DNA of 55,593 nucleotides from Chloroflexota bacterium. GTDB taxonomy: Bacteria; Chloroflexota; Anaerolineae; Anaerolineales; UBA4823. The stretch covers positions 1-55,593 of the forward strand of contig JAJUJL010000026.1 of assembly GCA_029265355.1 (NCBI GenBank), given 5' to 3'. The translations under genes were made by a program, and so were the position numbers. Shown one piece after another: positions 1 to 55,593 of this stretch (position 1 is its first letter; each line of letters begins with the position of its first letter). The notes beneath the pieces are model-generated. The model had not been told where the DNA came from, did not search any database, and was given only the letters and a program-made list of their open reading frames with translations.

Positions 1-25
1 AAACCCGCCCCGGGTGCACGGATTT

Positions 26-92
26 GCCCCGTAGGGGCGGGTTTGCACCCACCCCACCGTCGCGGGTCGCCCCGTAGGGGCGGGTTTGCACC
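26..92. repeat. Two direct copies of a 24-bp GC-rich repeat
   Basis: The motif GCCCCGTAGGGGCGGG followed by TTTGCACC occurs at 26-49 and again at 69-92, 43 bp apart. Each copy contains the small palindrome CCCC-GTA-GGGG. No gene was recognised in the first 313 bases. The style matches the other short palindromic intergenic repeats in this window. Confidence 0.7.
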
Positions 93-173
93 AGCCCAGC
101 GCCCCGCGCCGTGAACCACCTCACCCAGGCCCTCCGCGCACGCCAGCCCGGGCCAAAACCCGCCCCAGCGGCG

Positions 174-245
174 CAATTCGGGTAAAGTGCCATGTCGAGG
201 CGTTGTCTGCGGCTGTGATAAAATGGTGTTAATTCACCCGAATTG
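174..245. repeat. 10-bp perfect inverted repeat upstream of the DtxR-type gene
   Basis: CAATTCGGGT at 174-183 is mirrored by ACCCGAATTG at 236-245 with 52 bases between the arms. The spacer is AT-richer than its surroundings and contains a TAAAAT hexamer. It could be a cruciform or stem, or paired operator arms for the regulator at 314. The function is inferred only from position. Confidence 0.45.
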
Positions 246-251
246 CATTAG

Positions 252-265
252 TTAGTATAGTCTAA
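252..265. promoter_or_regulatory. Candidate DtxR/MntR-type operator
   Basis: TTAGTATAGTCTAA has TTAG/CTAA arms around a six-base centre. These match the outer arms of classical DtxR/IdeR/MntR boxes. It lies about 50 bases before the start of the DtxR-type gene, where an autoregulatory site would be expected. The inner bases do not match a consensus well, so this is tentative. Confidence 0.25.
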
Positions 266-313
266 GTCCACAGTTTAGTCCATGCTATTTTTGTCACATT
301 TTTCATAGATATT

Positions 314-1012
314 ATGTCACGTCCCGCAATGACATCCGGCGCAGAGCGCCCCACCCCCACCGTCGAGGATTACCTGATGACTATGCACGTGATGGAGCGC
401 GACTACGGTGAAATTGTCGCCGCGCGCCTGGCGGAGATGCTGGGCGTCAGCGCGGCGACCGTGGCGGTGACCTTCAAGCGCATGCAGCGCGACAATTGGA
501 TCTGCGGCAAGGGGCGCAAATCGGTGCGCCTGACCGAAACCGGCAGAGCCGCCGCCCACTCGGTCACCCGCCGGCACATGCTCACCGAGTGGTTGCTCTT
601 GAAAATCTTGAAAGTGGACCTGCCGCTGATTCACGACGAGGCGCACAACATCGAGCACGCCCTGTCCCCGCACCTGGAAGAGCGCTTGCGCGAGATCCTC
701 GGCGACCCGCACGTCTGCCCGCACGGCAATCCCTTCCCGGGTTACGAAAGCGAGGTGGGCGGGTGGAAGCCCCTGACTGCCCTGGCCGCGGGAGACGAGG
801 TGGTGATCCGGCGCATCCACGAGTTCGCCGAGGAAAACGGGGAAATGATGGATTATCTGATACAGACTGGGGTACTACCGGGGGCGCAGGCGCAGGTAGT
901 GGAGGTGCTGCCTTTCAACCAGACGCTGACGCTGGCGGTGAAAGGCGAGCGCGTCATCCTGGGGTACAGCGCGGCGAGGTACATTTTTGGAGAGCGCCCC
1001 GCCAGCGCCTGA
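314..1012 (+). CDS. DtxR/IdeR/MntR-family metal-dependent transcriptional regulator
   Basis: The 232-aa protein has the full DtxR layout: an N-terminal winged helix (about residues 15-75, with LAEMLGVSAATVAVTFKRM as recognition region), a metal-binding and dimerisation domain (about 76-145) and a C-terminal FeoA/SH3-like domain (about 155-228). Such proteins bind Fe(II) or Mn(II) and repress or activate uptake genes. Ligand positions are visible in RHMLTEW and IHDEAHNIEH. The position that is Cys102 in DtxR and Glu in MntR is His here, so metal preference cannot be read from that residue. No metal transporter lies next to it inside the window. There is no clear Shine-Dalgarno; ATG 329 is an alternative start. 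The last codons and the stop lie inside a 46-bp tandem repeat. Confidence 0.9.
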   Translation: MSRPAMTSGAERPTPTVEDYLMTMHVMERDYGEIVAARLAEMLGVSAATVAVTFKRMQRDNWICGKGRKSVRLTETGRAAAHSVTRRHMLTEWLLLKILKVDLPLIHDEAHNIEHALSPHLEERLREILGDPHVCPHGNPFPGYESEVGGWKPLTALAAGDEVVIRRIHEFAEENGEMMDYLIQTGVLPGAQAQVVEVLPFNQTLTLAVKGERVILGYSAARYIFGERPASA

Positions 1013-1166
1013 AGGCGGAGTGCCCCGCCTCCTGAAAGCCGAGCCCGCCAGCGCCTCAATGCGGGGTGCCCCGCCACCTGAAAGCCGAGCCCGCCAGCGC
1101 CTGAAGGCGGAGTGCCCCGCCTCCTGAAAGCCGAGTCCGCCAGCGCCTGAAGGCGGGGTGCCCCGT
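998..1166. repeat. 46-bp tandem repeat, about 3.7 copies
   Basis: Copies start at 998, 1044, 1090 and 1136, exactly 46 bp apart, and differ at only a few positions. The unit contains GCCAGCGCCTGAAGGCGG and CCCCGCCTCCTGAAAGCC. The first copy supplies the final residues and stop codon of the regulator at 314, so the array has grown into or from the 3' end of that gene. Confidence 0.9.
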
Positions 1167-1184
1167 CCAGGAAGCGTCGATCAA

Positions 1185-1255
1185 ACTGTTATCGCGAGCG
1201 GAGCGAAGCGATCTCTGTTGATGCGGGGGATTGCCACGCCCCGGCGGGGCCCGCA
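1185..1255. repeat. Dispersed palindromic repeat of the GCGAAGCGATCTC type
   Basis: The sequence around TTATCGCGAGCGGAGCGAAG, with CGATCTC and GGATTGCCACGCC, belongs to a repeat family seen also near 6320-6412, 32130-32205, 36880-36965 and 52660-52745. It lies between two convergent genes. No gene is seen from 1013 to 1276. Confidence 0.5.
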
Positions 1256-1276
1256 GCCGAGCCCTCCAAACCGCGC

Positions 1277-3631
1277 CTACCTGTCGGCAGCGACGACGGT
1301 TTCCGGAAAGCGCAGCAAAAACTCTGTCCCATTTTCACGCCGGATTTCCAGCTCGCCGTCGAGCTGGTCTGCCAGGGCGCGCACCAGGGTCATCCCCATG
1401 CTGGGACCGGCGCTCAGGTCGGCGGTCATCGGCATACCGATGCCGTCGTCTGCTACACGCAAGAGAATGTTTTTGTCCGGCAGTCGCTTCAGCTCCACCC
1501 ACAGGCTGCCGCGCCGCCCGGCTGGAAAGGCGTGCTTGAGAGCGTTAGCGATCAACTCGTTGAGCAGCAAGCCGCAGGGCACGGCGGTATCGATCGGCAG
1601 GTCGATCGGCTCGACATCCAGGTTCAGGTTCACCTGCCGCGCATCGAAGCGGTATGCCTGGAACAGGAAGGCTGCCAGGCTCTCGATGTAGCCGCTGAAA
1701 TCCACCTGGGAAAGGTCTTCAGAGCGGTACAGCCTTTCGTGGATCAGGCCCATCGAGCGCAGGCGGTTCTGGCTCTCGCGCAGCACCTCGATCACCTGCG
1801 GATCCTTGATGCGCCCGGCTTGCAGGTTGAACATGCTGGAAATGACCTGCAGATTGTTCTTCACGCGGTGGTGGATCTCGCGCAGCAGCACTTCCTTTTC
1901 GGCCAACGAAGCGGAAAGGCGCTGCATGGCGGCCTGGCGCTCGTCGGCTTCGCGGCGCAGTTCCTCGTTGGCAAACCACAGCTCCTGAGTGCGCTGGGCA
2001 ATGCGCTGCTCCAGGTGAGCGTTGAGGTCGCGCAGCTCTTCTTCCGCTGACCGGCGCTCGAGCAGCTCATGGCGGGCGATCTCGTCCAGGCGGGCGTTGT
2101 GAATGGCGATGGCCGCCTGGTCGCACAGCAGTTGCAGGCCGCGCAGCTCGTCATTCTCCAGGCGGCGCGGCGGGCTCACCGCCAGGTTCAGCACGCCCAC
2201 CACCTGCAGGCCGATCTTGAGCGGCAGGCAAGTCATGCTGCCGATGAGCGAGTCACTGCCCTGGGCGTCCATCAGGCTGCGCTGGGGCACCTCGACAATC
2301 CGCCCCTGGCGAGCGGCGGTGTAGGTGGCGCCGTCGGGAGAGGGGTTTTGGGCGAGCACATCCAGGCGCCCATCCGCATAGCGCGAGGCGCGGAAGGAGA
2401 GGGTCTGGTTTTCGTAGCTGAAGATGTGCACATCCCAGGTGAAGGGGAACTGCTGGAAAACAGCGTTGATCACCGTGTCCAGCACCGCCTTCAAGCCGCG
2501 CTGCGAGATGAGGCTCAAACCAATCTGGTAGAGGGCTTCCATGTTGCGGGCACGCTGGTTCAGCTCCTGGCGCTGGGCCTGCAGGCTGGCGGTCATCTCA
2601 TTGAACGCCAGCATCACCTGCCCCAGCTCATCCAGCCGGTCGGGCTGCAGGCGCAGAGCCAGTTGTCCATGTCCCACCAGCTCGGCGCCGCGCTGCAGCC
2701 GGGAGATGGGTTTGAGCACCAGGGTCTGCATCGAATAGAGCATCAAATAAAAGCCGAACAGGCCAGTCAACACCATCAACAAGGTGACGGTGATCGCTGC
2801 GCTGCGCGTGTTGGCAAACGCCACTTCCAGGGGCACTTCGGCAATCACCAGCCAGCCGGTGTCGCCAACCGGCGCCACAGCGCTCAGCACCGCTCTGCCA
2901 GCCAGGTCATGACTCTCACCGCTCCAATCGACCTGGGCAGCGCTCAAGAGCGCCGAGTACTGCGGATTGGTGAGCACATGCGCCCGCGAGAGCTGGACTT
3001 GCGGATCGCTGTGGGCGACGACCTGCCCATTGCGGTTGACCACCATGATCTGCCCCGAACGACCCACCCGGTACCGCCCGGTGACCTCCCACAGGACGCG
3101 CATATCGACCAGGGCGGCGTTCACCCCTCCCAGCAGCCTGGGCAACGCCAGCGTCACATAGGGGCGGTCATCCGCAGACAGGTTCAAGTTGCCCAGGTAC
3201 ATCTGCCCCTGGCTGGCGGCTTTGTACCACGAAGATTGCGACAGGGTCACAAAACTGGTCAGGATGGGGACGTCGCGAGAGATGACAAGCTGAAGCTGAC
3301 CGCGTTCATCCAGGAAGACGACTTCCAGCAGCGCCGGGTTGAGCTGCAGGAAAGCGCGCGAGATGTCCTGGTTTTCTTTCAGCTCGTCCAGGCCGTACAG
3401 GCTCATTTGGTCCAGGGTGACTGCCGTTTGCTGGAGAAAGGTCTGCAAATGCAGCGCCCCATCATAGGCGTCCACTTTTTGGCGTGAAAGCCATTGGAGT
3501 CTCTCCGAACGATAGGTGAAAAAGACCACGCCAAACAGGCTGGAAAACATCGCCAGGCTGAGCATCGAGGCAATCGCCAGGCGAATTTGCTGGCGCAGCG
3601 AAGTTTTCCGGAGGCGAGTGGGTGCGCTCAT
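1277..3631 (-). CDS. Membrane sensor histidine kinase (Cache-HAMP-GAF-HisKA_2-HATPase)
   Basis: The 784-aa protein has a first membrane segment near residues 20-42, a large extracytoplasmic dCache-like sensor domain (about 45-275), a second membrane segment (about 280-302) and then HAMP (about 303-360). A GAF domain (about 375-520) and a coiled coil (about 520-580) follow. The kinase core is of the HisKA_2/HWE type: the phospho-acceptor is in [11 protein letters not shown] (about 595) and the N-box in [15 protein letters not shown] (about 700), with the G-box DDGIGMP after it. Key residues are present, so it should be active. It follows the binding lipoprotein gene by 68 bases on the same strand, and the two probably form one signalling unit. 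No response regulator gene is adjacent, so its partner is elsewhere. Confidence 0.9.
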
Positions 3632-3699
3632 ACCGGCAGGACTACCTGCGAGGGACGACCGCCAGCCGTGGCTGGCAGGGGATCACCTGGCGTGCGCAT

Positions 3700-4833
3700 T
3701 CAAGGGGCAATCGCTTCATCTTGCCAGCCGATCTGCTGGGCCAGCGCTTCCCAGGCCTGGTCGTGCAGCGCCTGGCCGGTGGGTGAAAGCGGAAGGATGA
3801 TCTCGGCGTTGGATAAGTCTTCATCCGCAGGGTATATGGCAACATCCTCCCGCAGTTCGGCGTCGATCAATGCCAGCGCTCCCTGGTTGGGGGTGGCATA
3901 GCCGTTGAAGTTGGCAATCTGGGCGTTGATCTCGGGTTGGTGCAGGAAATTGATCAGTTGCATGGCTGCCTGCGGCTGCGCAGTCGAGGCAGGCACAACA
4001 AAAGCGTCGTTCCACAGCAGAGCACCGTCCCGCGGCATGACAAATTCCACTGCGATGCCGGCTTCCGAAACGGCGTAGTAATCGAGGGCAAAAGCCATCG
4101 AGATCGCCAGGTCAGCTTGCTGGAAGGCTGCGGCGGCATCCACCTCGTCATAGCGCTCCAGGATCACGGCTTGCGGGAGCAGCAGGCTCAGGTGCTGCTG
4201 GGCCTCAGCCAGTTGAGCGGGGTCTTCGCTGTTGGCGGAATAGCCCAGCGAACGCAAGGCAACACCGAGCAATTCGCGGCGGGTGCTGAACCACAGGCCC
4301 ACTTTGCCAGCGTAGGCTGGCTCCCACAGGTCTGCCCAGGAGGGCGGATCGCCCGGCAGCAGTTCGCTGCGCACCAGCAAGCCGGTGACGCCCCAGTTGA
4401 AGGGGATGCTGTACCGGTTGCCCGGGTCATAAGCCAGGTCGCGAAAATTGGGGGCGATGTACTTGAGATTGTGCAGCAGGGAGTGGTCGAGCGGCGTCAG
4501 CAAGCCTTCCGACACCAGGCCGGGGATAAAGCGGGCATCCATCACCACCACGTCGAAGGAGGCGCCTTGCTGCAAAGCTTCCACCGCTTCTTCCTGGGCT
4601 TCATAGCTCAGGTACTCGACGGGTATGCCGGTCTGCTGGGTGAAGGCGTCGAACACTTCCTGGGGCACGTCTTCTTCCCAGTCATAGAAGCGCAGCGCGG
4701 CCGGCGGCGCAGCGGGGCTATCGGTCGGAGCGCCCAGCGGCGAACAGGCGCTCAACGCCAGCAGGGAAATCACCAGCGCAGCCAGGAGCCCCAGCTTATT
4801 TCTCAGGCAAAAACAGTTGCTGTCGCTTCGCAT
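3700..4833 (-). CDS. Spermidine/putrescine-type periplasmic binding lipoprotein (PotD-like)
   Basis: The 377-aa protein has a lipoprotein signal (hydrophobic 15-29, lipobox LSAC) and a proline/alanine linker. Its type-2 solute-binding fold resembles PotD, with LRFYDWEEDVPQEVFDAF near the mature N terminus and the hinge-type sequence YSIPFNWGVTGLLV. PotD proteins normally feed an ABC importer, but no permease or ATPase gene is nearby. The next gene downstream is a Cache-domain histidine kinase. The protein may therefore act as a ligand-binding co-receptor for that kinase rather than in transport (inference). A perfect TATAAT lies 10 bases before the ATG with no Shine-Dalgarno, which suggests a leaderless mRNA. 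Confidence 0.85.
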   Translation of the reverse strand: MRSDSNCFCLRNKLGLLAALVISLLALSACSPLGAPTDSPAAPPAALRFYDWEEDVPQEVFDAFTQQTGIPVEYLSYEAQEEAVEALQQGASFDVVVMDARFIPGLVSEGLLTPLDHSLLHNLKYIAPNFRDLAYDPGNRYSIPFNWGVTGLLVRSELLPGDPPSWADLWEPAYAGKVGLWFSTRRELLGVALRSLGYSANSEDPAQLAEAQQHLSLLLPQAVILERYDEVDAAAAFQQADLAISMAFALDYYAVSEAGIAVEFVMPRDGALLWNDAFVVPASTAQPQAAMQLINFLHQPEINAQIANFNGYATPNQGALALIDAELREDVAIYPADEDLSNAEIILPLSPTGQALHDQAWEALAQQIGWQDEAIAP

Positions 4834-4843
4834 CGCTAACTGG

Positions 4844-4849
4844 ATTATA
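4844..4849 (-). promoter_or_regulatory. -10 element placed for a leaderless transcript
   Basis: On the minus strand TATAAT is followed by CCAGTTAGCG and then the ATG at 4833. Transcription would normally begin about seven bases after the -10 element, leaving a leader of only a few bases. No recognisable -35 hexamer is present at 17 bases. No other gene is seen between 4834 and 5125. Confidence 0.45.
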
Positions 4850-5069
4850 CGCTTTTCCCATGCAGTAAGACCCCCTGCGACGCTATCACTTCCGTAAGGG
4901 TGACCGGTGAATTCCAGGTCGGCGTTGCGCCAACGGAAGGGAGGCGTTTGCGCTCACGCCCGGTGCGCCCAGGCAACGTGAGCTCGGGATGACAAGGAAA
5001 CCGGTTGATTGGGTTGGTCTTGGGCGGCGAAGCTGCCCAAGATAAACCCCACTCCCCTTAGAATCATGA

Positions 5070-5102
5070 AAAGAAAATGCCCCAGCCGGTGTGGTTGGGG
5101 CA
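5070..5102 (-). terminator. Intrinsic terminator for the DUF4332 gene
   Basis: On the minus strand TGCCCCA (5102-5096) pairs with TGGGGCA (5084-5078) and is followed by TTTTCTTTT. It lies about 24 bases beyond the stop of the gene ending at 5126, the usual position for a Rho-independent terminator. Confidence 0.8.
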
Positions 5103-5125
5103 TGCAGCTCAAGGCGGACAGCAGA

Positions 5126-5530
5126 TCAATACTCGACGGCGCGGGGCAGGTTCTTGGCCTGCTCGATCCAATCGGCGACCTGCTTTTGGGTGGGAAGCTG
5201 GCGCACCAGTTTCTTGGCGGCGTTCACCTCGCCCAATTTGGCGTACAGGTTTTCGGCTTTGCGCTGGGCCAGCTCGCGCACGGTGTCCACGCCAGCCTCT
5301 TCCAGCAAATCGGAGTACTCTTCGCCAATGCCTTTGATGCGGAAAAGATCAGCATGGTTGACCCATTCCAGGATGAGCTTTTCGCTGATGCCGGTTTTCT
5401 CCGCCAGTTCCTGGCGGCCTTTGGGCGTGGCGCCGGCTTTCAGCAGACCATCCACGCCGCGCACACCGGCAGCGTGCAGTTTCTCCTGGTATGCAGCGCC
5501 AATGCCTTCGATTTGGGACAATTTTGCCAT
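5126..5530 (-). CDS. DUF4332 helix-hairpin-helix protein
   Basis: The 134-aa protein starts MAKLSQIEGIGAAY and carries two helix-hairpin-helix-like segments (IEGIGAAYQEKL and IKGIGEEYSDLL). This is the DUF4332 arrangement, related to the HhH repeats of DNA polymerase and RecQ-type proteins. The biochemical role of the family is not established; nucleic-acid binding is a reasonable guess. The start at 5530 is chosen because AGGAGA precedes it at good spacing; upstream in-frame sequence does not look coding. The small gene at 5774 lies upstream on the same strand with a 49-base gap, so the two probably share a transcript ending at the terminator at 5070-5102. Confidence 0.85.
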   Translation of the reverse strand: MAKLSQIEGIGAAYQEKLHAAGVRGVDGLLKAGATPKGRQELAEKTGISEKLILEWVNHADLFRIKGIGEEYSDLLEEAGVDTVRELAQRKAENLYAKLGEVNAAKKLVRQLPTQKQVADWIEQAKNLPRAVEY

Positions 5531-5579
5531 TGCAATCTCTCCTGTGTCTGAATCGGAGTGAATGAAACCTGAGAAAAAA

Positions 5580-5774
5580 TCATTTCGGGAACAGGCTGCC
5601 AAATCCTTTGAGCAGCTCTTGGGAGGCGCCGCGCAACATGGCATCCACCTGGGCGCCGTAGGGGTTCGGCAAATGCTGTTTAATGAACACCACCATGGTC
5701 TCGACCGCAGTGCGAGCCTGGGTTTCGCTGACACCGGCTTTCTGAACGACGAGCTTGACCAATTCTTCCATCAT
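5580..5774 (-). CDS. Small helical protein (DUF2267-like)
   Basis: The 64-aa protein (MMEELVKLVVQKAGVSETQ...) is a short amphipathic helical protein. It resembles small DUF2267-type proteins with a VSETQARTAVETM-like helix and a C-terminal GASQELLKGFG tail. TAGGAG stands eight bases before the ATG. It is the first gene of a likely two-gene unit with the DUF4332 gene. No function is known to me. The family assignment is tentative, but the gene itself looks real from its ribosome binding site and composition. Confidence 0.65.
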   Translation of the reverse strand: MMEELVKLVVQKAGVSETQARTAVETMVVFIKQHLPNPYGAQVDAMLRGASQELLKGFGSLFPK

Positions 5775-6012
5775 TCTCCACTCCTAAGGGCTCATCCATT
5801 TCAAGCGCTGTGCTCGATTGTTAATCAATGATATTCGATATTTGAAGATTCCGCAAGTTTCATTTCCGAACTTCGCACCAAAGACCGGACAACCTTTTTA
5901 TGGATCATGCGAGTCCCGCAGGGACGTGGCAGCCATGTCAGGAAAATGCAACCAGACTCATATTTTCCCTGGCTCAGTTCAGGCATATACTCTTTGCATT
6001 GGAAAAACGCCG

Positions 6013-6216
6013 ATGACTGCCACACACCTCCACAGGACCGTGCTTCTCTTCACAGCCGGGCTGTTGTGCGCCTGCCTGGCAAACCTGCTCGACCACCTGA
6101 TTCCTCTTTCGGCGGGTTTTCTGCTGGTGCAATGGGCAGAGGCGTTCAGCAACAGCCTGGCGACGGTGGGGATGCTGACGGTGATCGCTCTGTTCCTGCA
6201 CGCCCGGCGCAGTTGA
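6013..6216 (+). CDS. Possible small membrane protein
   Basis: A 67-aa reading frame (MTATHLHRTVLLFTAGLLC...) would encode two hydrophobic helices, about residues 9-27 and 33-60, ending in HARRS. The upstream extension of the frame, to 5818, does not look like coding sequence. There is no good Shine-Dalgarno, so the gene is a candidate only. Confidence 0.35.
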   Translation: MTATHLHRTVLLFTAGLLCACLANLLDHLIPLSAGFLLVQWAEAFSNSLATVGMLTVIALFLHARRS

Positions 6217-6319
6217 CGCTCGATAATTCGCGCAGACTCAGTCCCTGCAACACCCAGGCCGCCTGTCATTGCAAGGCGGTCGTTGTCTTTCGCTCGGACC
6301 GGGGCTCGCTTTACCCGGA

Positions 6320-6412
6320 AAATTTTTCTGAGCCGGCGCAGCGAAGCAATCTCCCCGCCCACCCACAGCCGGCTGCGCCTCGCTCCAAGCGAGATTGCCA
6401 GGCTCACAGGCG
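6320..6412. repeat. Dispersed GAAGCAATCTC-type repeat
   Basis: GCGAAGCAATCTCCCCGCC, CCGGCTGCGCCTCGCTCC and AAGCGAGATTGCC form an imperfect palindrome of the family also found near 32130 and 36880. The wider stretch 6217-6595 has no recognisable gene. It holds this repeat, the palindrome at 6435-6471 and the leader of the giant gene. Confidence 0.55.
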
Positions 6413-6434
6413 CCCATGGCTCCTAACAGAACTG

Positions 6435-6471
6435 ATCGTTTTGCGTTCTACAAATAATGTTGCAAAACGAT
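6435..6471. promoter_or_regulatory. 10-bp perfect inverted repeat upstream of the giant regulator
   Basis: ATCGTTTTGC (6435-6444) and GCAAAACGAT (6462-6471) are exact reverse complements separated by 17 bases. An AT-rich TAGAATATAACC tract follows directly. The position, 125 bases before the 2303-aa gene, suits an operator or promoter-overlapping binding site. The cognate regulator is unknown. Confidence 0.45.
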
Positions 6472-6595
6472 TAGAATATAACCGTAGCCGCCCGCGGCTG
6501 CACCTGCGAGGGCTGTTTCAGCGCAAGCAGGGTCCGCTGCAGGGCGGCTCCAGGCAGCGATCGAGGCGCGATGTTGGTGAGCATGCACACGTTCC

Positions 6596-9500
6596 ATGAA
6601 TAATTGTCCGCATTGTGGTTTCCAGAATCCGGAAGGCATTCACATTTGCCTGCGATGCGCCTCTGAGTTGAAGCGCACCTGCCCCAATTGCGGGACGGAA
6701 GCGCCGTTCAACAACCGCTTTTGCGGACAGTGCGGAGCGCGGCTGCAGCCCGAGGCTGTCCAGCCGCAAGCCATTGCGCCAGCGCCAGCCGCCAACAACC
6801 AGCAAGAGCGCATGCTCAAAAACCTGCGCGCGGCTATACCGGCCTCGCTGGCCGAGAAATTCACCCAGGCCTCCAAGGAGCTGTACGGCCAGCGGCGCGA
6901 GGTGACGATTTTATTTATCGCCATCGCCGATTTCGCCGCCCTTTCCCAGCGCCTGGACAGCGAGACGGTATACCTGGCAGTGGACGAGATCGTGCACATG
7001 CTGGCCGGCGTCATCTATAAGTACGAGGGGACGATCGACAAGTACACCGGCAACGGGTTGATGGCGCTCTTTGGCATACCGCTCAATCACGAAAACGACC
7101 CGGAGCGGGCGGTCAGGGCCGCCCTGGAGGCGCGCTACTCGCTCCAGCAGATGAGCGAGCGGCTGCGCCAGCGTTACCAGCACGATTTCGGCTTGCAAAT
7201 TGGCATCCATACCGGTTCGGTGATCGCCGGCTACCTCAATGACCAGCAACACATGGAGTACACCGTCATCGGCGATACCGTGCAGCTCGCTTCCCAGCTA
7301 CAAAAGCAAGCCCCGGCGGGGGGCATCTGGGTCTCCTTCAGCACCTACCAGCGCACTCGTCCGATCATCGACTACGAAAACCTGCCCGCGCTGCGGCAGG
7401 AGGGGATGACAGAAGCGGCAAAGGTGTACCAACCCCTCGGCCTGCGCAACAAGCCAGGGCAGGTGCGCGGCCTGCCTGGACTGCAGGCGCCGATGATCGG
7501 GCGCAGCCAGCAGTTGAAAGCGCTGATCGAAGTGTTCAAGGAGTGCCTCAGCCTGAATACCAGCCAGATCGTGCTGTGCAGCGGCGAAGCGGGGATCGGC
7601 AAATCCAGGCTGGTGGCAGAGTTCCGCGAAGAGTTGGCTTCTTACCCGGCCAAGATGGTGACTGGCACCTGCGCCTCCTACATGCGCATCACACCCTACC
7701 GCGTGGTGGCGGATGTGCTGCGCAACATGCTGTCCATCTCGGAATTAGATGAAGGCGCCGACCAGCGCAGAGCGCTGCTGCAGCGGCTGGAGCAGCTTGG
7801 CCTGGAGCGGAACGACATCCTGCCATTCCTGATGCACGTGCTTGGCATTCTGCACACCGACCCGATGATGGAAGTGCGCGTCAAGCTGCTGGAGCCATCC
7901 ATGCTGCGCCGGCAAATCCACTTTGCCCTGCGCATGTTCTTCATCACCGAGGCGCGCCGTTCGCCGCTGGTGTTGGTCTTCGATGACCTGCACTGGGTCG
8001 ACCAGGCTTCCGGGCAGTTCTTGGAATACCTGTGCCAGTCGCTGGAAGATTTCCCGCTCATGCTGGTGATGGTGGCGCGCGATTTCAGCAAATACAGCCT
8101 GGCGCAGGCGATACAGGCGGCAGCCGAGAAACACCTGCGCCGGCCTCACCGGGTGCAATTGGAGCCGCTGCCCAAGCCGGATGCGCATTTGCTGGTAGAT
8201 TTGCTGGTGCAGGAGAATACCCAGGCAGCCCGCGAGCTGAAGGCGATCATTGCCCGGCGCGCCGGGGGAAACCCCTACTACACCGAAGAGATGGTGCGCG
8301 TGCTGATCGACCACGGCGGGATGGTGTTCCGGGATGGCTACTGGCAGGTGGCTGAAAACGCCGCCAACCTGATCAAGGAAGTGCCTGGAACGCTGGGAGA
8401 TATCATCCTGGCGCGCTTCGACCACCTCCCCGAACAGTTGAAACACGTCTTGCTGCGCGCCTCGGTGCTGGGAGAGACCTTCTCCTTCAAGCTGCTGCAA
8501 GCCCTGGAGGGTGGCGCCAACCTCAACTTGCCCGCCTCGTTGGCCAACCTGGTGGAACGTGACTTCCTGGTGCCCATCCAGTTGGGGGTCGAGGATGGCT
8601 ACATGTTCAAGCACCCCCTGCTGCAAGAAACGATCTACAAGACCCTGCTGAAGCGCGACCTGCGCAAGCTGCACACCCAGGTGGCGCAGGCGATCGAAAG
8701 CGGAGAGTACTGGCTGCCCGGGGAGCGCAACCAGGTGCTGGCTTACCACCTCTCGGAAGGCAGCCAACCGGCGCGCGCCATCCCTTACCTGTTGGTCTCT
8801 GCGGAAATGGCCTACCAGCACTTTGCCAACGACACGGTGATCCAGCTTTACCGGCGCGTGCTCGACTTGATGAAGACGGCGCAGGATGCGCACGGCAGCC
8901 AAAAGCAGCGCGCCCAGGTCGGGTTGGCGCAGGCGCTCAAATTCACCGGCGAGCTGGAGGAGGCTGCCAACCTGCTGCAGGAGATGGTCGACTCGATCCC
9001 GGTCGGCGCGGATGAGCTGCAAAAAACCGACAGTGAGCTGTTCCAGATCTACATCGAAGCGCTGCGCGAGCTGGCCGATATCCGCGCTCGCGAAGGCGAG
9101 CAAGAATATGCCATTCGCCTGCTCAAGCAAGGCATGGCGATGCTGGGCGAATCGGGCCGGAAAGATCACCCGATCATTTGGCGCCGGCTGGCAGACCGGC
9201 TGGCCTGGGTGTATTTCCGCCAACGCAACCTGGACGAGGCTTACAACCTGGTCGACCTGGCGTTGCTCGAAACCCAGACCTGGGAAGCGCAGGACCCCAT
9301 CACCATCGCCTCGCTGTACAACACTATCGGCGGCATCTACTGGATGCGCTCGCGCTACGCCGAAGCCATCGAGAGCGTGGAAAACAGCCTGGAAATCTAC
9401 AAAAACCTGCATTACCACTGGGGCATGGCCAACACGCTCACCAACCTGGGCGTGCTGCACTATTCCACCGAGAAATGGTCGCAGGCGGTCGAGTACCTGG

Positions 9501-12500
9501 AACAAGCCGACCAGTTGCGGCGCGAATACGGCGACGACCCAGAGCGCCCGATCAACCTGAAGAACCTGGGTGAAGTGTTGATCGACATGGGAGACTACCT
9601 GAATGCGCGCTCGCGGCTGGAAACCAGCCTGGAGATCAGCCGCCGCCTGGGCCTGGAGATCGCCCAAACCTACGCCGAGTTGGGCCTGTGCCGGTTGGCC
9701 GTTGTGGAAGGCGACCTGGAGAACGCCCGCCAGCACCTGGCGCGGGTGCGCAATTTGATGCGCGATGTAGATGAACAAAATGACCGCACCGCTCACTACT
9801 ACCAGCTCCTGGCGCTGATCGAACTGCAGGAAGACCATCTCGACGCGGCCCGGTCGGCCATCGAGAGAGCGCTCGAGATTGCGCAACAGGGGGATATGCC
9901 CGCCAGGCAAATCGACTTGCTGCGCGTCAACGGCGCTCTGCACACGCGCCTGGGGTTGTTCGAGCAAGCCGAGGCTTTCCTGCGTCAATCGGCGCAGTTG
10001 GCTCAGCAAGCCAGCGATCGATTCAGCGAGGCCAAAGCCAGCTATGAATTGGGTCTGCTCTACCTGAAGTGGAGCGAGGCAGATCCCGATCGGCCTGCCC
10101 AACTGCGCCAGCAGGCAGAGCGCCAGGTGGATACGGCGCTGCGCATTTTCGAGGCGCTGGGGGCGAGGCACGATTTGAACCTGGCCAAGATTGCTCACGC
10201 CCAGATTGCATTCAAGGATGAGCCGGGCAGATTCAGCCAGCTTGTGGAAGAGCCAGACAGCCAGGCGATGGCGCTGCGGGCGCGCCTGAACCTGCCAGAT
10301 GGCGAATGGCACCAGGCGACGATCTTCTCGGCGCGCCTGATGCCGCGCCGGGGGGTGGATGAAGAGTACATCTTCGAGACGATCGCCTTTCTCATCCCCT
10401 CGCTGGCAGAGCTGATCAAGGAAAACGGCGGGCAGATCATCAACCACCAGGATGGCATCACCGCCATCTTCGGCGCGCCGACAGCCCACGAAGACGACCC
10501 GGAGCGCGCCATGGAAACGGTGATGCAACTGGTCAACTTTTACAACGAGCTGGACCAGCAAACCGAGCTGCCTCTTTCGCTGCACATCGGCGTCACCATG
10601 GGGAAGATCGTCGCTGGTCACATCAACACGGAACAAGGCGCAGAATTCATGGCCGCGGGCGAAGCGGTGACCCTGGCGCGAGCCGTGGCGGAGAGCTGTC
10701 CATCCGGCAAGGTGTGGGCGACCCAGGCAGTGCGAAACATCACCTCCTTCCGCTTCGAGTATGCGCCGGTGTCGCCGAGCCTGAGCGAGAAACTGGAAAA
10801 CGCCACCATCTTCCAACTGGAGGGATTGCGCGAACAAATCCTGCCGGTGCGCGGGTTGATTGGCCTGAAATCACCTTTCATTGGGCGCAACCGGGAACTG
10901 GAAGCCATGCAGCGCATGAGCCAGGTGCTGGAAACCGAGAGCGGCGGCATCATCTGGATCGAGGGAGAAGCCGGTATCGGGAAGAGCCGTTTAATGCGCG
11001 AATTCGCCAACCGGGTGCTCAAGAAAGGCGCCCTGGTGCTGCGCGGCACGTGCACCGCCCGGCGCTCGGAGTACGCCTTCTCGCTGTTCTCGGACCTGCT
11101 GCTGCAGGCTTTCGATGTCCAGCAAAACTATTCTTCCAGGCAGATCAGCGAACAGATCGATGCCAGGCTGCAGAGCTGGTCGCCGGAGCTGGCGGAAATT
11201 CGCCCCTATCTGCAACTGCTGATGGGTGTGCATCCCAGCGGCGTGCAGGGCGAGCGCATCATCTCGATGGAGCCGGAGCAGTTGCGCCGGCAGACTTTCG
11301 TCGCCATACACCGCCTGGTCAGCACGCTGGCGAGCCTCCAGCCGCTGGTGCTGATCCTGGATGATTTGCAGTGGATCGATTCGATTTCCGCCGATTTGCT
11401 GCTGTACCTCTCACACCTGGTGGTCTCGCAGCGCATCTTGTTCGTCTGCGCCCAGCGCCAGAAGGAGATCAGCCCGTTCGAACAGATCCTGGCGCGCACG
11501 CGCAGCATGCACCCTGAGAAGTACGTGCACCTGACCATCGAACCGCTCACCATTGCGGAATGCCGGCAACTGCTGGGAGAATTCCTGGCTTCCGCCGACC
11601 TGCCCGATTCGATTCTTTCGCTGATTGTGCAACAGAGCGGCGGCAACCCGTATTTCATCGAAGAGTTTGTGCGCCTGCTGGTGGAGAAGGATTACCTGCG
11701 CCTGGTGCGCGGTCGCCTGGTGGCCAATATCACCCTCAAGGCAGACACGCTGACGATCCCGGCCTCGTTGGAAAGCCTGATACGCGCCCGCGTGGATGCC
11801 CTGGAAACGCCGGCGCGGCAGCTCCTGCAGGTGGCGGCGGTGATTGGACACCGCTTCAACCGGACGCTGCTCAGCCGGGTGGCGGAGCGCGAGCAGATCG
11901 ACGTGATCCTGGCGGCGCTGCACACCCGCGGCATGCTCAACCCGACTGCGGAGGCTGAACATTGGGAATTCAGCCACCCGTTGATCGAGTTGATCGTGTA
12001 CAACACCGTGCTGATGGCGCAGCGCCAGATCCTGCACCAGCGCACCGCCGCCGCCCTGGAAGCCCAATGGCAGGGCAGCGAGGAGGAGCACGCTGAAGAC
12101 CTGGCCTACCATTACGGCAAAGCGGAGATGCACGCCAAGGCGCTGCACTATCTGATCCTGGCAGGCGAGCGCGCCGCCGCCCGGCACGCCAACGATGCGG
12201 CCGTTTCCTTCTACGAGCAGGCCGCCGACCTGCTCAGCGTGGTGCCGCAAGCTGGGGACGAGTCTCGCTGGCGCATTCTGAGCGGGATGGGCGAGGTGTA
12301 CCAGTTCATCGGCAACTATGACAAGTCGCTGGCGGTGCTGCAAAGCGGGTTGGACCTGGTGAACAGCGCCCACCTCTCGGCAGCGCAAAAGGCCGGCATT
12401 TTCCGCCGCATGGGCGACACCGCCCACAAGAAGGGCGACCAGGAACAGGCGATCGTTTACCTGCAGCAGGCTTTGAAGGTGGTCGGCGAGGCGCAGGATG

Positions 12501-13507
12501 CGATCTCCCAGGTGGAGACCGCTCGCATCTACGCCCGCCTGGGATGGTGCCTGTTCATGCTTTCGGAGTTGGAGAAAGCCAAGGAGGCGGTGATGCAGTC
12601 CATGCAGCACGCCGCCAAAGCCAACAATACCACCGCCCTGGCAATGGCAGAAAATTACCTGGGTGGAATCCTTTACCGCCAGGGAGACCTGGAGCAAGCC
12701 ATGCAGCACACCCGCACTGCGATGACCTACTGGCAGGAGCTGGGATATAGCTGGGGCGTGGCGGCTGCGCTGAGCAACCTGGGCATCCTGGAGATCACTT
12801 CGGGCAACTGGCAGGCAGCTCACAGCTCGATCAAGCGCAGCCTGGCTCTGCGCCAGGAAATGGGCGATGTGGACGGGGTGGCCATCACCAACCATAACCT
12901 GGGGCACCTGCTGCGAGACCAGGGCGATATGGAGCAGGCCGAGCTGCATTACCGCGATAGCCTGGCGGTCTCTCGTCCCTTCCAGATGAACTGGCACGCA
13001 GCCAATTCCTTCGTCGGACTGGCCCAGTCGCTGCTCTACCAGGGGCGCACCGATGAAGCCGAGGAAGCGCTGCACGAAGGGCATCGCCTGGCGCAGGAGA
13101 TCAACGCCCCGGATGTGATCGTGGAGGCGCTGTGCACCTCGGCGGAGATTCACCTGGAACGGGGGCAATTGACGGAAGCCGAGTCGCAAGCGCAAAGCGC
13201 CGAAAAACTGGCCACCCAAATCGGGATCAGCCCGCTGCAAGCCACCGCCTGCCGCCTGCAATCGGCCAGCCTGCAGCGCCAGGGACAGTTGCCGCGCGCC
13301 AGGCAGAAGCTGGAGGGCGCCTGGCGCGCCCTGGCGGGCAGCCCGGACATGCTGGAAGACGGCCGGCTGCATGTGCAAGCCATGCTGATTGCGCAAGCCT
13401 CCAACGAGCCGGAGCAAGCCGCCCGGCATCGCCAGGAAGCGGAGCGCATTTTCAACCAGCTTGGGGCGGCGCGTGACCTGAAGATCCTCTATTCCATTGC
13501 AAAATAA
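6596..13507 (+). CDS. Giant two-fold zinc-ribbon / pseudo-cyclase / AAA / TPR regulator
   Basis: The 2303-aa protein begins with two zinc ribbons (C4/C7/C18/C21 and C29/C32/C43/C46). Half one has a class III nucleotide-cyclase domain (about 98-275), an AAA/STAND ATPase with Walker A GEAGIGKS (about 330) and Walker B LVLVFDDLHWVD (about 458), and TPRs (about 740-1200). Half two repeats this: cyclase fold (about 1236-1380), ATPase with GEAGIGKS (about 1456) and LVLILDDLQWID (about 1585), TPRs (about 1865-2295). Both cyclase folds lack catalytic residues. The first metal Asp is Ala in VTILFIAIADF and Arg in ATIFSARL; the second Asp is Asn in TGNGLMALFG but kept in HQDGITAIFG; the Asn/Arg transition-state pair is lost in both. 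Both ATPase motifs are intact. It is therefore likely a signalling scaffold rather than an active cyclase (inference). A terminator follows. Confidence 0.92.
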   Translation: MNNCPHCGFQNPEGIHICLRCASELKRTCPNCGTEAPFNNRFCGQCGARLQPEAVQPQAIAPAPAANNQQERMLKNLRAAIPASLAEKFTQASKELYGQRREVTILFIAIADFAALSQRLDSETVYLAVDEIVHMLAGVIYKYEGTIDKYTGNGLMALFGIPLNHENDPERAVRAALEARYSLQQMSERLRQRYQHDFGLQIGIHTGSVIAGYLNDQQHMEYTVIGDTVQLASQLQKQAPAGGIWVSFSTYQRTRPIIDYENLPALRQEGMTEAAKVYQPLGLRNKPGQVRGLPGLQAPMIGRSQQLKALIEVFKECLSLNTSQIVLCSGEAGIGKSRLVAEFREELASYPAKMVTGTCASYMRITPYRVVADVLRNMLSISELDEGADQRRALLQRLEQLGLERNDILPFLMHVLGILHTDPMMEVRVKLLEPSMLRRQIHFALRMFFITEARRSPLVLVFDDLHWVDQASGQFLEYLCQSLEDFPLMLVMVARDFSKYSLAQAIQAAAEKHLRRPHRVQLEPLPKPDAHLLVDLLVQENTQAARELKAIIARRAGGNPYYTEEMVRVLIDHGGMVFRDGYWQVAENAANLIKEVPGTLGDIILARFDHLPEQLKHVLLRASVLGETFSFKLLQALEGGANLNLPASLANLVERDFLVPIQLGVEDGYMFKHPLLQETIYKTLLKRDLRKLHTQVAQAIESGEYWLPGERNQVLAYHLSEGSQPARAIPYLLVSAEMAYQHFANDTVIQLYRRVLDLMKTAQDAHGSQKQRAQVGLAQALKFTGELEEAANLLQEMVDSIPVGADELQKTDSELFQIYIEALRELADIRAREGEQEYAIRLLKQGMAMLGESGRKDHPIIWRRLADRLAWVYFRQRNLDEAYNLVDLALLETQTWEAQDPITIASLYNTIGGIYWMRSRYAEAIESVENSLEIYKNLHYHWGMANTLTNLGVLHYSTEKWSQAVEYLEQADQLRREYGDDPERPINLKNLGEVLIDMGDYLNARSRLETSLEISRRLGLEIAQTYAELGLCRLAVVEGDLENARQHLARVRNLMRDVDEQNDRTAHYYQLLALIELQEDHLDAARSAIERALEIAQQGDMPARQIDLLRVNGALHTRLGLFEQAEAFLRQSAQLAQQASDRFSEAKASYELGLLYLKWSEADPDRPAQLRQQAERQVDTALRIFEALGARHDLNLAKIAHAQIAFKDEPGRFSQLVEEPDSQAMALRARLNLPDGEWHQATIFSARLMPRRGVDEEYIFETIAFLIPSLAELIKENGGQIINHQDGITAIFGAPTAHEDDPERAMETVMQLVNFYNELDQQTELPLSLHIGVTMGKIVAGHINTEQGAEFMAAGEAVTLARAVAESCPSGKVWATQAVRNITSFRFEYAPVSPSLSEKLENATIFQLEGLREQILPVRGLIGLKSPFIGRNRELEAMQRMSQVLETESGGIIWIEGEAGIGKSRLMREFANRVLKKGALVLRGTCTARRSEYAFSLFSDLLLQAFDVQQNYSSRQISEQIDARLQSWSPELAEIRPYLQLLMGVHPSGVQGERIISMEPEQLRRQTFVAIHRLVSTLASLQPLVLILDDLQWIDSISADLLLYLSHLVVSQRILFVCAQRQKEISPFEQILARTRSMHPEKYVHLTIEPLTIAECRQLLGEFLASADLPDSILSLIVQQSGGNPYFIEEFVRLLVEKDYLRLVRGRLVANITLKADTLTIPASLESLIRARVDALETPARQLLQVAAVIGHRFNRTLLSRVAEREQIDVILAALHTRGMLNPTAEAEHWEFSHPLIELIVYNTVLMAQRQILHQRTAAALEAQWQGSEEEHAEDLAYHYGKAEMHAKALHYLILAGERAAARHANDAAVSFYEQAADLLSVVPQAGDESRWRILSGMGEVYQFIGNYDKSLAVLQSGLDLVNSAHLSAAQKAGIFRRMGDTAHKKGDQEQAIVYLQQALKVVGEAQDAISQVETARIYARLGWCLFMLSELEKAKEAVMQSMQHAAKANNTTALAMAENYLGGILYRQGDLEQAMQHTRTAMTYWQELGYSWGVAAALSNLGILEITSGNWQAAHSSIKRSLALRQEMGDVDGVAITNHNLGHLLRDQGDMEQAELHYRDSLAVSRPFQMNWHAANSFVGLAQSLLYQGRTDEAEEALHEGHRLAQEINAPDVIVEALCTSAEIHLERGQLTEAESQAQSAEKLATQIGISPLQATACRLQSASLQRQGQLPRARQKLEGAWRALAGSPDMLEDGRLHVQAMLIAQASNEPEQAARHRQEAERIFNQLGAARDLKILYSIAK

Positions 13508-13518
13508 GTTCCACTGCA

Positions 13519-13580
13519 AGGCCGCCGTCACGGGAATGCGCCGCTGGAAGCGGGTTGGTGGACGGCAACGGCCTCTTTTT
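13519..13580 (+). terminator. Likely terminator after the giant gene
   Basis: AGGCCGCCGTC (13519-13529) can pair, with a small bulge, with GACGGCAACGGCCT (13561-13574). A smaller hairpin lies inside, and TCTTTTT follows. It starts 12 bases after the stop codon. Confidence 0.55.
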
Positions 13581-13808
13581 ACGCGCAATTAACACCCGCC
13601 TAACAATCTTGATAGGTTGTTTTACAGACAAAGTATTGCAATTGTGTTAATCTTTAAGCAACGAAACACCAATCAACCAAAGGCAGGCAAGCAGAGCCCG
13701 CCACAAAGGAGTGGATTTATCGAAAGACGAGTGATGCAGTAAGGCCAAGATGCAAGCGGTAACGGTATCATGTTGACCAACCATAATAATCTCCGAAGGG
13801 GAGGGATC

Positions 13809-14063
13809 ATGAAGAAAATACACAGAATGATGATCATACTTGTGGTGCTGGTGATGCTGGGGGTGCTGATCGCCCCGCTGGCCTCCCCCCGCCTCCACCA
13901 ATTTGCAGGTGTGGGAGACCTGATCTGGTCGGGCGGGCTGCTCTGGTCGGGTGGGCTGCTCTGGTCGGGCGGGCTGCTCTGGTCCGGTGGATTGCTCTGG
14001 TCGGGCGGGCTGCTCTGGTCCGGTGGGTTGCTCTGGTCGGGTGGGCTGCTCTGGTCGGGATAG
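13809..14063 (+). CDS. Secreted LLWSGG hexapeptide-repeat protein
   Basis: The 84-aa protein has a basic start (MKKIHR), a hydrophobic helix (about 8-25, APLAS at its end) and a short linker. It then has eight consecutive hexapeptides, LIWSGG, six LLWSGG and LLWSG, running to the stop (residues 38-84). The start at 13809 is chosen because GGGGAGG precedes it at ideal spacing and gives a signal-peptide-like N terminus. Serine, glycine and leucine codons vary between units (TCG/TCC, GGC/GGT, CTG/TTG), while only one residue varies, so the peptide sequence appears to be under selection. Trp-Ser-Gly repeats suggest a self-assembling or envelope-associated peptide, but I do not recognise the family. 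An HD-GYP gene follows after 42 bases. Confidence 0.75.
   Translation: MKKIHRMMIILVVLVMLGVLIAPLASPRLHQFAGVGDLIWSGGLLWSGGLLWSGGLLWSGGLLWSGGLLWSGGLLWSGGLLWSG
13920..14060 (+). repeat. 18-bp tandem repeat coding for LLWSGG
   Basis: Eight near-identical 18-bp units of the form CTGCTCTGGTCGGGTGGG are joined head to tail in frame. The differences between units are synonymous except for ATC (Ile) in the first. The 18-bp length keeps the reading frame if copy number changes. Confidence 0.95.
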
Positions 14064-14105
14064 CGGCGCACGCCGCCCCCGGCTTCTTGACACCCGTCCG
14101 ATCCA

Positions 14106-15800
14106 GTGAAAGCTATGGATCATTTCGATAAGCCGCACGCAGACAGGCGTGCCTCACGAAGCGAAGAAGCGACGCAACACCAGGCGGCGCTTCTTCGCGC
14201 TGGCGAGCAGGCGGTATTGACGGAGACGCCAGAGCGGGAGCGGCTGCTGGCGATCATGTCGCGCGCTAACCAGGCTGCCGCATACCCGGACAGCCAGCAA
14301 TTGGTGGAGCGCATGATCGACCTGTTGATCGAAATCACCCAGGCAGAGTGCGCCAACTTCTATTTGCTGGACGCCCAAAGCGACGAACTCGTCCTGCAGA
14401 TGGTGCGGGGCGATGAGCAGAGCCAGTACCTGCTGGGCCTGCGCTTCAACCGCCAGCACGGTTTACCCGGAATCACGATCCACGGAACGCAGCCGGTGGT
14501 GATCGGCGATTTGGACGCCGATCCACACTGGCTGCGCTCGTTGGACCCAGCCAACGCGGCGCGCAAACGCAACGTGATCAATTTGCCTTTGCTCGCCCGG
14601 GGGCGCACACTGGGCGTGGTGCAGATCTTCAATTACCAGCAGGCAGACCTGGACCTCTTGCAGATGCTGAGCGAACGCCTGTCCAGCGAGCTGCTCCAGC
14701 GCATGGAGCTGGAGAACATGGCGCGATCGAGGCTGCGCCTGGAGCAGCTCATCGATGTGCTGGGGCAGGTAGCAGGCACCTTGGACCGCAACCGGCTGCT
14801 GCGCCTGGTCACCGAAAACGTCGCCCACCTGGTGAACGCTGAGCGCAGCTCGATCTTCCTGGTGGATCCTCAGACGGATGAGATGATTTTCCAGGTGGCT
14901 TACCAGGCGCCAGAAACGCAGGCGCCCACCACGATCGGTGGGACAATTGGCAGCGGATCAGGGATGGGTCAGCCAACGGCGCAAAGCGGTGAGCACAACG
15001 AAAAAGCCTTCTCGTATTACAACCGCTCGGCGATCACGGTGCCCTTGCAGCGCATCATGCTGGCTGACAGCCAGGGCGAGCAGCAGGAGAAAGCGATCGG
15101 CGGGCTGATGGCGCTCACCCCGCGGCACGCCGCCTTCCAACCGGAAGACGCTCACTTGATGCACATCCTGGCGAACCAGACCAGCACCTTTCTGCAGGTG
15201 GCAGATATGTACGAAAGCGCTGGCGAGCTCTTCCTGGACGCCATCCGGGCGCTGACGGCTGCCATTGACGCCAAGGATCCCTACACGCAGGGACACTCGC
15301 AGCGGGTTTCCGATTACGCTGTGCTGCTCGCCCGCGACCTGGGACTGGATGAAGACCTGGTCAACAATGTGCGCATCGCCAGCCTGCTGCACGATGTGGG
15401 TAAAATTGGCATCCCAGACGCCATACTGCTCAAGAAGGGCAGCCTGACCGAGCACGAGTACGAGGTCATCAAACGCCACGCCATCACGGGCGTCACCATT
15501 CTCAGCCAGGTGCGCCTGCTGGCGCCGGTGCTGCCGGGCATCGCTGAGCACCACGAGCGCCTGGATGGTTCGGGTTACCCGGGAGGGAAAATCGGGACGC
15601 AAATCTCGCTGATGGGGCGCATCGTTGCGGTGGCGGATGTGTTCGACGCCATGACCAGCTTTCGCCCATACCGCCCGGCATTGAGCGCGGCGGAGGTGCT
15701 GGCTTACCTGGAGAATCACAGCGGCAGGCTGTTCGATGCTGACTGTGTGCAAGCGCTGCGAAACGTGCTGCGGCGGGCCAATCCGTTGGCAAGCCCCTGA
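14106..15800 (+). CDS. GAF-GAF-HD-GYP cyclic di-GMP phosphodiesterase
   Basis: The 564-aa cytoplasmic protein has two GAF-like sensor domains (about 60-205 and 215-365) and a C-terminal HD-GYP domain (about 375-550). Diagnostic motifs are intact: YTQGHSQRVSDYA, LLHDVGKIGIPD and the HHERLDGSGYPGG signature. HD-GYP enzymes hydrolyse c-di-GMP to pGpG or GMP. The GTG at 14106 or the ATG at 14115 could be the start. It lies just after the LLWSGG-repeat gene, so co-regulation with an envelope component is possible. A GGDEF cyclase with the opposite activity is encoded at 39234. Confidence 0.93.
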   Translation: MKAMDHFDKPHADRRASRSEEATQHQAALLRAGEQAVLTETPERERLLAIMSRANQAAAYPDSQQLVERMIDLLIEITQAECANFYLLDAQSDELVLQMVRGDEQSQYLLGLRFNRQHGLPGITIHGTQPVVIGDLDADPHWLRSLDPANAARKRNVINLPLLARGRTLGVVQIFNYQQADLDLLQMLSERLSSELLQRMELENMARSRLRLEQLIDVLGQVAGTLDRNRLLRLVTENVAHLVNAERSSIFLVDPQTDEMIFQVAYQAPETQAPTTIGGTIGSGSGMGQPTAQSGEHNEKAFSYYNRSAITVPLQRIMLADSQGEQQEKAIGGLMALTPRHAAFQPEDAHLMHILANQTSTFLQVADMYESAGELFLDAIRALTAAIDAKDPYTQGHSQRVSDYAVLLARDLGLDEDLVNNVRIASLLHDVGKIGIPDAILLKKGSLTEHEYEVIKRHAITGVTILSQVRLLAPVLPGIAEHHERLDGSGYPGGKIGTQISLMGRIVAVADVFDAMTSFRPYRPALSAAEVLAYLENHSGRLFDADCVQALRNVLRRANPLASP

Positions 15801-15884
15801 TCGAAGGATGCGCCGGGCGGATAAGGCCCGGTGCGATTGACAGAACAACTGCCCTGGGGTGCGGATAGGAAAGGATTCGATGTC

Positions 15885-17024
15885 ATGATCTCTCAAGGAA
15901 GAGGGCGGAGGGCGCTCGATCTGGTGTGGATCGCCTGCCTGTGCGCAGGCTTTTTCGGTTTGGGCTGGCTGGTCAACGATCGCCTGGGCAATGTGAGCGA
16001 ACAGTTGATCGTCTCCGCCCACCAGAAGATCCGCAGCGAATCGTACTTCAACCAGGCGAGCGCCCAGGAGCTGGCCAACGCCGCGGTGCGCGGCATGCTG
16101 GCGGAGATCAACGACCCCTACGCTGAGCTGATCGAGCCCGAAGCCGCCCAGGACTTGCTGGACACCTTCGCCGGGAAAACCGGCGTGGTGGGGCTGTACG
16201 CCGAGAACCGAGATGGGCAGGTGGTGATCGGCATCGTCTTCCCAGAGAGCGCCGCGGAAAAGGCCGGTCTGCGAGCCGGCGACGTGATCCTGTCCATAGA
16301 CGGGGTGAAGCTGGATAACGAAACCGACTCATCCGAAACCGGCCTGCTGATCCGCGGCGCGCCGGGCACAAGCGTGCGGCTCGAGATTATGCGCCAGGGG
16401 CAAACCCAGGTGGTGGAGGTCATCCGCCAGGAGCGGCAGTTCGTGGCGTCGCGCATGCTGCCGGGGAAGGTGGCGTATCTCAGCCTGAACGCCTTCAACA
16501 AGACCGCCAGCGCGCATCTGAAGCTGGCGCTGGAAGAGCTGCTGGCGCAGGAGCCGGCCGGGCTGATCTGGGACCTGCGCGAGAACGAGGGCGGCGACAT
16601 GCAGGCGGCGCAGGAGATGTTGAGCTATTTCATTGACGATGGCCTGCTGTTCACCGCCGAGCTGACCGGCGGGCGCCGGGTTCCCTTCCACGCCAGGGGC
16701 GCGGCCATTGCCCCTGATCTGCCCCTGGTGGTGCTGATGGATCACAGCACTTATTCCGCCGGCGAGACCGCCGCGGCGGCCATCGCCGAGCTGGGACGGG
16801 GTGTGACGGTGGGCAGCGCCACCTATGGCAAAGGCTTAATCCAGGCGACCATGCCCTTGAAGAGCGGCGCGCTGCTGCAAATGACCATTGCCCGCTGGCT
16901 TTCGCCCAAGGGCGAGTGGTTCCAGGAGCGCGGCGTGCCGCCGCAGGTGGAAGTGTTGGACGACCCGCAGACCGAGGCGGACGAGGTGCTGGAGAAGGGC
17001 ATCCAGGTGCTCTTGGGGGAATAG
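15885..17024 (+). CDS. C-terminal processing peptidase, S41A/CtpA family
   Basis: The 379-aa protein has an N-terminal membrane anchor or signal (VWIACLCAGFFGLGWLV), a PDZ domain (about 95-190, with GIVFPESAAEKAGLRAGDVI) and the S41 protease domain. The catalytic serine is in DHSTYSAGETAAAAI and the catalytic lysine in TVGSATYGKGLIQ. Such proteases cleave C-terminal tails of extracytoplasmic proteins or process signalling proteins. The ATG at 15885 is preferred over the GTG at 15831 because AAAGGA precedes it and it gives a tidy signal anchor. It is on the same strand as the HD-GYP gene, 84 bases downstream. Confidence 0.92.
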   Translation: MISQGRGRRALDLVWIACLCAGFFGLGWLVNDRLGNVSEQLIVSAHQKIRSESYFNQASAQELANAAVRGMLAEINDPYAELIEPEAAQDLLDTFAGKTGVVGLYAENRDGQVVIGIVFPESAAEKAGLRAGDVILSIDGVKLDNETDSSETGLLIRGAPGTSVRLEIMRQGQTQVVEVIRQERQFVASRMLPGKVAYLSLNAFNKTASAHLKLALEELLAQEPAGLIWDLRENEGGDMQAAQEMLSYFIDDGLLFTAELTGGRRVPFHARGAAIAPDLPLVVLMDHSTYSAGETAAAAIAELGRGVTVGSATYGKGLIQATMPLKSGALLQMTIARWLSPKGEWFQERGVPPQVEVLDDPQTEADEVLEKGIQVLLGE

Positions 17025-17129
17025 AGATCAAAACACAAAGCGCACCAGGCAGGCGCTGAGCTCACATCGGTATCCCACAAAACTACCTTTGTGTTTTTTG
17101 CGTTTAGCTTTGTGCGCTGTGCGTTTCGA

Positions 17130-18275
17130 TTAAGTCTTTTTCAAGAGCTCGGCTTCGCGTGCCTGGCGCGCTGCCAGGTGGGCTTCCATGGCAGCTTCAC
17201 CCGCTGCCAGGATGGGCGCCATGCGCTCGGGAGTGAGATCGAACTCGAGTATGCCATAGCCGCCAGCCGGCAGCCGGCACACCAGGTGCTGGTGTGCGTC
17301 CATCACTTCCTTGTCGTGACCGCTCAAGAGCGTGTCTGCCAGGCCGGAGAGGCGCGCCATCATCTCCGCAATCAAATCGGAGCGCTCCAAAAAGCCGGGA
17401 GCGGGCGAATCGGCTTGCTGGGTACCCTCCGCTCCCGGGACAGGCATGCCATCATCCAGCAGCATGCCGATGACCTGGTCATCATCGGGATTCTTGCCCA
17501 TGATTTTTTCGACGATTTCATCCTGCAGCACGAACAGGCGGATGGGGAAATTGGACAGCAAACCGCCATCCACGATCTTGTGCCCGGTGATATCCCGACC
17601 CTGGTAGGCGCCCCACTCGGACTGCCAGATCACCTCCTGCCAGACCAACGGGCAGCTCATCGACATGCGCACCGCCCAGGCGGTGGGACAATCCGGCGCA
17701 GTGCGGGCGTTGAGCACCAGCATGGTGCGGTTGGTGATGTCGGTCGCCACCACCGACAGGTCGCGGCCGGTGTACTGGGCGAATTCGCGCAAGGTGGATT
17801 CCCCCAGGTCCTTGGAGCAGATTTCCAGCTTTTCTTTGAGGTAATTGAGCAGGTTATTGCCCGAATACCAGCCGCCCCAGGCAAACAGGGAGACCAGGTG
17901 ACGCGCCAGGTTGGCCTTCACCAGGCCTTCGACCATGTTATCCACCAGGGGTTCGATGATATTGGGCACAGCAGGGTTATCCAGCTCGGTGCGCAGCCAA
18001 TAGACCAGGCTTTGATGCAGGTCGGCGTCTTCTGGGATGCGCGGCACTTCCAGGAAGCTGGCAAAGCGCGACTTGCCGTCTGGCATGCGCTCATTGATGG
18101 CTTGCATGCACTCCTCGGCGTTGTAGCCGGCTGCGACCAGCAATGCCACGATCGAGCCTGCCGAGGTGCCGATCACCCGGCGAGGCCTGTGCCCCTGGCG
18201 CTCAAACGCCTGCAGCGCGCCGACAAATGCCAGGCCTTTAGCGCCGCCGCCTTCAAAAACCAGATCAAAATCCAT
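17130..18275 (-). CDS. Patatin-like phospholipase
   Basis: The 381-aa protein has the full patatin signature: oxyanion-hole GGGAKG near residue 9, nucleophile elbow GTSAG near residue 36, and the catalytic Asp in VDGGLLSNFPIR near residue 235. These enzymes hydrolyse acyl chains from phospholipids using a Ser-Asp dyad. No signal peptide is visible, so it should be cytoplasmic or membrane-peripheral. AGCAGGGA precedes the ATG. It is convergent with the CtpA gene; the 105 bases between them contain GTGTTTTTTGCG and an imperfect repeat of a CACAAAGCGCAC element that may act as a shared terminator. Confidence 0.93.
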   Translation of the reverse strand: MDFDLVFEGGGAKGLAFVGALQAFERQGHRPRRVIGTSAGSIVALLVAAGYNAEECMQAINERMPDGKSRFASFLEVPRIPEDADLHQSLVYWLRTELDNPAVPNIIEPLVDNMVEGLVKANLARHLVSLFAWGGWYSGNNLLNYLKEKLEICSKDLGESTLREFAQYTGRDLSVVATDITNRTMLVLNARTAPDCPTAWAVRMSMSCPLVWQEVIWQSEWGAYQGRDITGHKIVDGGLLSNFPIRLFVLQDEIVEKIMGKNPDDDQVIGMLLDDGMPVPGAEGTQQADSPAPGFLERSDLIAEMMARLSGLADTLLSGHDKEVMDAHQHLVCRLPAGGYGILEFDLTPERMAPILAAGEAAMEAHLAARQAREAELLKKT

Positions 18276-18480
18276 ATTCCCTGCTTTCTATTGGGTGTGA
18301 GGTGAGCCAATTGGGCTGTACAAGAAGCGCCGCGCAGGTTGCTGGCAAATGTGTGGGCGCACAGGCATCAGCGCTACCCAATTATACTCCCTGGCCGATG
18401 GATTGCATCCATTTTGGACAGGAATTGCGCACTTTGTTTAACTCACAGCCCATTGCGCAAATCCATGCGGAATTGAATCG

Positions 18481-18508
18481 TTGAGATTATACCCATTTTG
18501 GTTATAAT
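18481..18508 (+). promoter_or_regulatory. Sigma70-type promoter for the membrane protein gene
   Basis: TTGAGA (18481-18486) and TATAAT (18503-18508) are separated by 16 bases. Transcription would begin near 18515, about 125 bases before the gene at 18640. The stretch 18276-18639 otherwise shows no gene. Confidence 0.5.
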
Positions 18509-18639
18509 TGTCGAATATTCCCCAAGGTTGCTCGCCGTGGCATGACGGTTTCACAAGCGGGAGATGATCGCTGACCAACCCTACGGGTTGGCTTTCAGGA
18601 AGACTTTCATGTGCATCGTGCACGGAGTGCGAGGAATTT

Positions 18640-19851
18640 ATGCTGACGTTCCTAAAGACCAGCCTCACCCATCGCCTGAACGCTCACCTGGCAAACCCAG
18701 CACAAGCGGCCGCCCACGAGATGCTGCGCCTGCGGTTGCTGTTTGCCATCGCCATCTTGAAGCTGCTCAATTTTATCGGCGGCGCCTGGGATATCCAATG
18801 GCACGTGGAGATCGGGCGCGACAGCCTATTCATCCCACCCCACCTGCTGGTGTTTGTGGCTTTTATCGGCGGCGTGCTGGCAGCGATCGGCCTGGTGGCC
18901 TATGAAAGCGCCCAGGCGATGCTCGGTGAACCGCCAGCGCACGCGGCGCGGCTTGGGCCATTCTACGCCCCAGGGGCGTTCTTCGGTGTGTTGGTCGGGT
19001 ACGTGCTGGCGCTGCTCTCCGCGGTGCTGGATGAGCTGTGGCACGAAATATTCGGGATCGACGCCACGCTGTGGAGCCCGCCCCATTTGTTGATCATGGC
19101 ATCGACGATGTGTGTGGATTTCAGCCTGATGCTGGGCATCACCCGTACCGCCCGGCGCTTGGGATACGGCTTCAACTGGAGCAGCCCGCTGTTTTGGGGC
19201 CTGGCGCTCACCGGCGCGTACGCCTTCGAGGCGGTGAACTTCCAGATGGGCGAAGCCTTCATCGTCGGCTACCGCGCTGGGGGGGCGGGTGTGCTGGGGC
19301 TACTCTTCCCGCTGCTGGTGGGCGTTTTCCTGCCTTTTTCGATGATGCTGCTGGTGAGATTGGCTGGGCGCTTCTGGATGGTGCTGCCGGCGATTGGGTT
19401 GGCGCTGGGCTTGCAATACCTTTCGACCGGCATTGCTGCGCTGGGCTTTGCCATCTTGAAACCTGTTTCGGTGATTGACGCCTATGTGCTGGAGAATCCC
19501 GAATCGACGGCGGCGATGGCGCGCCAGTTCGCCCGCCTGCTGGGCTTCGATGGCCTGATTGGCTTCCACCAGGCGTGGACGATGTCGCTGATGATCCCGC
19601 CGTTGGCGATCGTGGCGCTGCTGGAGCTGCTGCCCTGGGCGCGGCGCAGGCGGCTGGTCGCCGCGCCGCTGTTCTCGCTGGCAATGGTGCTCATCTCCAT
19701 GCTGCTCTTTCAACAAAAAGCGCCGCTGAACAGCTATGACATTCAGGCAGGGGATGTGGCCCTGGCAGCCGCTATCAGCGCGGCGGGTGGGCTGCTGAGC
19801 GGCTGGTTGGGTTGGCGATTGGCGTCAGCCGATGAGCGAGAGAAAGCCTAA
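18640..19851 (+). CDS. Polytopic membrane protein with twin WH...PPHLL motifs
   Basis: The 403-aa protein has about nine or ten hydrophobic helices. I do not recognise the family. Two membrane-edge segments repeat the same pattern: GAWDIQWHVEIGRD with PPHLL near residues 48-66, and AVLDELWHEIFGID with PPHLL near residues 127-150. Each pairs an Asp, a Trp-His and a Pro-Pro-His, residues that could bind metal or heme. A related tail, IPPLAIV, appears near residue 325 without the histidine. GCGAGGA precedes the ATG, and a sigma70-like promoter lies at 18481. Nothing in the neighbourhood (lipase, GH3 lipoprotein) fixes its role. Confidence 0.85.
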   Translation: MLTFLKTSLTHRLNAHLANPAQAAAHEMLRLRLLFAIAILKLLNFIGGAWDIQWHVEIGRDSLFIPPHLLVFVAFIGGVLAAIGLVAYESAQAMLGEPPAHAARLGPFYAPGAFFGVLVGYVLALLSAVLDELWHEIFGIDATLWSPPHLLIMASTMCVDFSLMLGITRTARRLGYGFNWSSPLFWGLALTGAYAFEAVNFQMGEAFIVGYRAGGAGVLGLLFPLLVGVFLPFSMMLLVRLAGRFWMVLPAIGLALGLQYLSTGIAALGFAILKPVSVIDAYVLENPESTAAMARQFARLLGFDGLIGFHQAWTMSLMIPPLAIVALLELLPWARRRRLVAAPLFSLAMVLISMLLFQQKAPLNSYDIQAGDVALAAAISAAGGLLSGWLGWRLASADEREKA

Positions 19852-20007
19852 AAACCGGTCGCTTGCAATCGATTTGGATCCATAGGCGCTGGCTGCCCCA
19901 AAATGGGGGCGATGAGATGTGGTAAGATGTTCCAGGCCGCTGAGCGGTGATCCTCCTGGCGGAGGAGAGCTGGCTCGGGCCGAATCGCGCCTGGAGACAC
20001 TGATACG

Positions 20008-21777
20008 ATGCTGCACCGCAAGCTTGCCATTTTCCTGCTGATGCTCATCCTGCTCAGCGCCTGCTCGGGGAGACTGGCGGGGGTGGAGCGCCTGGCGTAC
20101 ACGCCGCAACCGGTTACGGCGGGGGAGTTCCCGGCGCCTGCCGGGCGCGCCGCCAGTCAAACGCCCGCCGAAATCGACGCCTGGGTGGAGGGCACGCTGG
20201 CGGGGATGCCGCTGCGCCAGAAGATTGGGCAACTCATCATCACCGGTGTGCCGGACGATTTTGCCAAGCAGCGCACCTGCGAATCGATCCAGATGCTGCG
20301 CCCGGCGGGGGTCACTTTCCAATACGGCAATATCCAAAATCCCGACCAGTTGCGCGCGTTTATCCGGGAGCTGGGCGAGTGCGCCCGGCAAGCCAGCGAA
20401 ATACCGCTGCTCTTCACGCTGTCGCATGAGGGTGAGAACACGCGCTTCGCTGGCGGGATAACGCCCTTCCCCTCAGCGCTGGCGCTGGGCGCGACGGGCG
20501 AACCCGCCAATGCCTACCGGGTCTTCCTGGCAGCCGGCCGCGAGCTGCGCTACAGTGGGATCAACATGGTGCTGGGTCCGGTGGCAGACGTGCTGAGCGA
20601 GCTGGACAACCTGGTGATCCACGACCGGACCTTTGGCGGCGACCCGCAGCAGGTGAGCCGCTTTGTCGAGCAAGCCACCCTGGGATATGAGCAGGCTGGT
20701 TTGATCCCGGTGCTTAAGCATTTCCCCGGGCATGGGGGTGTGGCGGAAGATTCGCACGAGGAGCTGCCCGTGGACCACGCCAGCCGGGAGCGGCTGATGG
20801 CGGAGCACCTGCCGCCCTTCCGCAGCGGAATGCAGGCAGGGGCGCCGGTGATCATGCTCAGCCACATCGCCTATCCCGCCATCTCCGGCTCGGAGACCTC
20901 GGCGACGCTCTCCCCGGAGATGATGCGCTTCCTGCGCGGCGAGCTGGGTTACCGCGGGGTGGTCTTGAGCGACTCGATGCGCATGAAAGCGGTCAACACC
21001 GCTGCCCGCGGGGTGGAGCAGGCCTCCGTGCAGGCGATCCAGGCCGGCGTGGACTTGCTGCTGTTGAACGAGCCCAGCCAGGCGCGGCTGGCGCGCAATG
21101 CCCTGGTGGAGGCGGTGGATAAAGGTCGCTTGAGCCGGGAGCGGGTGGATGAGGCTGTGCGCCGGGTGCTGACGCTGAAGGCGATCTGGGGAGTGGCTTT
21201 CCCGGCTGAAGGGCAGGCGCCCGAACCGGACTGGGAGGAACACGCCGCGCTGCTGCAAGACATCGGGCTGCGCATACCGGCGCTGGTGAAGGACGAACTG
21301 AACCACGTGCCGCTGCCGGCGGCGGCGAAGACGATCCTGCTGATTGCGCCGGAAAAAGATTGGGATTTTTACAGCCGGCTGGCGCAGGCGCTGGAGGCGC
21401 AGGGGCGGCGGGTGGAGATGGTTTTCTATTCTGCGCCGTGGGATGGCGCGGGGGAAGACGAGGCGCTGATCGCCAGCCTGCAGGCCCGGGCCGCGCAGAG
21501 CGACCTGGCGCTGGTGTTCACGTGGCAGGCGCACCTTCTGCGAGCCACGCCGGCCGGCGCCTGGCAGGTGAAGCTGGTGCAGGCGCTGCAAGCCACCGGT
21601 CGCTCGCTGGTGGTGGTGGCGTTTGCCTCGCCCACCGACTTGCTCAGCTTTCCCGAAATCCCCTCCTTCATAGCGATGCTGGGCTCGACGCCCGGCCAGC
21701 AGCGGGCGGTGATCGAGGGACTGACCGGGGAGAGGCCGCTGCAAGGCAGCGTACCGTTGCCGGGGTTATTGCCATAA
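20008..21777 (+). CDS. GH3-family beta-N-acetylhexosaminidase-like lipoprotein
   Basis: The 589-aa protein has a lipoprotein signal (lipobox LSAC) followed by a glycoside hydrolase family 3 TIM barrel. NagZ-like motifs are present: KHFPGHGGVAEDSHEELP, which carries the His used as acid/base in NagZ enzymes, and GVVLSDSMRMKAV with the candidate nucleophile Asp. Family members release N-acetylglucosamine from peptidoglycan fragments or other glycans. A C-terminal Rossmann-like region of about 180 residues follows, as in longer GH3 enzymes. It should be anchored outside the cytoplasmic membrane. GGAGACACTGATACG precedes the ATG. The 156 bases upstream hold a small GCCCC/GGGGC hairpin and no gene. 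Confidence 0.9.
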   Translation: MLHRKLAIFLLMLILLSACSGRLAGVERLAYTPQPVTAGEFPAPAGRAASQTPAEIDAWVEGTLAGMPLRQKIGQLIITGVPDDFAKQRTCESIQMLRPAGVTFQYGNIQNPDQLRAFIRELGECARQASEIPLLFTLSHEGENTRFAGGITPFPSALALGATGEPANAYRVFLAAGRELRYSGINMVLGPVADVLSELDNLVIHDRTFGGDPQQVSRFVEQATLGYEQAGLIPVLKHFPGHGGVAEDSHEELPVDHASRERLMAEHLPPFRSGMQAGAPVIMLSHIAYPAISGSETSATLSPEMMRFLRGELGYRGVVLSDSMRMKAVNTAARGVEQASVQAIQAGVDLLLLNEPSQARLARNALVEAVDKGRLSRERVDEAVRRVLTLKAIWGVAFPAEGQAPEPDWEEHAALLQDIGLRIPALVKDELNHVPLPAAAKTILLIAPEKDWDFYSRLAQALEAQGRRVEMVFYSAPWDGAGEDEALIASLQARAAQSDLALVFTWQAHLLRATPAGAWQVKLVQALQATGRSLVVVAFASPTDLLSFPEIPSFIAMLGSTPGQQRAVIEGLTGERPLQGSVPLPGLLP

Positions 21778-21783
21778 GTGGTA

Positions 21784-21835
21784 GGACCGGCTGTTAGCCG
21801 GTCCGGGAAGCGGGCAGGCTAACAGCTTGCCCTAC
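21784..21835. repeat. Twin-hairpin intergenic element
   Basis: GGACCGGCT-GTT-AGCCGGTCC is a perfect 9-bp hairpin (21784-21804). It is followed by GGGCAGGCT-AAC-AGCTTGCCC (21812-21832) with one mismatch. The second hairpin is the same unit that occurs three times inside the phage protease-capsid gene at 30606-30696. It sits seven bases after the GH3 stop and could help end transcription. A TATAAT at 21847-21852 follows and may be the -10 of the transporter gene. Confidence 0.75.
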
Positions 21836-21899
21836 AGAGGGGATAGTATAATAACTGCCGTTGTATCGCTGAGCAGTTCAGCAAATTACTGAGAAGCGC

Positions 21900-23813
21900 A
21901 TGGCTAAAACCAACATCAAAGAAATCCTGATCGGTAAGCCTTTTCCCACCAGCATGGATGTGCACGAGCGGTTGGACAAAGTGCGCGCCCTGGCGGTGTT
22001 CGCCTCCGACCCGATCAGCTCCAACGCTTACGCCACCGAAGCGATCATGAGCGTGCTGATTTTGCTGGGTTCCCAGGCGCTGTCCATTACGATGCCGGTC
22101 GGGCTGGCAGTAGCCGGGTTGGTGCTGCTGGTGGTCTTCAGCTACATCCAGACCATCCTGCATTATCCTGGAGGCGGCGGGGCGTACATTGTTGCGAAAG
22201 ATAACCTGGGACGCTTCCCTTCGCTGGTTGCAGGCGCAGCGCTGATGACCGATTACATACTGACCGTATCGGTCTCGGTTTCGGCGGGCGTGCGGGCCAT
22301 CACCTCGGCTTTTCCGGAGCTGTTCGAGTTCCGCGTGATGATTGCGCTGGGTGCCATCGCAGTACTGACCTGGATTAACCTGCGCGGGGTGCGTGAAAGC
22401 GGCACGATATTCGCAGTACCCACTTATGCCTTCGTCAGCGGCGTGTGGCTGGTGATCGCCATCGGTTTGGTGCGCTATGGGGGCTGGTTTGGCGCGCCGC
22501 CGATACCGGTGGTGGAGGAAATCATCCCCGCGACGGTTTCGGTGACTGGCTTTGCCTACGCCTGGCTCATTCTGCGGGCGTTCGCCGGCGGCTGCACCGC
22601 CTTGACCGGTATCGAGGCCATCAGCGACGGCGTGCAGGCGTTCAAACCGCCGGAATCGAAAAACGCCGCCCTGACGATGGTCGCCATGGGGTTGATGGCG
22701 ATGTCGCTGTTCCTGGGCATCACTTTCCTCTCGACGCACATCGGCCTGGTGCCAACCGAGACCGACAGCATCCTATCGCAGATGACCCGACGGGTGGCTG
22801 GGAGCGGCCCGTTGTACTACTGGGTGCAGTTTTTCACCGCCATGATCTTGATCCTGGCAGCCAATACCGCCTACCAGGATTTTCCGCGCATCAGCTATTT
22901 CCTGGCAAGGGACAACTTCCTGCCGCGCTGGATGCAGAACCGCGGCGACCGGCTGGTGTTCAGCTCAGGCATCCTGGTGCTGGCGCTGATCGCCTCGCTG
23001 CTGATCATCTTTTTCCAGGCCAACGAAATTGCCATGCTGCCGCTGTATGCCCTGGGGGTGATGCTCAGCTTCAGCATTTCGCAAAGCGGTATGTTCCGCC
23101 TGATGGGGCGCATCGCGCATCTGAAGCCTGGAGAGACGCTGCAAACCGAGGTGACCGAGATCCACTACGAGCGCAATGCAAAGTGGAAGCGCGTGCTGAA
23201 TGCGCTGGGTGCAACGGTGACGTTTTCGGTGTTCATTGTCCTGGCCAGCACCAAGTTCCTGGACGGCGCCTGGATTGTGCTGTTGATCATTCCGCTGTTG
23301 ATCTTCATGTTCTACTCGATCCACGCCCACTACGAGCGCGTCTCACGGGCACTGAGCACGCGCAACCTGACCGCTGAACAGCTCTCTGAAGTGGCAGACG
23401 TGGTGATCGTGCCGATCGCGGATGTGCACCGCGGCACACTGCGCGCCCTGACCTATGCCCGCCGGCTCTCGAACGATGTGCGCGCCCTGTGCGTGGTCAC
23501 TTCGCAAGAGATGAAGGAGCGCTTGCTGCGCCGCTGGGCGCGCTTTCCGAGCATCACCGAGGGCATCCAACTGGTGACCATCGACTACGACTACCGCGAC
23601 GTGCTGCCGCCAATCGTCGAATATATCGAACGCGTGAACAACATCGAGTTTCCGGAGAAGCTCACCACGGTGGTAGTGCCGGAGTTCGTGCCGACCTATG
23701 CCATTGGCGGTTTTCTGCACAACCAGACTGCCAACAGGCTCAGGCGCGAGCTGCGCAAGTACAAAGATATCGTGGTGATCGATATTCCGATCCACATCGA
23801 TTCGAAGATCTAA
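21900..23813 (+). CDS. APC-superfamily transporter, KimA/YdaO-like
   Basis: The 637-aa protein has about twelve membrane helices and a C-terminal cytoplasmic domain of about 170 residues. Helix one has FASDPISSNAYATEAIM, the unwound-helix motif of APC transporters that resembles KimA (YdaO) potassium importers. HYPGGGGAYIVAKDNLG is the conserved APC loop. KimA is a proton-coupled potassium importer inhibited by c-di-AMP in Firmicutes; substrate and control here are inferred, and an amino-acid substrate is the alternative. The C-terminal domain (VADVVIVPIADVHRGTLRAL...) looks like a USP-type or regulatory fold. No riboswitch was seen in the short leader. Confidence 0.85.
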   Translation: MAKTNIKEILIGKPFPTSMDVHERLDKVRALAVFASDPISSNAYATEAIMSVLILLGSQALSITMPVGLAVAGLVLLVVFSYIQTILHYPGGGGAYIVAKDNLGRFPSLVAGAALMTDYILTVSVSVSAGVRAITSAFPELFEFRVMIALGAIAVLTWINLRGVRESGTIFAVPTYAFVSGVWLVIAIGLVRYGGWFGAPPIPVVEEIIPATVSVTGFAYAWLILRAFAGGCTALTGIEAISDGVQAFKPPESKNAALTMVAMGLMAMSLFLGITFLSTHIGLVPTETDSILSQMTRRVAGSGPLYYWVQFFTAMILILAANTAYQDFPRISYFLARDNFLPRWMQNRGDRLVFSSGILVLALIASLLIIFFQANEIAMLPLYALGVMLSFSISQSGMFRLMGRIAHLKPGETLQTEVTEIHYERNAKWKRVLNALGATVTFSVFIVLASTKFLDGAWIVLLIIPLLIFMFYSIHAHYERVSRALSTRNLTAEQLSEVADVVIVPIADVHRGTLRALTYARRLSNDVRALCVVTSQEMKERLLRRWARFPSITEGIQLVTIDYDYRDVLPPIVEYIERVNNIEFPEKLTTVVVPEFVPTYAIGGFLHNQTANRLRRELRKYKDIVVIDIPIHIDSKI

Positions 23814-23902
23814 GGGCCGGGAGCCACCTACCCCCAGCCCCTCCCTTCAGGGAGGGGCATTAAGGCATCCAGGGATAGGGGACTGTCAAGCACGTCTATC
23901 CA

Positions 23903-26281
23903 TCAGCGAGTGAGCATGGGCAGGTAGAGCTTTGCCGTATCATCGTTCAGGATGGTGCCCAGCCCAGAGGCTCCGTAGATCGACACCGGAGAGGCGTTGC
24001 TGAGGGTGAAGCTGAAGACTTCGTCCAGTTCGTAAGCCGTATCGCCGTAGATGACCACGGGCACATCGAGGCTGGTCACTCCGGGCGCAAAATTGAGACT
24101 ACCGGAGGTTTCGCTGTAATCGACGCCCGGGGTGGCAAAGTTGCCGCCCACGCCGCTGGAGGTGGCGTAATCCACGGTGACCGCAAAGGCTGCCGGGCGG
24201 GTCAGAACCACGGTGAAGATCAACTGCGACGTTCCACTGTCGCCCTCCTGCACGCCCGGGCTGGCATTGACCGACACCTGGGCGATGTCGTCATCCACGA
24301 TCACACCGCTGCCGGAGTTGTCCGCCAGGGCGGCGTTGGTCGGGCTGCTGAGGGTGACAAAGAAGTCCTCCTGGGCGCCTTCATCGATGAGATCCCCGGC
24401 GATGGTCACGGCGATGGTGCGGCTGGTTTGCCCGGGATTGAAAGTGAGCGAGCCGCTGGCAGTGGTGTAATCGCTGCCGCTGCTGGCGCTGCCGTTGGCG
24501 GTGGTGTAGTTGACCGTCACCGCCTGGGCAGCCGCGGGGGACAGGCTGACGGTGAAAGTGGCGGTGGTGGTGCCCGAGTCGCCTTCGTTCACATTGACAT
24601 CGTTGATCGACAGGGAAGAGAGACCATCGTCGTCGATGATCGTGCCGACGCCCTGGCCGATGATGATATCCGCGTTCACGGCGTTGGACAGGTTGACGAG
24701 GAAATCCTCGTCAGGCTCGTCATTGGCGTCGCCGGTCACCGAGACGGTGATCGTTTGGGAGGACTGGCCGGGAGCAAAGTTGAGCGTACCGCTGGCGGCG
24801 GTGTAATCGCTGCCAGCGAGGGCGGCGCCGTTGGCGGTGGAGTAGTCCACCGAGACGGGTTGGGTGCTGGTGGGCGCCAGGGTGACGGTGAAGATGGCGT
24901 TGGTGGTTCCGCTGTTGCCTTCGGTGAGAGAGATATTGTCAATGGCAAGCTGGTTGCGAGCCTCGAAGGCGCCTTTGTCGCAGGTGGCAGTGCCGTCGTT
25001 ATCGCCGTCCACCGGGCGGGCAATGCCGCGCTGGTCGGTGGCGGGGCAGGCGCTGTTATTGCCGTGGTCGATGGCCGGGCTGCCCGGCAGCAGGGCGTGG
25101 GTCTGCGTGCTGCCGCCATAGGCGCCCAGGGGGCTCAACAGCGGATCGAGATTCAATACGTCCCCGGGCTGGGTGAAGCTGCAGAAATTGTCGCTGGACA
25201 AGTTATTGCCCAGCGAGGTCCACACGCCGGAAGCCAGGCAGTTGCGCCCGCCGTTGTTGGCGACGATGGTATTTTGGATGGTCATCGTGGCGTTGCTGTT
25301 GGCGATGCCGCCGTAGCGCGTACCACCGCCGATCACCTGGTTGTTGGCGATGGTGCTGTTCAGCACCGTGGTCTGCGTGCCTGGATCCAGGCTGGCCAGG
25401 CCGACGTAGTTGGGGGCGATGTTGCCGCTGATGGTCACGTTGGTCAGGGAGAGGGTGGCCAGGCTGTTCAGTACGCCGGCGGCATAGGAGTCGGCGGTGT
25501 TGCCAGAGATGGTGACATTCACCAGGTCGGCGGTTCCGCTTCCAACGACGAGTCCGCCGCCAAACTGGCTGACGCTGTTGCCGCTCAGGGTCGTATCCTG
25601 GAGATAGAGAGAATTCATGCTGTATATCCCGCCGCCCTGGCTGGCGGTATTATCCGCGATCAGGGTCTGGGTGGCGGTCATGACGCCCTGGTTCCACATC
25701 ATCACACCGCCGCCGGTGGCAGCCGCGGTGTTGCTGATCACCTGGCTGTCTTGCAGCAGCAGTGTGCCGGCGTTGAAGATGCCCCCACCGTACTGGCTGC
25801 TGGTGTTGTTGGCGACGGTGACCGATTGAAGGGTGAGAAGCCCCAGGTTATAGATGCCGCCGCCGCCCAGGCCGCTGGCGACGCCGTTGCGAACGGTGAG
25901 ATCGGCCAGGGTGATATTGGCGATGCCGGCGGTTTGCAGGACGTACTGAGCATGGTTGCCATCCAGGAAGGTGCTGCCAGCGCCAACGCCCTGCAGGGTG
26001 AGCGCCAGGGAAATGTCGAGGCTTTCGATGTAGACGCCGGCGGCGATCTGGATGGTGTCGCCGTTGGCAGCCCTGGAGACGGCCTGGTTGATGGTCAGGC
26101 AGGCGGTAGCGGGGGTGAGGCAGTCGTCGGCGTCATTGCCGGTGGCGGCGTCCACGTACCAGGTGGTGGCAGTCGGGGCGGCGAGGGAAGGGTGGGAGAA
26201 CAGACCGATGGCGAGTAAGCTGACCAGCACAAGAAGCGAGAGCACCCATTTTAGCGAGGGAAGAGGAAGGACTGCGCGCAC
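23903..26281 (-). CDS. Secreted beta-helix protein with three Calx-beta domains
   Basis: The 792-aa protein has a signal peptide (ends LAAP), a TTWYVDAATGNDADD cap and a right-handed parallel beta-helix (about 45-400) with repeated GGGIYN and TISGN turns. A choice-of-anchor-Q-like segment (LDPLLSPLGAYGGSTQTHALLPGSPAIDHG) follows. Three Calx-beta domains come next (about 440-550, 555-665, 668-780), each with an acidic TEGN/NEGD/QEGD start and a SGSDYT-like turn. The protein ends AKLYLPMLTR, a tail type shared by other secreted proteins in this window. Calx-beta domains bind calcium; the likely role is adhesion or surface structure. GTG at 26281 is chosen because GGAGG stands five bases before it; the TTG at 26293 lacks such a site. 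Confidence 0.88.
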   Translation of the reverse strand: MRAVLPLPSLKWVLSLLVLVSLLAIGLFSHPSLAAPTATTWYVDAATGNDADDCLTPATACLTINQAVSRAANGDTIQIAAGVYIESLDISLALTLQGVGAGSTFLDGNHAQYVLQTAGIANITLADLTVRNGVASGLGGGGIYNLGLLTLQSVTVANNTSSQYGGGIFNAGTLLLQDSQVISNTAAATGGGVMMWNQGVMTATQTLIADNTASQGGGIYSMNSLYLQDTTLSGNSVSQFGGGLVVGSGTADLVNVTISGNTADSYAAGVLNSLATLSLTNVTISGNIAPNYVGLASLDPGTQTTVLNSTIANNQVIGGGTRYGGIANSNATMTIQNTIVANNGGRNCLASGVWTSLGNNLSSDNFCSFTQPGDVLNLDPLLSPLGAYGGSTQTHALLPGSPAIDHGNNSACPATDQRGIARPVDGDNDGTATCDKGAFEARNQLAIDNISLTEGNSGTTNAIFTVTLAPTSTQPVSVDYSTANGAALAGSDYTAASGTLNFAPGQSSQTITVSVTGDANDEPDEDFLVNLSNAVNADIIIGQGVGTIIDDDGLSSLSINDVNVNEGDSGTTTATFTVSLSPAAAQAVTVNYTTANGSASSGSDYTTASGSLTFNPGQTSRTIAVTIAGDLIDEGAQEDFFVTLSSPTNAALADNSGSGVIVDDDIAQVSVNASPGVQEGDSGTSQLIFTVVLTRPAAFAVTVDYATSSGVGGNFATPGVDYSETSGSLNFAPGVTSLDVPVVIYGDTAYELDEVFSFTLSNASPVSIYGASGLGTILNDDTAKLYLPMLTR

Positions 26282-26337
26282 AACTGCCTCCAAGCGTAGA
26301 AGATATGGGATTGGGACGGGCCACTGATGAAGGTTAT

Positions 26338-26420
26338 TTCCATTCCCGGAGGGCTTGCTCCCTGGCGGTGCTCCGGGGGATGGAATGGAGGGGATTATAA
26401 CACGATAAAGGTGGTGTTAT
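26338..26420 (-). promoter_or_regulatory. Hairpins and -10 element upstream of the Calx-beta gene
   Basis: TTCCATTCCCGGAG pairs with CTCCGGGGGATGGAA across the leader. Further up, ATAACAC (26397-26403) and GTGTTAT (26414-26420) form a perfect inverted repeat. It overlaps a minus-strand TATAAT (26399-26394). No good -35 element was found. The arrangement suggests a controlled promoter, but it is only a candidate. Confidence 0.35.
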
Positions 26421-26580
26421 AGATCATATTAGTCTAATTCGCAGCCCCGGAGCAGAGAAACAATCTTTCACGCGACCCGGTGGGCGACCCACCTTGTGCG
26501 CTCGTGTGTGGGCGCATGAAGCAGATGTCGATCGCCATGCAGTCGCGGCAGCAGGTTGACTTCCACGCCGGCGCTGGTGT

Positions 26581-26775
26581 GGCACGACACGGATTTGGGC
26601 AAGGATGACACGGATTGGCGGTCGGGGTGAAGTGCTTGGTGAGGCATGACGCGATTTGGGCAAGGATGACACGGGGCAAGGCAGGCTCGGTGGGGCACGA
26701 CACAGATTTGAACACGGATGACACGGATTGGCGGTCGGGGTGAAGTGCTTGGTGAGGCACGACGTGGAGTTGTTC
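26581..26775. repeat. Degenerate direct repeats built on an ATCCGTGTCATCC-like unit
   Basis: Units beginning GGCACGACACGGATT or close variants start at 26581, 26643, 26694 and 26756 (spacing 62, 51 and 62). Two of them share the same 60-bp body containing GCGGTCGGGGTGAAGTGC. On the minus strand the core reads ATCCGTGTCATCC..., and another copy, AATCCGTGTATCCGTG, lies at 27029-27059. The reading frames here arise from the repeat and were not taken as genes. Confidence 0.75.
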
Positions 26776-26849
26776 ACGGAGGACACGGGGTGAATGGAGG
26801 GGAATAGAGTTCGCGCTGGAAGGGCGAGTACCTAAATCCAACACCTTAT

Positions 26850-26961
26850 TTGACCTTAGCGGTCATTGCGAGACCAGCGTCGGGTGTTTTTTACACGCCT
26901 GTGCTGGTCGTGGGAATCTCCTATCAGATCATTTTGCAGAGCCCACATCGTGCGAGCAGCT
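26850..26961 (-). repeat. Dispersed structured element, copy 1
   Basis: Read on the minus strand it runs GCTGCTCGCACGATGTGGGC..., AAAATGATCTGATAGGAG, GACCAGCACAGGCGTG..., GCTGGTCTCGCAATGACC. GACCAGC and GCTGGTC form its central stem. Other copies are at 40185-40295, 48371-48470 and 48545-48650 on the plus strand, and a fragment at 34537-34580. It is one of several repeats in the 26294-27079 stretch, which has no recognisable gene. Confidence 0.85.
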
Positions 26962-27079
26962 TATCTTTTATTACGCCACGGCGAGAAGGCGCGAGCGTGA
27001 TCCAGGGGGCATTGGTCCGAAGAATCCAATCCGTGTATCCGTGTTAAAAATCCGTGTCGGGCGACTTTCAACTCCCCAC

Positions 27080-27108
27080 TTGTACCAGAACATTTGTTCT
27101 GGTATTCT
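27080..27108 (+). promoter_or_regulatory. Phage-operon promoter with LexA-type operator in its spacer
   Basis: TTGTAC (27080-27085) and TATTCT (27103-27108) are separated by exactly 17 bases. The spacer and hexamer edges form a perfect palindrome, TACCAGAACA (27083-27092) / TGTTCTGGTA (27095-27104). At its centre is GAAC-N4-GTTC, the LexA box known from Gram-positive bacteria and reported for some Chloroflexi. Bound LexA would block RNA polymerase directly. The virus-derived genes begin at 27179, so DNA damage probably switches on the whole cassette. A GC-rich stem-loop around GGCTTCGCC (about 27131-27162) lies in the leader. Confidence 0.75.
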
Positions 27109-27178
27109 AAGCACAAACAGTGATCTTTGGGGTGTATGCGGCGGCTTCGCCTGCGCACCCCCCCACGGAGGTCTTCCC

Positions 27179-27508
27179 ATGTCCCTCGACAATTTTCACC
27201 TCGACCCCGCCACGCTGCTGGTGATCGTCTTTGGCCTGGTGGAGTTTGCCAAGCAGCTCGGGGCGCGCGGCAATGGGCTGCGCCTGCTCTCGATGGCGCT
27301 GGGCGTAACGTTGGCGGTGCTCTATCGGCTGGCCCTGGCGTATCCACACGCCGCCCCGTGGATCGAGACGGCGTTTTTCGGATTGGCAGCCGGGTTGGCG
27401 GCTTCGGGTGTGTACAGCTTCGTCAACCAGCGCCTGCCGGTCAATGCGCTCAAGGCCAGGCGGCGCGACCCGCTGCTTGGCGCGGTTCCGGGAGATCCGT
27501 TGCGATGA
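27179..27508 (+). CDS. Small membrane protein, holin candidate
   Basis: The 109-aa protein has three hydrophobic stretches (about 10-24, 37-52 and 60-82) and a basic tail (KARRRDPLL). The size and position at the head of a virus-derived operon fit a holin, which makes lesions in the cell membrane for lysis, but no sequence signature proves it. ATG 27179 is chosen because GGAGG precedes it; the upstream in-frame extension is non-coding leader. The stop overlaps the next start (ATGA), so the two genes are translationally coupled. It is the first gene after the LexA-type promoter. Confidence 0.7.
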   Translation: MSLDNFHLDPATLLVIVFGLVEFAKQLGARGNGLRLLSMALGVTLAVLYRLALAYPHAAPWIETAFFGLAAGLAASGVYSFVNQRLPVNALKARRRDPLLGAVPGDPLR

Positions 27509-27870
27509 GCGACCTCGAGGGCGGCCCGGCGCCGCTCCAGGCTGCCAGCAAGGGCGGCGTTGGGCGCTCCCGTCGCAAGCCGGCCGCGGCTGCGCCGCCC
27601 GCCGATGAGCGGTCGCGGTTGGATGGGCTGGAAGGCCTGGAAGAGCTCTCCGCCGGCTTGCAGCGCCTGATGCGCCGTTACCTGGAGGTGGTGGAGGAGG
27701 TCAGCGACCAGACGGCGCTGGAGCGCTCGCTGCGCGTGCTGGGGCTGCTGGCTTACCACTACGGGCGGCTGCTGATGACGCAGCGCGAGCTGGCGCAGGA
27801 GCAGGGGGGCGGCGATCCGCTGCTGGCGGCGCTGGCGGAGCTGGAGGAGGAAATGGGATGGAAACGCTGA
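27505..27870 (+). CDS. Phage small protein, possible small terminase subunit
   Basis: The 121-aa protein starts MSDLEGGPAPLQ and has a basic, alanine-rich N-terminal region (SRRKPAAAAPPADERS). A helical body (LEELSAGLQRLMRRYLEVVEEV...) and an acidic end follow. The helical build and the position shortly before the large terminase suit a small terminase subunit, but I see no diagnostic motif. GGAGA precedes the ATG, which overlaps the previous stop. Confidence 0.6.
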   Translation: MSDLEGGPAPLQAASKGGVGRSRRKPAAAAPPADERSRLDGLEGLEELSAGLQRLMRRYLEVVEEVSDQTALERSLRVLGLLAYHYGRLLMTQRELAQEQGGGDPLLAALAELEEEMGWKR

Positions 27871-28115
27871 CCCAACGCGCTGCCTTCGGGGCGCTGCAGG
27901 ATGACTGCCCGGTGCTGCCCCAGGCGCAGGCCGCACTGGTGGATGCTCGCGAGCTGGTCAAGGCGCTGCGCCGCTTGCGCAAGCGCGCTCAGCGCTGCAC
28001 GCCCTGCCGAAGAAATGCCACCGCTCCACAGGGTGAGTGCCTGTGGATGCAGGATCTCAACGCCCGGCTGGACCTGGCGATCGAGGAGATCATGGCGGAA
28101 TGGGGGCTGGCGTGA
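27858..28115 (+). CDS. Phage hypothetical protein with Cys-rich segment
   Basis: The 85-aa protein has a helical arginine/lysine-rich middle (ELVKALRRLRKRAQRCTPC) and three cysteines in a CTPC...C pattern. I do not recognise it. It overlaps the preceding gene by 13 bases and the following one by four (GTGA). GGAGGAGGAA stands before the ATG, so it is almost certainly translated as part of the operon. Confidence 0.55.
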   Translation: METLTQRAAFGALQDDCPVLPQAQAALVDARELVKALRRLRKRAQRCTPCRRNATAPQGECLWMQDLNARLDLAIEEIMAEWGLA

Positions 28116-28390
28116 CGGATGATTTGGAGACCCAACTCATCCTGGAGCGCCTGCGCTCGACGCTGCAATTGCTGCGTAGCGAGGTGACGCAGCTCGAGAC
28201 CAGCTTGAAGTATTACCAGGAGCTGAGCTCGACGCGCATCAGCGCGCTGGAGAAGCGCAGCGACGATTTCGAGAGCCGCCTGCGCGCTCTGACCGACGCC
28301 TCCACGCAGTTCAAGGTGCTGGCAGGCCTGGCCACCGGCGGTGGGCTGCTCTCGGCGCTGGCGTTGCTGCGCGCGTTGCTGGGTTTGTGA
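28112..28390 (+). CDS. Coiled-coil plus membrane-anchor phage protein (XhlA-like)
   Basis: The 92-aa protein consists of a long charged helix (ETQLILERLRSTLQLLRSEV..., about 4-60) and one C-terminal hydrophobic segment (VLAGLATGGGLLSALALLRALLGL). This is the layout of XhlA/haemolysin-type lysis helper proteins and some spanin-like proteins. The GTG start overlaps the previous stop and the 3' end overlaps the terminase start in the same GTGA way. The function is inferred from architecture only. Confidence 0.6.
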   Translation: MTDDLETQLILERLRSTLQLLRSEVTQLETSLKYYQELSSTRISALEKRSDDFESRLRALTDASTQFKVLAGLATGGGLLSALALLRALLGL

Positions 28391-29922
28391 GGCTTATGCA
28401 ACGGGATGACTATCTACTTTATAAAAATACCCTGCAGCGTCTGACGCGCTTCGCGGGTTCCGGTGCAGGGATCGACCTGCGCCGCTATCAGCAGGAGGCG
28501 GGGGAGGCCATCATACAGAGCGTGATGCAGCGGCGCGGCGACAGCCTGGTGGTGATGCTGCCGCGCCAGTCGGGCAAGAACGAGCTGCAGGCCCAGGTGG
28601 AAGCTTTCTTGCTGTATCTCTATCACCGCATCGGCGGTGATATCGTCAAGGTCTCCCCAACCTTCAAGCCGCAAACGCAGAATGCGATGCGCCGCCTGGA
28701 GCGCGTGCTGGAGAACCACGCCGTGCTGAAGCGCATGTGGCGCAAAGAGTCGGGCTATATCTACCGGGTGGGCCAGGCGCGGGTGATCTTCCTCTCCGGC
28801 GACCCCAACGCCAAGGTGGTCGGCGCTACGGCTTCGCTGTTGCTGGAGTGCGACGAGGCGCAGGACGTGGGCGCGGCCAAGTGGGACAAAGATTTCGCCC
28901 CCATGGCGGCTTCGACGCGGGCGACGCGCGTTTTCTGGGGCACTTCCTGGACCAGCCAGACGCTGCTGGCGCGCGAACTGCGCGCCGCCCGGCTTGCCGA
29001 GCAGCAGGATGGGCGGCGCAGGGCGTTCGTGTGCAGCGCTGAGCAGGTCGGCGCGGAAGTGCCGGCGTACGCTGCCTTCGTGCAGGAGCAGGTGGCGCGC
29101 TTCGGACGCACCCATCCCCTGGTGCGCACGCAGTATTTCTCGGAGGAGATCGACGAGCAGGCGGGTATGTTCCCGGCAGAGCGCCTGGCGCGCATGCAGG
29201 GCAACCACGCCAAAGAGGAGCGCCCAGGCAGCGCCGGGGCGGTGTACGCGCTGCTGGTGGATGTGGCGAGCGGCGACGAAGACGCCGCCTTCGGCGCGCT
29301 GGCCAACACGGCCAGCCAGCCAGGCGGCCGCCGGGACGCCACCGCTTGCACGGTGGTGCGCGTCGATCTGAGCACGCTGGCGGACGAGCTGCTGCGCCTG
29401 CCCACTTACCGGGTGGTGCAGCGCTACGCCTGGGTGGATGTGCGCCACAGCGAGCTGTACGCCGTGCTCAGGGCGCTGGCAGAGCACTGGCAGGCGCGCC
29501 GCGTGGTGATCGACGCCACCGGCGTGGGCGCCGGGCTGGCCTCTTTCCTGGAGAAGGCGCTGCCAGGCGTCGTGACGCCCTTCATTTTCACCAGCCGCAG
29601 CAAGTCAGACCTGGGCTGGGGCTTCCTGGCCGCTATCGAGAGCGGGCGCTACCTGGAATACGCCCCGGCGGACGAGCTGCAGCGCCGCTTTTGGGAGGAA
29701 TGCCGCTATGCAGAGATGAGCGTCCAGGAGGGACCGGGCAAGCTGATGCGCTGGGGCGCGCCGCCCGGCGGGCGCGACCCGCTCAGCGGCGCGGCGCTGC
29801 ACGATGACCTGCTGGTCTCGGCGGCGCTGTGCGCCGAGCTGGACCGCCTGCCGTGGGGATTGGGCGAGTCGCACGTCGTGGCAGCGCAGGACCCTTTGGA
29901 GGGTCTGCGGGATATTTACTGA
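28387..29922 (+). CDS. terL: Phage terminase large subunit
   Basis: The 511-aa protein is a DNA-packaging motor. The ATPase domain has a Walker A-like PRQSGKNE (near residue 60), Walker B with the catalytic Glu in LLLECDEAQ (near 155), and a coupling-type FWGTSWTS motif. The C-terminal RNase H-like nuclease domain has acidic residues in YALLVDVASGDED, VVIDATGVGAGL and ALHDDLLVSAAL. Length and motif order are normal, so it should be functional. The GTG start is chosen because it overlaps the previous stop like its neighbours; ATG 28396 is an alternative. The 142 bases after it hold no gene. Confidence 0.93.
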   Translation: MRLMQRDDYLLYKNTLQRLTRFAGSGAGIDLRRYQQEAGEAIIQSVMQRRGDSLVVMLPRQSGKNELQAQVEAFLLYLYHRIGGDIVKVSPTFKPQTQNAMRRLERVLENHAVLKRMWRKESGYIYRVGQARVIFLSGDPNAKVVGATASLLLECDEAQDVGAAKWDKDFAPMAASTRATRVFWGTSWTSQTLLARELRAARLAEQQDGRRRAFVCSAEQVGAEVPAYAAFVQEQVARFGRTHPLVRTQYFSEEIDEQAGMFPAERLARMQGNHAKEERPGSAGAVYALLVDVASGDEDAAFGALANTASQPGGRRDATACTVVRVDLSTLADELLRLPTYRVVQRYAWVDVRHSELYAVLRALAEHWQARRVVIDATGVGAGLASFLEKALPGVVTPFIFTSRSKSDLGWGFLAAIESGRYLEYAPADELQRRFWEECRYAEMSVQEGPGKLMRWGAPPGGRDPLSGAALHDDLLVSAALCAELDRLPWGLGESHVVAAQDPLEGLRDIY

Positions 29923-30064
29923 CCTATCCCCCTGCCCTGGAGTTTGGTCTTTTCGAGGATTAGAGTGGCATGCCTAGCAGATATGTGGGAATTTATCCAT
30001 CGCATCACTGCCAGATTTAGAAAAGGCCAAACTCAAAGGAAAGATAAGTCAAATAAGGAGGTCT

Positions 30065-32116
30065 ATGCCAGGCAATGCAATGAGAGTGGCGTTCGATAAG
30101 GTGGCGCTGGGGGCGGAGGCGCCAGCGGGGCCAGCGCGGCGCTACCGCTGCCGCTTTGTGCGCGCCGGCAGGGTGCGCGCCGCCGGCAACCAGCCGGGGC
30201 CGTTGATCCTGGAAGCCAGCGCTTTGGAGCAGGCCTGCCAGGCGGGGCTGTTCGATGGGCGGGCGGTGTTCGTGGATCACGCCGCCTGGCTGGAGAGCCC
30301 CTCGCTGCGCAACCTGGTGGGCGTGACCGGCCAGGCAGCCTGGGACGCCAGCGAGCAGGCGGTGCACGGTGTGGTGGAGCTGCTGCCGGGGGGAGAAGCG
30401 CTGGCGGAGCTGCTGGATGAGATCGTCGCCCGCCAGGCGCCAGACGTGGGTCTTTCGCTGGTGTTTTGGCCCGAGTTTGCCGGAGAGCCTGGACCGCACG
30501 GCGAGCGCCGCGTGGCAGGCATTCGCCACATCGAGAGCGTCGATTTGGTCTTCGAACCCGCCGCCGGCGGGCGCATCCTGCAAGCGCTGAGCAGCGCTGC
30601 TTGGTGGGCAGGCTCACAGCTTGCCGCACAGTCCAATAGGGCAGGCGAACAGCTTGCCCCACAAGCCGATCGGGCAGGCGAACAGCTTGCCTTACAAAAG
30701 ATAAATGCACAAGGAGAACATCTCATGAGTGAAGCACAGATCGAGCAATCCGTTGCACCTGGCGAGCAGGAGGGCGCACAGGACTGGCAGTTGGCCGTGG
30801 CGCGCTCGGCAGCCTCGCTGCTGGTCGCCGCCAGCGGCCTGCCGGCCGCCTCGCAGCAGCGCCTGCTGACCCAAACCTATGCGCACCCCGGCGAAGTCGA
30901 GCAAGCCATCCGCAACGAGCAGCAGTACCTGGCGGCGCTGCAGGAGCACAACGCCATCCAGCTTCCCGGGCGCGCCCCACGCTCGCCGCACATCCAGGTC
31001 GGCCTGAGCGGGCTGGAGCAGGTGCAGGCAGCAGCCGAGGCGCTCTTCCTTGGCCGCCGCCCGGAGCAGGGCATTCCCCCTTTGGCGGGCATCCGCGAGC
31101 TGTACACGCTGCTCTCCGGCGACTACGAGATGGCGGGCGTCTTCCACCCGGAGCGTGTGCGCCTCGCCAACGTCGATTCGAGCAGCATGGCGGGGCTGGT
31201 CGCCAACGCTCTGAACAAAGCGGTGGTCAACCTGTTCCAGGAGTACCCGCGCTGGTGGGAACCGCTAGTGATGCAGGAGAACTTCGCCACGCTGCAGCAG
31301 GTCAAGTGGATCACGCTGGGCGGCGTGGGCGAACTGCCCACCGTCTCGGAAGGTGCCGCCTACACCGAGCTGACCTGGGACGACCTGACTGAAACCAGCG
31401 ACTTCACCAAGAAGGGCGGCTACCTGGGCATCACCCTGGAGGCGATCGACAAGGACGACACGCGCCGCATCCAGGCCGCGCCGCGGGCGCTGGCGCAGTC
31501 CGCCTGGCTGACGCTCTCCAAGAGCATTTCCAACATCTTCACCAGCAACTCGGGCGTCGGTCCCACGCTGAGCGACGGGCTGGCGCTGTTCCACAGTTCG
31601 CACGGCAACCTGGGCAGCACGGCGCTGACGCTCAGCTCCTACGCCGCGGCGCGCACGGCGATGCGCAAGCAGACCGAGCTCAACTCCGGCGAGCGCCTGG
31701 GGGCGCTGACCGCGCCCAAGTACTTGCTGGTGCCGCCCGACCTGGAGATCACCGCCCTGCAGGTGCTGGCTTCGCAGTACGACTACTCCTACGCCCTGAG
31801 CAACGGCACCGCAGCGCCGGACAACGCCTTCGCCGAGGGCAGCGACCGGGAAGCGCGCTTCAATTCTGCTCGCCGGCGGGTGATCGTGGTCGACCTGTGG
31901 ACGGACTCCAACAACTGGGCGGCCTGCGCCGACCCGCGCCTGTACCCGACCATCGGGCTGGGCTTTCGCTACGGGCCCACGCCGGAAGTGTTCTCGGTGG
32001 CCTCGCCCACGGCTGGGTTGATGTTCACCAACGATACACTGCCAGTCAAGGTGCGCTTCTTCTACGCCGTTGGGCCGGTGGATTACCGCGGGCTGTACAA
32101 GGCGAACGTGGCCTAG
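30065..32116 (+). CDS. Prohead protease fused to HK97-fold (gpT-like) major capsid protein
   Basis: The 683-aa frame has two parts. Residues 1-180 resemble a prohead maturation protease, with a candidate His in VFVDHAAW, Ser in PDVGLSLVFW and the terminal strand IRHIESVDLVF. Residues 221-683 resemble the Mu gpT-type major capsid protein, with LFHSSHGNLG, AARTAMRKQTELNSGE, PKYLLVPPDLE and a WAACADPR end segment. The join (residues 181-214) is made of three 33-bp repeats of host intergenic type. An internal ATG at 30725 has AAGGAG in front of it. Either one polyprotein is made and self-cleaved, or the capsid protein is also made separately from 30725. AAGGAGG precedes the first ATG. Confidence 0.88.
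   Translation: MPGNAMRVAFDKVALGAEAPAGPARRYRCRFVRAGRVRAAGNQPGPLILEASALEQACQAGLFDGRAVFVDHAAWLESPSLRNLVGVTGQAAWDASEQAVHGVVELLPGGEALAELLDEIVARQAPDVGLSLVFWPEFAGEPGPHGERRVAGIRHIESVDLVFEPAAGGRILQALSSAAWWAGSQLAAQSNRAGEQLAPQADRAGEQLALQKINAQGEHLMSEAQIEQSVAPGEQEGAQDWQLAVARSAASLLVAASGLPAASQQRLLTQTYAHPGEVEQAIRNEQQYLAALQEHNAIQLPGRAPRSPHIQVGLSGLEQVQAAAEALFLGRRPEQGIPPLAGIRELYTLLSGDYEMAGVFHPERVRLANVDSSSMAGLVANALNKAVVNLFQEYPRWWEPLVMQENFATLQQVKWITLGGVGELPTVSEGAAYTELTWDDLTETSDFTKKGGYLGITLEAIDKDDTRRIQAAPRALAQSAWLTLSKSISNIFTSNSGVGPTLSDGLALFHSSHGNLGSTALTLSSYAAARTAMRKQTELNSGERLGALTAPKYLLVPPDLEITALQVLASQYDYSYALSNGTAAPDNAFAEGSDREARFNSARRRVIVVDLWTDSNNWAACADPRLYPTIGLGFRYGPTPEVFSVASPTAGLMFTNDTLPVKVRFFYAVGPVDYRGLYKANVA
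30606..30696 (+). repeat. Three in-frame 33-bp copies of an intergenic palindrome inside the capsid gene
   Basis: Copies starting at 30606, 30639 and 30672 read GGGCAGGC(T/G)(C/A)ACAGCTTGCC. The spacing of exactly 33 bp equals 11 codons. They encode AGSQLAAQS, RAGEQLAPQAD and RAGEQLALQ. The same hairpin unit occurs outside genes at 21812-21832. Confidence 0.9.
30715..30727 (+). promoter_or_regulatory. Internal ribosome binding site and start for the capsid part
   Basis: AAGGAG (30711-30716) stands eight bases before ATG 30725, in frame with the large capsid frame. A separate 463-residue major capsid protein could be made from here. This would restore the two-gene arrangement usual in phages. 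Confidence 0.55.
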
Positions 32117-32129
32117 CCCGACGCCCTGT

Positions 32130-32205
32130 CGCTGCGAGGCGAAGCAGTCTCCCGGCAGGCGGGGAGATTGCGTCGCTCGCTGGAGAACGCTCGCTCGCAA
32201 TGACC
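32130..32205. repeat. Dispersed GAAGCAGTCTCC-type palindrome between phage genes
   Basis: GCGAGGCGAAGCAGTCTCC, GGCGGGGAGATTGCGTCGC and GCTCGCAATGACC belong to the same family as 36880-36965 and 6320-6412. It is a host-style repeat located within the virus-derived operon, between the capsid gene and the next small gene. Confidence 0.7.
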
Positions 32206-32231
32206 CTTACTCGAGTTATGGAGGTTTCCGA

Positions 32232-32585
32232 ATGAACCGCACCATCCAACACACCTATCACATCCCCGGGACGTTGACGGCCAATGTCAGCATTCCGTTC
32301 AAACTCTACTCGGACGTCAGCCTGGTGCACGTCAGCGCAGTGGGCAGCAACGCCAACGACGCCACGCTGAAGATCGGCAACAGCAGCGACGACGACGCTT
32401 ACCTGCTGGCGGCAGGCATCGGCGACAGCGGCGCGCCGGTGGAGTTCGACCGCGATAACTTCGTGGGCGGTGTCGATCCGCACATCAAGAAGGGCACGAC
32501 CATGCTGTTGACGCTGGATTACGATGGCGCTGGCGGTGCAGCGGCGCAGAACGTGACGCTGGTGCTGACCTTCACGGAGGGATGA
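32232..32585 (+). CDS. Small beta-rich phage protein, possible head decoration protein
   Basis: The 117-aa protein (MNRTIQHTYHIPGTL...) is rich in beta-strand-forming and acidic residues and ends in NVTLVLTFTEG. It follows the major capsid gene directly, where decoration or stabilising proteins are often encoded. I see no diagnostic motif. GGAGG stands before the ATG at 32232; the longer frame upstream is repeat sequence. Confidence 0.6.
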   Translation: MNRTIQHTYHIPGTLTANVSIPFKLYSDVSLVHVSAVGSNANDATLKIGNSSDDDAYLLAAGIGDSGAPVEFDRDNFVGGVDPHIKKGTTMLLTLDYDGAGGAAAQNVTLVLTFTEG

Positions 32586-32587
32586 AC

Positions 32588-32646
32588 CTCACCCTATCCC
32601 CCATCCCCATCCCCTCTCCCGGACTGGGAGAGGGGATGGGGTGAGG
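32588..32646. repeat. Long hairpin of the CCCATCCCCTCTCCC type
   Basis: CTCACCCTATCCCCCATCCC and CCCTCTCCCGG pair with CTGGGAGAGGGGATGGGGTG and AGGGAG to make a stem of over 25 bp. It stands between two phage genes, three bases after one stop codon and 20 bases before the next start. The pattern is a common host intergenic palindrome. Confidence 0.75.
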
Positions 32647-32665
32647 GAGACACAAGGAGGCTGAC

Positions 32666-32920
32666 ATGGCAAGAACAGGGCACATCACCATCACGACGGC
32701 CGGCACGCCGGTGCAAGGCACCGACCAGCAGGCCAACGATATTTACCTGGCGGGGCACCCGAGCAACGCCGGCAATGTGTGGGTCGGCGGGATCGGCGAT
32801 GCAAATAAGTATCCCATACCACCTGGGCAGCAGGTGGTGGTGAACGTGGGGAATCTGAACGCGCTGGAGTTCGATGCAGATACCAGCGGCGATAAAGTGT
32901 GCTGGCTGATTTACTGGTAG
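32666..32920 (+). CDS. Small phage head-associated protein
   Basis: The 84-aa protein (MARTGHITITTAGTPVQGTD...) has GHPSNAGNVWVGG, PPGQQVVVNVGNLNALEFDAD and SGDKVCWLIYW. This is a pattern I associate with small beta-structured proteins found next to gpT-type capsid genes in phages. A decoration or head-fibre role is plausible but not proven. AAGGAGG precedes the ATG. Confidence 0.6.
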   Translation: MARTGHITITTAGTPVQGTDQQANDIYLAGHPSNAGNVWVGGIGDANKYPIPPGQQVVVNVGNLNALEFDADTSGDKVCWLIYW

Positions 32921-32929
32921 GCGGGCGCT

Positions 32930-34474
32930 ATGTTTCCTGCCCAACTGGTGAGAGTCAACCCGTCTACACTGACCAGGATGCCTGGGCGGATTGTGACGAG
33001 CGCGCCGCCAGGCTTTGATTGGTATGTCGATTCTGTGGCTGGCAATGATGGCAATTCGGGGCGAACCCCGGGCCAGGCGTTTCAAAGCCTGGCGGCGGTG
33101 AACGCGGTGCTCGCTGCGGGCGACCGGATCGGGCTGAGGCGAGGCAGCACCTGGTATGAGAAGCTGACGCTGCAGACGGGCTGCAAGGTGGCGGCCTATG
33201 GGAGCGGGGCCAGGCCGATCATCGAGTGCAGGGATGCCATCGGCGCGGGCGCCTGGACGAAAAGCGGGGGATACACGAACGTTTACCAGGCGACGGTGAC
33301 GTTCGACGCGGGCATACTGGACGACCCAGAGCTGCACGTGTGGGAGGACGGGGCGCCTTACCTGCAGCAAACGAGCATCGCGAATGTGGATGCTAACCCG
33401 GGCAGCTTCTATGTGGCGAACAGCTCCACTTCGCCGCAGACGGTGTATATCCATGCGTTTGGCTCGACCAACCCGACCAGCGATGGAAAGACGAGGTTGT
33501 ATAACCCACGCGCCTATGCGGTGGGATCGACCAATGCGGTGGACCGCTTGATTATTCGGGATGTACACGCGATTGGAAACCTGCGCGGGGATGGGGCGAT
33601 TGTGTGCCGCGACGACAGCCAGGCGATCAACTGCGTGGTTGAATGGGGCGGGAAGCACGAGATGTACATGGGGGAAGGCTCGGTCGTGGCCAACTGCACG
33701 TTTTACGATTCGATCGATGCGACCAGCGCAACCATGCTGGTATTCAACAAGAACACGCCGACCGGAAAAGATAACTATGTCTTGAATTGCACTTTTAAGA
33801 TCCGGTCAACGTATGCAAACAACCACAAGTGCGGACCGGCAAACAGCCATAACAATGTGAGCGGGAGCTTCGGCACGGTGTATTTTCGGAATTGCCGGTT
33901 TGAAGGCTTCTCGGGCGCGCGGATGCCGATGAATCACCATGCGCACGTGCGCTACGAAGATTGCACCTGGTTGAATTGTGGGCAAGGGCTGGATGTGAAC
34001 AGCACAAACACGAGCATCACGGTGAGCGGGGGGAGCTGGGAGAGCAACGTGCTGTACCAGCGGATGATCAACATCAACATCAGCGGCGGGGCGTGTGTGC
34101 TGCGCATTGAGAACTTCACGATTAAACCCACGGCGGTGACTGACACGGGCTTTGTGTACTTGAATGCGGCTTGCATTGTGCAGCTCTCGAATGTGACCTT
34201 TGATCTATCGGGGCTATCGAGCGGGCTGCGCAAGTGCATCTACCTGACAAACACAGGGGCAGACCTGACCTATGAAGATTGCACCTTTTTAGGACATGCC
34301 ACGGCTGGGGCGACGTATGTAGATTTGAATGTCACGCCGACGAGCTGGGCGGCGGATCGCAACAGTTATCGCCCGACGGCCTCTTACTGGCGGCTGGCGC
34401 CGACGACTTACACCACACTGGCGAACTGGCAAGCTGCGGTGACGCCGAGAGAGGCGAACAGTGTGACGCTGTAG
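32930..34474 (+). CDS. Beta-helix tail-spike-like protein
   Basis: The 514-aa protein has a short N-terminal region (about 25 residues) and then a cap with FDWYVDSVAGNDGNSG. A right-handed beta-helix runs to the end, with turns such as DCTWLNCG and NCTFKIRS. No signal peptide is present, consistent with a virion spike or fibre assembled in the cytoplasm. It is a clear paralogue of the Tat-exported protein at 52931: both share the WYVDS..GND cap, the GDRI.LRRGS segment, the YPNVY/YTNVY region and SHHNVSG/SHNNVSG. Such spikes bind or cut surface polysaccharides; no catalytic residues could be assigned. It starts nine bases after the previous stop. Confidence 0.8.
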   Translation: MFPAQLVRVNPSTLTRMPGRIVTSAPPGFDWYVDSVAGNDGNSGRTPGQAFQSLAAVNAVLAAGDRIGLRRGSTWYEKLTLQTGCKVAAYGSGARPIIECRDAIGAGAWTKSGGYTNVYQATVTFDAGILDDPELHVWEDGAPYLQQTSIANVDANPGSFYVANSSTSPQTVYIHAFGSTNPTSDGKTRLYNPRAYAVGSTNAVDRLIIRDVHAIGNLRGDGAIVCRDDSQAINCVVEWGGKHEMYMGEGSVVANCTFYDSIDATSATMLVFNKNTPTGKDNYVLNCTFKIRSTYANNHKCGPANSHNNVSGSFGTVYFRNCRFEGFSGARMPMNHHAHVRYEDCTWLNCGQGLDVNSTNTSITVSGGSWESNVLYQRMININISGGACVLRIENFTIKPTAVTDTGFVYLNAACIVQLSNVTFDLSGLSSGLRKCIYLTNTGADLTYEDCTFLGHATAGATYVDLNVTPTSWAADRNSYRPTASYWRLAPTTYTTLANWQAAVTPREANSVTL

Positions 34475-34536
34475 AGCGGACTTCACCTGGCGCCTGGATT
34501 GAAGGGTTATGCGACCTCCCGCCTGCTCAAATCGAA

Positions 34537-34580
34537 GCTGTTCGCAGGATGTGGGCAAGGCAAGATGACCTGAAAGGAGA
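34537..34580 (+). repeat. Fragment of the dispersed structured element (copy 5)
   Basis: GCTGTTCGCAGGATGTGGGC followed by AAGATGACCTGAAAGGAGA matches the first 44 bases of the element at 40185 and 48545 at most positions. Its GGAGA now serves as the ribosome binding site of the gene at 34586. Confidence 0.65.
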
Positions 34581-34585
34581 CAAAA

Positions 34586-34921
34586 ATGAACCTATCCACC
34601 ACCACGATGCTGGCGATACTGGACGGACACGGCGAGCCGCAGGAGCGCCAGGAGATGCGCCGCCTGCTGCAGGAGGCCGGCGTGGATGCGCCGCTGCAGC
34701 GCTGGCGAGCGGTTGGAGCGCTCCTGGAGCTGACCCTGCTCAACGGCAAGATCATCTACCTGCCGCCCGGCGGAACCAGCGCGGCGCGCGCTGCATCATC
34801 AACCGAAGCAGCAGGCGAAACGAAGACGGGACTGGCGCAGGCGGACAAGCAGCCCGGGCGCCGCGGCGGCAAGGATAAGCCCAAGAAAGCAGCGGGAGGC
34901 GCGCATGGGCTACATCCATGA
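34586..34921 (+). CDS. Phage hypothetical protein with basic tail
   Basis: The 111-aa protein has a helical N-terminal part (ILDGHGEPQERQEMRRLLQEAG...), a short strand (LTLLNGKIIYLPPGG) and a disordered Lys/Arg/Ala-rich C terminus. I do not recognise it. AAAGGAGA precedes the ATG, partly supplied by a repeat fragment. It overlaps the next gene by 17 bases. Confidence 0.55.
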   Translation: MNLSTTTMLAILDGHGEPQERQEMRRLLQEAGVDAPLQRWRAVGALLELTLLNGKIIYLPPGGTSAARAASSTEAAGETKTGLAQADKQPGRRGGKDKPKKAAGGAHGLHP

Positions 34922-35423
34922 CGCCCAAATGAGACTGTGGCTGCCGCCGGAACTGCTGGGCGTCAGCGATGGGCTGGCCACCTGGACGATGGACCACGAC
35001 GGCATCACCTGGGCGTTGCAGCGACCGGCTGCCGGGGCGGGCGCCTGGCAAGCGCGCCTGGCGCTGACGCCGCCCTGCAACAGCCTCCCCAGCAGAGGGG
35101 CGCGTCCGCTCAGCCTGGAACTGTGGTACAGCGTGAGCGGCTCTGCCTTGAGTGATTGCGCCGCGACGATCGAAAGATATAGCCTGCCGGCGCACGGCGC
35201 GGCGTGGAGCGCAGCGGTTGCGATACCCTTCACCTACGACAGCGATCACGACAGCGCTGCCGAGCGCGGCGCGCTGGGCAACCACCGCATGGCGCTGACC
35301 ATCAGCGCGCCAGCCTGGATCGCAGCCGGCGAAGCCTGGCAGGCGCGCCTGAGCGGCGCAGCCGCCCTGGCGACCGTGGTGCGCATTCACGGCGCACTGT
35401 TGAGCTACACCTTAAGGCTGTGA
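34905..35423 (+). CDS. Phage hypothetical protein, probably structural
   Basis: The 172-aa protein (MGYIHDAQMRLWLPPELLG...) is beta-rich with many Trp residues and no signal or membrane segment. It lies between the spike and portal genes, so a virion role is likely, but no family is recognised. GGGAGG precedes the ATG. Confidence 0.55.
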   Translation: MGYIHDAQMRLWLPPELLGVSDGLATWTMDHDGITWALQRPAAGAGAWQARLALTPPCNSLPSRGARPLSLELWYSVSGSALSDCAATIERYSLPAHGAAWSAAVAIPFTYDSDHDSAAERGALGNHRMALTISAPAWIAAGEAWQARLSGAAALATVVRIHGALLSYTLRL

Positions 35424-35433
35424 TAAAGATTAA

Positions 35434-35506
35434 CCGCCAAGACGCAAAGGCGCAAAGTAATTGTTTCTAACTTGAACTCAGCGTCTTTGCGACTTCGCGG
35501 TGAAGT
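35434..35506. repeat. Dispersed CGCCAAGACGCAAAG inverted repeat
   Basis: ACCGCCAAGACGCAAAGGC on the left is mirrored imperfectly by AGCGTCTTTGCGACTTCGCG on the right. This widespread type of intergenic palindrome lies between two phage genes and ends just before the portal ribosome binding site. Confidence 0.75.
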
Positions 35507-35528
35507 TTTTCTCGACCGAGGAGAAGAG

Positions 35529-36860
35529 ATGCCCACGATGAGAGAACGGATCTTGAATTTCCTGACCGGCAAACGCCGGAACGGGAGCGGAGAAACGCTG
35601 AGCGCTGCTGCCCGCGCCGTGGTGGATGACAGCCGCGGTTGGACTTCGCTGGCGAGCCCTGCCAGGCCGCACGAGCGCGACTGGGCTGAGGTGCAGGGGC
35701 TGTACGAAGACTCGCTGGCGGCTTACCGCAAGAATCCGATCGCCTGGCGCATCATCGCCACCACCACCAACTACGTGGTTGGCGACCGCCTGCAGCTCTC
35801 CAGCAGCCGGCGCGAGCTGAACCGCTTCCTGCGCCTGTTTTGGGAGCATCCCAAGAACCGCATGCACCTGCGCCTGGCGGCAATGAGCGACGAGCTGGCG
35901 CGCGCCGGTGATCTGTTCGTGCTGCTCTTTCGCAACCCGGTGGATGGCATGAGCTACATCCGCTTCGTCACCAAGGACCGCATCGCCCGCATCGAAACCG
36001 CGCCCAACGACTGGGAAAGCGAGCTGGCTTATTACGAGCGCACCGAGAGCGGCGGCGAGCGGCGCTGGCTGGCAGCCGACCATCCCCATGCCCACCTGGA
36101 AGATGCGGTCATGCTGCACTACGCGGTCAATCGCCCCATTGGGGCGCTCCTGGGCGAGAGCGACCTGACCTCCATGCTGCCCTGGCTGGCGCGCTACAGC
36201 CGCATGTTGGAAGACCGCGTCCGCCTGCACTGGGCGGTGCGCGCTTTCTTGTGGATCGTGACGGTGCCGGCCAACAAGATCGCCGAAAAGCAGGCGCAGT
36301 ACCGCCAGCCGCCGGAGGCTGGCTCGATCATCATCAAAGACGAGTCCGAGCGCTGGGAGGTGGCGGCTCCGGAGTTGCACGGCAGCGACGCCAGCCACGA
36401 CCTGCGCGCCGTGCGCCAAATGGTGGACGCTGGCAGCGGCTACCCACCGCACTGGCGCGGCGAACCCGCCGACGCCAACCTGGCAACCGCCACCGCCATG
36501 CAGGCGCCCACCGAGCGCGCTCTCGCCCGCCGCCAGCAGTACTTCATTTTCATGCTGCAGGACATCCTGTGGACGGCTTACCAGCGGGCGGTTCAGTCGG
36601 GCAAGGCGCGTCCGATCAGCTCCGCCAGCTACGCTGAGCTGTTCACGGTCAGCGCGCCAGACGTGTCGCGCTCGGACAACGAATCGCTAGCGCGCGCCGC
36701 CAAAGATATCACCCAGGCTTTCGCCACGCTGTACGGTTTGCTGGAGGGGCGTTCAGGGCAGATGGACCGCTTGCTGCTGCGCCTGGCGCTGCGCTTCGCC
36801 GGCGAGCCGCAATCCGAGGAGACGATCGCTGCAATTTTGCAGGAAACCGCCTCCAAGTGA
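35529..36860 (+). CDS. Phage portal protein
   Basis: The 443-aa protein matches portal proteins: NPIAWRIIATTTNYVVGDRL near the N terminus, an EHPKNRMHLRLAAMSDELARAGD-like helix region, the YIRFVTKDRIARIE strand and GALLGESDLTSMLPWLARY. A SGYPPHWRGEPADANLATATAM segment comes near the stem. Portals form the dodecameric ring through which DNA is packaged. ATG 35529 is chosen because GAGGAGAAG precedes it; the longer frame runs through repeat sequence. Unusually, the portal gene comes after the capsid and spike genes instead of between terminase and protease. Confidence 0.88.
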   Translation: MPTMRERILNFLTGKRRNGSGETLSAAARAVVDDSRGWTSLASPARPHERDWAEVQGLYEDSLAAYRKNPIAWRIIATTTNYVVGDRLQLSSSRRELNRFLRLFWEHPKNRMHLRLAAMSDELARAGDLFVLLFRNPVDGMSYIRFVTKDRIARIETAPNDWESELAYYERTESGGERRWLAADHPHAHLEDAVMLHYAVNRPIGALLGESDLTSMLPWLARYSRMLEDRVRLHWAVRAFLWIVTVPANKIAEKQAQYRQPPEAGSIIIKDESERWEVAAPELHGSDASHDLRAVRQMVDAGSGYPPHWRGEPADANLATATAMQAPTERALARRQQYFIFMLQDILWTAYQRAVQSGKARPISSASYAELFTVSAPDVSRSDNESLARAAKDITQAFATLYGLLEGRSGQMDRLLLRLALRFAGEPQSEETIAAILQETASK

Positions 36861-36879
36861 AGCGACGTCACAGCGAGCG

Positions 36880-36965
36880 GCAGTTCTCCGAACTGCTCTG
36901 CGTGGCAGTCTCCTGGCGGGCGCGGAGATTGCTTCACCCGGCACACTACGCCGGGTTCGCAATGA
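36880..36965. repeat. Dispersed GCAGTCTCCTGG-type palindrome between phage genes
   Basis: GCGTGGCAGTCTCCTGGCG, GGAGATTGCTTCACC and GGGTTCGCAATGAC match the family at 32130-32205. Inside it, CGGCACACTACGCCG is a small hairpin. The stretch between the portal and the next start (36861-37040) has no other content. Confidence 0.65.
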
Positions 36966-37040
36966 CAACCAGGCAGGTTGGGAAGTGCGAAGCATCGTGG
37001 AGTTACTCCGCGGGAAACAACAAATGAAAGGATTGCAGCT

Positions 37041-37694
37041 ATGAGCACACTGGCAGACTTCCGCACCTGGGCGCGCCTGGCGCTGAGCGACTCGGGCAGC
37101 CTGATCTGGAGCGATGCCGAGATCGACCAGGGCCTGCGCCAGGCGCTGAGTGAGTACAGCGCCGCCCTGCCCTGCAGCCAGGAAACCGTCCTGGAACTGC
37201 CCGGCGAGGGCTGGGAAGTGGCGCTGGATGGGCTGGAGGGCTTGCTGCGCGTCCTGGATTGCCGCTACCCATTCGATTCGAGCTTGAGCAGCGCGGCGCA
37301 GCCTGCCAACCAGGCGCTCTCCTGGCGGCTGTGGTGGGACGACGCCCGCCCGGTCCTGGAACTGCGCACGGTTGGTGGGCGCGTGCCGCAGGCTGGAGAA
37401 GAAATACGCCTCTGGTACAGCAAGCTGCACACCATCCAGGACCTGGACGGCGCAGCGGCGAGCAGCGTGCTTGCCGGGCATGAGCAGCTATTGGTGAGCG
37501 GCGCGGCAGGGTACGCGGCCCTTCAGCGGGTGATCCATAACCTGGAAGTCGCCGGGCAGGATATGTTTGCCGTGGTGCTGATGGGCTCCTGGGCGCGCAG
37601 CAAGCAGCGCGAGTTCCAGGCCGGGCTGATGCGCCTGAGCTTGCAAGAGGCGCGCAGCGGACCGGCAGCCGCGCCCTGGAAAATGGAAGGGTGA
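37041..37694 (+). CDS. Phage head-completion / connector-type protein
   Basis: The 217-aa protein starts MSTLADFRTWARLAL and has LIWSDAEIDQGLRQALSEYS, the helical start typical of head-tail connector (gp6-like) proteins. A beta-rich middle and a helical end follow. Its place directly after the portal gene supports a head-completion role. The ATG at 37041 follows GAAAGGA; the longer upstream frame covers repeat sequence. Confidence 0.65.
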   Translation: MSTLADFRTWARLALSDSGSLIWSDAEIDQGLRQALSEYSAALPCSQETVLELPGEGWEVALDGLEGLLRVLDCRYPFDSSLSSAAQPANQALSWRLWWDDARPVLELRTVGGRVPQAGEEIRLWYSKLHTIQDLDGAAASSVLAGHEQLLVSGAAGYAALQRVIHNLEVAGQDMFAVVLMGSWARSKQREFQAGLMRLSLQEARSGPAAAPWKMEG

Positions 37695-37709
37695 GACCGG
37701 TGAGTGGGT

Positions 37710-38120
37710 ATGGCGAAAGAGTCATCCTTCCCCGATTTTGACGAGTTCGATAGCTGGATCAAGCGCGTCCAACCGGTGCGCTCCCCGCTGGTGGTGCGTT
37801 ACCGCAAGGGCGGGGACGGGCAAGACTACGCCCTGCCCGGCAGCCAGGTGAGCGTACCGGTGGGCGGCTACTTCCAGGCTGGCGCCAGCCGCTGGAGCGG
37901 AGCGGCAGCGACCAGCGGCGGCTTTTCCGTGGCGCTGGCGCAGCCCTTCGCTGGCTCGCCCCTGGTGGTCGTCACACCCGTCTATACCCAGCCGCTGTTC
38001 ACCGGTGTGTTCCTGCTGGCCTCGCCGCAGGCTTACCAGATCGAACTGCATTGGTGGGCGCTGAGCGCCATCAGCGAGCTGCACGTGCACTGGCTGGCGT
38101 TCGGACCGGGAGCCGTTTAG
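37710..38120 (+). CDS. Phage protein with H-type-lectin-like domain
   Basis: The 136-aa protein ends in a beta-sandwich segment (SGGFSVALAQPF, GSPLVVVTPVYTQP, AYQIELHWWALSAISELHVHWLAFGPG). It resembles H-type lectin domains, which use such strands to bind carbohydrate and often occur on fibres. It is the last gene of the virus-derived cassette. A weak GGTGAG precedes the ATG; the GTG at 37704 is an alternative. Confidence 0.55.
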   Translation: MAKESSFPDFDEFDSWIKRVQPVRSPLVVRYRKGGDGQDYALPGSQVSVPVGGYFQAGASRWSGAAATSGGFSVALAQPFAGSPLVVVTPVYTQPLFTGVFLLASPQAYQIELHWWALSAISELHVHWLAFGPGAV

Positions 38121-38187
38121 GGGATTGGCTCACGCAGCCGGCCGCTTTCCTAACAATGTTGTTCTTTCTGTGGGATAAAAGAGCAGT

Positions 38188-38193
38188 TATAAT
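38188..38193 (+). promoter_or_regulatory. Candidate -10 element of the hydrolase gene
   Basis: TATAAT lies about 110 bases before the gene at 38304, with only a weak TTTCTG 17 bases upstream. The region 38121-38303 has no gene and marks the boundary between the phage cassette and host genes. Confidence 0.35.
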
Positions 38194-38303
38194 CAACAAT
38201 AGTGCACATCATCACATGTGGGTCGGTCGAGCTGACCCGGCACTCTGCGCTGGCGGCAACGCTTCCAGGCGCCTGACTCATCGCTGAACAGGTATGTTTA
38301 AGA

Positions 38304-39188
38304 ATGGCCTTTGCGCCGCACTGGTTGCAGATCAACGATCAGATTATCAATCTTTACGCCGTATCGGGGAGTGAACCGGCGGTGATCCTGCTGCATGGCG
38401 GCGGCTGGTGGCCAGTGCTGGCCGATACCCCGTTGCTCTCCTGGGGCCCAACCCTGGAAGTGCTCAGCAAGCGCCGGCGGGCGATTGCCGTGGATTGGCC
38501 GACCTGCGAGACGGAAGATGCCGAGGTTGCCGGGCCATTGCCTGGCCAGGCAGCGGGCATTGCCAGCAAATTATTGGTGTGCCTGGATGATATCCTGAAC
38601 GCGCTCGGCCTGGACACGGTTGTTCTGGTTGGGTTGTCGATGGGTGGCTGCGTGGCCATGGATTACGCCCTGCGCAACCCCAAGCGCGTGGAAAAGCTGG
38701 TGCTGGTATCGTCATACGGATTGCACTCTCACCTGCCGCTGCACAAACTGATGTACCTGTATTTGAACCTCCCCCTGGTGGATGAGTTCATGTGGAACCT
38801 GATGCGGAGCATGCGCTGGACGGTGCGGCCTTCTTTGCGCTACATCCTGCGCAACTACCGCATTATCACTCCGGCTCTGATGGAGACTGCCTGGCAATTG
38901 ACCAGCAAGCACGCCGGCGGAAACACTTTTTTTCACTGGTTGAAAAGCGAAGTGACCTGGCGCGGTATGCGCACCAGCTACCTGAATCGCTTGTCCGAGC
39001 TGGAAATGCCGGTTTTGCTGGTGCACGGCGAAAAGGACCGCCTGGTGCCGGTGGATTGCGCCCGCCAGGCTCAACGATTGATCCCGCAGGCTGAGTTGCT
39101 GGTCTTCCCCAACTGCGGGCATTGGCCGCAGCGCGAGTATGCGCCGGCTTTCCACCAGGCGCTGATCGAGTTTGTTGGCATTCAATAG
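38304..39188 (+). CDS. Alpha/beta hydrolase
   Basis: The 294-aa protein has the complete alpha/beta-hydrolase triad context: oxyanion motif LLHGGGWW, nucleophile elbow GLSMGG (about residue 113), an acid in HGEKDRLVP and the catalytic His in FPNCGHWPQRE. A cap of helices lies between residues about 140 and 225. Substrate cannot be told. There is no signal peptide. It follows the phage cassette on the same strand, but a separate -10 element and host-like composition suggest it is a host gene. Confidence 0.88.
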   Translation: MAFAPHWLQINDQIINLYAVSGSEPAVILLHGGGWWPVLADTPLLSWGPTLEVLSKRRRAIAVDWPTCETEDAEVAGPLPGQAAGIASKLLVCLDDILNALGLDTVVLVGLSMGGCVAMDYALRNPKRVEKLVLVSSYGLHSHLPLHKLMYLYLNLPLVDEFMWNLMRSMRWTVRPSLRYILRNYRIITPALMETAWQLTSKHAGGNTFFHWLKSEVTWRGMRTSYLNRLSELEMPVLLVHGEKDRLVPVDCARQAQRLIPQAELLVFPNCGHWPQREYAPAFHQALIEFVGIQ

Positions 39189-39233
39189 TAACAAGCTGAC
39201 ATACAAAATCGTGATAATCGTCACTTGCTCGCA

Positions 39234-40094
39234 ATGGTTAAATCAGATACCATTCAGGAAATGTTACGCGGGTTTCAGGTCGTGACGATCACCGAGATAG
39301 TGGCGGGGGTTGTATTACTGGCATTCTCCCTGTCGAACGTAGGCAAACTCATTTCACAACTGCCGCCCGGAAAAGTGCACCACCGCTGGAAAGTGCTGGC
39401 GGTGCTGATCATCGTCTTTATTGGCGGCTATGCCGGTTATGGGGTTATCTTCTGGGACAAACAGCACCAGTTCCCGGACCTGATCGTACCAACCATTTTC
39501 GCATTGGGCGCATGCTTCGTTTTTCTGACCACGTCTTTATCGCTGCAGACGGCAGTGGACGTGCGCCGCGTGATTATGCTGGAACGCGAAACGATAACCG
39601 ATGCACTGACCGGCGTTTACAACCGCCGCTTCATGGAAAGGTACCTGGAAGATGAATTTGTGCGGGCGCGCGCCTACGCCGCCCCGCTCTCCCTCCTTCT
39701 GATCGACGTTGATCATTTCAAGCAGATCAATGACCGGCTTGGGCACTTGAGCGGTGACTTGGTCATTCGCTCATTATGCGAGCTGGTCTCGCAGGCAGTG
39801 CGTCAGGCGGATATCGTCGTGCGCTACGGCGGCGACGAGTTGATCGTGATTGCCCCCAACACGCCGCTCAAAATGGCAGAGATGTTTGCCGAACGCCTGT
39901 GCCGCAGAATTGAAGCCCAGACGTTAACCATCAAAAATAATGCTCTGACAGAGCTGCAGGTCAACATCACTGTCAGCATCGGGGTAGCAAGTGTCGATTC
40001 ACGCACCGACACGGTGGAAAAGCTGATACACCGCGTGGACCAGGCGTTATACTCAGCCAAGCAAGCGGGAAGGAATCGAGTGGCTGCGGTTTGA
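39234..40094 (+). CDS. Membrane-bound GGDEF diguanylate cyclase
   Basis: The protein has three membrane helices (about 20-38, 56-78 and 84-105), a short coiled linker and a GGDEF domain. The active-site loop reads RYGGDEL, with Leu as the last residue, which many active cyclases accept. RQAD stands five residues before it and fits the RxxD inhibitory site for c-di-GMP. DALTGVYNRRF and LLIDVDHFKQINDRLGH carry the nucleotide and metal residues. It makes c-di-GMP, the opposite reaction to the HD-GYP enzyme at 14106. No Shine-Dalgarno is visible for the ATG or for the TTG at 39225. Confidence 0.88.
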   Translation: MVKSDTIQEMLRGFQVVTITEIVAGVVLLAFSLSNVGKLISQLPPGKVHHRWKVLAVLIIVFIGGYAGYGVIFWDKQHQFPDLIVPTIFALGACFVFLTTSLSLQTAVDVRRVIMLERETITDALTGVYNRRFMERYLEDEFVRARAYAAPLSLLLIDVDHFKQINDRLGHLSGDLVIRSLCELVSQAVRQADIVVRYGGDELIVIAPNTPLKMAEMFAERLCRRIEAQTLTIKNNALTELQVNITVSIGVASVDSRTDTVEKLIHRVDQALYSAKQAGRNRVAAV

Positions 40095-40184
40095 GCTCGC
40101 GACTTTGGACTATAATTTGCGCACCCCTGGGGACTCGATGGATAGCTACCCCAACCGGTGAAGCGGTCAGCATCCCGCACAAAC

Positions 40185-40295
40185 ACCTGCTCGCACGATG
40201 TGGGCTACGCAAAATGACCTGATAGGAGGTTGCCACGGCCAGCACAGGCGTGTAAAGAACACCTGACGCCGGTCTCGCCATGACAGCCAAGATCA
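40185..40295 (+). repeat. Dispersed structured element, copy 2
   Basis: It contains CTGCTCGCACGATGTGGGCT, GCAAAATGACCTGATAGGAG, GGCCAGCACAGGCGTGTAAA and GACGCCGGTCTCGCCATGAC. It is inverted relative to copy 1 at 26850, so the two copies bracket the 13-kb block that includes the phage cassette. It ends at the ribosome binding site of the lipoprotein gene. Confidence 0.85.
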
Positions 40296-40308
40296 AAAAA
40301 GGAAACCT

Positions 40309-41016
40309 ATGCGCAAGCTGTCTCTACCAAGAATGATTACCATGACCTTGTTGGGTTGCCTGGCGCTGAGCGCCTGCGTCCCCTCTCCCGCTGGCCCCGA
40401 GCCAGCCGGCGAGTTGCCCAACATCTCGCGTTGGCCGTTGGAGATCGAGGAGACCTTCGAGAGCGGCGCGGGCAATGGCTTCTCCCTGTTCAGCGAATCC
40501 TACGGGCAGCAGGACCAGTCCGGCGGCAACCTGTGCCTGATCCTCACCGAACCCCAGCGCTACAACTGGGCTGTTCAGGGCGATTGGACCGACTACGCCG
40601 TGGATGCGGTGATCACCAGCCTGAGCGAGGGCGCTTCGGGCGGGCTGGTGTATCGCACGGCGCAGGCAGAAGCCAGCCTGTACGCCTTCGAGATCAACGG
40701 GCAGGGCGAATATCGCATCGCCCGCCTGGATCCAGGCACGCCGAACGGGCTCACTCCGGCAGCGCCTGGCTGGGCGCCCATTGTGGATTGGACAAAGTCA
40801 CGCGAAATCAAAACTGGCCTGGAGCGCAACCAGCTCACCGTGATCGCCGCCGGCGAGGAGTTCTGGTTCTTCATCAACCGCCAGCCGGTTACCAGCCTGC
40901 AGGATGACAGGCTGAGCTACGGCGGGGCGGGCGTGCTGGTGCAAAGCGGCGAGACAGTTCCCGCCAGCGCCTGTTTCGATGATTTCAAGGTCTTCTTATC
41001 GCTGAAGAGCCATTGA
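40309..41016 (+). CDS. Lipoprotein with concanavalin-like (DUF1080/LamG-type) fold
   Basis: The 235-aa protein has a lipoprotein signal (lipobox LSAC) and a short Pro-rich linker. One beta-sandwich domain follows, with FESGAGNGFSLFSES, YAVDAVITSLSEGASGGLVYR and a C-terminal FDDFKVF strand, the pattern of laminin-G-like/DUF1080 carbohydrate-binding or glycosidase-like domains. No catalytic residues can be assigned. AAAAAAGGAAACCT, at the edge of a dispersed repeat, provides its ribosome binding site. A similar domain is found in the membrane protein at 47287. Confidence 0.8.
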   Translation: MRKLSLPRMITMTLLGCLALSACVPSPAGPEPAGELPNISRWPLEIEETFESGAGNGFSLFSESYGQQDQSGGNLCLILTEPQRYNWAVQGDWTDYAVDAVITSLSEGASGGLVYRTAQAEASLYAFEINGQGEYRIARLDPGTPNGLTPAAPGWAPIVDWTKSREIKTGLERNQLTVIAAGEEFWFFINRQPVTSLQDDRLSYGGAGVLVQSGETVPASACFDDFKVFLSLKSH

Positions 41017-41139
41017 TCGCCAGCCGCAGCCCCTGGAATTGCCCTGCCGCGGGATGTTCGCCGAGCTGCCTGTTCGCCGGCGGGGCAATTACACGGTGCA
41101 GTCAGAATCATCCCACGGGCGCAGTCAACTTATGGTTTA

Positions 41140-42717
41140 ATGGCTTGGATGACGCACAAGAATTGGGTTGGGTTCATCGTTCTCATCCTGCTGGGGGGGT
41201 CGATCCTGTTTGGCCGCGCCATGCGCGCGCAATTCTCCCACGATGAGCATCAGTTCGTCGCCAGCGCCCAGCTTTTGATCAGCCGCGGCCTGCTCCCCTA
41301 CCTGGACTACCCCTATTTCCACCTGCCGAACATGGTCTTCATCAACAGCCTGGCGGTGGCGGCCAGCGACTATGACTTCCTGGCAGTGCGCGCCCTGGGC
41401 GTTGTGTGGAGCCTGGGAGCGGCGGCGGCGATTTACTTCCTGACACGCTCGCTGCTGCCGCTGGAAAGCGCGCTGCTGCGCCACCTTTCAGCTTTCACAG
41501 TCAGCCTGGTGATGATCCTCGATCCGCTGTTTATCTCGGCTGATGGGCGGGCCTTCAACCACATGCTGCCCGGATGGCTCTCGCTGTTGGCTTTTGCGGC
41601 CTGCCGCCAGGGGTTGCGCGCCGGGGCAAGCTGGAAATGGTTTGGCCTGTGCGGGGTGTTGAGCGGGCTGGCAACCGGCGCGCGCGCTTCCTACGCGGTA
41701 GTGATCGTGGTTTTCGCCGCAGCCATCTTCCTGCTACCCCAGGCTCGCACATGGCGCGCCTGCCTGGTGGAGGCTGGCGTGCTCGGCGCGGGAGCGTTCC
41801 TCTCTCTGCTGCCCACCCTGGCGCTGTTCCTGGCAGCGCCAGAGCGTTTCTATTTCGGCAACTACATCTACATTCGCCTGAACACGCTCTACCGCCAGGC
41901 GGTGGACTATAAGCTGGCGATGGACCTGCCCGATAAATGGCTGTTTTTATTCCAGAAAGTGCTCTTGCACCCGCTGGATATCTTTCTCTACCTGGTTTTT
42001 ATCGCTGTTACCGGGATGGCGCTGGTTCGATGGCGGCGGTCCAGGGAGACGAGCGACCCGGGCGCGCTGCTCGCTGCCGGGCTTGGCCTGGCGTTATTTG
42101 CCAGCGCCTTCGCGCCAACGCCTTCCTGGCCGCAGTATTTTTTCGCTCCCCTGCCGTTTCTGGTGGTGGTTTTTGTTTATGGGTTGAGCTGGTTAGCGCG
42201 CCGCAAAGCCGTCTACGGTTACATCGCCGTGGGGACGCTGGCAGCCCTGGCGTTGGCCTCCAACGCGGCGGCAGCGGCGCGCGACGACCTGGCGATACTG
42301 CTCCAGCCAGAAGCCTGGCTGACGGTGGAGGTGCACCAATTTGCCGAGCAACTCGGCGAGAACGTGCCCGAGGGGAAGGTGCTCACCCTGGCGCCCATCT
42401 TTCCGCTGGAAGCCGGGCTGGAGATCTACGAGCCGTTCACCGTGGGACCGTTCGCCTGGCGCACAGCGCACCTGGTGGGCGCAGAGCTGCGCAGCGCGTA
42501 TGGCATCGTCGCCCGCCGCGAGCTGGATGAATACCTCGCCGCCGATCCGCCAGCGGCGGTTTTGGTGGGTTTCGAGACCGAGGGGGCCGGCTTTGGTCCG
42601 TACGACAAGGGCGGGCTGGAGAAACCGATGGAAGATTACGCCCGCAGCTCAGGTTTTACGCCCCAGGCGATGGCGGCCAGCTTCACCCTGGGCCCGGTGA
42701 TCCTGTGGACGCCGTGA
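41140..42717 (+). CDS. Multi-pass glycosyltransferase, GT-C / family 39-like
   Basis: The 525-aa protein has about eleven membrane helices. The first outer loop has FSHDEHQF, the acidic DE pair typical of GT-C enzymes that use lipid-linked sugars, and then LPYLDYPYFHLP. A soluble C-terminal part of about 125 residues faces outside. Such enzymes mannosylate proteins or add sugars to lipids; acceptor and donor are unknown here. The start could be ATG 41140 or 41149. Confidence 0.82.
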   Translation: MAWMTHKNWVGFIVLILLGGSILFGRAMRAQFSHDEHQFVASAQLLISRGLLPYLDYPYFHLPNMVFINSLAVAASDYDFLAVRALGVVWSLGAAAAIYFLTRSLLPLESALLRHLSAFTVSLVMILDPLFISADGRAFNHMLPGWLSLLAFAACRQGLRAGASWKWFGLCGVLSGLATGARASYAVVIVVFAAAIFLLPQARTWRACLVEAGVLGAGAFLSLLPTLALFLAAPERFYFGNYIYIRLNTLYRQAVDYKLAMDLPDKWLFLFQKVLLHPLDIFLYLVFIAVTGMALVRWRRSRETSDPGALLAAGLGLALFASAFAPTPSWPQYFFAPLPFLVVVFVYGLSWLARRKAVYGYIAVGTLAALALASNAAAAARDDLAILLQPEAWLTVEVHQFAEQLGENVPEGKVLTLAPIFPLEAGLEIYEPFTVGPFAWRTAHLVGAELRSAYGIVARRELDEYLAADPPAAVLVGFETEGAGFGPYDKGGLEKPMEDYARSSGFTPQAMAASFTLGPVILWTP

Positions 42718-42739
42718 GCAGGGGCAGGGCGATGTTTTT

Positions 42740-42868
42740 TTACGGATCGACATCAATGAGCATCACTTTGACGGGGACTGCCGGGAAATGCCGCTTTAAT
42801 CTCTCGATATCATAAACAAGCTGCTCTCCATTATTGCGTCTTGAAAAACACGGGTTGCTTCTATATAA
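42740..42868 (-). pseudogene. Possible 3' remnant of an unknown gene
   Basis: A 42-codon open stretch without a start codon encodes CFSRRNNGEQLVYDIERLK and ends KVMLIDVDP before a stop. The composition looks protein-like (amphipathic helix then hydrophobic strand), but an in-frame TGA lies immediately upstream. It may be the tail of a decayed gene. I do not recognise the family. The rest of 42718-43217 shows no gene. Confidence 0.3.
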
Positions 42869-43060
42869 TCATATTAGCCTCTTTTACCGTTGCTGAGTAT
42901 CTGCAGAAGAAAGCTTAGAAGTGGTCTGCTTGCTTCCGTTGGGCTGAGTCGGTTCGGTTACGCGCCATCCACGAATGGGAGCACGGATACTCGCATGCGC
43001 GCTCAATCCCCATTGAGGAAATTCGTTGCTCCACCGCACGGAGCTAGAGTCCTGACAGCG

Positions 43061-43072
43061 CCTCGATCGAGG
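43061..43072. promoter_or_regulatory. 12-bp perfect palindrome upstream of the CODH operon
   Basis: CCTCGATCGAGG lies about 145 bases before cooF. It does not match the CooA consensus (TGTC-N8-GACA type). It is noted only because of its position. Confidence 0.2.
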
Positions 43073-43217
43073 AATCGCCGGCTGGCAGACGATTCGCGTT
43101 TTCGTTTCCTGTTCGTGGGCGGCTTTCTTCTTGAGCGCAACGCAGTGAGGAGGTGAAACGCTGCTCTGCATAATTCTGATCGCTCCCTGATACAAGCAAA
43201 TGAAGGAGGTGGCCTGC

Positions 43218-43850
43218 ATGAAGACTGTTTTGATTCACCCTGAGCGGTGCATCGGTTGCAAGCAGTGCGAGGCCGCTTGCGCCGTAGCGCACTCGCAAAG
43301 CAAAAGCCTGTTTTGGGCCGTGTTCGAAACCCCGCCGCCCAAGCCGCGCATCCACGCCGAACCCGGCCTGCTGCTCAACACCTCGTTTCCAAACAAGTGC
43401 CGGCACTGCAACCCGGCCCCCTGCCAGATGGCCTGCCCGACGGCGGCCATCTACCGCAGCCAGGATTTCCCCGAGATTGTGCAAATCAACGAACAGCGCT
43501 GCATCGCCTGCGGCATGTGCGCGGTGGTGTGCCCGTTCGACGTGATCACCTACCACGCCTCGCCAGCCGCGCCGGAGCGCCCGCTGGTGGCGATCAAGTG
43601 CAACCAGTGCATCGAGCGCCAGCGCCAGGGCCTGGAGCCCGCCTGCGTGGAGGCCTGCAAGGTGGGAGCGCTGGCGTTCGGCGAGCTGAACGAGCTGCTC
43701 AAAGCGCAGCGCGTGCGCTATACGCACGCTGTGCTGGCCGGCGCACAGGCGGAAGAAACCCCTGCACAGGTTCCCGCCAACGTGAGCGCCTGGCGCGGGT
43801 GGGGCGCAGTGGTGGCCGGCTTGAACGAAGATGGCAAGAAAGGAGTGTGA
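43218..43850 (+). CDS. cooF: CooF-like 4Fe-4S ferredoxin for carbon monoxide dehydrogenase
   Basis: The 210-aa protein has four Cys clusters: CIGCKQCEAAC, CRHCNPAPCQMACP, CIACGMCAVVCPF and CNQC...CVEACKVGAL. This is the four-[4Fe-4S] layout of CooF/HycB-type electron carriers. CooF accepts electrons from the Ni-CODH. The start at 43218 follows AAGGAGGTGG; an earlier in-frame ATG at 43200 is less likely. The cooS gene begins three bases after its stop. With the FAD oxidoreductase downstream, electrons from CO probably go to NAD(P)+ rather than to a hydrogenase, as no hydrogenase genes are present. Confidence 0.92.
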   Translation: MKTVLIHPERCIGCKQCEAACAVAHSQSKSLFWAVFETPPPKPRIHAEPGLLLNTSFPNKCRHCNPAPCQMACPTAAIYRSQDFPEIVQINEQRCIACGMCAVVCPFDVITYHASPAAPERPLVAIKCNQCIERQRQGLEPACVEACKVGALAFGELNELLKAQRVRYTHAVLAGAQAEETPAQVPANVSAWRGWGAVVAGLNEDGKKGV

Positions 43851-43853
43851 ACC

Positions 43854-45791
43854 ATGACCGTCATCAGCGGCAATGGATTTAAGAAGCGAAGCATCAACGT
43901 CGATACCCAGGCCATGCTGGAGATCGCCCACAAACAGGGCATCCCCACCGTCTGGGAGCGATTGGAAGCGCAGCAACCGCAGTGCGGCTATTGCAACCTG
44001 GGCACGAGCTGCCGCATCTGCGCCATGGGACCCTGCCGGGTGGACCCCTTCGGCGATGGCCCGCAGAAGGGCGTGTGCGGCGCGGACGCTGATATCATCG
44101 TGGCGCGCAACCTGGCGCGCATGGTGGCAGCCGGCGCTGCCTCGCACTCCGATCACGGGCGCGATATCCTGGAGACCCTCCACCACGTCGGCGAAGGTCA
44201 CACAGACGCCTACACGATCAGCGATCCGGCCAAGCTGCGCCGACTGGCGGCTGAATACCACATTGCGACCGAGGGCAAGTCCGACCAGCAGGTCGCCAAA
44301 GAGCTGGCCTGGGAGATGATGGAAGACTACGGCATGCGCCGCCAGCAACTACCGCTGAGCCTGCGCGCCCCGCAGGCGCGCCAGGAGCTGTGGAAGAAGC
44401 TGGGCGTCATGCCGCGCGGCGTGGACTGGGAGAACGTGGAGACGCTGCACCGCACCCACATGGGCGTGGACAATGACTGGGTCAACATCCTGCTGCACTC
44501 GGCGCGCAACGCCCTGAGCGACGGATGGGGCGGCTCGATGCTGGCCACCGAGCTTTCGGATGTGCTGTTCGGCGTGCCCACACCCAAGATGTCGCAGGTC
44601 AACCTGGGCGTGCTCAAAGCCTCCCACGTCAATATCATCCTGCACGGGCACAACCCCATGCTATCGGAGGTGATCGTGGCCGCCTCGCAGGACCCCGAGC
44701 TGCTGGCGCTGGCCAAGGCCAAGGGCGCCCAAGGCATCAACCTGGCCGGCCTGTGCTGCACCGGCAACGAGGTGTTGATGCGCAAGGGCATCCCCATGGC
44801 AGGCAATCACCTGATGCAGGAGCTGGCGATCATGACCGGCGCGGTGGAGCTGATGGTGGTGGACTACCAGTGCATCATGCCGGCGGTGACCGAGACGGCG
44901 CGCTGCTTCCACACCAAAGTGGTCAGCACCTTCGACAAAGCCAGGTTTCCCGGCGCGGAGCACATCTCCTTCGACCCGGGGCGCGGGCTGGAGATCGGCA
45001 AGCAGATTGTGCGCCTGGCGGTGGAAAACTTCAGCAAGCGCGTACCGGAAAGGGTCATCATACCGGTGCAACCCGCGCCAATGATGACCGGCTTCTCCAT
45101 CGAGGCCATCTTGCAGGCGCTGGGCGGCACGCCGCAGCCGCTGATCGACGCCATCGTCAAGGGCAACATTCGCGGTGCGGTGGGCATTGTCGGCTGCAAC
45201 AACCCCAAGATCAAGCAGGACCTGGGGCACACCGAGCTGACCAAACGCCTGATCGAGAACGACATCCTGGTGGTGGTCACCGGTTGCGCTACGGTGGCCG
45301 ATGGGAAAGCCGGGTTGATGACGCCGCAAGCCGCCGAGAAGGCCGGGCCAGGTCTGCGCGCCGTGTGCCAGGCGCTGGGCATACCGCCGGTGCTGCACCT
45401 GGGTTCGTGCGTGGATAACACCCGCATCCTGGTGCTGGCGGCGGCGCTGGCCAACACGCTGGGCGTGGATATTTCCGCCCTGCCGTTGGCAGGCGCTGCG
45501 CCGGAGTGGTACTCCGAGAAGGCGGTGGCGATCGGGGTGTACGTGGTGGCCTCCGGCATCTACACCGTGCTGGGCGTGGCGCCGCCGGTTTTCGGCAGCC
45601 CCAACGTGGTCAAGCTGCTGACCGAAGGGCTGGAGGGCGTCTTCGGGGCGACCTTCGCCGTGGAAGCCGATCCAGACCGGGCGGCGGCGCTCATCCGCCG
45701 GCACATCGAGAAGAAGCGCGCCGGGTTGGGCCTGGAAGCGCTCGATCCAGGCAGCATCCCGCTGCCCGAAGCGCAACTGGCGCTGGCGTAA
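43854..45791 (+). CDS. cooS: Ni-dependent carbon monoxide dehydrogenase catalytic subunit
   Basis: The 645-aa protein oxidises CO to CO2. All C-cluster ligands are visible: His in ILHGHNP, and Cys in GLCCTGNE, VDYQCIMP, VGCNNPK, TGCATVAD and GSCVDNTR. The B-cluster cysteines are in CRICAMGPC and GVCGADAD. The D-cluster region reads QCGYCNLGTSC: a CX2C pair, with Ser where many CODHs have the second D-cluster Cys. That spacing resembles the [2Fe-2S] D-cluster type described for Desulfovibrio vulgaris CODH. GAAAGGAGTGTGAACC precedes the ATG. No cooC nickel-insertion gene or CooA regulator is in the window. It is the middle gene of a three-gene operon. Confidence 0.96.
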   Translation: MTVISGNGFKKRSINVDTQAMLEIAHKQGIPTVWERLEAQQPQCGYCNLGTSCRICAMGPCRVDPFGDGPQKGVCGADADIIVARNLARMVAAGAASHSDHGRDILETLHHVGEGHTDAYTISDPAKLRRLAAEYHIATEGKSDQQVAKELAWEMMEDYGMRRQQLPLSLRAPQARQELWKKLGVMPRGVDWENVETLHRTHMGVDNDWVNILLHSARNALSDGWGGSMLATELSDVLFGVPTPKMSQVNLGVLKASHVNIILHGHNPMLSEVIVAASQDPELLALAKAKGAQGINLAGLCCTGNEVLMRKGIPMAGNHLMQELAIMTGAVELMVVDYQCIMPAVTETARCFHTKVVSTFDKARFPGAEHISFDPGRGLEIGKQIVRLAVENFSKRVPERVIIPVQPAPMMTGFSIEAILQALGGTPQPLIDAIVKGNIRGAVGIVGCNNPKIKQDLGHTELTKRLIENDILVVVTGCATVADGKAGLMTPQAAEKAGPGLRAVCQALGIPPVLHLGSCVDNTRILVLAAALANTLGVDISALPLAGAAPEWYSEKAVAIGVYVVASGIYTVLGVAPPVFGSPNVVKLLTEGLEGVFGATFAVEADPDRAAALIRRHIEKKRAGLGLEALDPGSIPLPEAQLALA

Positions 45792-45797
45792 AAAGAA

Positions 45798-45889
45798 CCC
45801 CCCTCCCCTGCGGGGTTTCCCCCCATTTTCGCCAGCCGGCTGAATCACTGGCAGGCGTACCTGGCGAAGATGGGGGGATGCAAGGGGGG
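45798..45889. repeat. Large inverted repeat between cooS and the oxidoreductase gene
   Basis: CCCCCCATTTTCGCCAG (45819-45835) is mirrored by CTGGCGAAGATGGGGGG (45861-45877) with one mismatch. Outer CCCCCC (45798-45803) and GGGGGG (45884-45889) extend the stem. The element fills nearly the whole 111-base gap and could reduce read-through or stabilise the upstream message. Confidence 0.8.
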
Positions 45890-45902
45890 TGAGGAGGCGG
45901 AA

Positions 45903-47129
45903 ATGAAAATCGTGATCATCGGCGCGGGACCGGCGGCGGTCAGCGCGGTGGAGGCTTACCGCCAGGCTGGCGGGAGCGGTGAAATCCTGATGCTGAGCGC
46001 TGAACCTTCGCTGCCCTACTCGCCGCCCGCCATGGCAGATCATTTCCTGACCGGCGCAGACCTGCACCTGTGGCGTGGGAGGCATTGGTTGGGTGAGCAA
46101 GAAGTGGAATATCACCCCAACACGCGGGTGACCGCGCTGGACGTGGAGGCGCACCGCCTGGCGATCGAGGGGCAGCCCGACTTGCACTACGACCGCTTGC
46201 TGCTGGCCAGCGGCGGTCGGCTGCATGCGCCGGTCGCCGGGGCGGATATGCCCGGCGTGTACAACTTCAAGTCCCTGAAAGCCGCCGAGGCGCTGGTGGC
46301 GCGGGTGCGCAGCGGGGAAGCCCGGCGCGCCATCGTGGTCGGCGCTGGCTTCATCGGCATGGAGATTGCCCTGCTGCTGCGCGAGCTGGGTGTAGAAGTG
46401 ATCCAGCTCGAGATGCTGGAGCAGGTGATGGCGGGCATGCTGGATGCCGACACTGCCGCCATCGTGCTGCAGCAGATGCAGAAACGCGGCGTAGATGTGC
46501 GCCTGAAGACCCGCGTAGCTGCTTTCACCGGCAACGGCCAGGCATCGGGCGTGCAGCTCGACTCCGGCGAGACGCTGCAAGCCGAGCTGCTGATCGCCGC
46601 CACCGGCATCCAGCCCAACCTGGATTACCTGGCAGGATCAGGCGTCACCCACGCCTGGGGTGTGCCGGTGGATGAGCACATGCGCACCAACCTGAGCGAT
46701 GTGTATGCCGCCGGCGATGTGGCCGAAACCCACGACCTGCTGACCGGCGAGCGCTACGTGCACGCCATCTTCCCCAACGCCGTGGCGCAGGGGCGCGTGG
46801 CCGGCTTCAACCTGGCGGGCCTGGATGTCACCTACCCCGGCGCGGAGCGCTTCAACAGCCTGAAACACCTGGGAATCAGCGTGGTGGCGGCCGGGCTAAA
46901 GCAGGGTGACGAGGTGCTGCAGGAGCGCAGGGGCGCCAACCTGCGCACGCTGTACCTGCAGGAGGACCGCCTGGTGGGCTTCCAATTGGTAGGCGATACC
47001 CGCGCGGCGGGGTCGCTGCACGCCCTGATGGTGAAGGGCAGCAGCGTCAAAGCCATCAAGGGGCGGTTGCTGGAGGCCGGTTTTGGGACGGGCGTGCTCG
47101 CCTGGCAGGCGATGGAGGCGATGGTGTGA
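45903..47129 (+). CDS. FAD-dependent NAD(P)H oxidoreductase of the CODH operon
   Basis: The 408-aa protein has an N-terminal FAD-binding Rossmann motif (VIIGAGPAAVSAVEAY), a second one for NAD(P) (IVVGAGFIGMEIALLLRELG) and the ATGIQPN and VYAAGDVAE motifs of the pyridine nucleotide-disulphide oxidoreductase family. No redox-active CxxxxC is seen, so it is of the ferredoxin/rubredoxin-NAD reductase or NADH-oxidase type. Together with cooF and cooS it forms the known CODH-CooF-FNOR arrangement, which links CO oxidation to NAD(P)+ reduction. GAGGAGGCGGAA precedes ATG 45903. A 102-bp copy of codons 227-260 occurs at 52747. Confidence 0.9.
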   Translation: MKIVIIGAGPAAVSAVEAYRQAGGSGEILMLSAEPSLPYSPPAMADHFLTGADLHLWRGRHWLGEQEVEYHPNTRVTALDVEAHRLAIEGQPDLHYDRLLLASGGRLHAPVAGADMPGVYNFKSLKAAEALVARVRSGEARRAIVVGAGFIGMEIALLLRELGVEVIQLEMLEQVMAGMLDADTAAIVLQQMQKRGVDVRLKTRVAAFTGNGQASGVQLDSGETLQAELLIAATGIQPNLDYLAGSGVTHAWGVPVDEHMRTNLSDVYAAGDVAETHDLLTGERYVHAIFPNAVAQGRVAGFNLAGLDVTYPGAERFNSLKHLGISVVAAGLKQGDEVLQERRGANLRTLYLQEDRLVGFQLVGDTRAAGSLHALMVKGSSVKAIKGRLLEAGFGTGVLAWQAMEAMV

Positions 47130-47286
47130 GTGTCTTGACCCAGGCTCGCGGCTGGCGGGCAGCGAGCCTGGGTCAGGGCAAATCAAAGTTCTATCACGAT
47201 AGGTTCCATACCAGGTTTTCGATGCGCGCGAGATTTCTCCACCGAGCGCACGCACGACGGCTCGGGGCCGAATGTGTCGCTGCTGG

Positions 47287-48300
47287 CTACTGGTCTCGCA
47301 CCGACATATTGATCAACTCGGCTTCCAGGCTGGTTCCCGGGGGCAAATCATATCCGATCCAAAAATAGTTGATTTTATAGGTGATGCGAATCGGATCACC
47401 GACCTGGTCTCCGTCAATGTAAATGCTGAACTCATTGTCGCGGGTGATCAGCGTCACGCGCTGAGATTCGCCTGGGGTGTATCTCAAGGGTAAATATTGG
47501 CCACGGTCCAGGGTTCCATCGTTCAGTTTAATGTACAAGAAATCCTGGGCAATGCTTTCCCGCTGGTAAGAGAGGTATTTTCCGTTATCTTTTGATCGCA
47601 AGGTGGAGGGCAGGATGCCAAACATGAGCTTTGGTTCCAAGTCTCCCACCGTGCCCATCCGTGAAATCTTGAGTTCGAGATCGATCCGCGAGTAGGGTTT
47701 CAGCGGGCGATAAATTCCGCGCAGGGTTCCAGCGCCTGAACCGGAAGCTCGCACCGAAAGACCGCCAGAGATGGCCTGAATGCCCCAATCTTCGAGATCC
47801 CAGCATCCAAAGCTGTCGACAGGATGGGCCTCTCCCAGGTAAGGCGTCCAAACATCCTGTTGAAGGCATCCAGAAGACAGATCGGGCGTGCTGGTGGCTG
47901 ATGGTTCAAGCAACCGGGTAGGTGTAGGCGTCTGGGTAGCTTCAACCGTGGTTGACGGGGCAATTTCCTGGCTGACTGCGGGAGAAGCGCCTGTCGGTGT
48001 CGCCTGCGTGGCGGTGGGTGAGCTGAAGACTGCAGCAACGGGTTCCGTCGTTCCAGCGGAGATCACCGCGGCCGGTGGATTGCCACGGTTAAGCAGGGAA
48101 ATCGTGATCCACAGCAGCCCAACGACGGCGATCACCGAAATGACACCCAGTACCCAAATACCCGCGCTGGTATAGATATGGGTCACGCCGGATTGAAAAT
48201 TCTCGATGCCAACACCGCTGACACTACCCCCTTGCTGCTCTCCAACGTTCACATCCGCATTGATGGTGGTTTGTGTGGGTTCTTTTGGTGCGTCATCCAT
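47287..48300 (-). CDS. Single-pass membrane protein with extracellular beta-sandwich domain
   Basis: The 337-aa protein has a cytoplasmic head with the glycine-rich motif INADVNVGEQQGGSVSGVGI, one membrane helix (about 45-68) and a Thr/Ser/Pro-rich outer linker (about 75-145). A C-terminal concanavalin-like domain (about 150-335, SRIDLELKISRM..., FSIYIDGDQVGDPIRI) follows. The N-terminal motif is like short assembly or signalling tags of STAND/effector-associated proteins; this is a tentative resemblance. The outer domain is of the same general kind as the lipoprotein at 40309. It may sense or bind a surface glycan. The 157 bases between it and the oxidoreductase gene hold no gene. Confidence 0.78.
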   Translation of the reverse strand: MDDAPKEPTQTTINADVNVGEQQGGSVSGVGIENFQSGVTHIYTSAGIWVLGVISVIAVVGLLWITISLLNRGNPPAAVISAGTTEPVAAVFSSPTATQATPTGASPAVSQEIAPSTTVEATQTPTPTRLLEPSATSTPDLSSGCLQQDVWTPYLGEAHPVDSFGCWDLEDWGIQAISGGLSVRASGSGAGTLRGIYRPLKPYSRIDLELKISRMGTVGDLEPKLMFGILPSTLRSKDNGKYLSYQRESIAQDFLYIKLNDGTLDRGQYLPLRYTPGESQRVTLITRDNEFSIYIDGDQVGDPIRITYKINYFWIGYDLPPGTSLEAELINMSVRDQ

Positions 48301-48370
48301 AACTCCGCCTCATACCAAACAGGATCTGCTAAAGATAATGAAGGGCGACCGAACGAGCACCTCCGTGGAT

Positions 48371-48470
48371 CAGCTGCTCGCACGCGTGGGCCACGCAAAA
48401 TGATTTGAGAGGAGCTTGCTACAACCAGCACAGGCGTGTAAAGAACACCCGACGCTGGTCTACTCATGAC
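48371..48470 (+). repeat. Dispersed structured element, copy 3
   Basis: CTGCTCGCACGCGTGGGCC, CCAGCACAGGCGTGTAAAG and CGACGCTGGTCTACTC match the family at 40185. After it, CATGACATATCTGTCATTCC and GATGACGCTTCCAGCGTCAT are further small palindromes. Confidence 0.8.
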
Positions 48471-48544
48471 ATATCTGTCATTCCCAGACCGGATGACGCT
48501 TCCAGCGTCATGGAAACATCTCGCAATGACAGCTAAGATCAAAA

Positions 48545-48650
48545 AAGCTGCTCGCACGATGTGGGCCACGCAAAACGACATGATAGGAGATTGCCACGAC
48601 CAGCACAGTACGCTGGTCTCGCAATGACAGCTAAGGTCAAATAAGGATTA
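48545..48650 (+). repeat. Dispersed structured element, copy 4 with shortened loop
   Basis: GCTGCTCGCACGATGTGGGC, GACCAGCACAG and TACGCTGGTCTCGCAATGAC match the other copies. The 20 or so loop bases GGCGTGTAAAGAACACCCG are missing while the GACCAGC/GCTGGTC stem is kept. This suggests that the stem, not the loop, is what is conserved. Confidence 0.8.
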
Positions 48651-48694
48651 TAACAAAGCGGAGACGTTTTCTCGAATTTAATATGAACGATCCA

Positions 48695-49096
48695 TCAGGA
48701 GGCTCTCACTCGTGGCCAGGCATGCAGAGCAAAGGCGATCACTCCCATGGTCTCCGCTGCTCTTCCTGCCAGGATCAGCCAGCCGCTGCCTGGCAGGAAA
48801 GAGGCTGCCGCAAGCAGCAGGATGCCTGCGTTGATGGCGATAAACGCCGCCCAGGCAAGCGGCTCGTTGCCGCGCACCGGCGGTTTTGCGAAGCGGGGCA
48901 GGATCCAGAACGCCATCCCCAGGATGAGTTGCACGGTCCAGCCAAAAAACACAAACTCGATGTGGGCAGGCAGCAGGCGCCACAGGGTGGGGTGCAGGGG
49001 AACACCTTTGTGGAACAGCAGCAGCCCGCCGAAGGTGAACCCCAGCAGCAGGTACACCAGGGCGGCGCGAATGTACCACACACTCAGCCGAGGCAA
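48695..49096 (-). CDS. Half-size heme-copper-oxidase-like membrane protein B
   Basis: The 133-aa protein has four membrane helices. AHIEFVFFGWTVQLILGMAFWILPRF resembles the H-x4-GW helix of cbb3 oxidase/NorB-type subunit I, in which the His binds heme. It is a paralogue of the gene directly upstream (49098). Full-length subunit I has twelve helices, so this cannot be a complete oxidase. It may bind heme as a dimer with its neighbour. The start is a TTG at 49096 with GAAGGAG seven bases before it, two bases after the stop of the upstream gene. Confidence 0.65.
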   Translation of the reverse strand: MPRLSVWYIRAALVYLLLGFTFGGLLLFHKGVPLHPTLWRLLPAHIEFVFFGWTVQLILGMAFWILPRFAKPPVRGNEPLAWAAFIAINAGILLLAAASFLPGSGWLILAGRAAETMGVIAFALHAWPRVRAS

Positions 49097-49097
49097 C

Positions 49098-49517
49098 TCA
49101 GCGCTCCTTCACCCGCCCCCAGGTATTGATCACGAAAATCATGCCAGCCAGCCACTGCAGCAGCGCCGACGCCGCCAGCAGCCAGCCCCACAGCCTGCTG
49201 GGAGCCAGAACCTGCGCCGGCTCGCCGACCAGGCGCAGCGCCAGCCCCAAGTTGAGTAGCCAGAAAGTCGCCCACCCCAGCGCTTCACTACCGCGCGGCT
49301 GTTCCCGTGAATATTTCGGAAACATCCAAAAAACCACGCCGAAGATCAACTGCGCCACCCAACCCACCATGAACAGATGAAAGAAAACCGGGCTGAAGGC
49401 GCTGGCCGGGAATTCCAGGTTCAATGGCGCCCGCGCAGCGATCACCAGTCCCAGGAGCAGGGCGAGAATGAACGAGATCAAAGCACTTCTGAGAAACCAG
49501 CGGGTCAATGCGGGCAT
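49098..49517 (-). CDS. Half-size heme-copper-oxidase-like membrane protein A
   Basis: The 139-aa protein has four membrane helices with VFFHLFMVGWVAQLIFGVVFWMFPKY and EQPRGSEALGWATFWLLNLG. Both segments have counterparts in the downstream paralogue (LPRF..PPVRGNEPLAWAAFIAINAG). The histidine before the VGW pattern suits a heme ligand. The two genes are adjacent on the same strand and should be translated together. The function is unknown; electron transfer or gas sensing is possible. Confidence 0.65.
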   Translation of the reverse strand: MPALTRWFLRSALISFILALLLGLVIAARAPLNLEFPASAFSPVFFHLFMVGWVAQLIFGVVFWMFPKYSREQPRGSEALGWATFWLLNLGLALRLVGEPAQVLAPSRLWGWLLAASALLQWLAGMIFVINTWGRVKER

Positions 49518-49587
49518 AGCGCTATTCTAGCACGAGACCAGAGCCTATGGGTGCGAATCATGCTGCTCGAAAAGCAGGAGAAAACGA

Positions 49588-52089
49588 TCACCTTCCCCCA
49601 AAGCCGTTGAGATCCACCGGCGCTTTCCAAATGTCGCCATTGAGCGTGTAGGCGATCCAGCGCCCGTTGGGCGACCAGGCCGGATAGACGCCGCTTGCCG
49701 CCACCAGGGTCTGGCGGCCTCCCCACAGGGCGATGGTGTGGATCGAACCGTCGCTGGGCTGCACGTAAACCAGGCGCTGGCTGGTGGGCGCCCAGGCAGG
49801 CATCATGCCATCCTCCGCCAACAGGCGGGGCGCGCCGCCAGATGGCGGCAAGATGTACAGGTCGGAAACTTCGAAAGTTCCGCGGTGGAAGGCGATCCAG
49901 CGTCCATTCGGAGACCACGCCGGGTCGCCGCCTCCTTCAGCGCCTGCCAGAGGAGCGTTTTCACCGGTGCGCAGAGTGGTGATATATACCCCGCTCGCGC
50001 CGCTATCGGGCCACCAGGCGGTGTGGATCACTTTCTTACCATCCGGCGACCACTTGGGGTTGAACTCGTGGGCATCCTGGATACCGGTCACGGGGATGGT
50101 CTCGCCGGTGAGCATGTCCAAAGCATAGATGTCATAGGTGCGGCAGGCAATCGTCTTAGGCGTGGCAAACAGGGGCTGCCATGCGCCTGTCTGCGCATCC
50201 TGCGCCTCAACCATGATTGCATACGACTGGTACAGGTCCAGGTAACCAAGCAGGCTGACCTCGAAGGCGCACGTGCCGCCTGGGCAGCCGTCGCCGCGCT
50301 CGTTCCAAGCGATATCCAGGTCTCCGCGGTAGTTCTGCGCCAGGACGGGATCAAAGAGCTGCACGCCATCGATCAGAACGCGCACGTACACATCGGTGAA
50401 GGGCGCATCGGGATCCATCGCCCAGCCGCCGGCACTGCACGAAAATTCCCAGCTCGGAACGTGTCCGCCGTTGTAGTCATGATAGCCAATGGGGGACCGG
50501 GGACGCTCTGCCTCGGTTTGATCCCAATCATCGTCCATCACCTGGGCGATACCGGACATCTCTTCCACCAGGTCGCAGCTCTGCGCGCCGAAGTCTGCCG
50601 TCCAGGCGCCGGTGGAAGGATTAGCCGTGGGTTGATCGGCGCTGACGAACACACCGCAGTTGTATTCGGGCCAGGACACCCACACCCAGACAGTGCGCCC
50701 GAGCGGCGCTGTGCCATGCAGCAGGTTGTTCTCAGCATCGAACACATCCAGGGTGACGTGCTCCAGCAGCAGTTCTCTAGTCACCAGCCCATCCGAGGCG
50801 ACCACGAAATAGCCTGCAAGCAGGTCGGCGCCGTGCTGCCAACCGGCGAGGTAGGCAAATCCCGAAGCATCGCTGCCCAAGCCAGCTTCGAAAAGCGGCT
50901 CTGTGGCGCCTGGGTACTCAAAGACTGCAAAGTTGACTTGCGAGTTGGGAGTGAAGTCGTCCACGCGCAGGTGATCGTCCTGAGTGCCCACGCGGATCAC
51001 CGGACCGCCTTCCGCGAGCGGCGCCAGAGCGAAGTAGTCGAAATCCGCCACAACGGCTGGCTCGCCAGAGAGGTTCTGAGATGCTGTCAGGCCAACTCCA
51101 TTGATGGTGAACCCATCGGCAAGCGTGTGGACGCCGATGTCGTTCCAATAGATGCCCTCTGCGCTGTAGAATGCAGAGAGCTCGCTTCCTCTGCGCACCA
51201 GCCGCAGGTAAGCCTCCCCTGGAATGGCGGTGGGTGTGGCAAAATTGCCATTCACTCCGCCGCCGGCGATGTGATCGAAGTAAATGCCGTTGCCCACACA
51301 AACATCCGGCGCATCGCAGTAGGCGCGGCCAAGCTGGACAAAGTTTTCTCCATCATGATAAACCACCAGCCCAGCGAACTGGAAGTTGCTCACCGGCTCG
51401 AACAACAAGCGCGCCTGGATGACGAAGTAATCCAGATCCGGCAAGCGCAGGAGCAGGTTTTCTCCACCCGTGCCGTAGGGCGAGGTGTAGATGCGTAGGA
51501 AGCCCGGGTTTTCCGACAGGCTCCAGGCGCTCGGGTTTTCATTGACCCACCACCAGGGTTCCCCGGTCCCGTCATTGTCGAACTCGTCGCGCCAGACGCC
51601 TGGTAATCCTGGCGGATTGGCTTCGTTGGCATCGCCATCCTCGTCGAAGACCTGGGCAAAGCTCCACGGGCGCATCTCTTCGGTGATATCGAAAGACAGA
51701 CTCTTGAAATCCGCTATCCAGGCACCGGTCAGCGGGTCGGCAGCTACTTCCATGCCGGTCTGCTCGAACTGTGTGCCGGCTGAAGCCCAAACGGAGCTTG
51801 CCGCAGTTGCAGTGCCTGCCATGATTTCCTGAAAATTGTCGAACACCTCCATGGTGATCATCTCCAGCAGCAGCTCTTTGGTGGTAGCGCCGTCGGAGAT
51901 AACGAGAAGATAGCCGGGTTGCAAGTCAACGCCGGTATCCTCGAAGAGGACATGGATGAACCCCCATTCATCGGCAGTCCGGCTGGCTTGCCAGAGCGGC
52001 GGCAAGCTCGTATTCTGAGATGCGTAAATCGCAATATTCAAATCCACTCCCCCCATGAAATCCGTCGTCCAGAACCAATCTCCAGACAC
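49588..52089 (-). CDS. Secreted beta-propeller (PD40) protein, body of an interrupted gene
   Basis: The 833-residue open part carries a beta-sandwich module (about 20-160), a DUF1349/LamG-like domain (about 165-365) and a second copy of the first module (about 385-530; both have QPGY/LAGY...SDG..T.ELLLE). A further region precedes at least four PD40/TolB-type blades at the C terminus (KWSPDGKKVIHT, AWSPNGRWIAFH, AWAPTSQRLVYV, AWSPNGRWIAYT). All parts are typical of extracellular proteins. The GTG at 52089 is only a formal start: in frame upstream lies PAPQTAQAQTPRIVAS, the end of a signal peptide, then a TAA. The natural start is ATG 52236. Without readthrough, export would fail. Confidence 0.75.
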   Translation of the reverse strand: MSGDWFWTTDFMGGVDLNIAIYASQNTSLPPLWQASRTADEWGFIHVLFEDTGVDLQPGYLLVISDGATTKELLLEMITMEVFDNFQEIMAGTATAASSVWASAGTQFEQTGMEVAADPLTGAWIADFKSLSFDITEEMRPWSFAQVFDEDGDANEANPPGLPGVWRDEFDNDGTGEPWWWVNENPSAWSLSENPGFLRIYTSPYGTGGENLLLRLPDLDYFVIQARLLFEPVSNFQFAGLVVYHDGENFVQLGRAYCDAPDVCVGNGIYFDHIAGGGVNGNFATPTAIPGEAYLRLVRRGSELSAFYSAEGIYWNDIGVHTLADGFTINGVGLTASQNLSGEPAVVADFDYFALAPLAEGGPVIRVGTQDDHLRVDDFTPNSQVNFAVFEYPGATEPLFEAGLGSDASGFAYLAGWQHGADLLAGYFVVASDGLVTRELLLEHVTLDVFDAENNLLHGTAPLGRTVWVWVSWPEYNCGVFVSADQPTANPSTGAWTADFGAQSCDLVEEMSGIAQVMDDDWDQTEAERPRSPIGYHDYNGGHVPSWEFSCSAGGWAMDPDAPFTDVYVRVLIDGVQLFDPVLAQNYRGDLDIAWNERGDGCPGGTCAFEVSLLGYLDLYQSYAIMVEAQDAQTGAWQPLFATPKTIACRTYDIYALDMLTGETIPVTGIQDAHEFNPKWSPDGKKVIHTAWWPDSGASGVYITTLRTGENAPLAGAEGGGDPAWSPNGRWIAFHRGTFEVSDLYILPPSGGAPRLLAEDGMMPAWAPTSQRLVYVQPSDGSIHTIALWGGRQTLVAASGVYPAWSPNGRWIAYTLNGDIWKAPVDLNGFGGR

Positions 52090-52236
52090 GGAAGCAACAA
52101 TACGCGGCGTCTGCGCCTGCGCCGTTTGCGGCGCGGGTTAGGCGCTAAGAGCCATCGCCGCAATCATCAGACTGGCGGCGATCCGGGCCAGGCGCGCCAA
52201 TGCGCCATAACCGCGGGGCAATGTGCTTGTATACAT
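52090..52236 (-). pseudogene. Signal-peptide part of the PD40 gene, cut by an in-frame TAA
   Basis: ATG 52236, with AGGGAG at good spacing, begins MYTSTLPRGYGAL and a hydrophobic ARIAASLMIAAMALSA. A TAA at 52140-52138 follows after 32 codons. The same frame goes on as PAPQTAQAQ, a typical signal-peptidase site, into the large open part. One base change (for example TAA to CAA or TCA) would restore a complete 882-codon gene. Confidence 0.75.
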
Positions 52237-52351
52237 ATCGCGCTCTCCCTTTCTCTTGGGATAGTCAGGACTTCACGGGTCTTCCTTGCTGCTTGGTGAA
52301 TCAAATCATTGATCGAAACGCCTCCTTCCCTCGCGGGAATACCACAGTCAC

Positions 52352-52370
52352 GGCTGGAAATATTCCAGCC
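52352..52370 (-). other. Perfect hairpin in the leader of the PD40 gene
   Basis: GGCTGGAA-TAT-TTCCAGCC forms an 8-bp stem. On the same transcript TTCCC-GCGA-GGGAA (52340-52327) is a short stem closed by a GNRA tetraloop. They lie in a 340-base leader and may be parts of a regulatory RNA, but no known riboswitch consensus fits. Confidence 0.4.
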
Positions 52371-52463
52371 TACCTTCCGCATGGCGCTGCCGTGCTTCTG
52401 TGCGTTAAAGACAGCCACTCTGGAAGTGCACCCCGTCCGAGATTGCCCCCATTAAACACAAAC

Positions 52464-52487
52464 GCGAAACCGTCAGGCCGGTTTCGC
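52464..52487 (-). terminator. Terminator-like hairpin inside the long leader
   Basis: On the minus strand GCGAAACCG-GCCTGA-CGGTTTCGC is a perfect 9-bp stem followed by GTTTGTGTTT. It lies about 95-120 bases after the predicted transcription start and 230 bases before the coding start, so it could be an attenuator. CTGAGAC (52498-52504) and GTCTCAG (52539-52545) form another perfect stem just upstream. Confidence 0.5.
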
Positions 52488-52585
52488 TATTGGCTGACTG
52501 AGACCCTTGCCACTCTTAGGCCAAGCGACCAGATAAATGTCTCAGGTCAACGCCGCCTGATCAAAACCACTCAATCTGTATAATC

Positions 52586-52614
52586 TTTATAGTATAAGAA
52601 TTACCAGCCGTCAA
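52586..52614 (-). promoter_or_regulatory. Strong sigma70-type promoter of the PD40 gene
   Basis: On the minus strand TTGACG (52614-52609) and TATAAA (52591-52586) are 17 bases apart. The start of transcription would be near 52579, giving a leader of about 340 bases with several hairpins. Confidence 0.65.
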
Positions 52615-52659
52615 CAGCGCGCATCAAAAAATCAGACCATCGTTCGGACAAGGATGAGC

Positions 52660-52745
52660 AAGCTGTCATCGCAAGCGATAGCGGGGCGATCTCTGCCATC
52701 ATTTAGGGGAATGCCACGTCCCTTTGGGATCGCAAAGACCCGTGA
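52660..52745. repeat. Dispersed GCGATCTC-type repeat
   Basis: GTCATCGCAAGCGATAGCGG, GGCGATCTCTGCC and GGGAATGCCACGTCCC are of the same kind as the element at 1185-1255. It adjoins the duplicated gene fragment at 52747. Confidence 0.5.
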
Positions 52746-52746
52746 T

Positions 52747-52848
52747 GTCGAGCTGCTGATCGCCGCCACCGGCATCCAGCCCAGCCTGGATTACCTGGCA
52801 GGATCGGGCGTCACCCACGCTTGGGGTGTGCCGGTGGATGAGCACATG
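52747..52848 (+). pseudogene. 102-bp copy of the CODH-operon oxidoreductase gene
   Basis: The stretch matches 46581-46682 at 98 of 102 positions by eye and keeps the frame (LLIAATGIQPSLDYLAG...). Differences are one Asn-to-Ser change, one change at the very edge and two silent changes. No other part of the oxidoreductase gene is found around it. It ends six bases before the -35 element of the Tat-exported protein gene. Confidence 0.85.
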
Positions 52849-52854
52849 TACCTC

Positions 52855-52883
52855 TTGCAGATAAGGCAACTATACTGTAGAAT
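52855..52883 (+). promoter_or_regulatory. Sigma70-type promoter of the Tat beta-helix gene
   Basis: TTGCAG (52855-52860) and TAGAAT (52878-52883) are separated by exactly 17 bases. Transcription would begin near 52890, leaving a short leader with AAAGGGG before the ATG at 52931. Confidence 0.65.
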
Positions 52884-52930
52884 TATTCATTGACATAGGT
52901 CAGAACATCAACAAAAAGGGGAAATATCCG

Positions 52931-54571
52931 ATGTCGCTCTCACAAAAAGATGATTCCATTAATCGGCGACAATTTATAAAAGCCAGCGCGCTGGCTGCTG
53001 GTGCAGCTATTCTGAATGCGACCAAACTCATCCCACCACAGGAACCCGAGGAGACGTACGCCGTCCATCTCCCCATTGTTTCGAGCAACGCAGAATCTTT
53101 CAGTTGGTTTGTGGATTCACAGGATGGCAACGACACCAACGACGGTCGAACTTCGCTTACCCCGCTGCGCACATTGGCGGAACTGCAGCGTCGGGGGATA
53201 AAGTCCAACGATCGTATCTACTTGCGGCGGGGCAGCCACTGGCGCGAGCAGTTGACGATCTCACCAGGCATCGACAATGTACTGGTTGCCTCTTATGGCG
53301 AGGGTGAGCCGCCGCTGCTGGACTGCAGCGATATCCAGGAAAACGGATCGTTCGCAGCGATGGAGGGGTACCCCAATGTTTACTCCAAAGTGCTGCAAGT
53401 GGCCTACTCACCCAGCGAGCCTTCTTGGATGAGCGTGTGGGAAGATGGCAAACGCCTGGTGCGGGCTGCCAGCCTGCAAGAGTGCAGCACCACTCCCGGG
53501 AGCTACTTTGCGATCGATGAAAACAGCCCGAGCTGCACAGTTTACATCCATGCCAGTGACAGCAGCGCCGTCGACCAGAACGATCACCTTTATGAGTGCT
53601 CCGTACGACACGCCGGGGTATACGGATACTACGCACAATATACCACATTGATCGGGCTCCGCTGCCGGCGCAACTTTTGCGATGGCGGCAGTATCAAGAC
53701 CGGACCGTATGCCACACTGCGCGACTGCATCGCTGAGGAAGGCAGCAAGCACAACGCATATATCCGTCGCGGAACCAACGTTTTCAACTGCACATTTTCC
53801 AAGGCTTACTATGTTCTTGGAGCTAATTTGCTGGTGTTGAACGAGGACATCCCCGACGGTGAGGATACGTTGGTCGAGAACTGCTTATTTGAGATCGATC
53901 CGGAAGGAGCAAATGCCCATTATATTAGCGCGTTCAATTCGCACCACAATGTATCTGGCTACTTTGGCGTCATCACGGTAACCAACGGTGTCTTCAAGAA
54001 TTTTCGCAGTGCGGGAATAATGCTGGCATTGAATTCCGCGGCGGATCTGGTGATCAACAACCCGCAATTCATTGAATGCAGATGTGGTATCAGCGGCCCC
54101 CTTTCTGGAAATGAAAAACCGGGGTGCCGTATGGTGGTCAATGGCGGCGTGTGGCAGAGCAGTGTAGAATACCAACGCGCGGTGAACGTTACCCTGCCAA
54201 TGGTACCGATTGTCATCAATGACTTCACCTTCAAGCCCAGTGCAAATTGCGACGCCGGCTATATCCTGATTACCGCCGCCAGCCAGGTGGCATTGATCCA
54301 TTGCACGCTGGATATCAGCGCTGCGTACGGCCTGCGCAATGGGATATACTCCAATAATAGCGGCTCGGCCATCACCGTTTACGGTACTCGCTTTCGAGGC
54401 GATCTTTCGAACTCTGTCTGGTACTACCTGCCCGCGTTCCAATCGCTGGACAGCAACTTCAACACCTTCGAGGTGACTTTTCGAACGCTCGTACTGGGCA
54501 CATCCTACAATACACTTCCCGATCACCAGGCTGGAACCGGGGAAGATTTGGACAGTGTGTTTGTGCCGTAG
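52931..54571 (+). CDS. Tat-exported beta-helix protein, paralogue of the phage spike
   Basis: The 546-aa protein has a twin-arginine signal (INRRQFIKASALAAGAAIL), a linker with the YAVHLPIVSS motif and the cap SFSWFVDSQDGNDTNDG. A right-handed beta-helix runs to the end. It aligns over most of its length with the phage spike at 32930 (GNDxNxGRT, DRIxLRRGS, VWEDG, SHHNVSG, NDFTFKPS/ENFTIKPT). The Tat signal implies a folded, perhaps cofactor-bearing, protein exported by the host. No catalytic site of a known polysaccharide lyase was found. It has its own promoter and diverges from the PD40 gene. Confidence 0.85.
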   Translation: MSLSQKDDSINRRQFIKASALAAGAAILNATKLIPPQEPEETYAVHLPIVSSNAESFSWFVDSQDGNDTNDGRTSLTPLRTLAELQRRGIKSNDRIYLRRGSHWREQLTISPGIDNVLVASYGEGEPPLLDCSDIQENGSFAAMEGYPNVYSKVLQVAYSPSEPSWMSVWEDGKRLVRAASLQECSTTPGSYFAIDENSPSCTVYIHASDSSAVDQNDHLYECSVRHAGVYGYYAQYTTLIGLRCRRNFCDGGSIKTGPYATLRDCIAEEGSKHNAYIRRGTNVFNCTFSKAYYVLGANLLVLNEDIPDGEDTLVENCLFEIDPEGANAHYISAFNSHHNVSGYFGVITVTNGVFKNFRSAGIMLALNSAADLVINNPQFIECRCGISGPLSGNEKPGCRMVVNGGVWQSSVEYQRAVNVTLPMVPIVINDFTFKPSANCDAGYILITAASQVALIHCTLDISAAYGLRNGIYSNNSGSAITVYGTRFRGDLSNSVWYYLPAFQSLDSNFNTFEVTFRTLVLGTSYNTLPDHQAGTGEDLDSVFVP

Positions 54572-54651
54572 CAGGTGATTCGGTAAATCACCACCCGTAT
54601 TTAGGCGGGCTGTCTAAAAAACTCTAGTTGGGATATTAGCCTACGCAGGCC

Positions 54652-54954
54652 TTATCGCCAGGCCGTTGGCAAGTAAATTTTGCGCATCGGCAGCGTCAAG
54701 CGCCAGACTTCGCCGCCGGTGACTACATTTCTGGTGGCGATATACAGGCTGTCTTTGAAGACGACGGTGGCGCTATCCCAATCCGTCGAGGTATTGTTGG
54801 CGTCCCCAAAGCCAGCGAAACCGACCTGCTCCGAGGCGGCGCCGTCGCCACTGCACAGATCGCGCGTATCTCCACTCGCCCTACTGCGTCTTAATGTGTA
54901 GAGTGAATCTCGCCATTCGGCGCGATCACTGGCTAAGTAAACCGCCGAAAGTTT
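54652..54954 (-). pseudogene. C-terminal remnant of a secreted repeat protein
   Basis: The minus-strand frame has no start codon and is closed upstream by TAA (54957-54955). It encodes GFAGFGDANNTSTDWDS, VVFKDSLYIATRNVVTGGEV and the end MRKIYLPTAWR. The F-x-D-S-L-Y-I-A-T-x-N pattern and the KIYLP tail are typical of secreted multi-repeat proteins of this group. Only the last 100 codons survive. Confidence 0.65.
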
Positions 54955-55042
54955 TTAGAGTAAATCGGCCATCACGTTGGCGGTTTACTCCAGGGTTTCG
55001 CCGGTGCTTGTCAGATTTTTGTAAAAACACTTCCGGCGAAAC
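54936..55042. repeat. Two successive long inverted repeats
   Basis: AGTAAACCGCC (54936-54946) is mirrored by GGCGGTTTACT (54979-54989). GTTTCGCCGG (54995-55004) is mirrored by CCGGCGAAAC (55033-55042). Both pairs are perfect. They fill the space between the gene remnant and the ribosome binding site of the next gene and may form hairpins in its leader. Confidence 0.7.
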
Positions 55043-55066
55043 ACCTAGTCGAAAGGAGCGGAAGTC

Positions 55067-55408
55067 ATGAAAAGGATTGCTGTCTTGTCTTTGCTCCTGG
55101 TCCTGCTGGCGGCAAGCGTGAGCCCCGCCCTGGCAGGCAAGAGCACCAACGTGGTGATGAATGGCACCATCACGGCCATCGACAGCGCCAACAAAACCAT
55201 CACCATCTCCACGGTCTCGGGGCCTTTCCCCAAAGGCTCGGAGGTCGTCGTCTACACCACCAGCCGCACCCGCTTCCTGCAGCAAATTGCAGATGGTGAG
55301 TGCATTTACATTACCTTCGAAGACCTCGAAGTGGGTGACCTGGTGGGTGTGACAGGACGCTTCGAGAACGGCCTGTTTGTCGCCACCCGCATCACCGTCA
55401 AGCTCTGA
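55067..55408 (+). CDS. Small secreted protein with OB-like (DUF5666-type) domain
   Basis: The 113-aa protein has a clean signal peptide (LLLVLLAASVSPALAG) and one beta-barrel-like domain: VVMNGTITAIDSANKTITIST, a KGSEVVVYTTSRTRF strand and LEVGDLVGVTGRFENGLFVATRITV. This pattern matches DUF5666/OB-fold proteins of unknown role. GAAAGGAGCGGAAGTC precedes the ATG. It is the last gene; no partner is visible. Confidence 0.85.
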   Translation: MKRIAVLSLLLVLLAASVSPALAGKSTNVVMNGTITAIDSANKTITISTVSGPFPKGSEVVVYTTSRTRFLQQIADGECIYITFEDLEVGDLVGVTGRFENGLFVATRITVKL

Positions 55409-55480
55409 GCCCGGCAAAGTCGCACGCTTCCCAGCGCCACGCCAAGAATTGAATAAGAACTCCTCCGAAAATTCGGGAGA

Positions 55481-55593
55481 GGTGGGGGTGGGGGGGGGGG
55501 GGGGGGGGGGGGCCGCCCCCCCCCGCCGCGGTGGGCGGGCGGGGGGGCGCGCGCGGGGGGTGGCCCCCCGATAACAAGTAGCCGGCGGGGGGG
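55481..55593. other. Poly-G low-complexity end, probable artefact
   Basis: A run of about 30 G bases is followed by GC-only stretches up to the end of the window. Such runs are typical of failed two-colour sequencing reads at contig ends. The reading frame that crosses it (polyglycine) was not taken as a gene. 55409-55480 also contains no gene. Confidence 0.8.

Follow-up and report, generated by a model that had tools for sequence, protein, structure and literature searches.

What is the function of a small gene whose product, after a leader, is almost entirely a row of one tryptophan-containing hexapeptide? The window analyzed here, a stretch of 55,593 nucleotides from a Chloroflexota bacterium (genome G000), carries such a gene at 13809..14063 on the + strand, an 84-aa open reading frame with the product MKKIHRMMIILVVLVMLGVLIAPLASPRLHQFAGVGD-LIWSGG-(LLWSGG)6-LLWSG-stop. 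The earlier note described a peptide made only of LLWSGG hexapeptides; its eight units running to the stop codon (13920..14060 in our unit listing) are present, but they open with LIWSGG and close with LLWSG, a unit shortened by the stop codon. TRF detected the array independently (18-bp period, 7.8 copies, score 217). A probable ribosome-binding site, the purine-rich AAGGGGAGGG at 13796..13805 (+), ends 3 bases ahead of the ATG at 13809, and this start is therefore favored over an upstream ATG at 13770. The peptide is laid out as a lysine-led hydrophobic helix, a short spacer and then the hexapeptide array up to the stop. AlphaFold2 modeled residues 2-25 (13812..13883, +) as a single long helix with high confidence (pLDDT 86-88 over the first 20 residues), and this N-terminus is probably a signal sequence or an uncleaved membrane anchor; the peptide is probably exported and probably membrane-anchored. 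It matched no Pfam or NCBIfam family at the thresholds used, and no second array of this kind was found in its genome by DNA pattern, by peptide query (E up to 1) or by a broad profile of the tails (E up to 0.01).

One reading that has to be weighed at the outset is that there is no working gene here, the array being a tandem-repeat relic of the tail of an S8 subtilase or DNA that codes on the opposite strand. Repeat DNA expands easily, and a long open reading frame occupies 13647-14138 on the opposite strand. When the eight distinct changes in the window array were compared between frames, two of them belonging to the stop codon, 5/8 were synonymous in the + frame and 4/8 in the best antisense frame. 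This comparison alone is indecisive, and the strand is decided instead by the presence of a leader and a ribosome-binding site and by the relatives described below, whose leaders resemble one another. Codon variants among all eight window units amounted to 5 silent and 1 replacement in the + frame. Over ten arrays of this kind, with stop-cut last units included and the varied heptads of G1007 left out, we counted 51 silent and 13 replacement variants where 24% silent would be expected (p = 5e-21, a value that is too small because copying of a unit carries its codon variants along and makes them dependent). The replacements were confined to four arrays (window, 1; G798, 3; G1253, 5; G1020, 4) and the other six had none. 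Thus, given the silent excess and the restriction of replacements to four arrays, the likeness of the units in most arrays is kept by selection on the protein, beyond recent copying alone, which agrees with the earlier suggestion that silent third-base differences reflect selection on the peptide. Taken with the same three lines of evidence, these counts make a relic or an antisense reading hardly credible, and they bear out the view of the repeat peptide as a real and probably exported product.

A search of contigs with the peptide alone yielded no confirmed relative; 325 stretches matched the pattern and none passed tblastn. A DNA pattern scan over contigs of 84,980 species returned 41 stretches, which were read by eye. 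Many of these, from Streptomyces, Pseudomonas and others, were frames arising by chance in DNA of high GC content, those from Chloroflexota were mostly C-terminal tails of S8 subtilases, and one further S8 hexad tail came from a record titled Acidobacteria (L097). Two were free peptides like that of the window, one beginning MSKRYLV... with five YIWTGG units (L077) and one beginning MLVKRV... with ten QFWTGG units (L078), the last unit being cut in both. According to sequence and profile, the gene directly downstream of each encodes an S41/PDZ protease. The window has such a gene as well, at 15831..17024 (+), with matches to Pfam Peptidase_S41 (PF03572, 1.3e-38) and PDZ_2 (2.2e-12), encoding a C-terminal-processing protease that we treat as the partner of the peptide. 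The survey of similar repeat peptides and their neighbors that the earlier note had called for thus returned relatives, and their recurring neighbor was an S41/PDZ protease.

These three proteases (window, L077 and L078) were used as the seeds of profile A1; they had themselves been found through the peptide. In the 148 genomes around that of L078, branch members scored 312-670 bits against at most 280 bits for other S41 proteins, and five members were new (G798, G778, G812, G807 and G908). A second profile, A2, built from eight proteases and run over 396 genomes of the class, added G1253, G1007 and G1020. The protease of G985 is identical in sequence to that of G908 and was counted once. A further 365 genomes around G1253, partly the same ones, gave no new branch protease, the four found being already known. 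Profile A1 found no member in 399 other genomes of the phylum (E up to 1e-78, best four candidates per genome); in the searches of 399, 396 and 365 genomes scoring was limited to the best 4 or 5 candidates per genome, and members may therefore have been missed. The branch therefore stands at 11 distinct members, three seeds and eight found from the protease alone. In the 37 other genomes of the family to which the window belongs, A1 found no member (best other match, 251.6 bits), and the peptide-protease pair is thus patchy.

The window protease falls under the curated cut-off of the NCBIfam prc model TIGR00225 (210.6 vs 218.6 bits), as do those of L172 and L176. With the S41 HMM, scores ran down to 326 bits within the branch and up to 311 bits among other S41 proteins, and because this gap is small, membership in the branch leans on the tree. 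There, with 47 of the other 93 rows included, the 11 members fell on one side of a branch with support of 100/100; L225 and the window formed two long end branches. The catalytic residues Ser309 and Lys334 are kept in 11/11 members. Four positions separate the branch from the other S41 proteins: Leu at 122 (10/11 members, vs Ala in 87/93 others), Trp at 247 (10/11, vs Leu in 71/93), Met at 257 (10/11, vs Leu in 84/93) and Thr at 313, four past the catalytic serine (10/11, vs Ile in 79/93). We take position 122 to belong to the carboxylate-binding loop of the PDZ domain, on the basis of the start of the PDZ match (119-197) and of what is generally known of such domains, and position 257 presumably lies near the active site. 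As judged from these sequence comparisons, the window protease belongs to a diverged branch of C-terminal-processing proteases, and the branch-specific positions could be places where a changed substrate shows.

Read by eye, the loci of all 11 members hold a leader-plus-repeat peptide adjoining the protease gene or one gene off. An automatic rule (same strand, no more than about 1.5 kb apart) recovered the association in 8/11 members and in 0/95 other S41 open reading frames (Fisher 5e-10, ignoring relatedness), a set in which at least one gene occurs twice (L165/L169), some entries are close relatives and contig ends truncate part of the flanks. A looser rule gave 9/11 against 0/95 and the loosest 9/11 against 1/95. 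The automatic rule misses the window, where the peptide is 1.8 kb away, and L224, with varied seven-residue units; the peptide of L174 has three units only. The scan for spaced Trp residues near proteases also listed many chance frames with three of them, which were sorted by eye. The peptide gene stands ahead of the protease gene at nine loci and behind it in L176 and L224, and in the window a gene for an HD-GYP protein sits between the two. The linkage of peptide and protease is strong and, since a repeat peptide stands beside every known member of this S41 branch, it suggests that the two work together. In the reverse direction, a profile of eight free peptides run over the 148 genomes found, among the hits read, no free peptide beyond its own seven, which rank first by construction. 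Of 20 regions taken from its weaker hits, 18 were C-terminal parts of S8 subtilases, one (L251) stopped with its contig before a domain was reached and one (L253) was a chance frame.

The repeat unit varies between genomes and yet is nearly uniform inside most arrays. Besides the eight units of the window, the 11 loci hold five YIWTGG, ten QFWTGG, four FAWSGG followed by a last unit YIWTG (G798), four MWWHGG, three YYWAGG, five YLWAGG, six VNWGG, six WSWAGG with one WAWAGG, varied seven-residue Trp units (G1007) and a Trp-free SIGTIN array (G1020). Nine of the 11 peptides terminate in -W-x-G at the stop. In the two others, the units of L225 are SIGTIN and its C-terminus is no repeat, and L224, whose seven-residue units vary, ends in MNYAH, so that neither Trp nor -W-x-G is strictly needed. 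The SIGTIN locus (G1020, L225), where a leader-led (SIGTIN)n hexapeptide array occupies 977-1345 beside an S41 gene of the same branch, was found from the protease alone; with this array beside a branch protease, the bond of the protease appears to be to a repeat peptide rather than to Trp, as these data suggest.

Proteases of the S41/PDZ type act on C-termini. An exported peptide of small size whose C-terminus is apolar, repeated and free, encoded beside a dedicated S41/PDZ protease, fits the reading that the peptide is a dedicated substrate, or at least a dedicated C-terminal ligand, of the co-encoded protease, and we give this reading a probability of roughly one half. The peptide would be exported and probably held in the membrane by its leader, with the row of Trp hexapeptides and an apolar free C-terminus on the extracytoplasmic side, and peptide and protease would both act outside the membrane. 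The PDZ domain may bind the -W-x-G C-terminus, and the protease may then trim the repeats stepwise from that end, in which case the repeat number would set how long or how strongly the peptide holds the protease.

A close parallel in the literature is CtpA of Bacillus subtilis, an S41/PDZ protease whose cleavage substrate, YneA, is small and has a single N-terminal membrane segment (PMC6051672). Both cases would join an S41/PDZ membrane protease to a small protein whose N-terminal membrane segment leaves the rest facing outward, but YneA, in the part of that source available to us, is not described as a tandem-repeat protein, whereas the window peptide is nearly all hexapeptides after its leader, is encoded next to its protease and is a putative substrate (PMC6051672). 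Prc (Tsp) of Escherichia coli, another related system, is described in the portion of the source consulted as a soluble periplasmic protease whose adaptor, NlpI, is a TPR lipoprotein and no repeat peptide (PMC5686067).

The gene between peptide and protease in the window (14106..15800, +) encodes a GAF-GAF-HD-GYP protein according to Pfam and to its motifs HDVGK and HHERLDGSGYP. It starts 42 bp past the peptide stop, and 30 bp separate it from the S41 gene, spacings that make a single transcript of the three genes plausible. The earlier note built on this gene when it proposed that the peptide may belong to a c-di-GMP-controlled matrix; from the repeat sequence it also suggested a possible beta-solenoid or amyloid-like fiber, or insertion in membranes. 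The position of the HD-GYP gene directly after the peptide gene accords with such a matrix or fiber protein. However, blastp (E 1e-8) found no relative of the HD-GYP protein among the open reading frames called in the ten other neighborhoods, which span about 8.5 to 19 kb each and are in some cases cut by contig ends; the S41 protease is present in all ten by selection of the loci. AlphaFold2 predicted no fiber-type fold, the repeats of the peptide reaching pLDDT 35-44 from a shallow alignment of 3 sequences, and thus gave no confident repeat fold and no evidence for a solenoid or an amyloid, although with so few sequences the model could have missed a fold. We therefore find control by c-di-GMP, and a matrix role with it, very improbable.

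Several other features of the window were recorded. At 6596-13507 a 2303-aa protein is encoded that combines numerous TPRs with adenylate/guanylate cyclase and AAA ATPase domains, two of each kind, and sequence relatives of this protein occur near the pair in G908 and G1020. Genes for a terminase large subunit, a head maturation protease/major capsid protein and a portal protein at 28387-36857 probably mark a prophage or a region of phage origin adjoining the locus. A 46-bp tandem repeat of 3.7 copies is found at 998-1165, at the end of an iron-dependent-repressor gene, and a run of about 29 G (92% matches) at 55484-55512, close to the contig end, is possibly an assembly or sequencing artefact.

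Hexads similar to those of the peptide form the C-terminal tails of S8 subtilases, and in four genomes these are clustered with the pair. G812, G807 and G798 share the gene row VWA protein, peptide, S41 protease, histidine kinase and S8 subtilase with a GYSWVGG tail, and in G1253 the row is S8 subtilase with tail, peptide, S41 protease and histidine kinase; Pfam was run on the four S8 proteins and, for G798, also on the VWA protein and the kinases, whereas the others were named by blastp grouping with these. Of all these genes, the window has only those for the peptide and the S41 protease at the locus. The window peptide used as a query matches the S8 tail of G045 at 1.4e-13, and profile A6 matches the window peptide at 7.4e-12, partly by construction, LLWSGG being one of its 12 rows. 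Tails and peptide are alike in their tandem arrangement of two residues, W, one residue and GG at the C-terminus; they differ in that the former are attached to proteases, whereas the array of the peptide stands alone behind a leader, with no subtilase domain by Pfam. In ten genomes, hexad tails were found on S8 subtilases, or on fragments that read as such, with no branch protease at E 1e-60, and the role of the hexads, as far as this distribution indicates, is therefore wider than this protease. G908, G1007 and G1020 gave no match to the tail profile, which also missed their own free repeats. A 1004-aa protein of G825 (L263, 4176-7187), which reads as S8-like in its C-terminal part, has a tail of over twenty LVWDGG units.

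These tails raise a structural or docking alternative, in which Trp hexads bind one another or the cell envelope, the anchored peptide scaffolds S8 subtilases through the tails that match it, and maturation or release of the assembly falls to the S41 protease. The occurrence of similar hexads as S8 tails points to it, as do the gene rows of G812, G807, G798 and G1253, which put a tailed S8 with peptide and S41. In the genome of the window, however, none of the 12 S8 open reading frames over threshold ends in a hexad tail and the broad tail profile finds only the peptide, and in most genomes examined the free peptide and the S8 tails have different units, FAWSGG in G798 being the exception seen. 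No confident fold was predicted by AlphaFold2 for either kind of repeat, the one S8 tail modeled reaching a pLDDT of about 19-27 from a likewise shallow alignment (11 sequences). We consider a docking module rather unlikely on this evidence. Under the substrate or ligand reading, the tailed subtilases of such genomes could be accommodated as well, in that the protease may trim or release their tails too, with the free peptide competing.

Two simpler relations between free peptides and tails were dropped. They are not mutually exclusive, several genomes carrying both. An origin of the free array of G798 by copying from its FAWSGG S8 tail is improbable as well, its serine codons being TCC/TCT in the free peptide and AGC/AGT in the tail. 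This pattern of TCN and AGY serine codons in FAWSGG units was observed in L172 (1318-1407) and L257, both of G798, and to judge from these codons the free and the tail array probably arrived at one and the same unit independently.

A last alternative is that the array is a multi-copy precursor, which the protease together with exopeptidases would cut into identical hexapeptides serving as lineage-specific extracellular signals, as a counterpart of the KEX2-processed precursors of fungi. Like the latter, as far as the accessible part of the source describes them, the window peptide has short repeats that are nearly identical and a putative processing protease (PMC6339444). Its leader, a predicted helix of residues 2-25, may correspond to their signal sequence. 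It differs in being bacterial, in the type of protease and in its repeat region, which contains no K or R and hence no dibasic sites between units. A dedicated protease, a leader and near-identical units that are selected while their silent sites differ would suit such a precursor. So would the fast change of the unit between close relatives, the leaders of G764 and G798 being equal in 39/40 residues with units of YIWTGG and FAWSGG, respectively, and the histidine kinases near the pair in five loci (G812, G807, G798, G764 and G1253; assigned by blastp grouping, those of G798 also checked with Pfam). On the other hand, the units have no fixed cleavage motif between them, no transporter or receptor was seen to accompany the pair, and similar hexads also occur on S8 tails, which leaves a signal precursor improbable. 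A RiPP precursor was also considered, on account of a weak TigB match in L224, and dropped, since the window peptide matches no NCBIfam RiPP model over its cut-off; the sub-cut-off scores seen were 20 of 70 bits for TigB in L224 and 16.6 of 25 bits for thiocillin in L225. The TigB motif returned nothing from the literature searched.

Our literature searches, with most subscription journals outside their scope, found no report of such a peptide or pair, and six hexapeptide strings appeared in none of the papers covered. For S41 C-terminal-processing proteases, natural substrates are generally difficult to identify. Here, one branch of these proteases seems to bring its partner in the same locus, with units that are easily synthesized and that exist in several natural variants. 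In addition, a Trp-hexapeptide module to which our scans of Pfam and NCBIfam assigned no family over cut-off occurs by itself as well as at the end of many Chloroflexota subtilases, as their tail.
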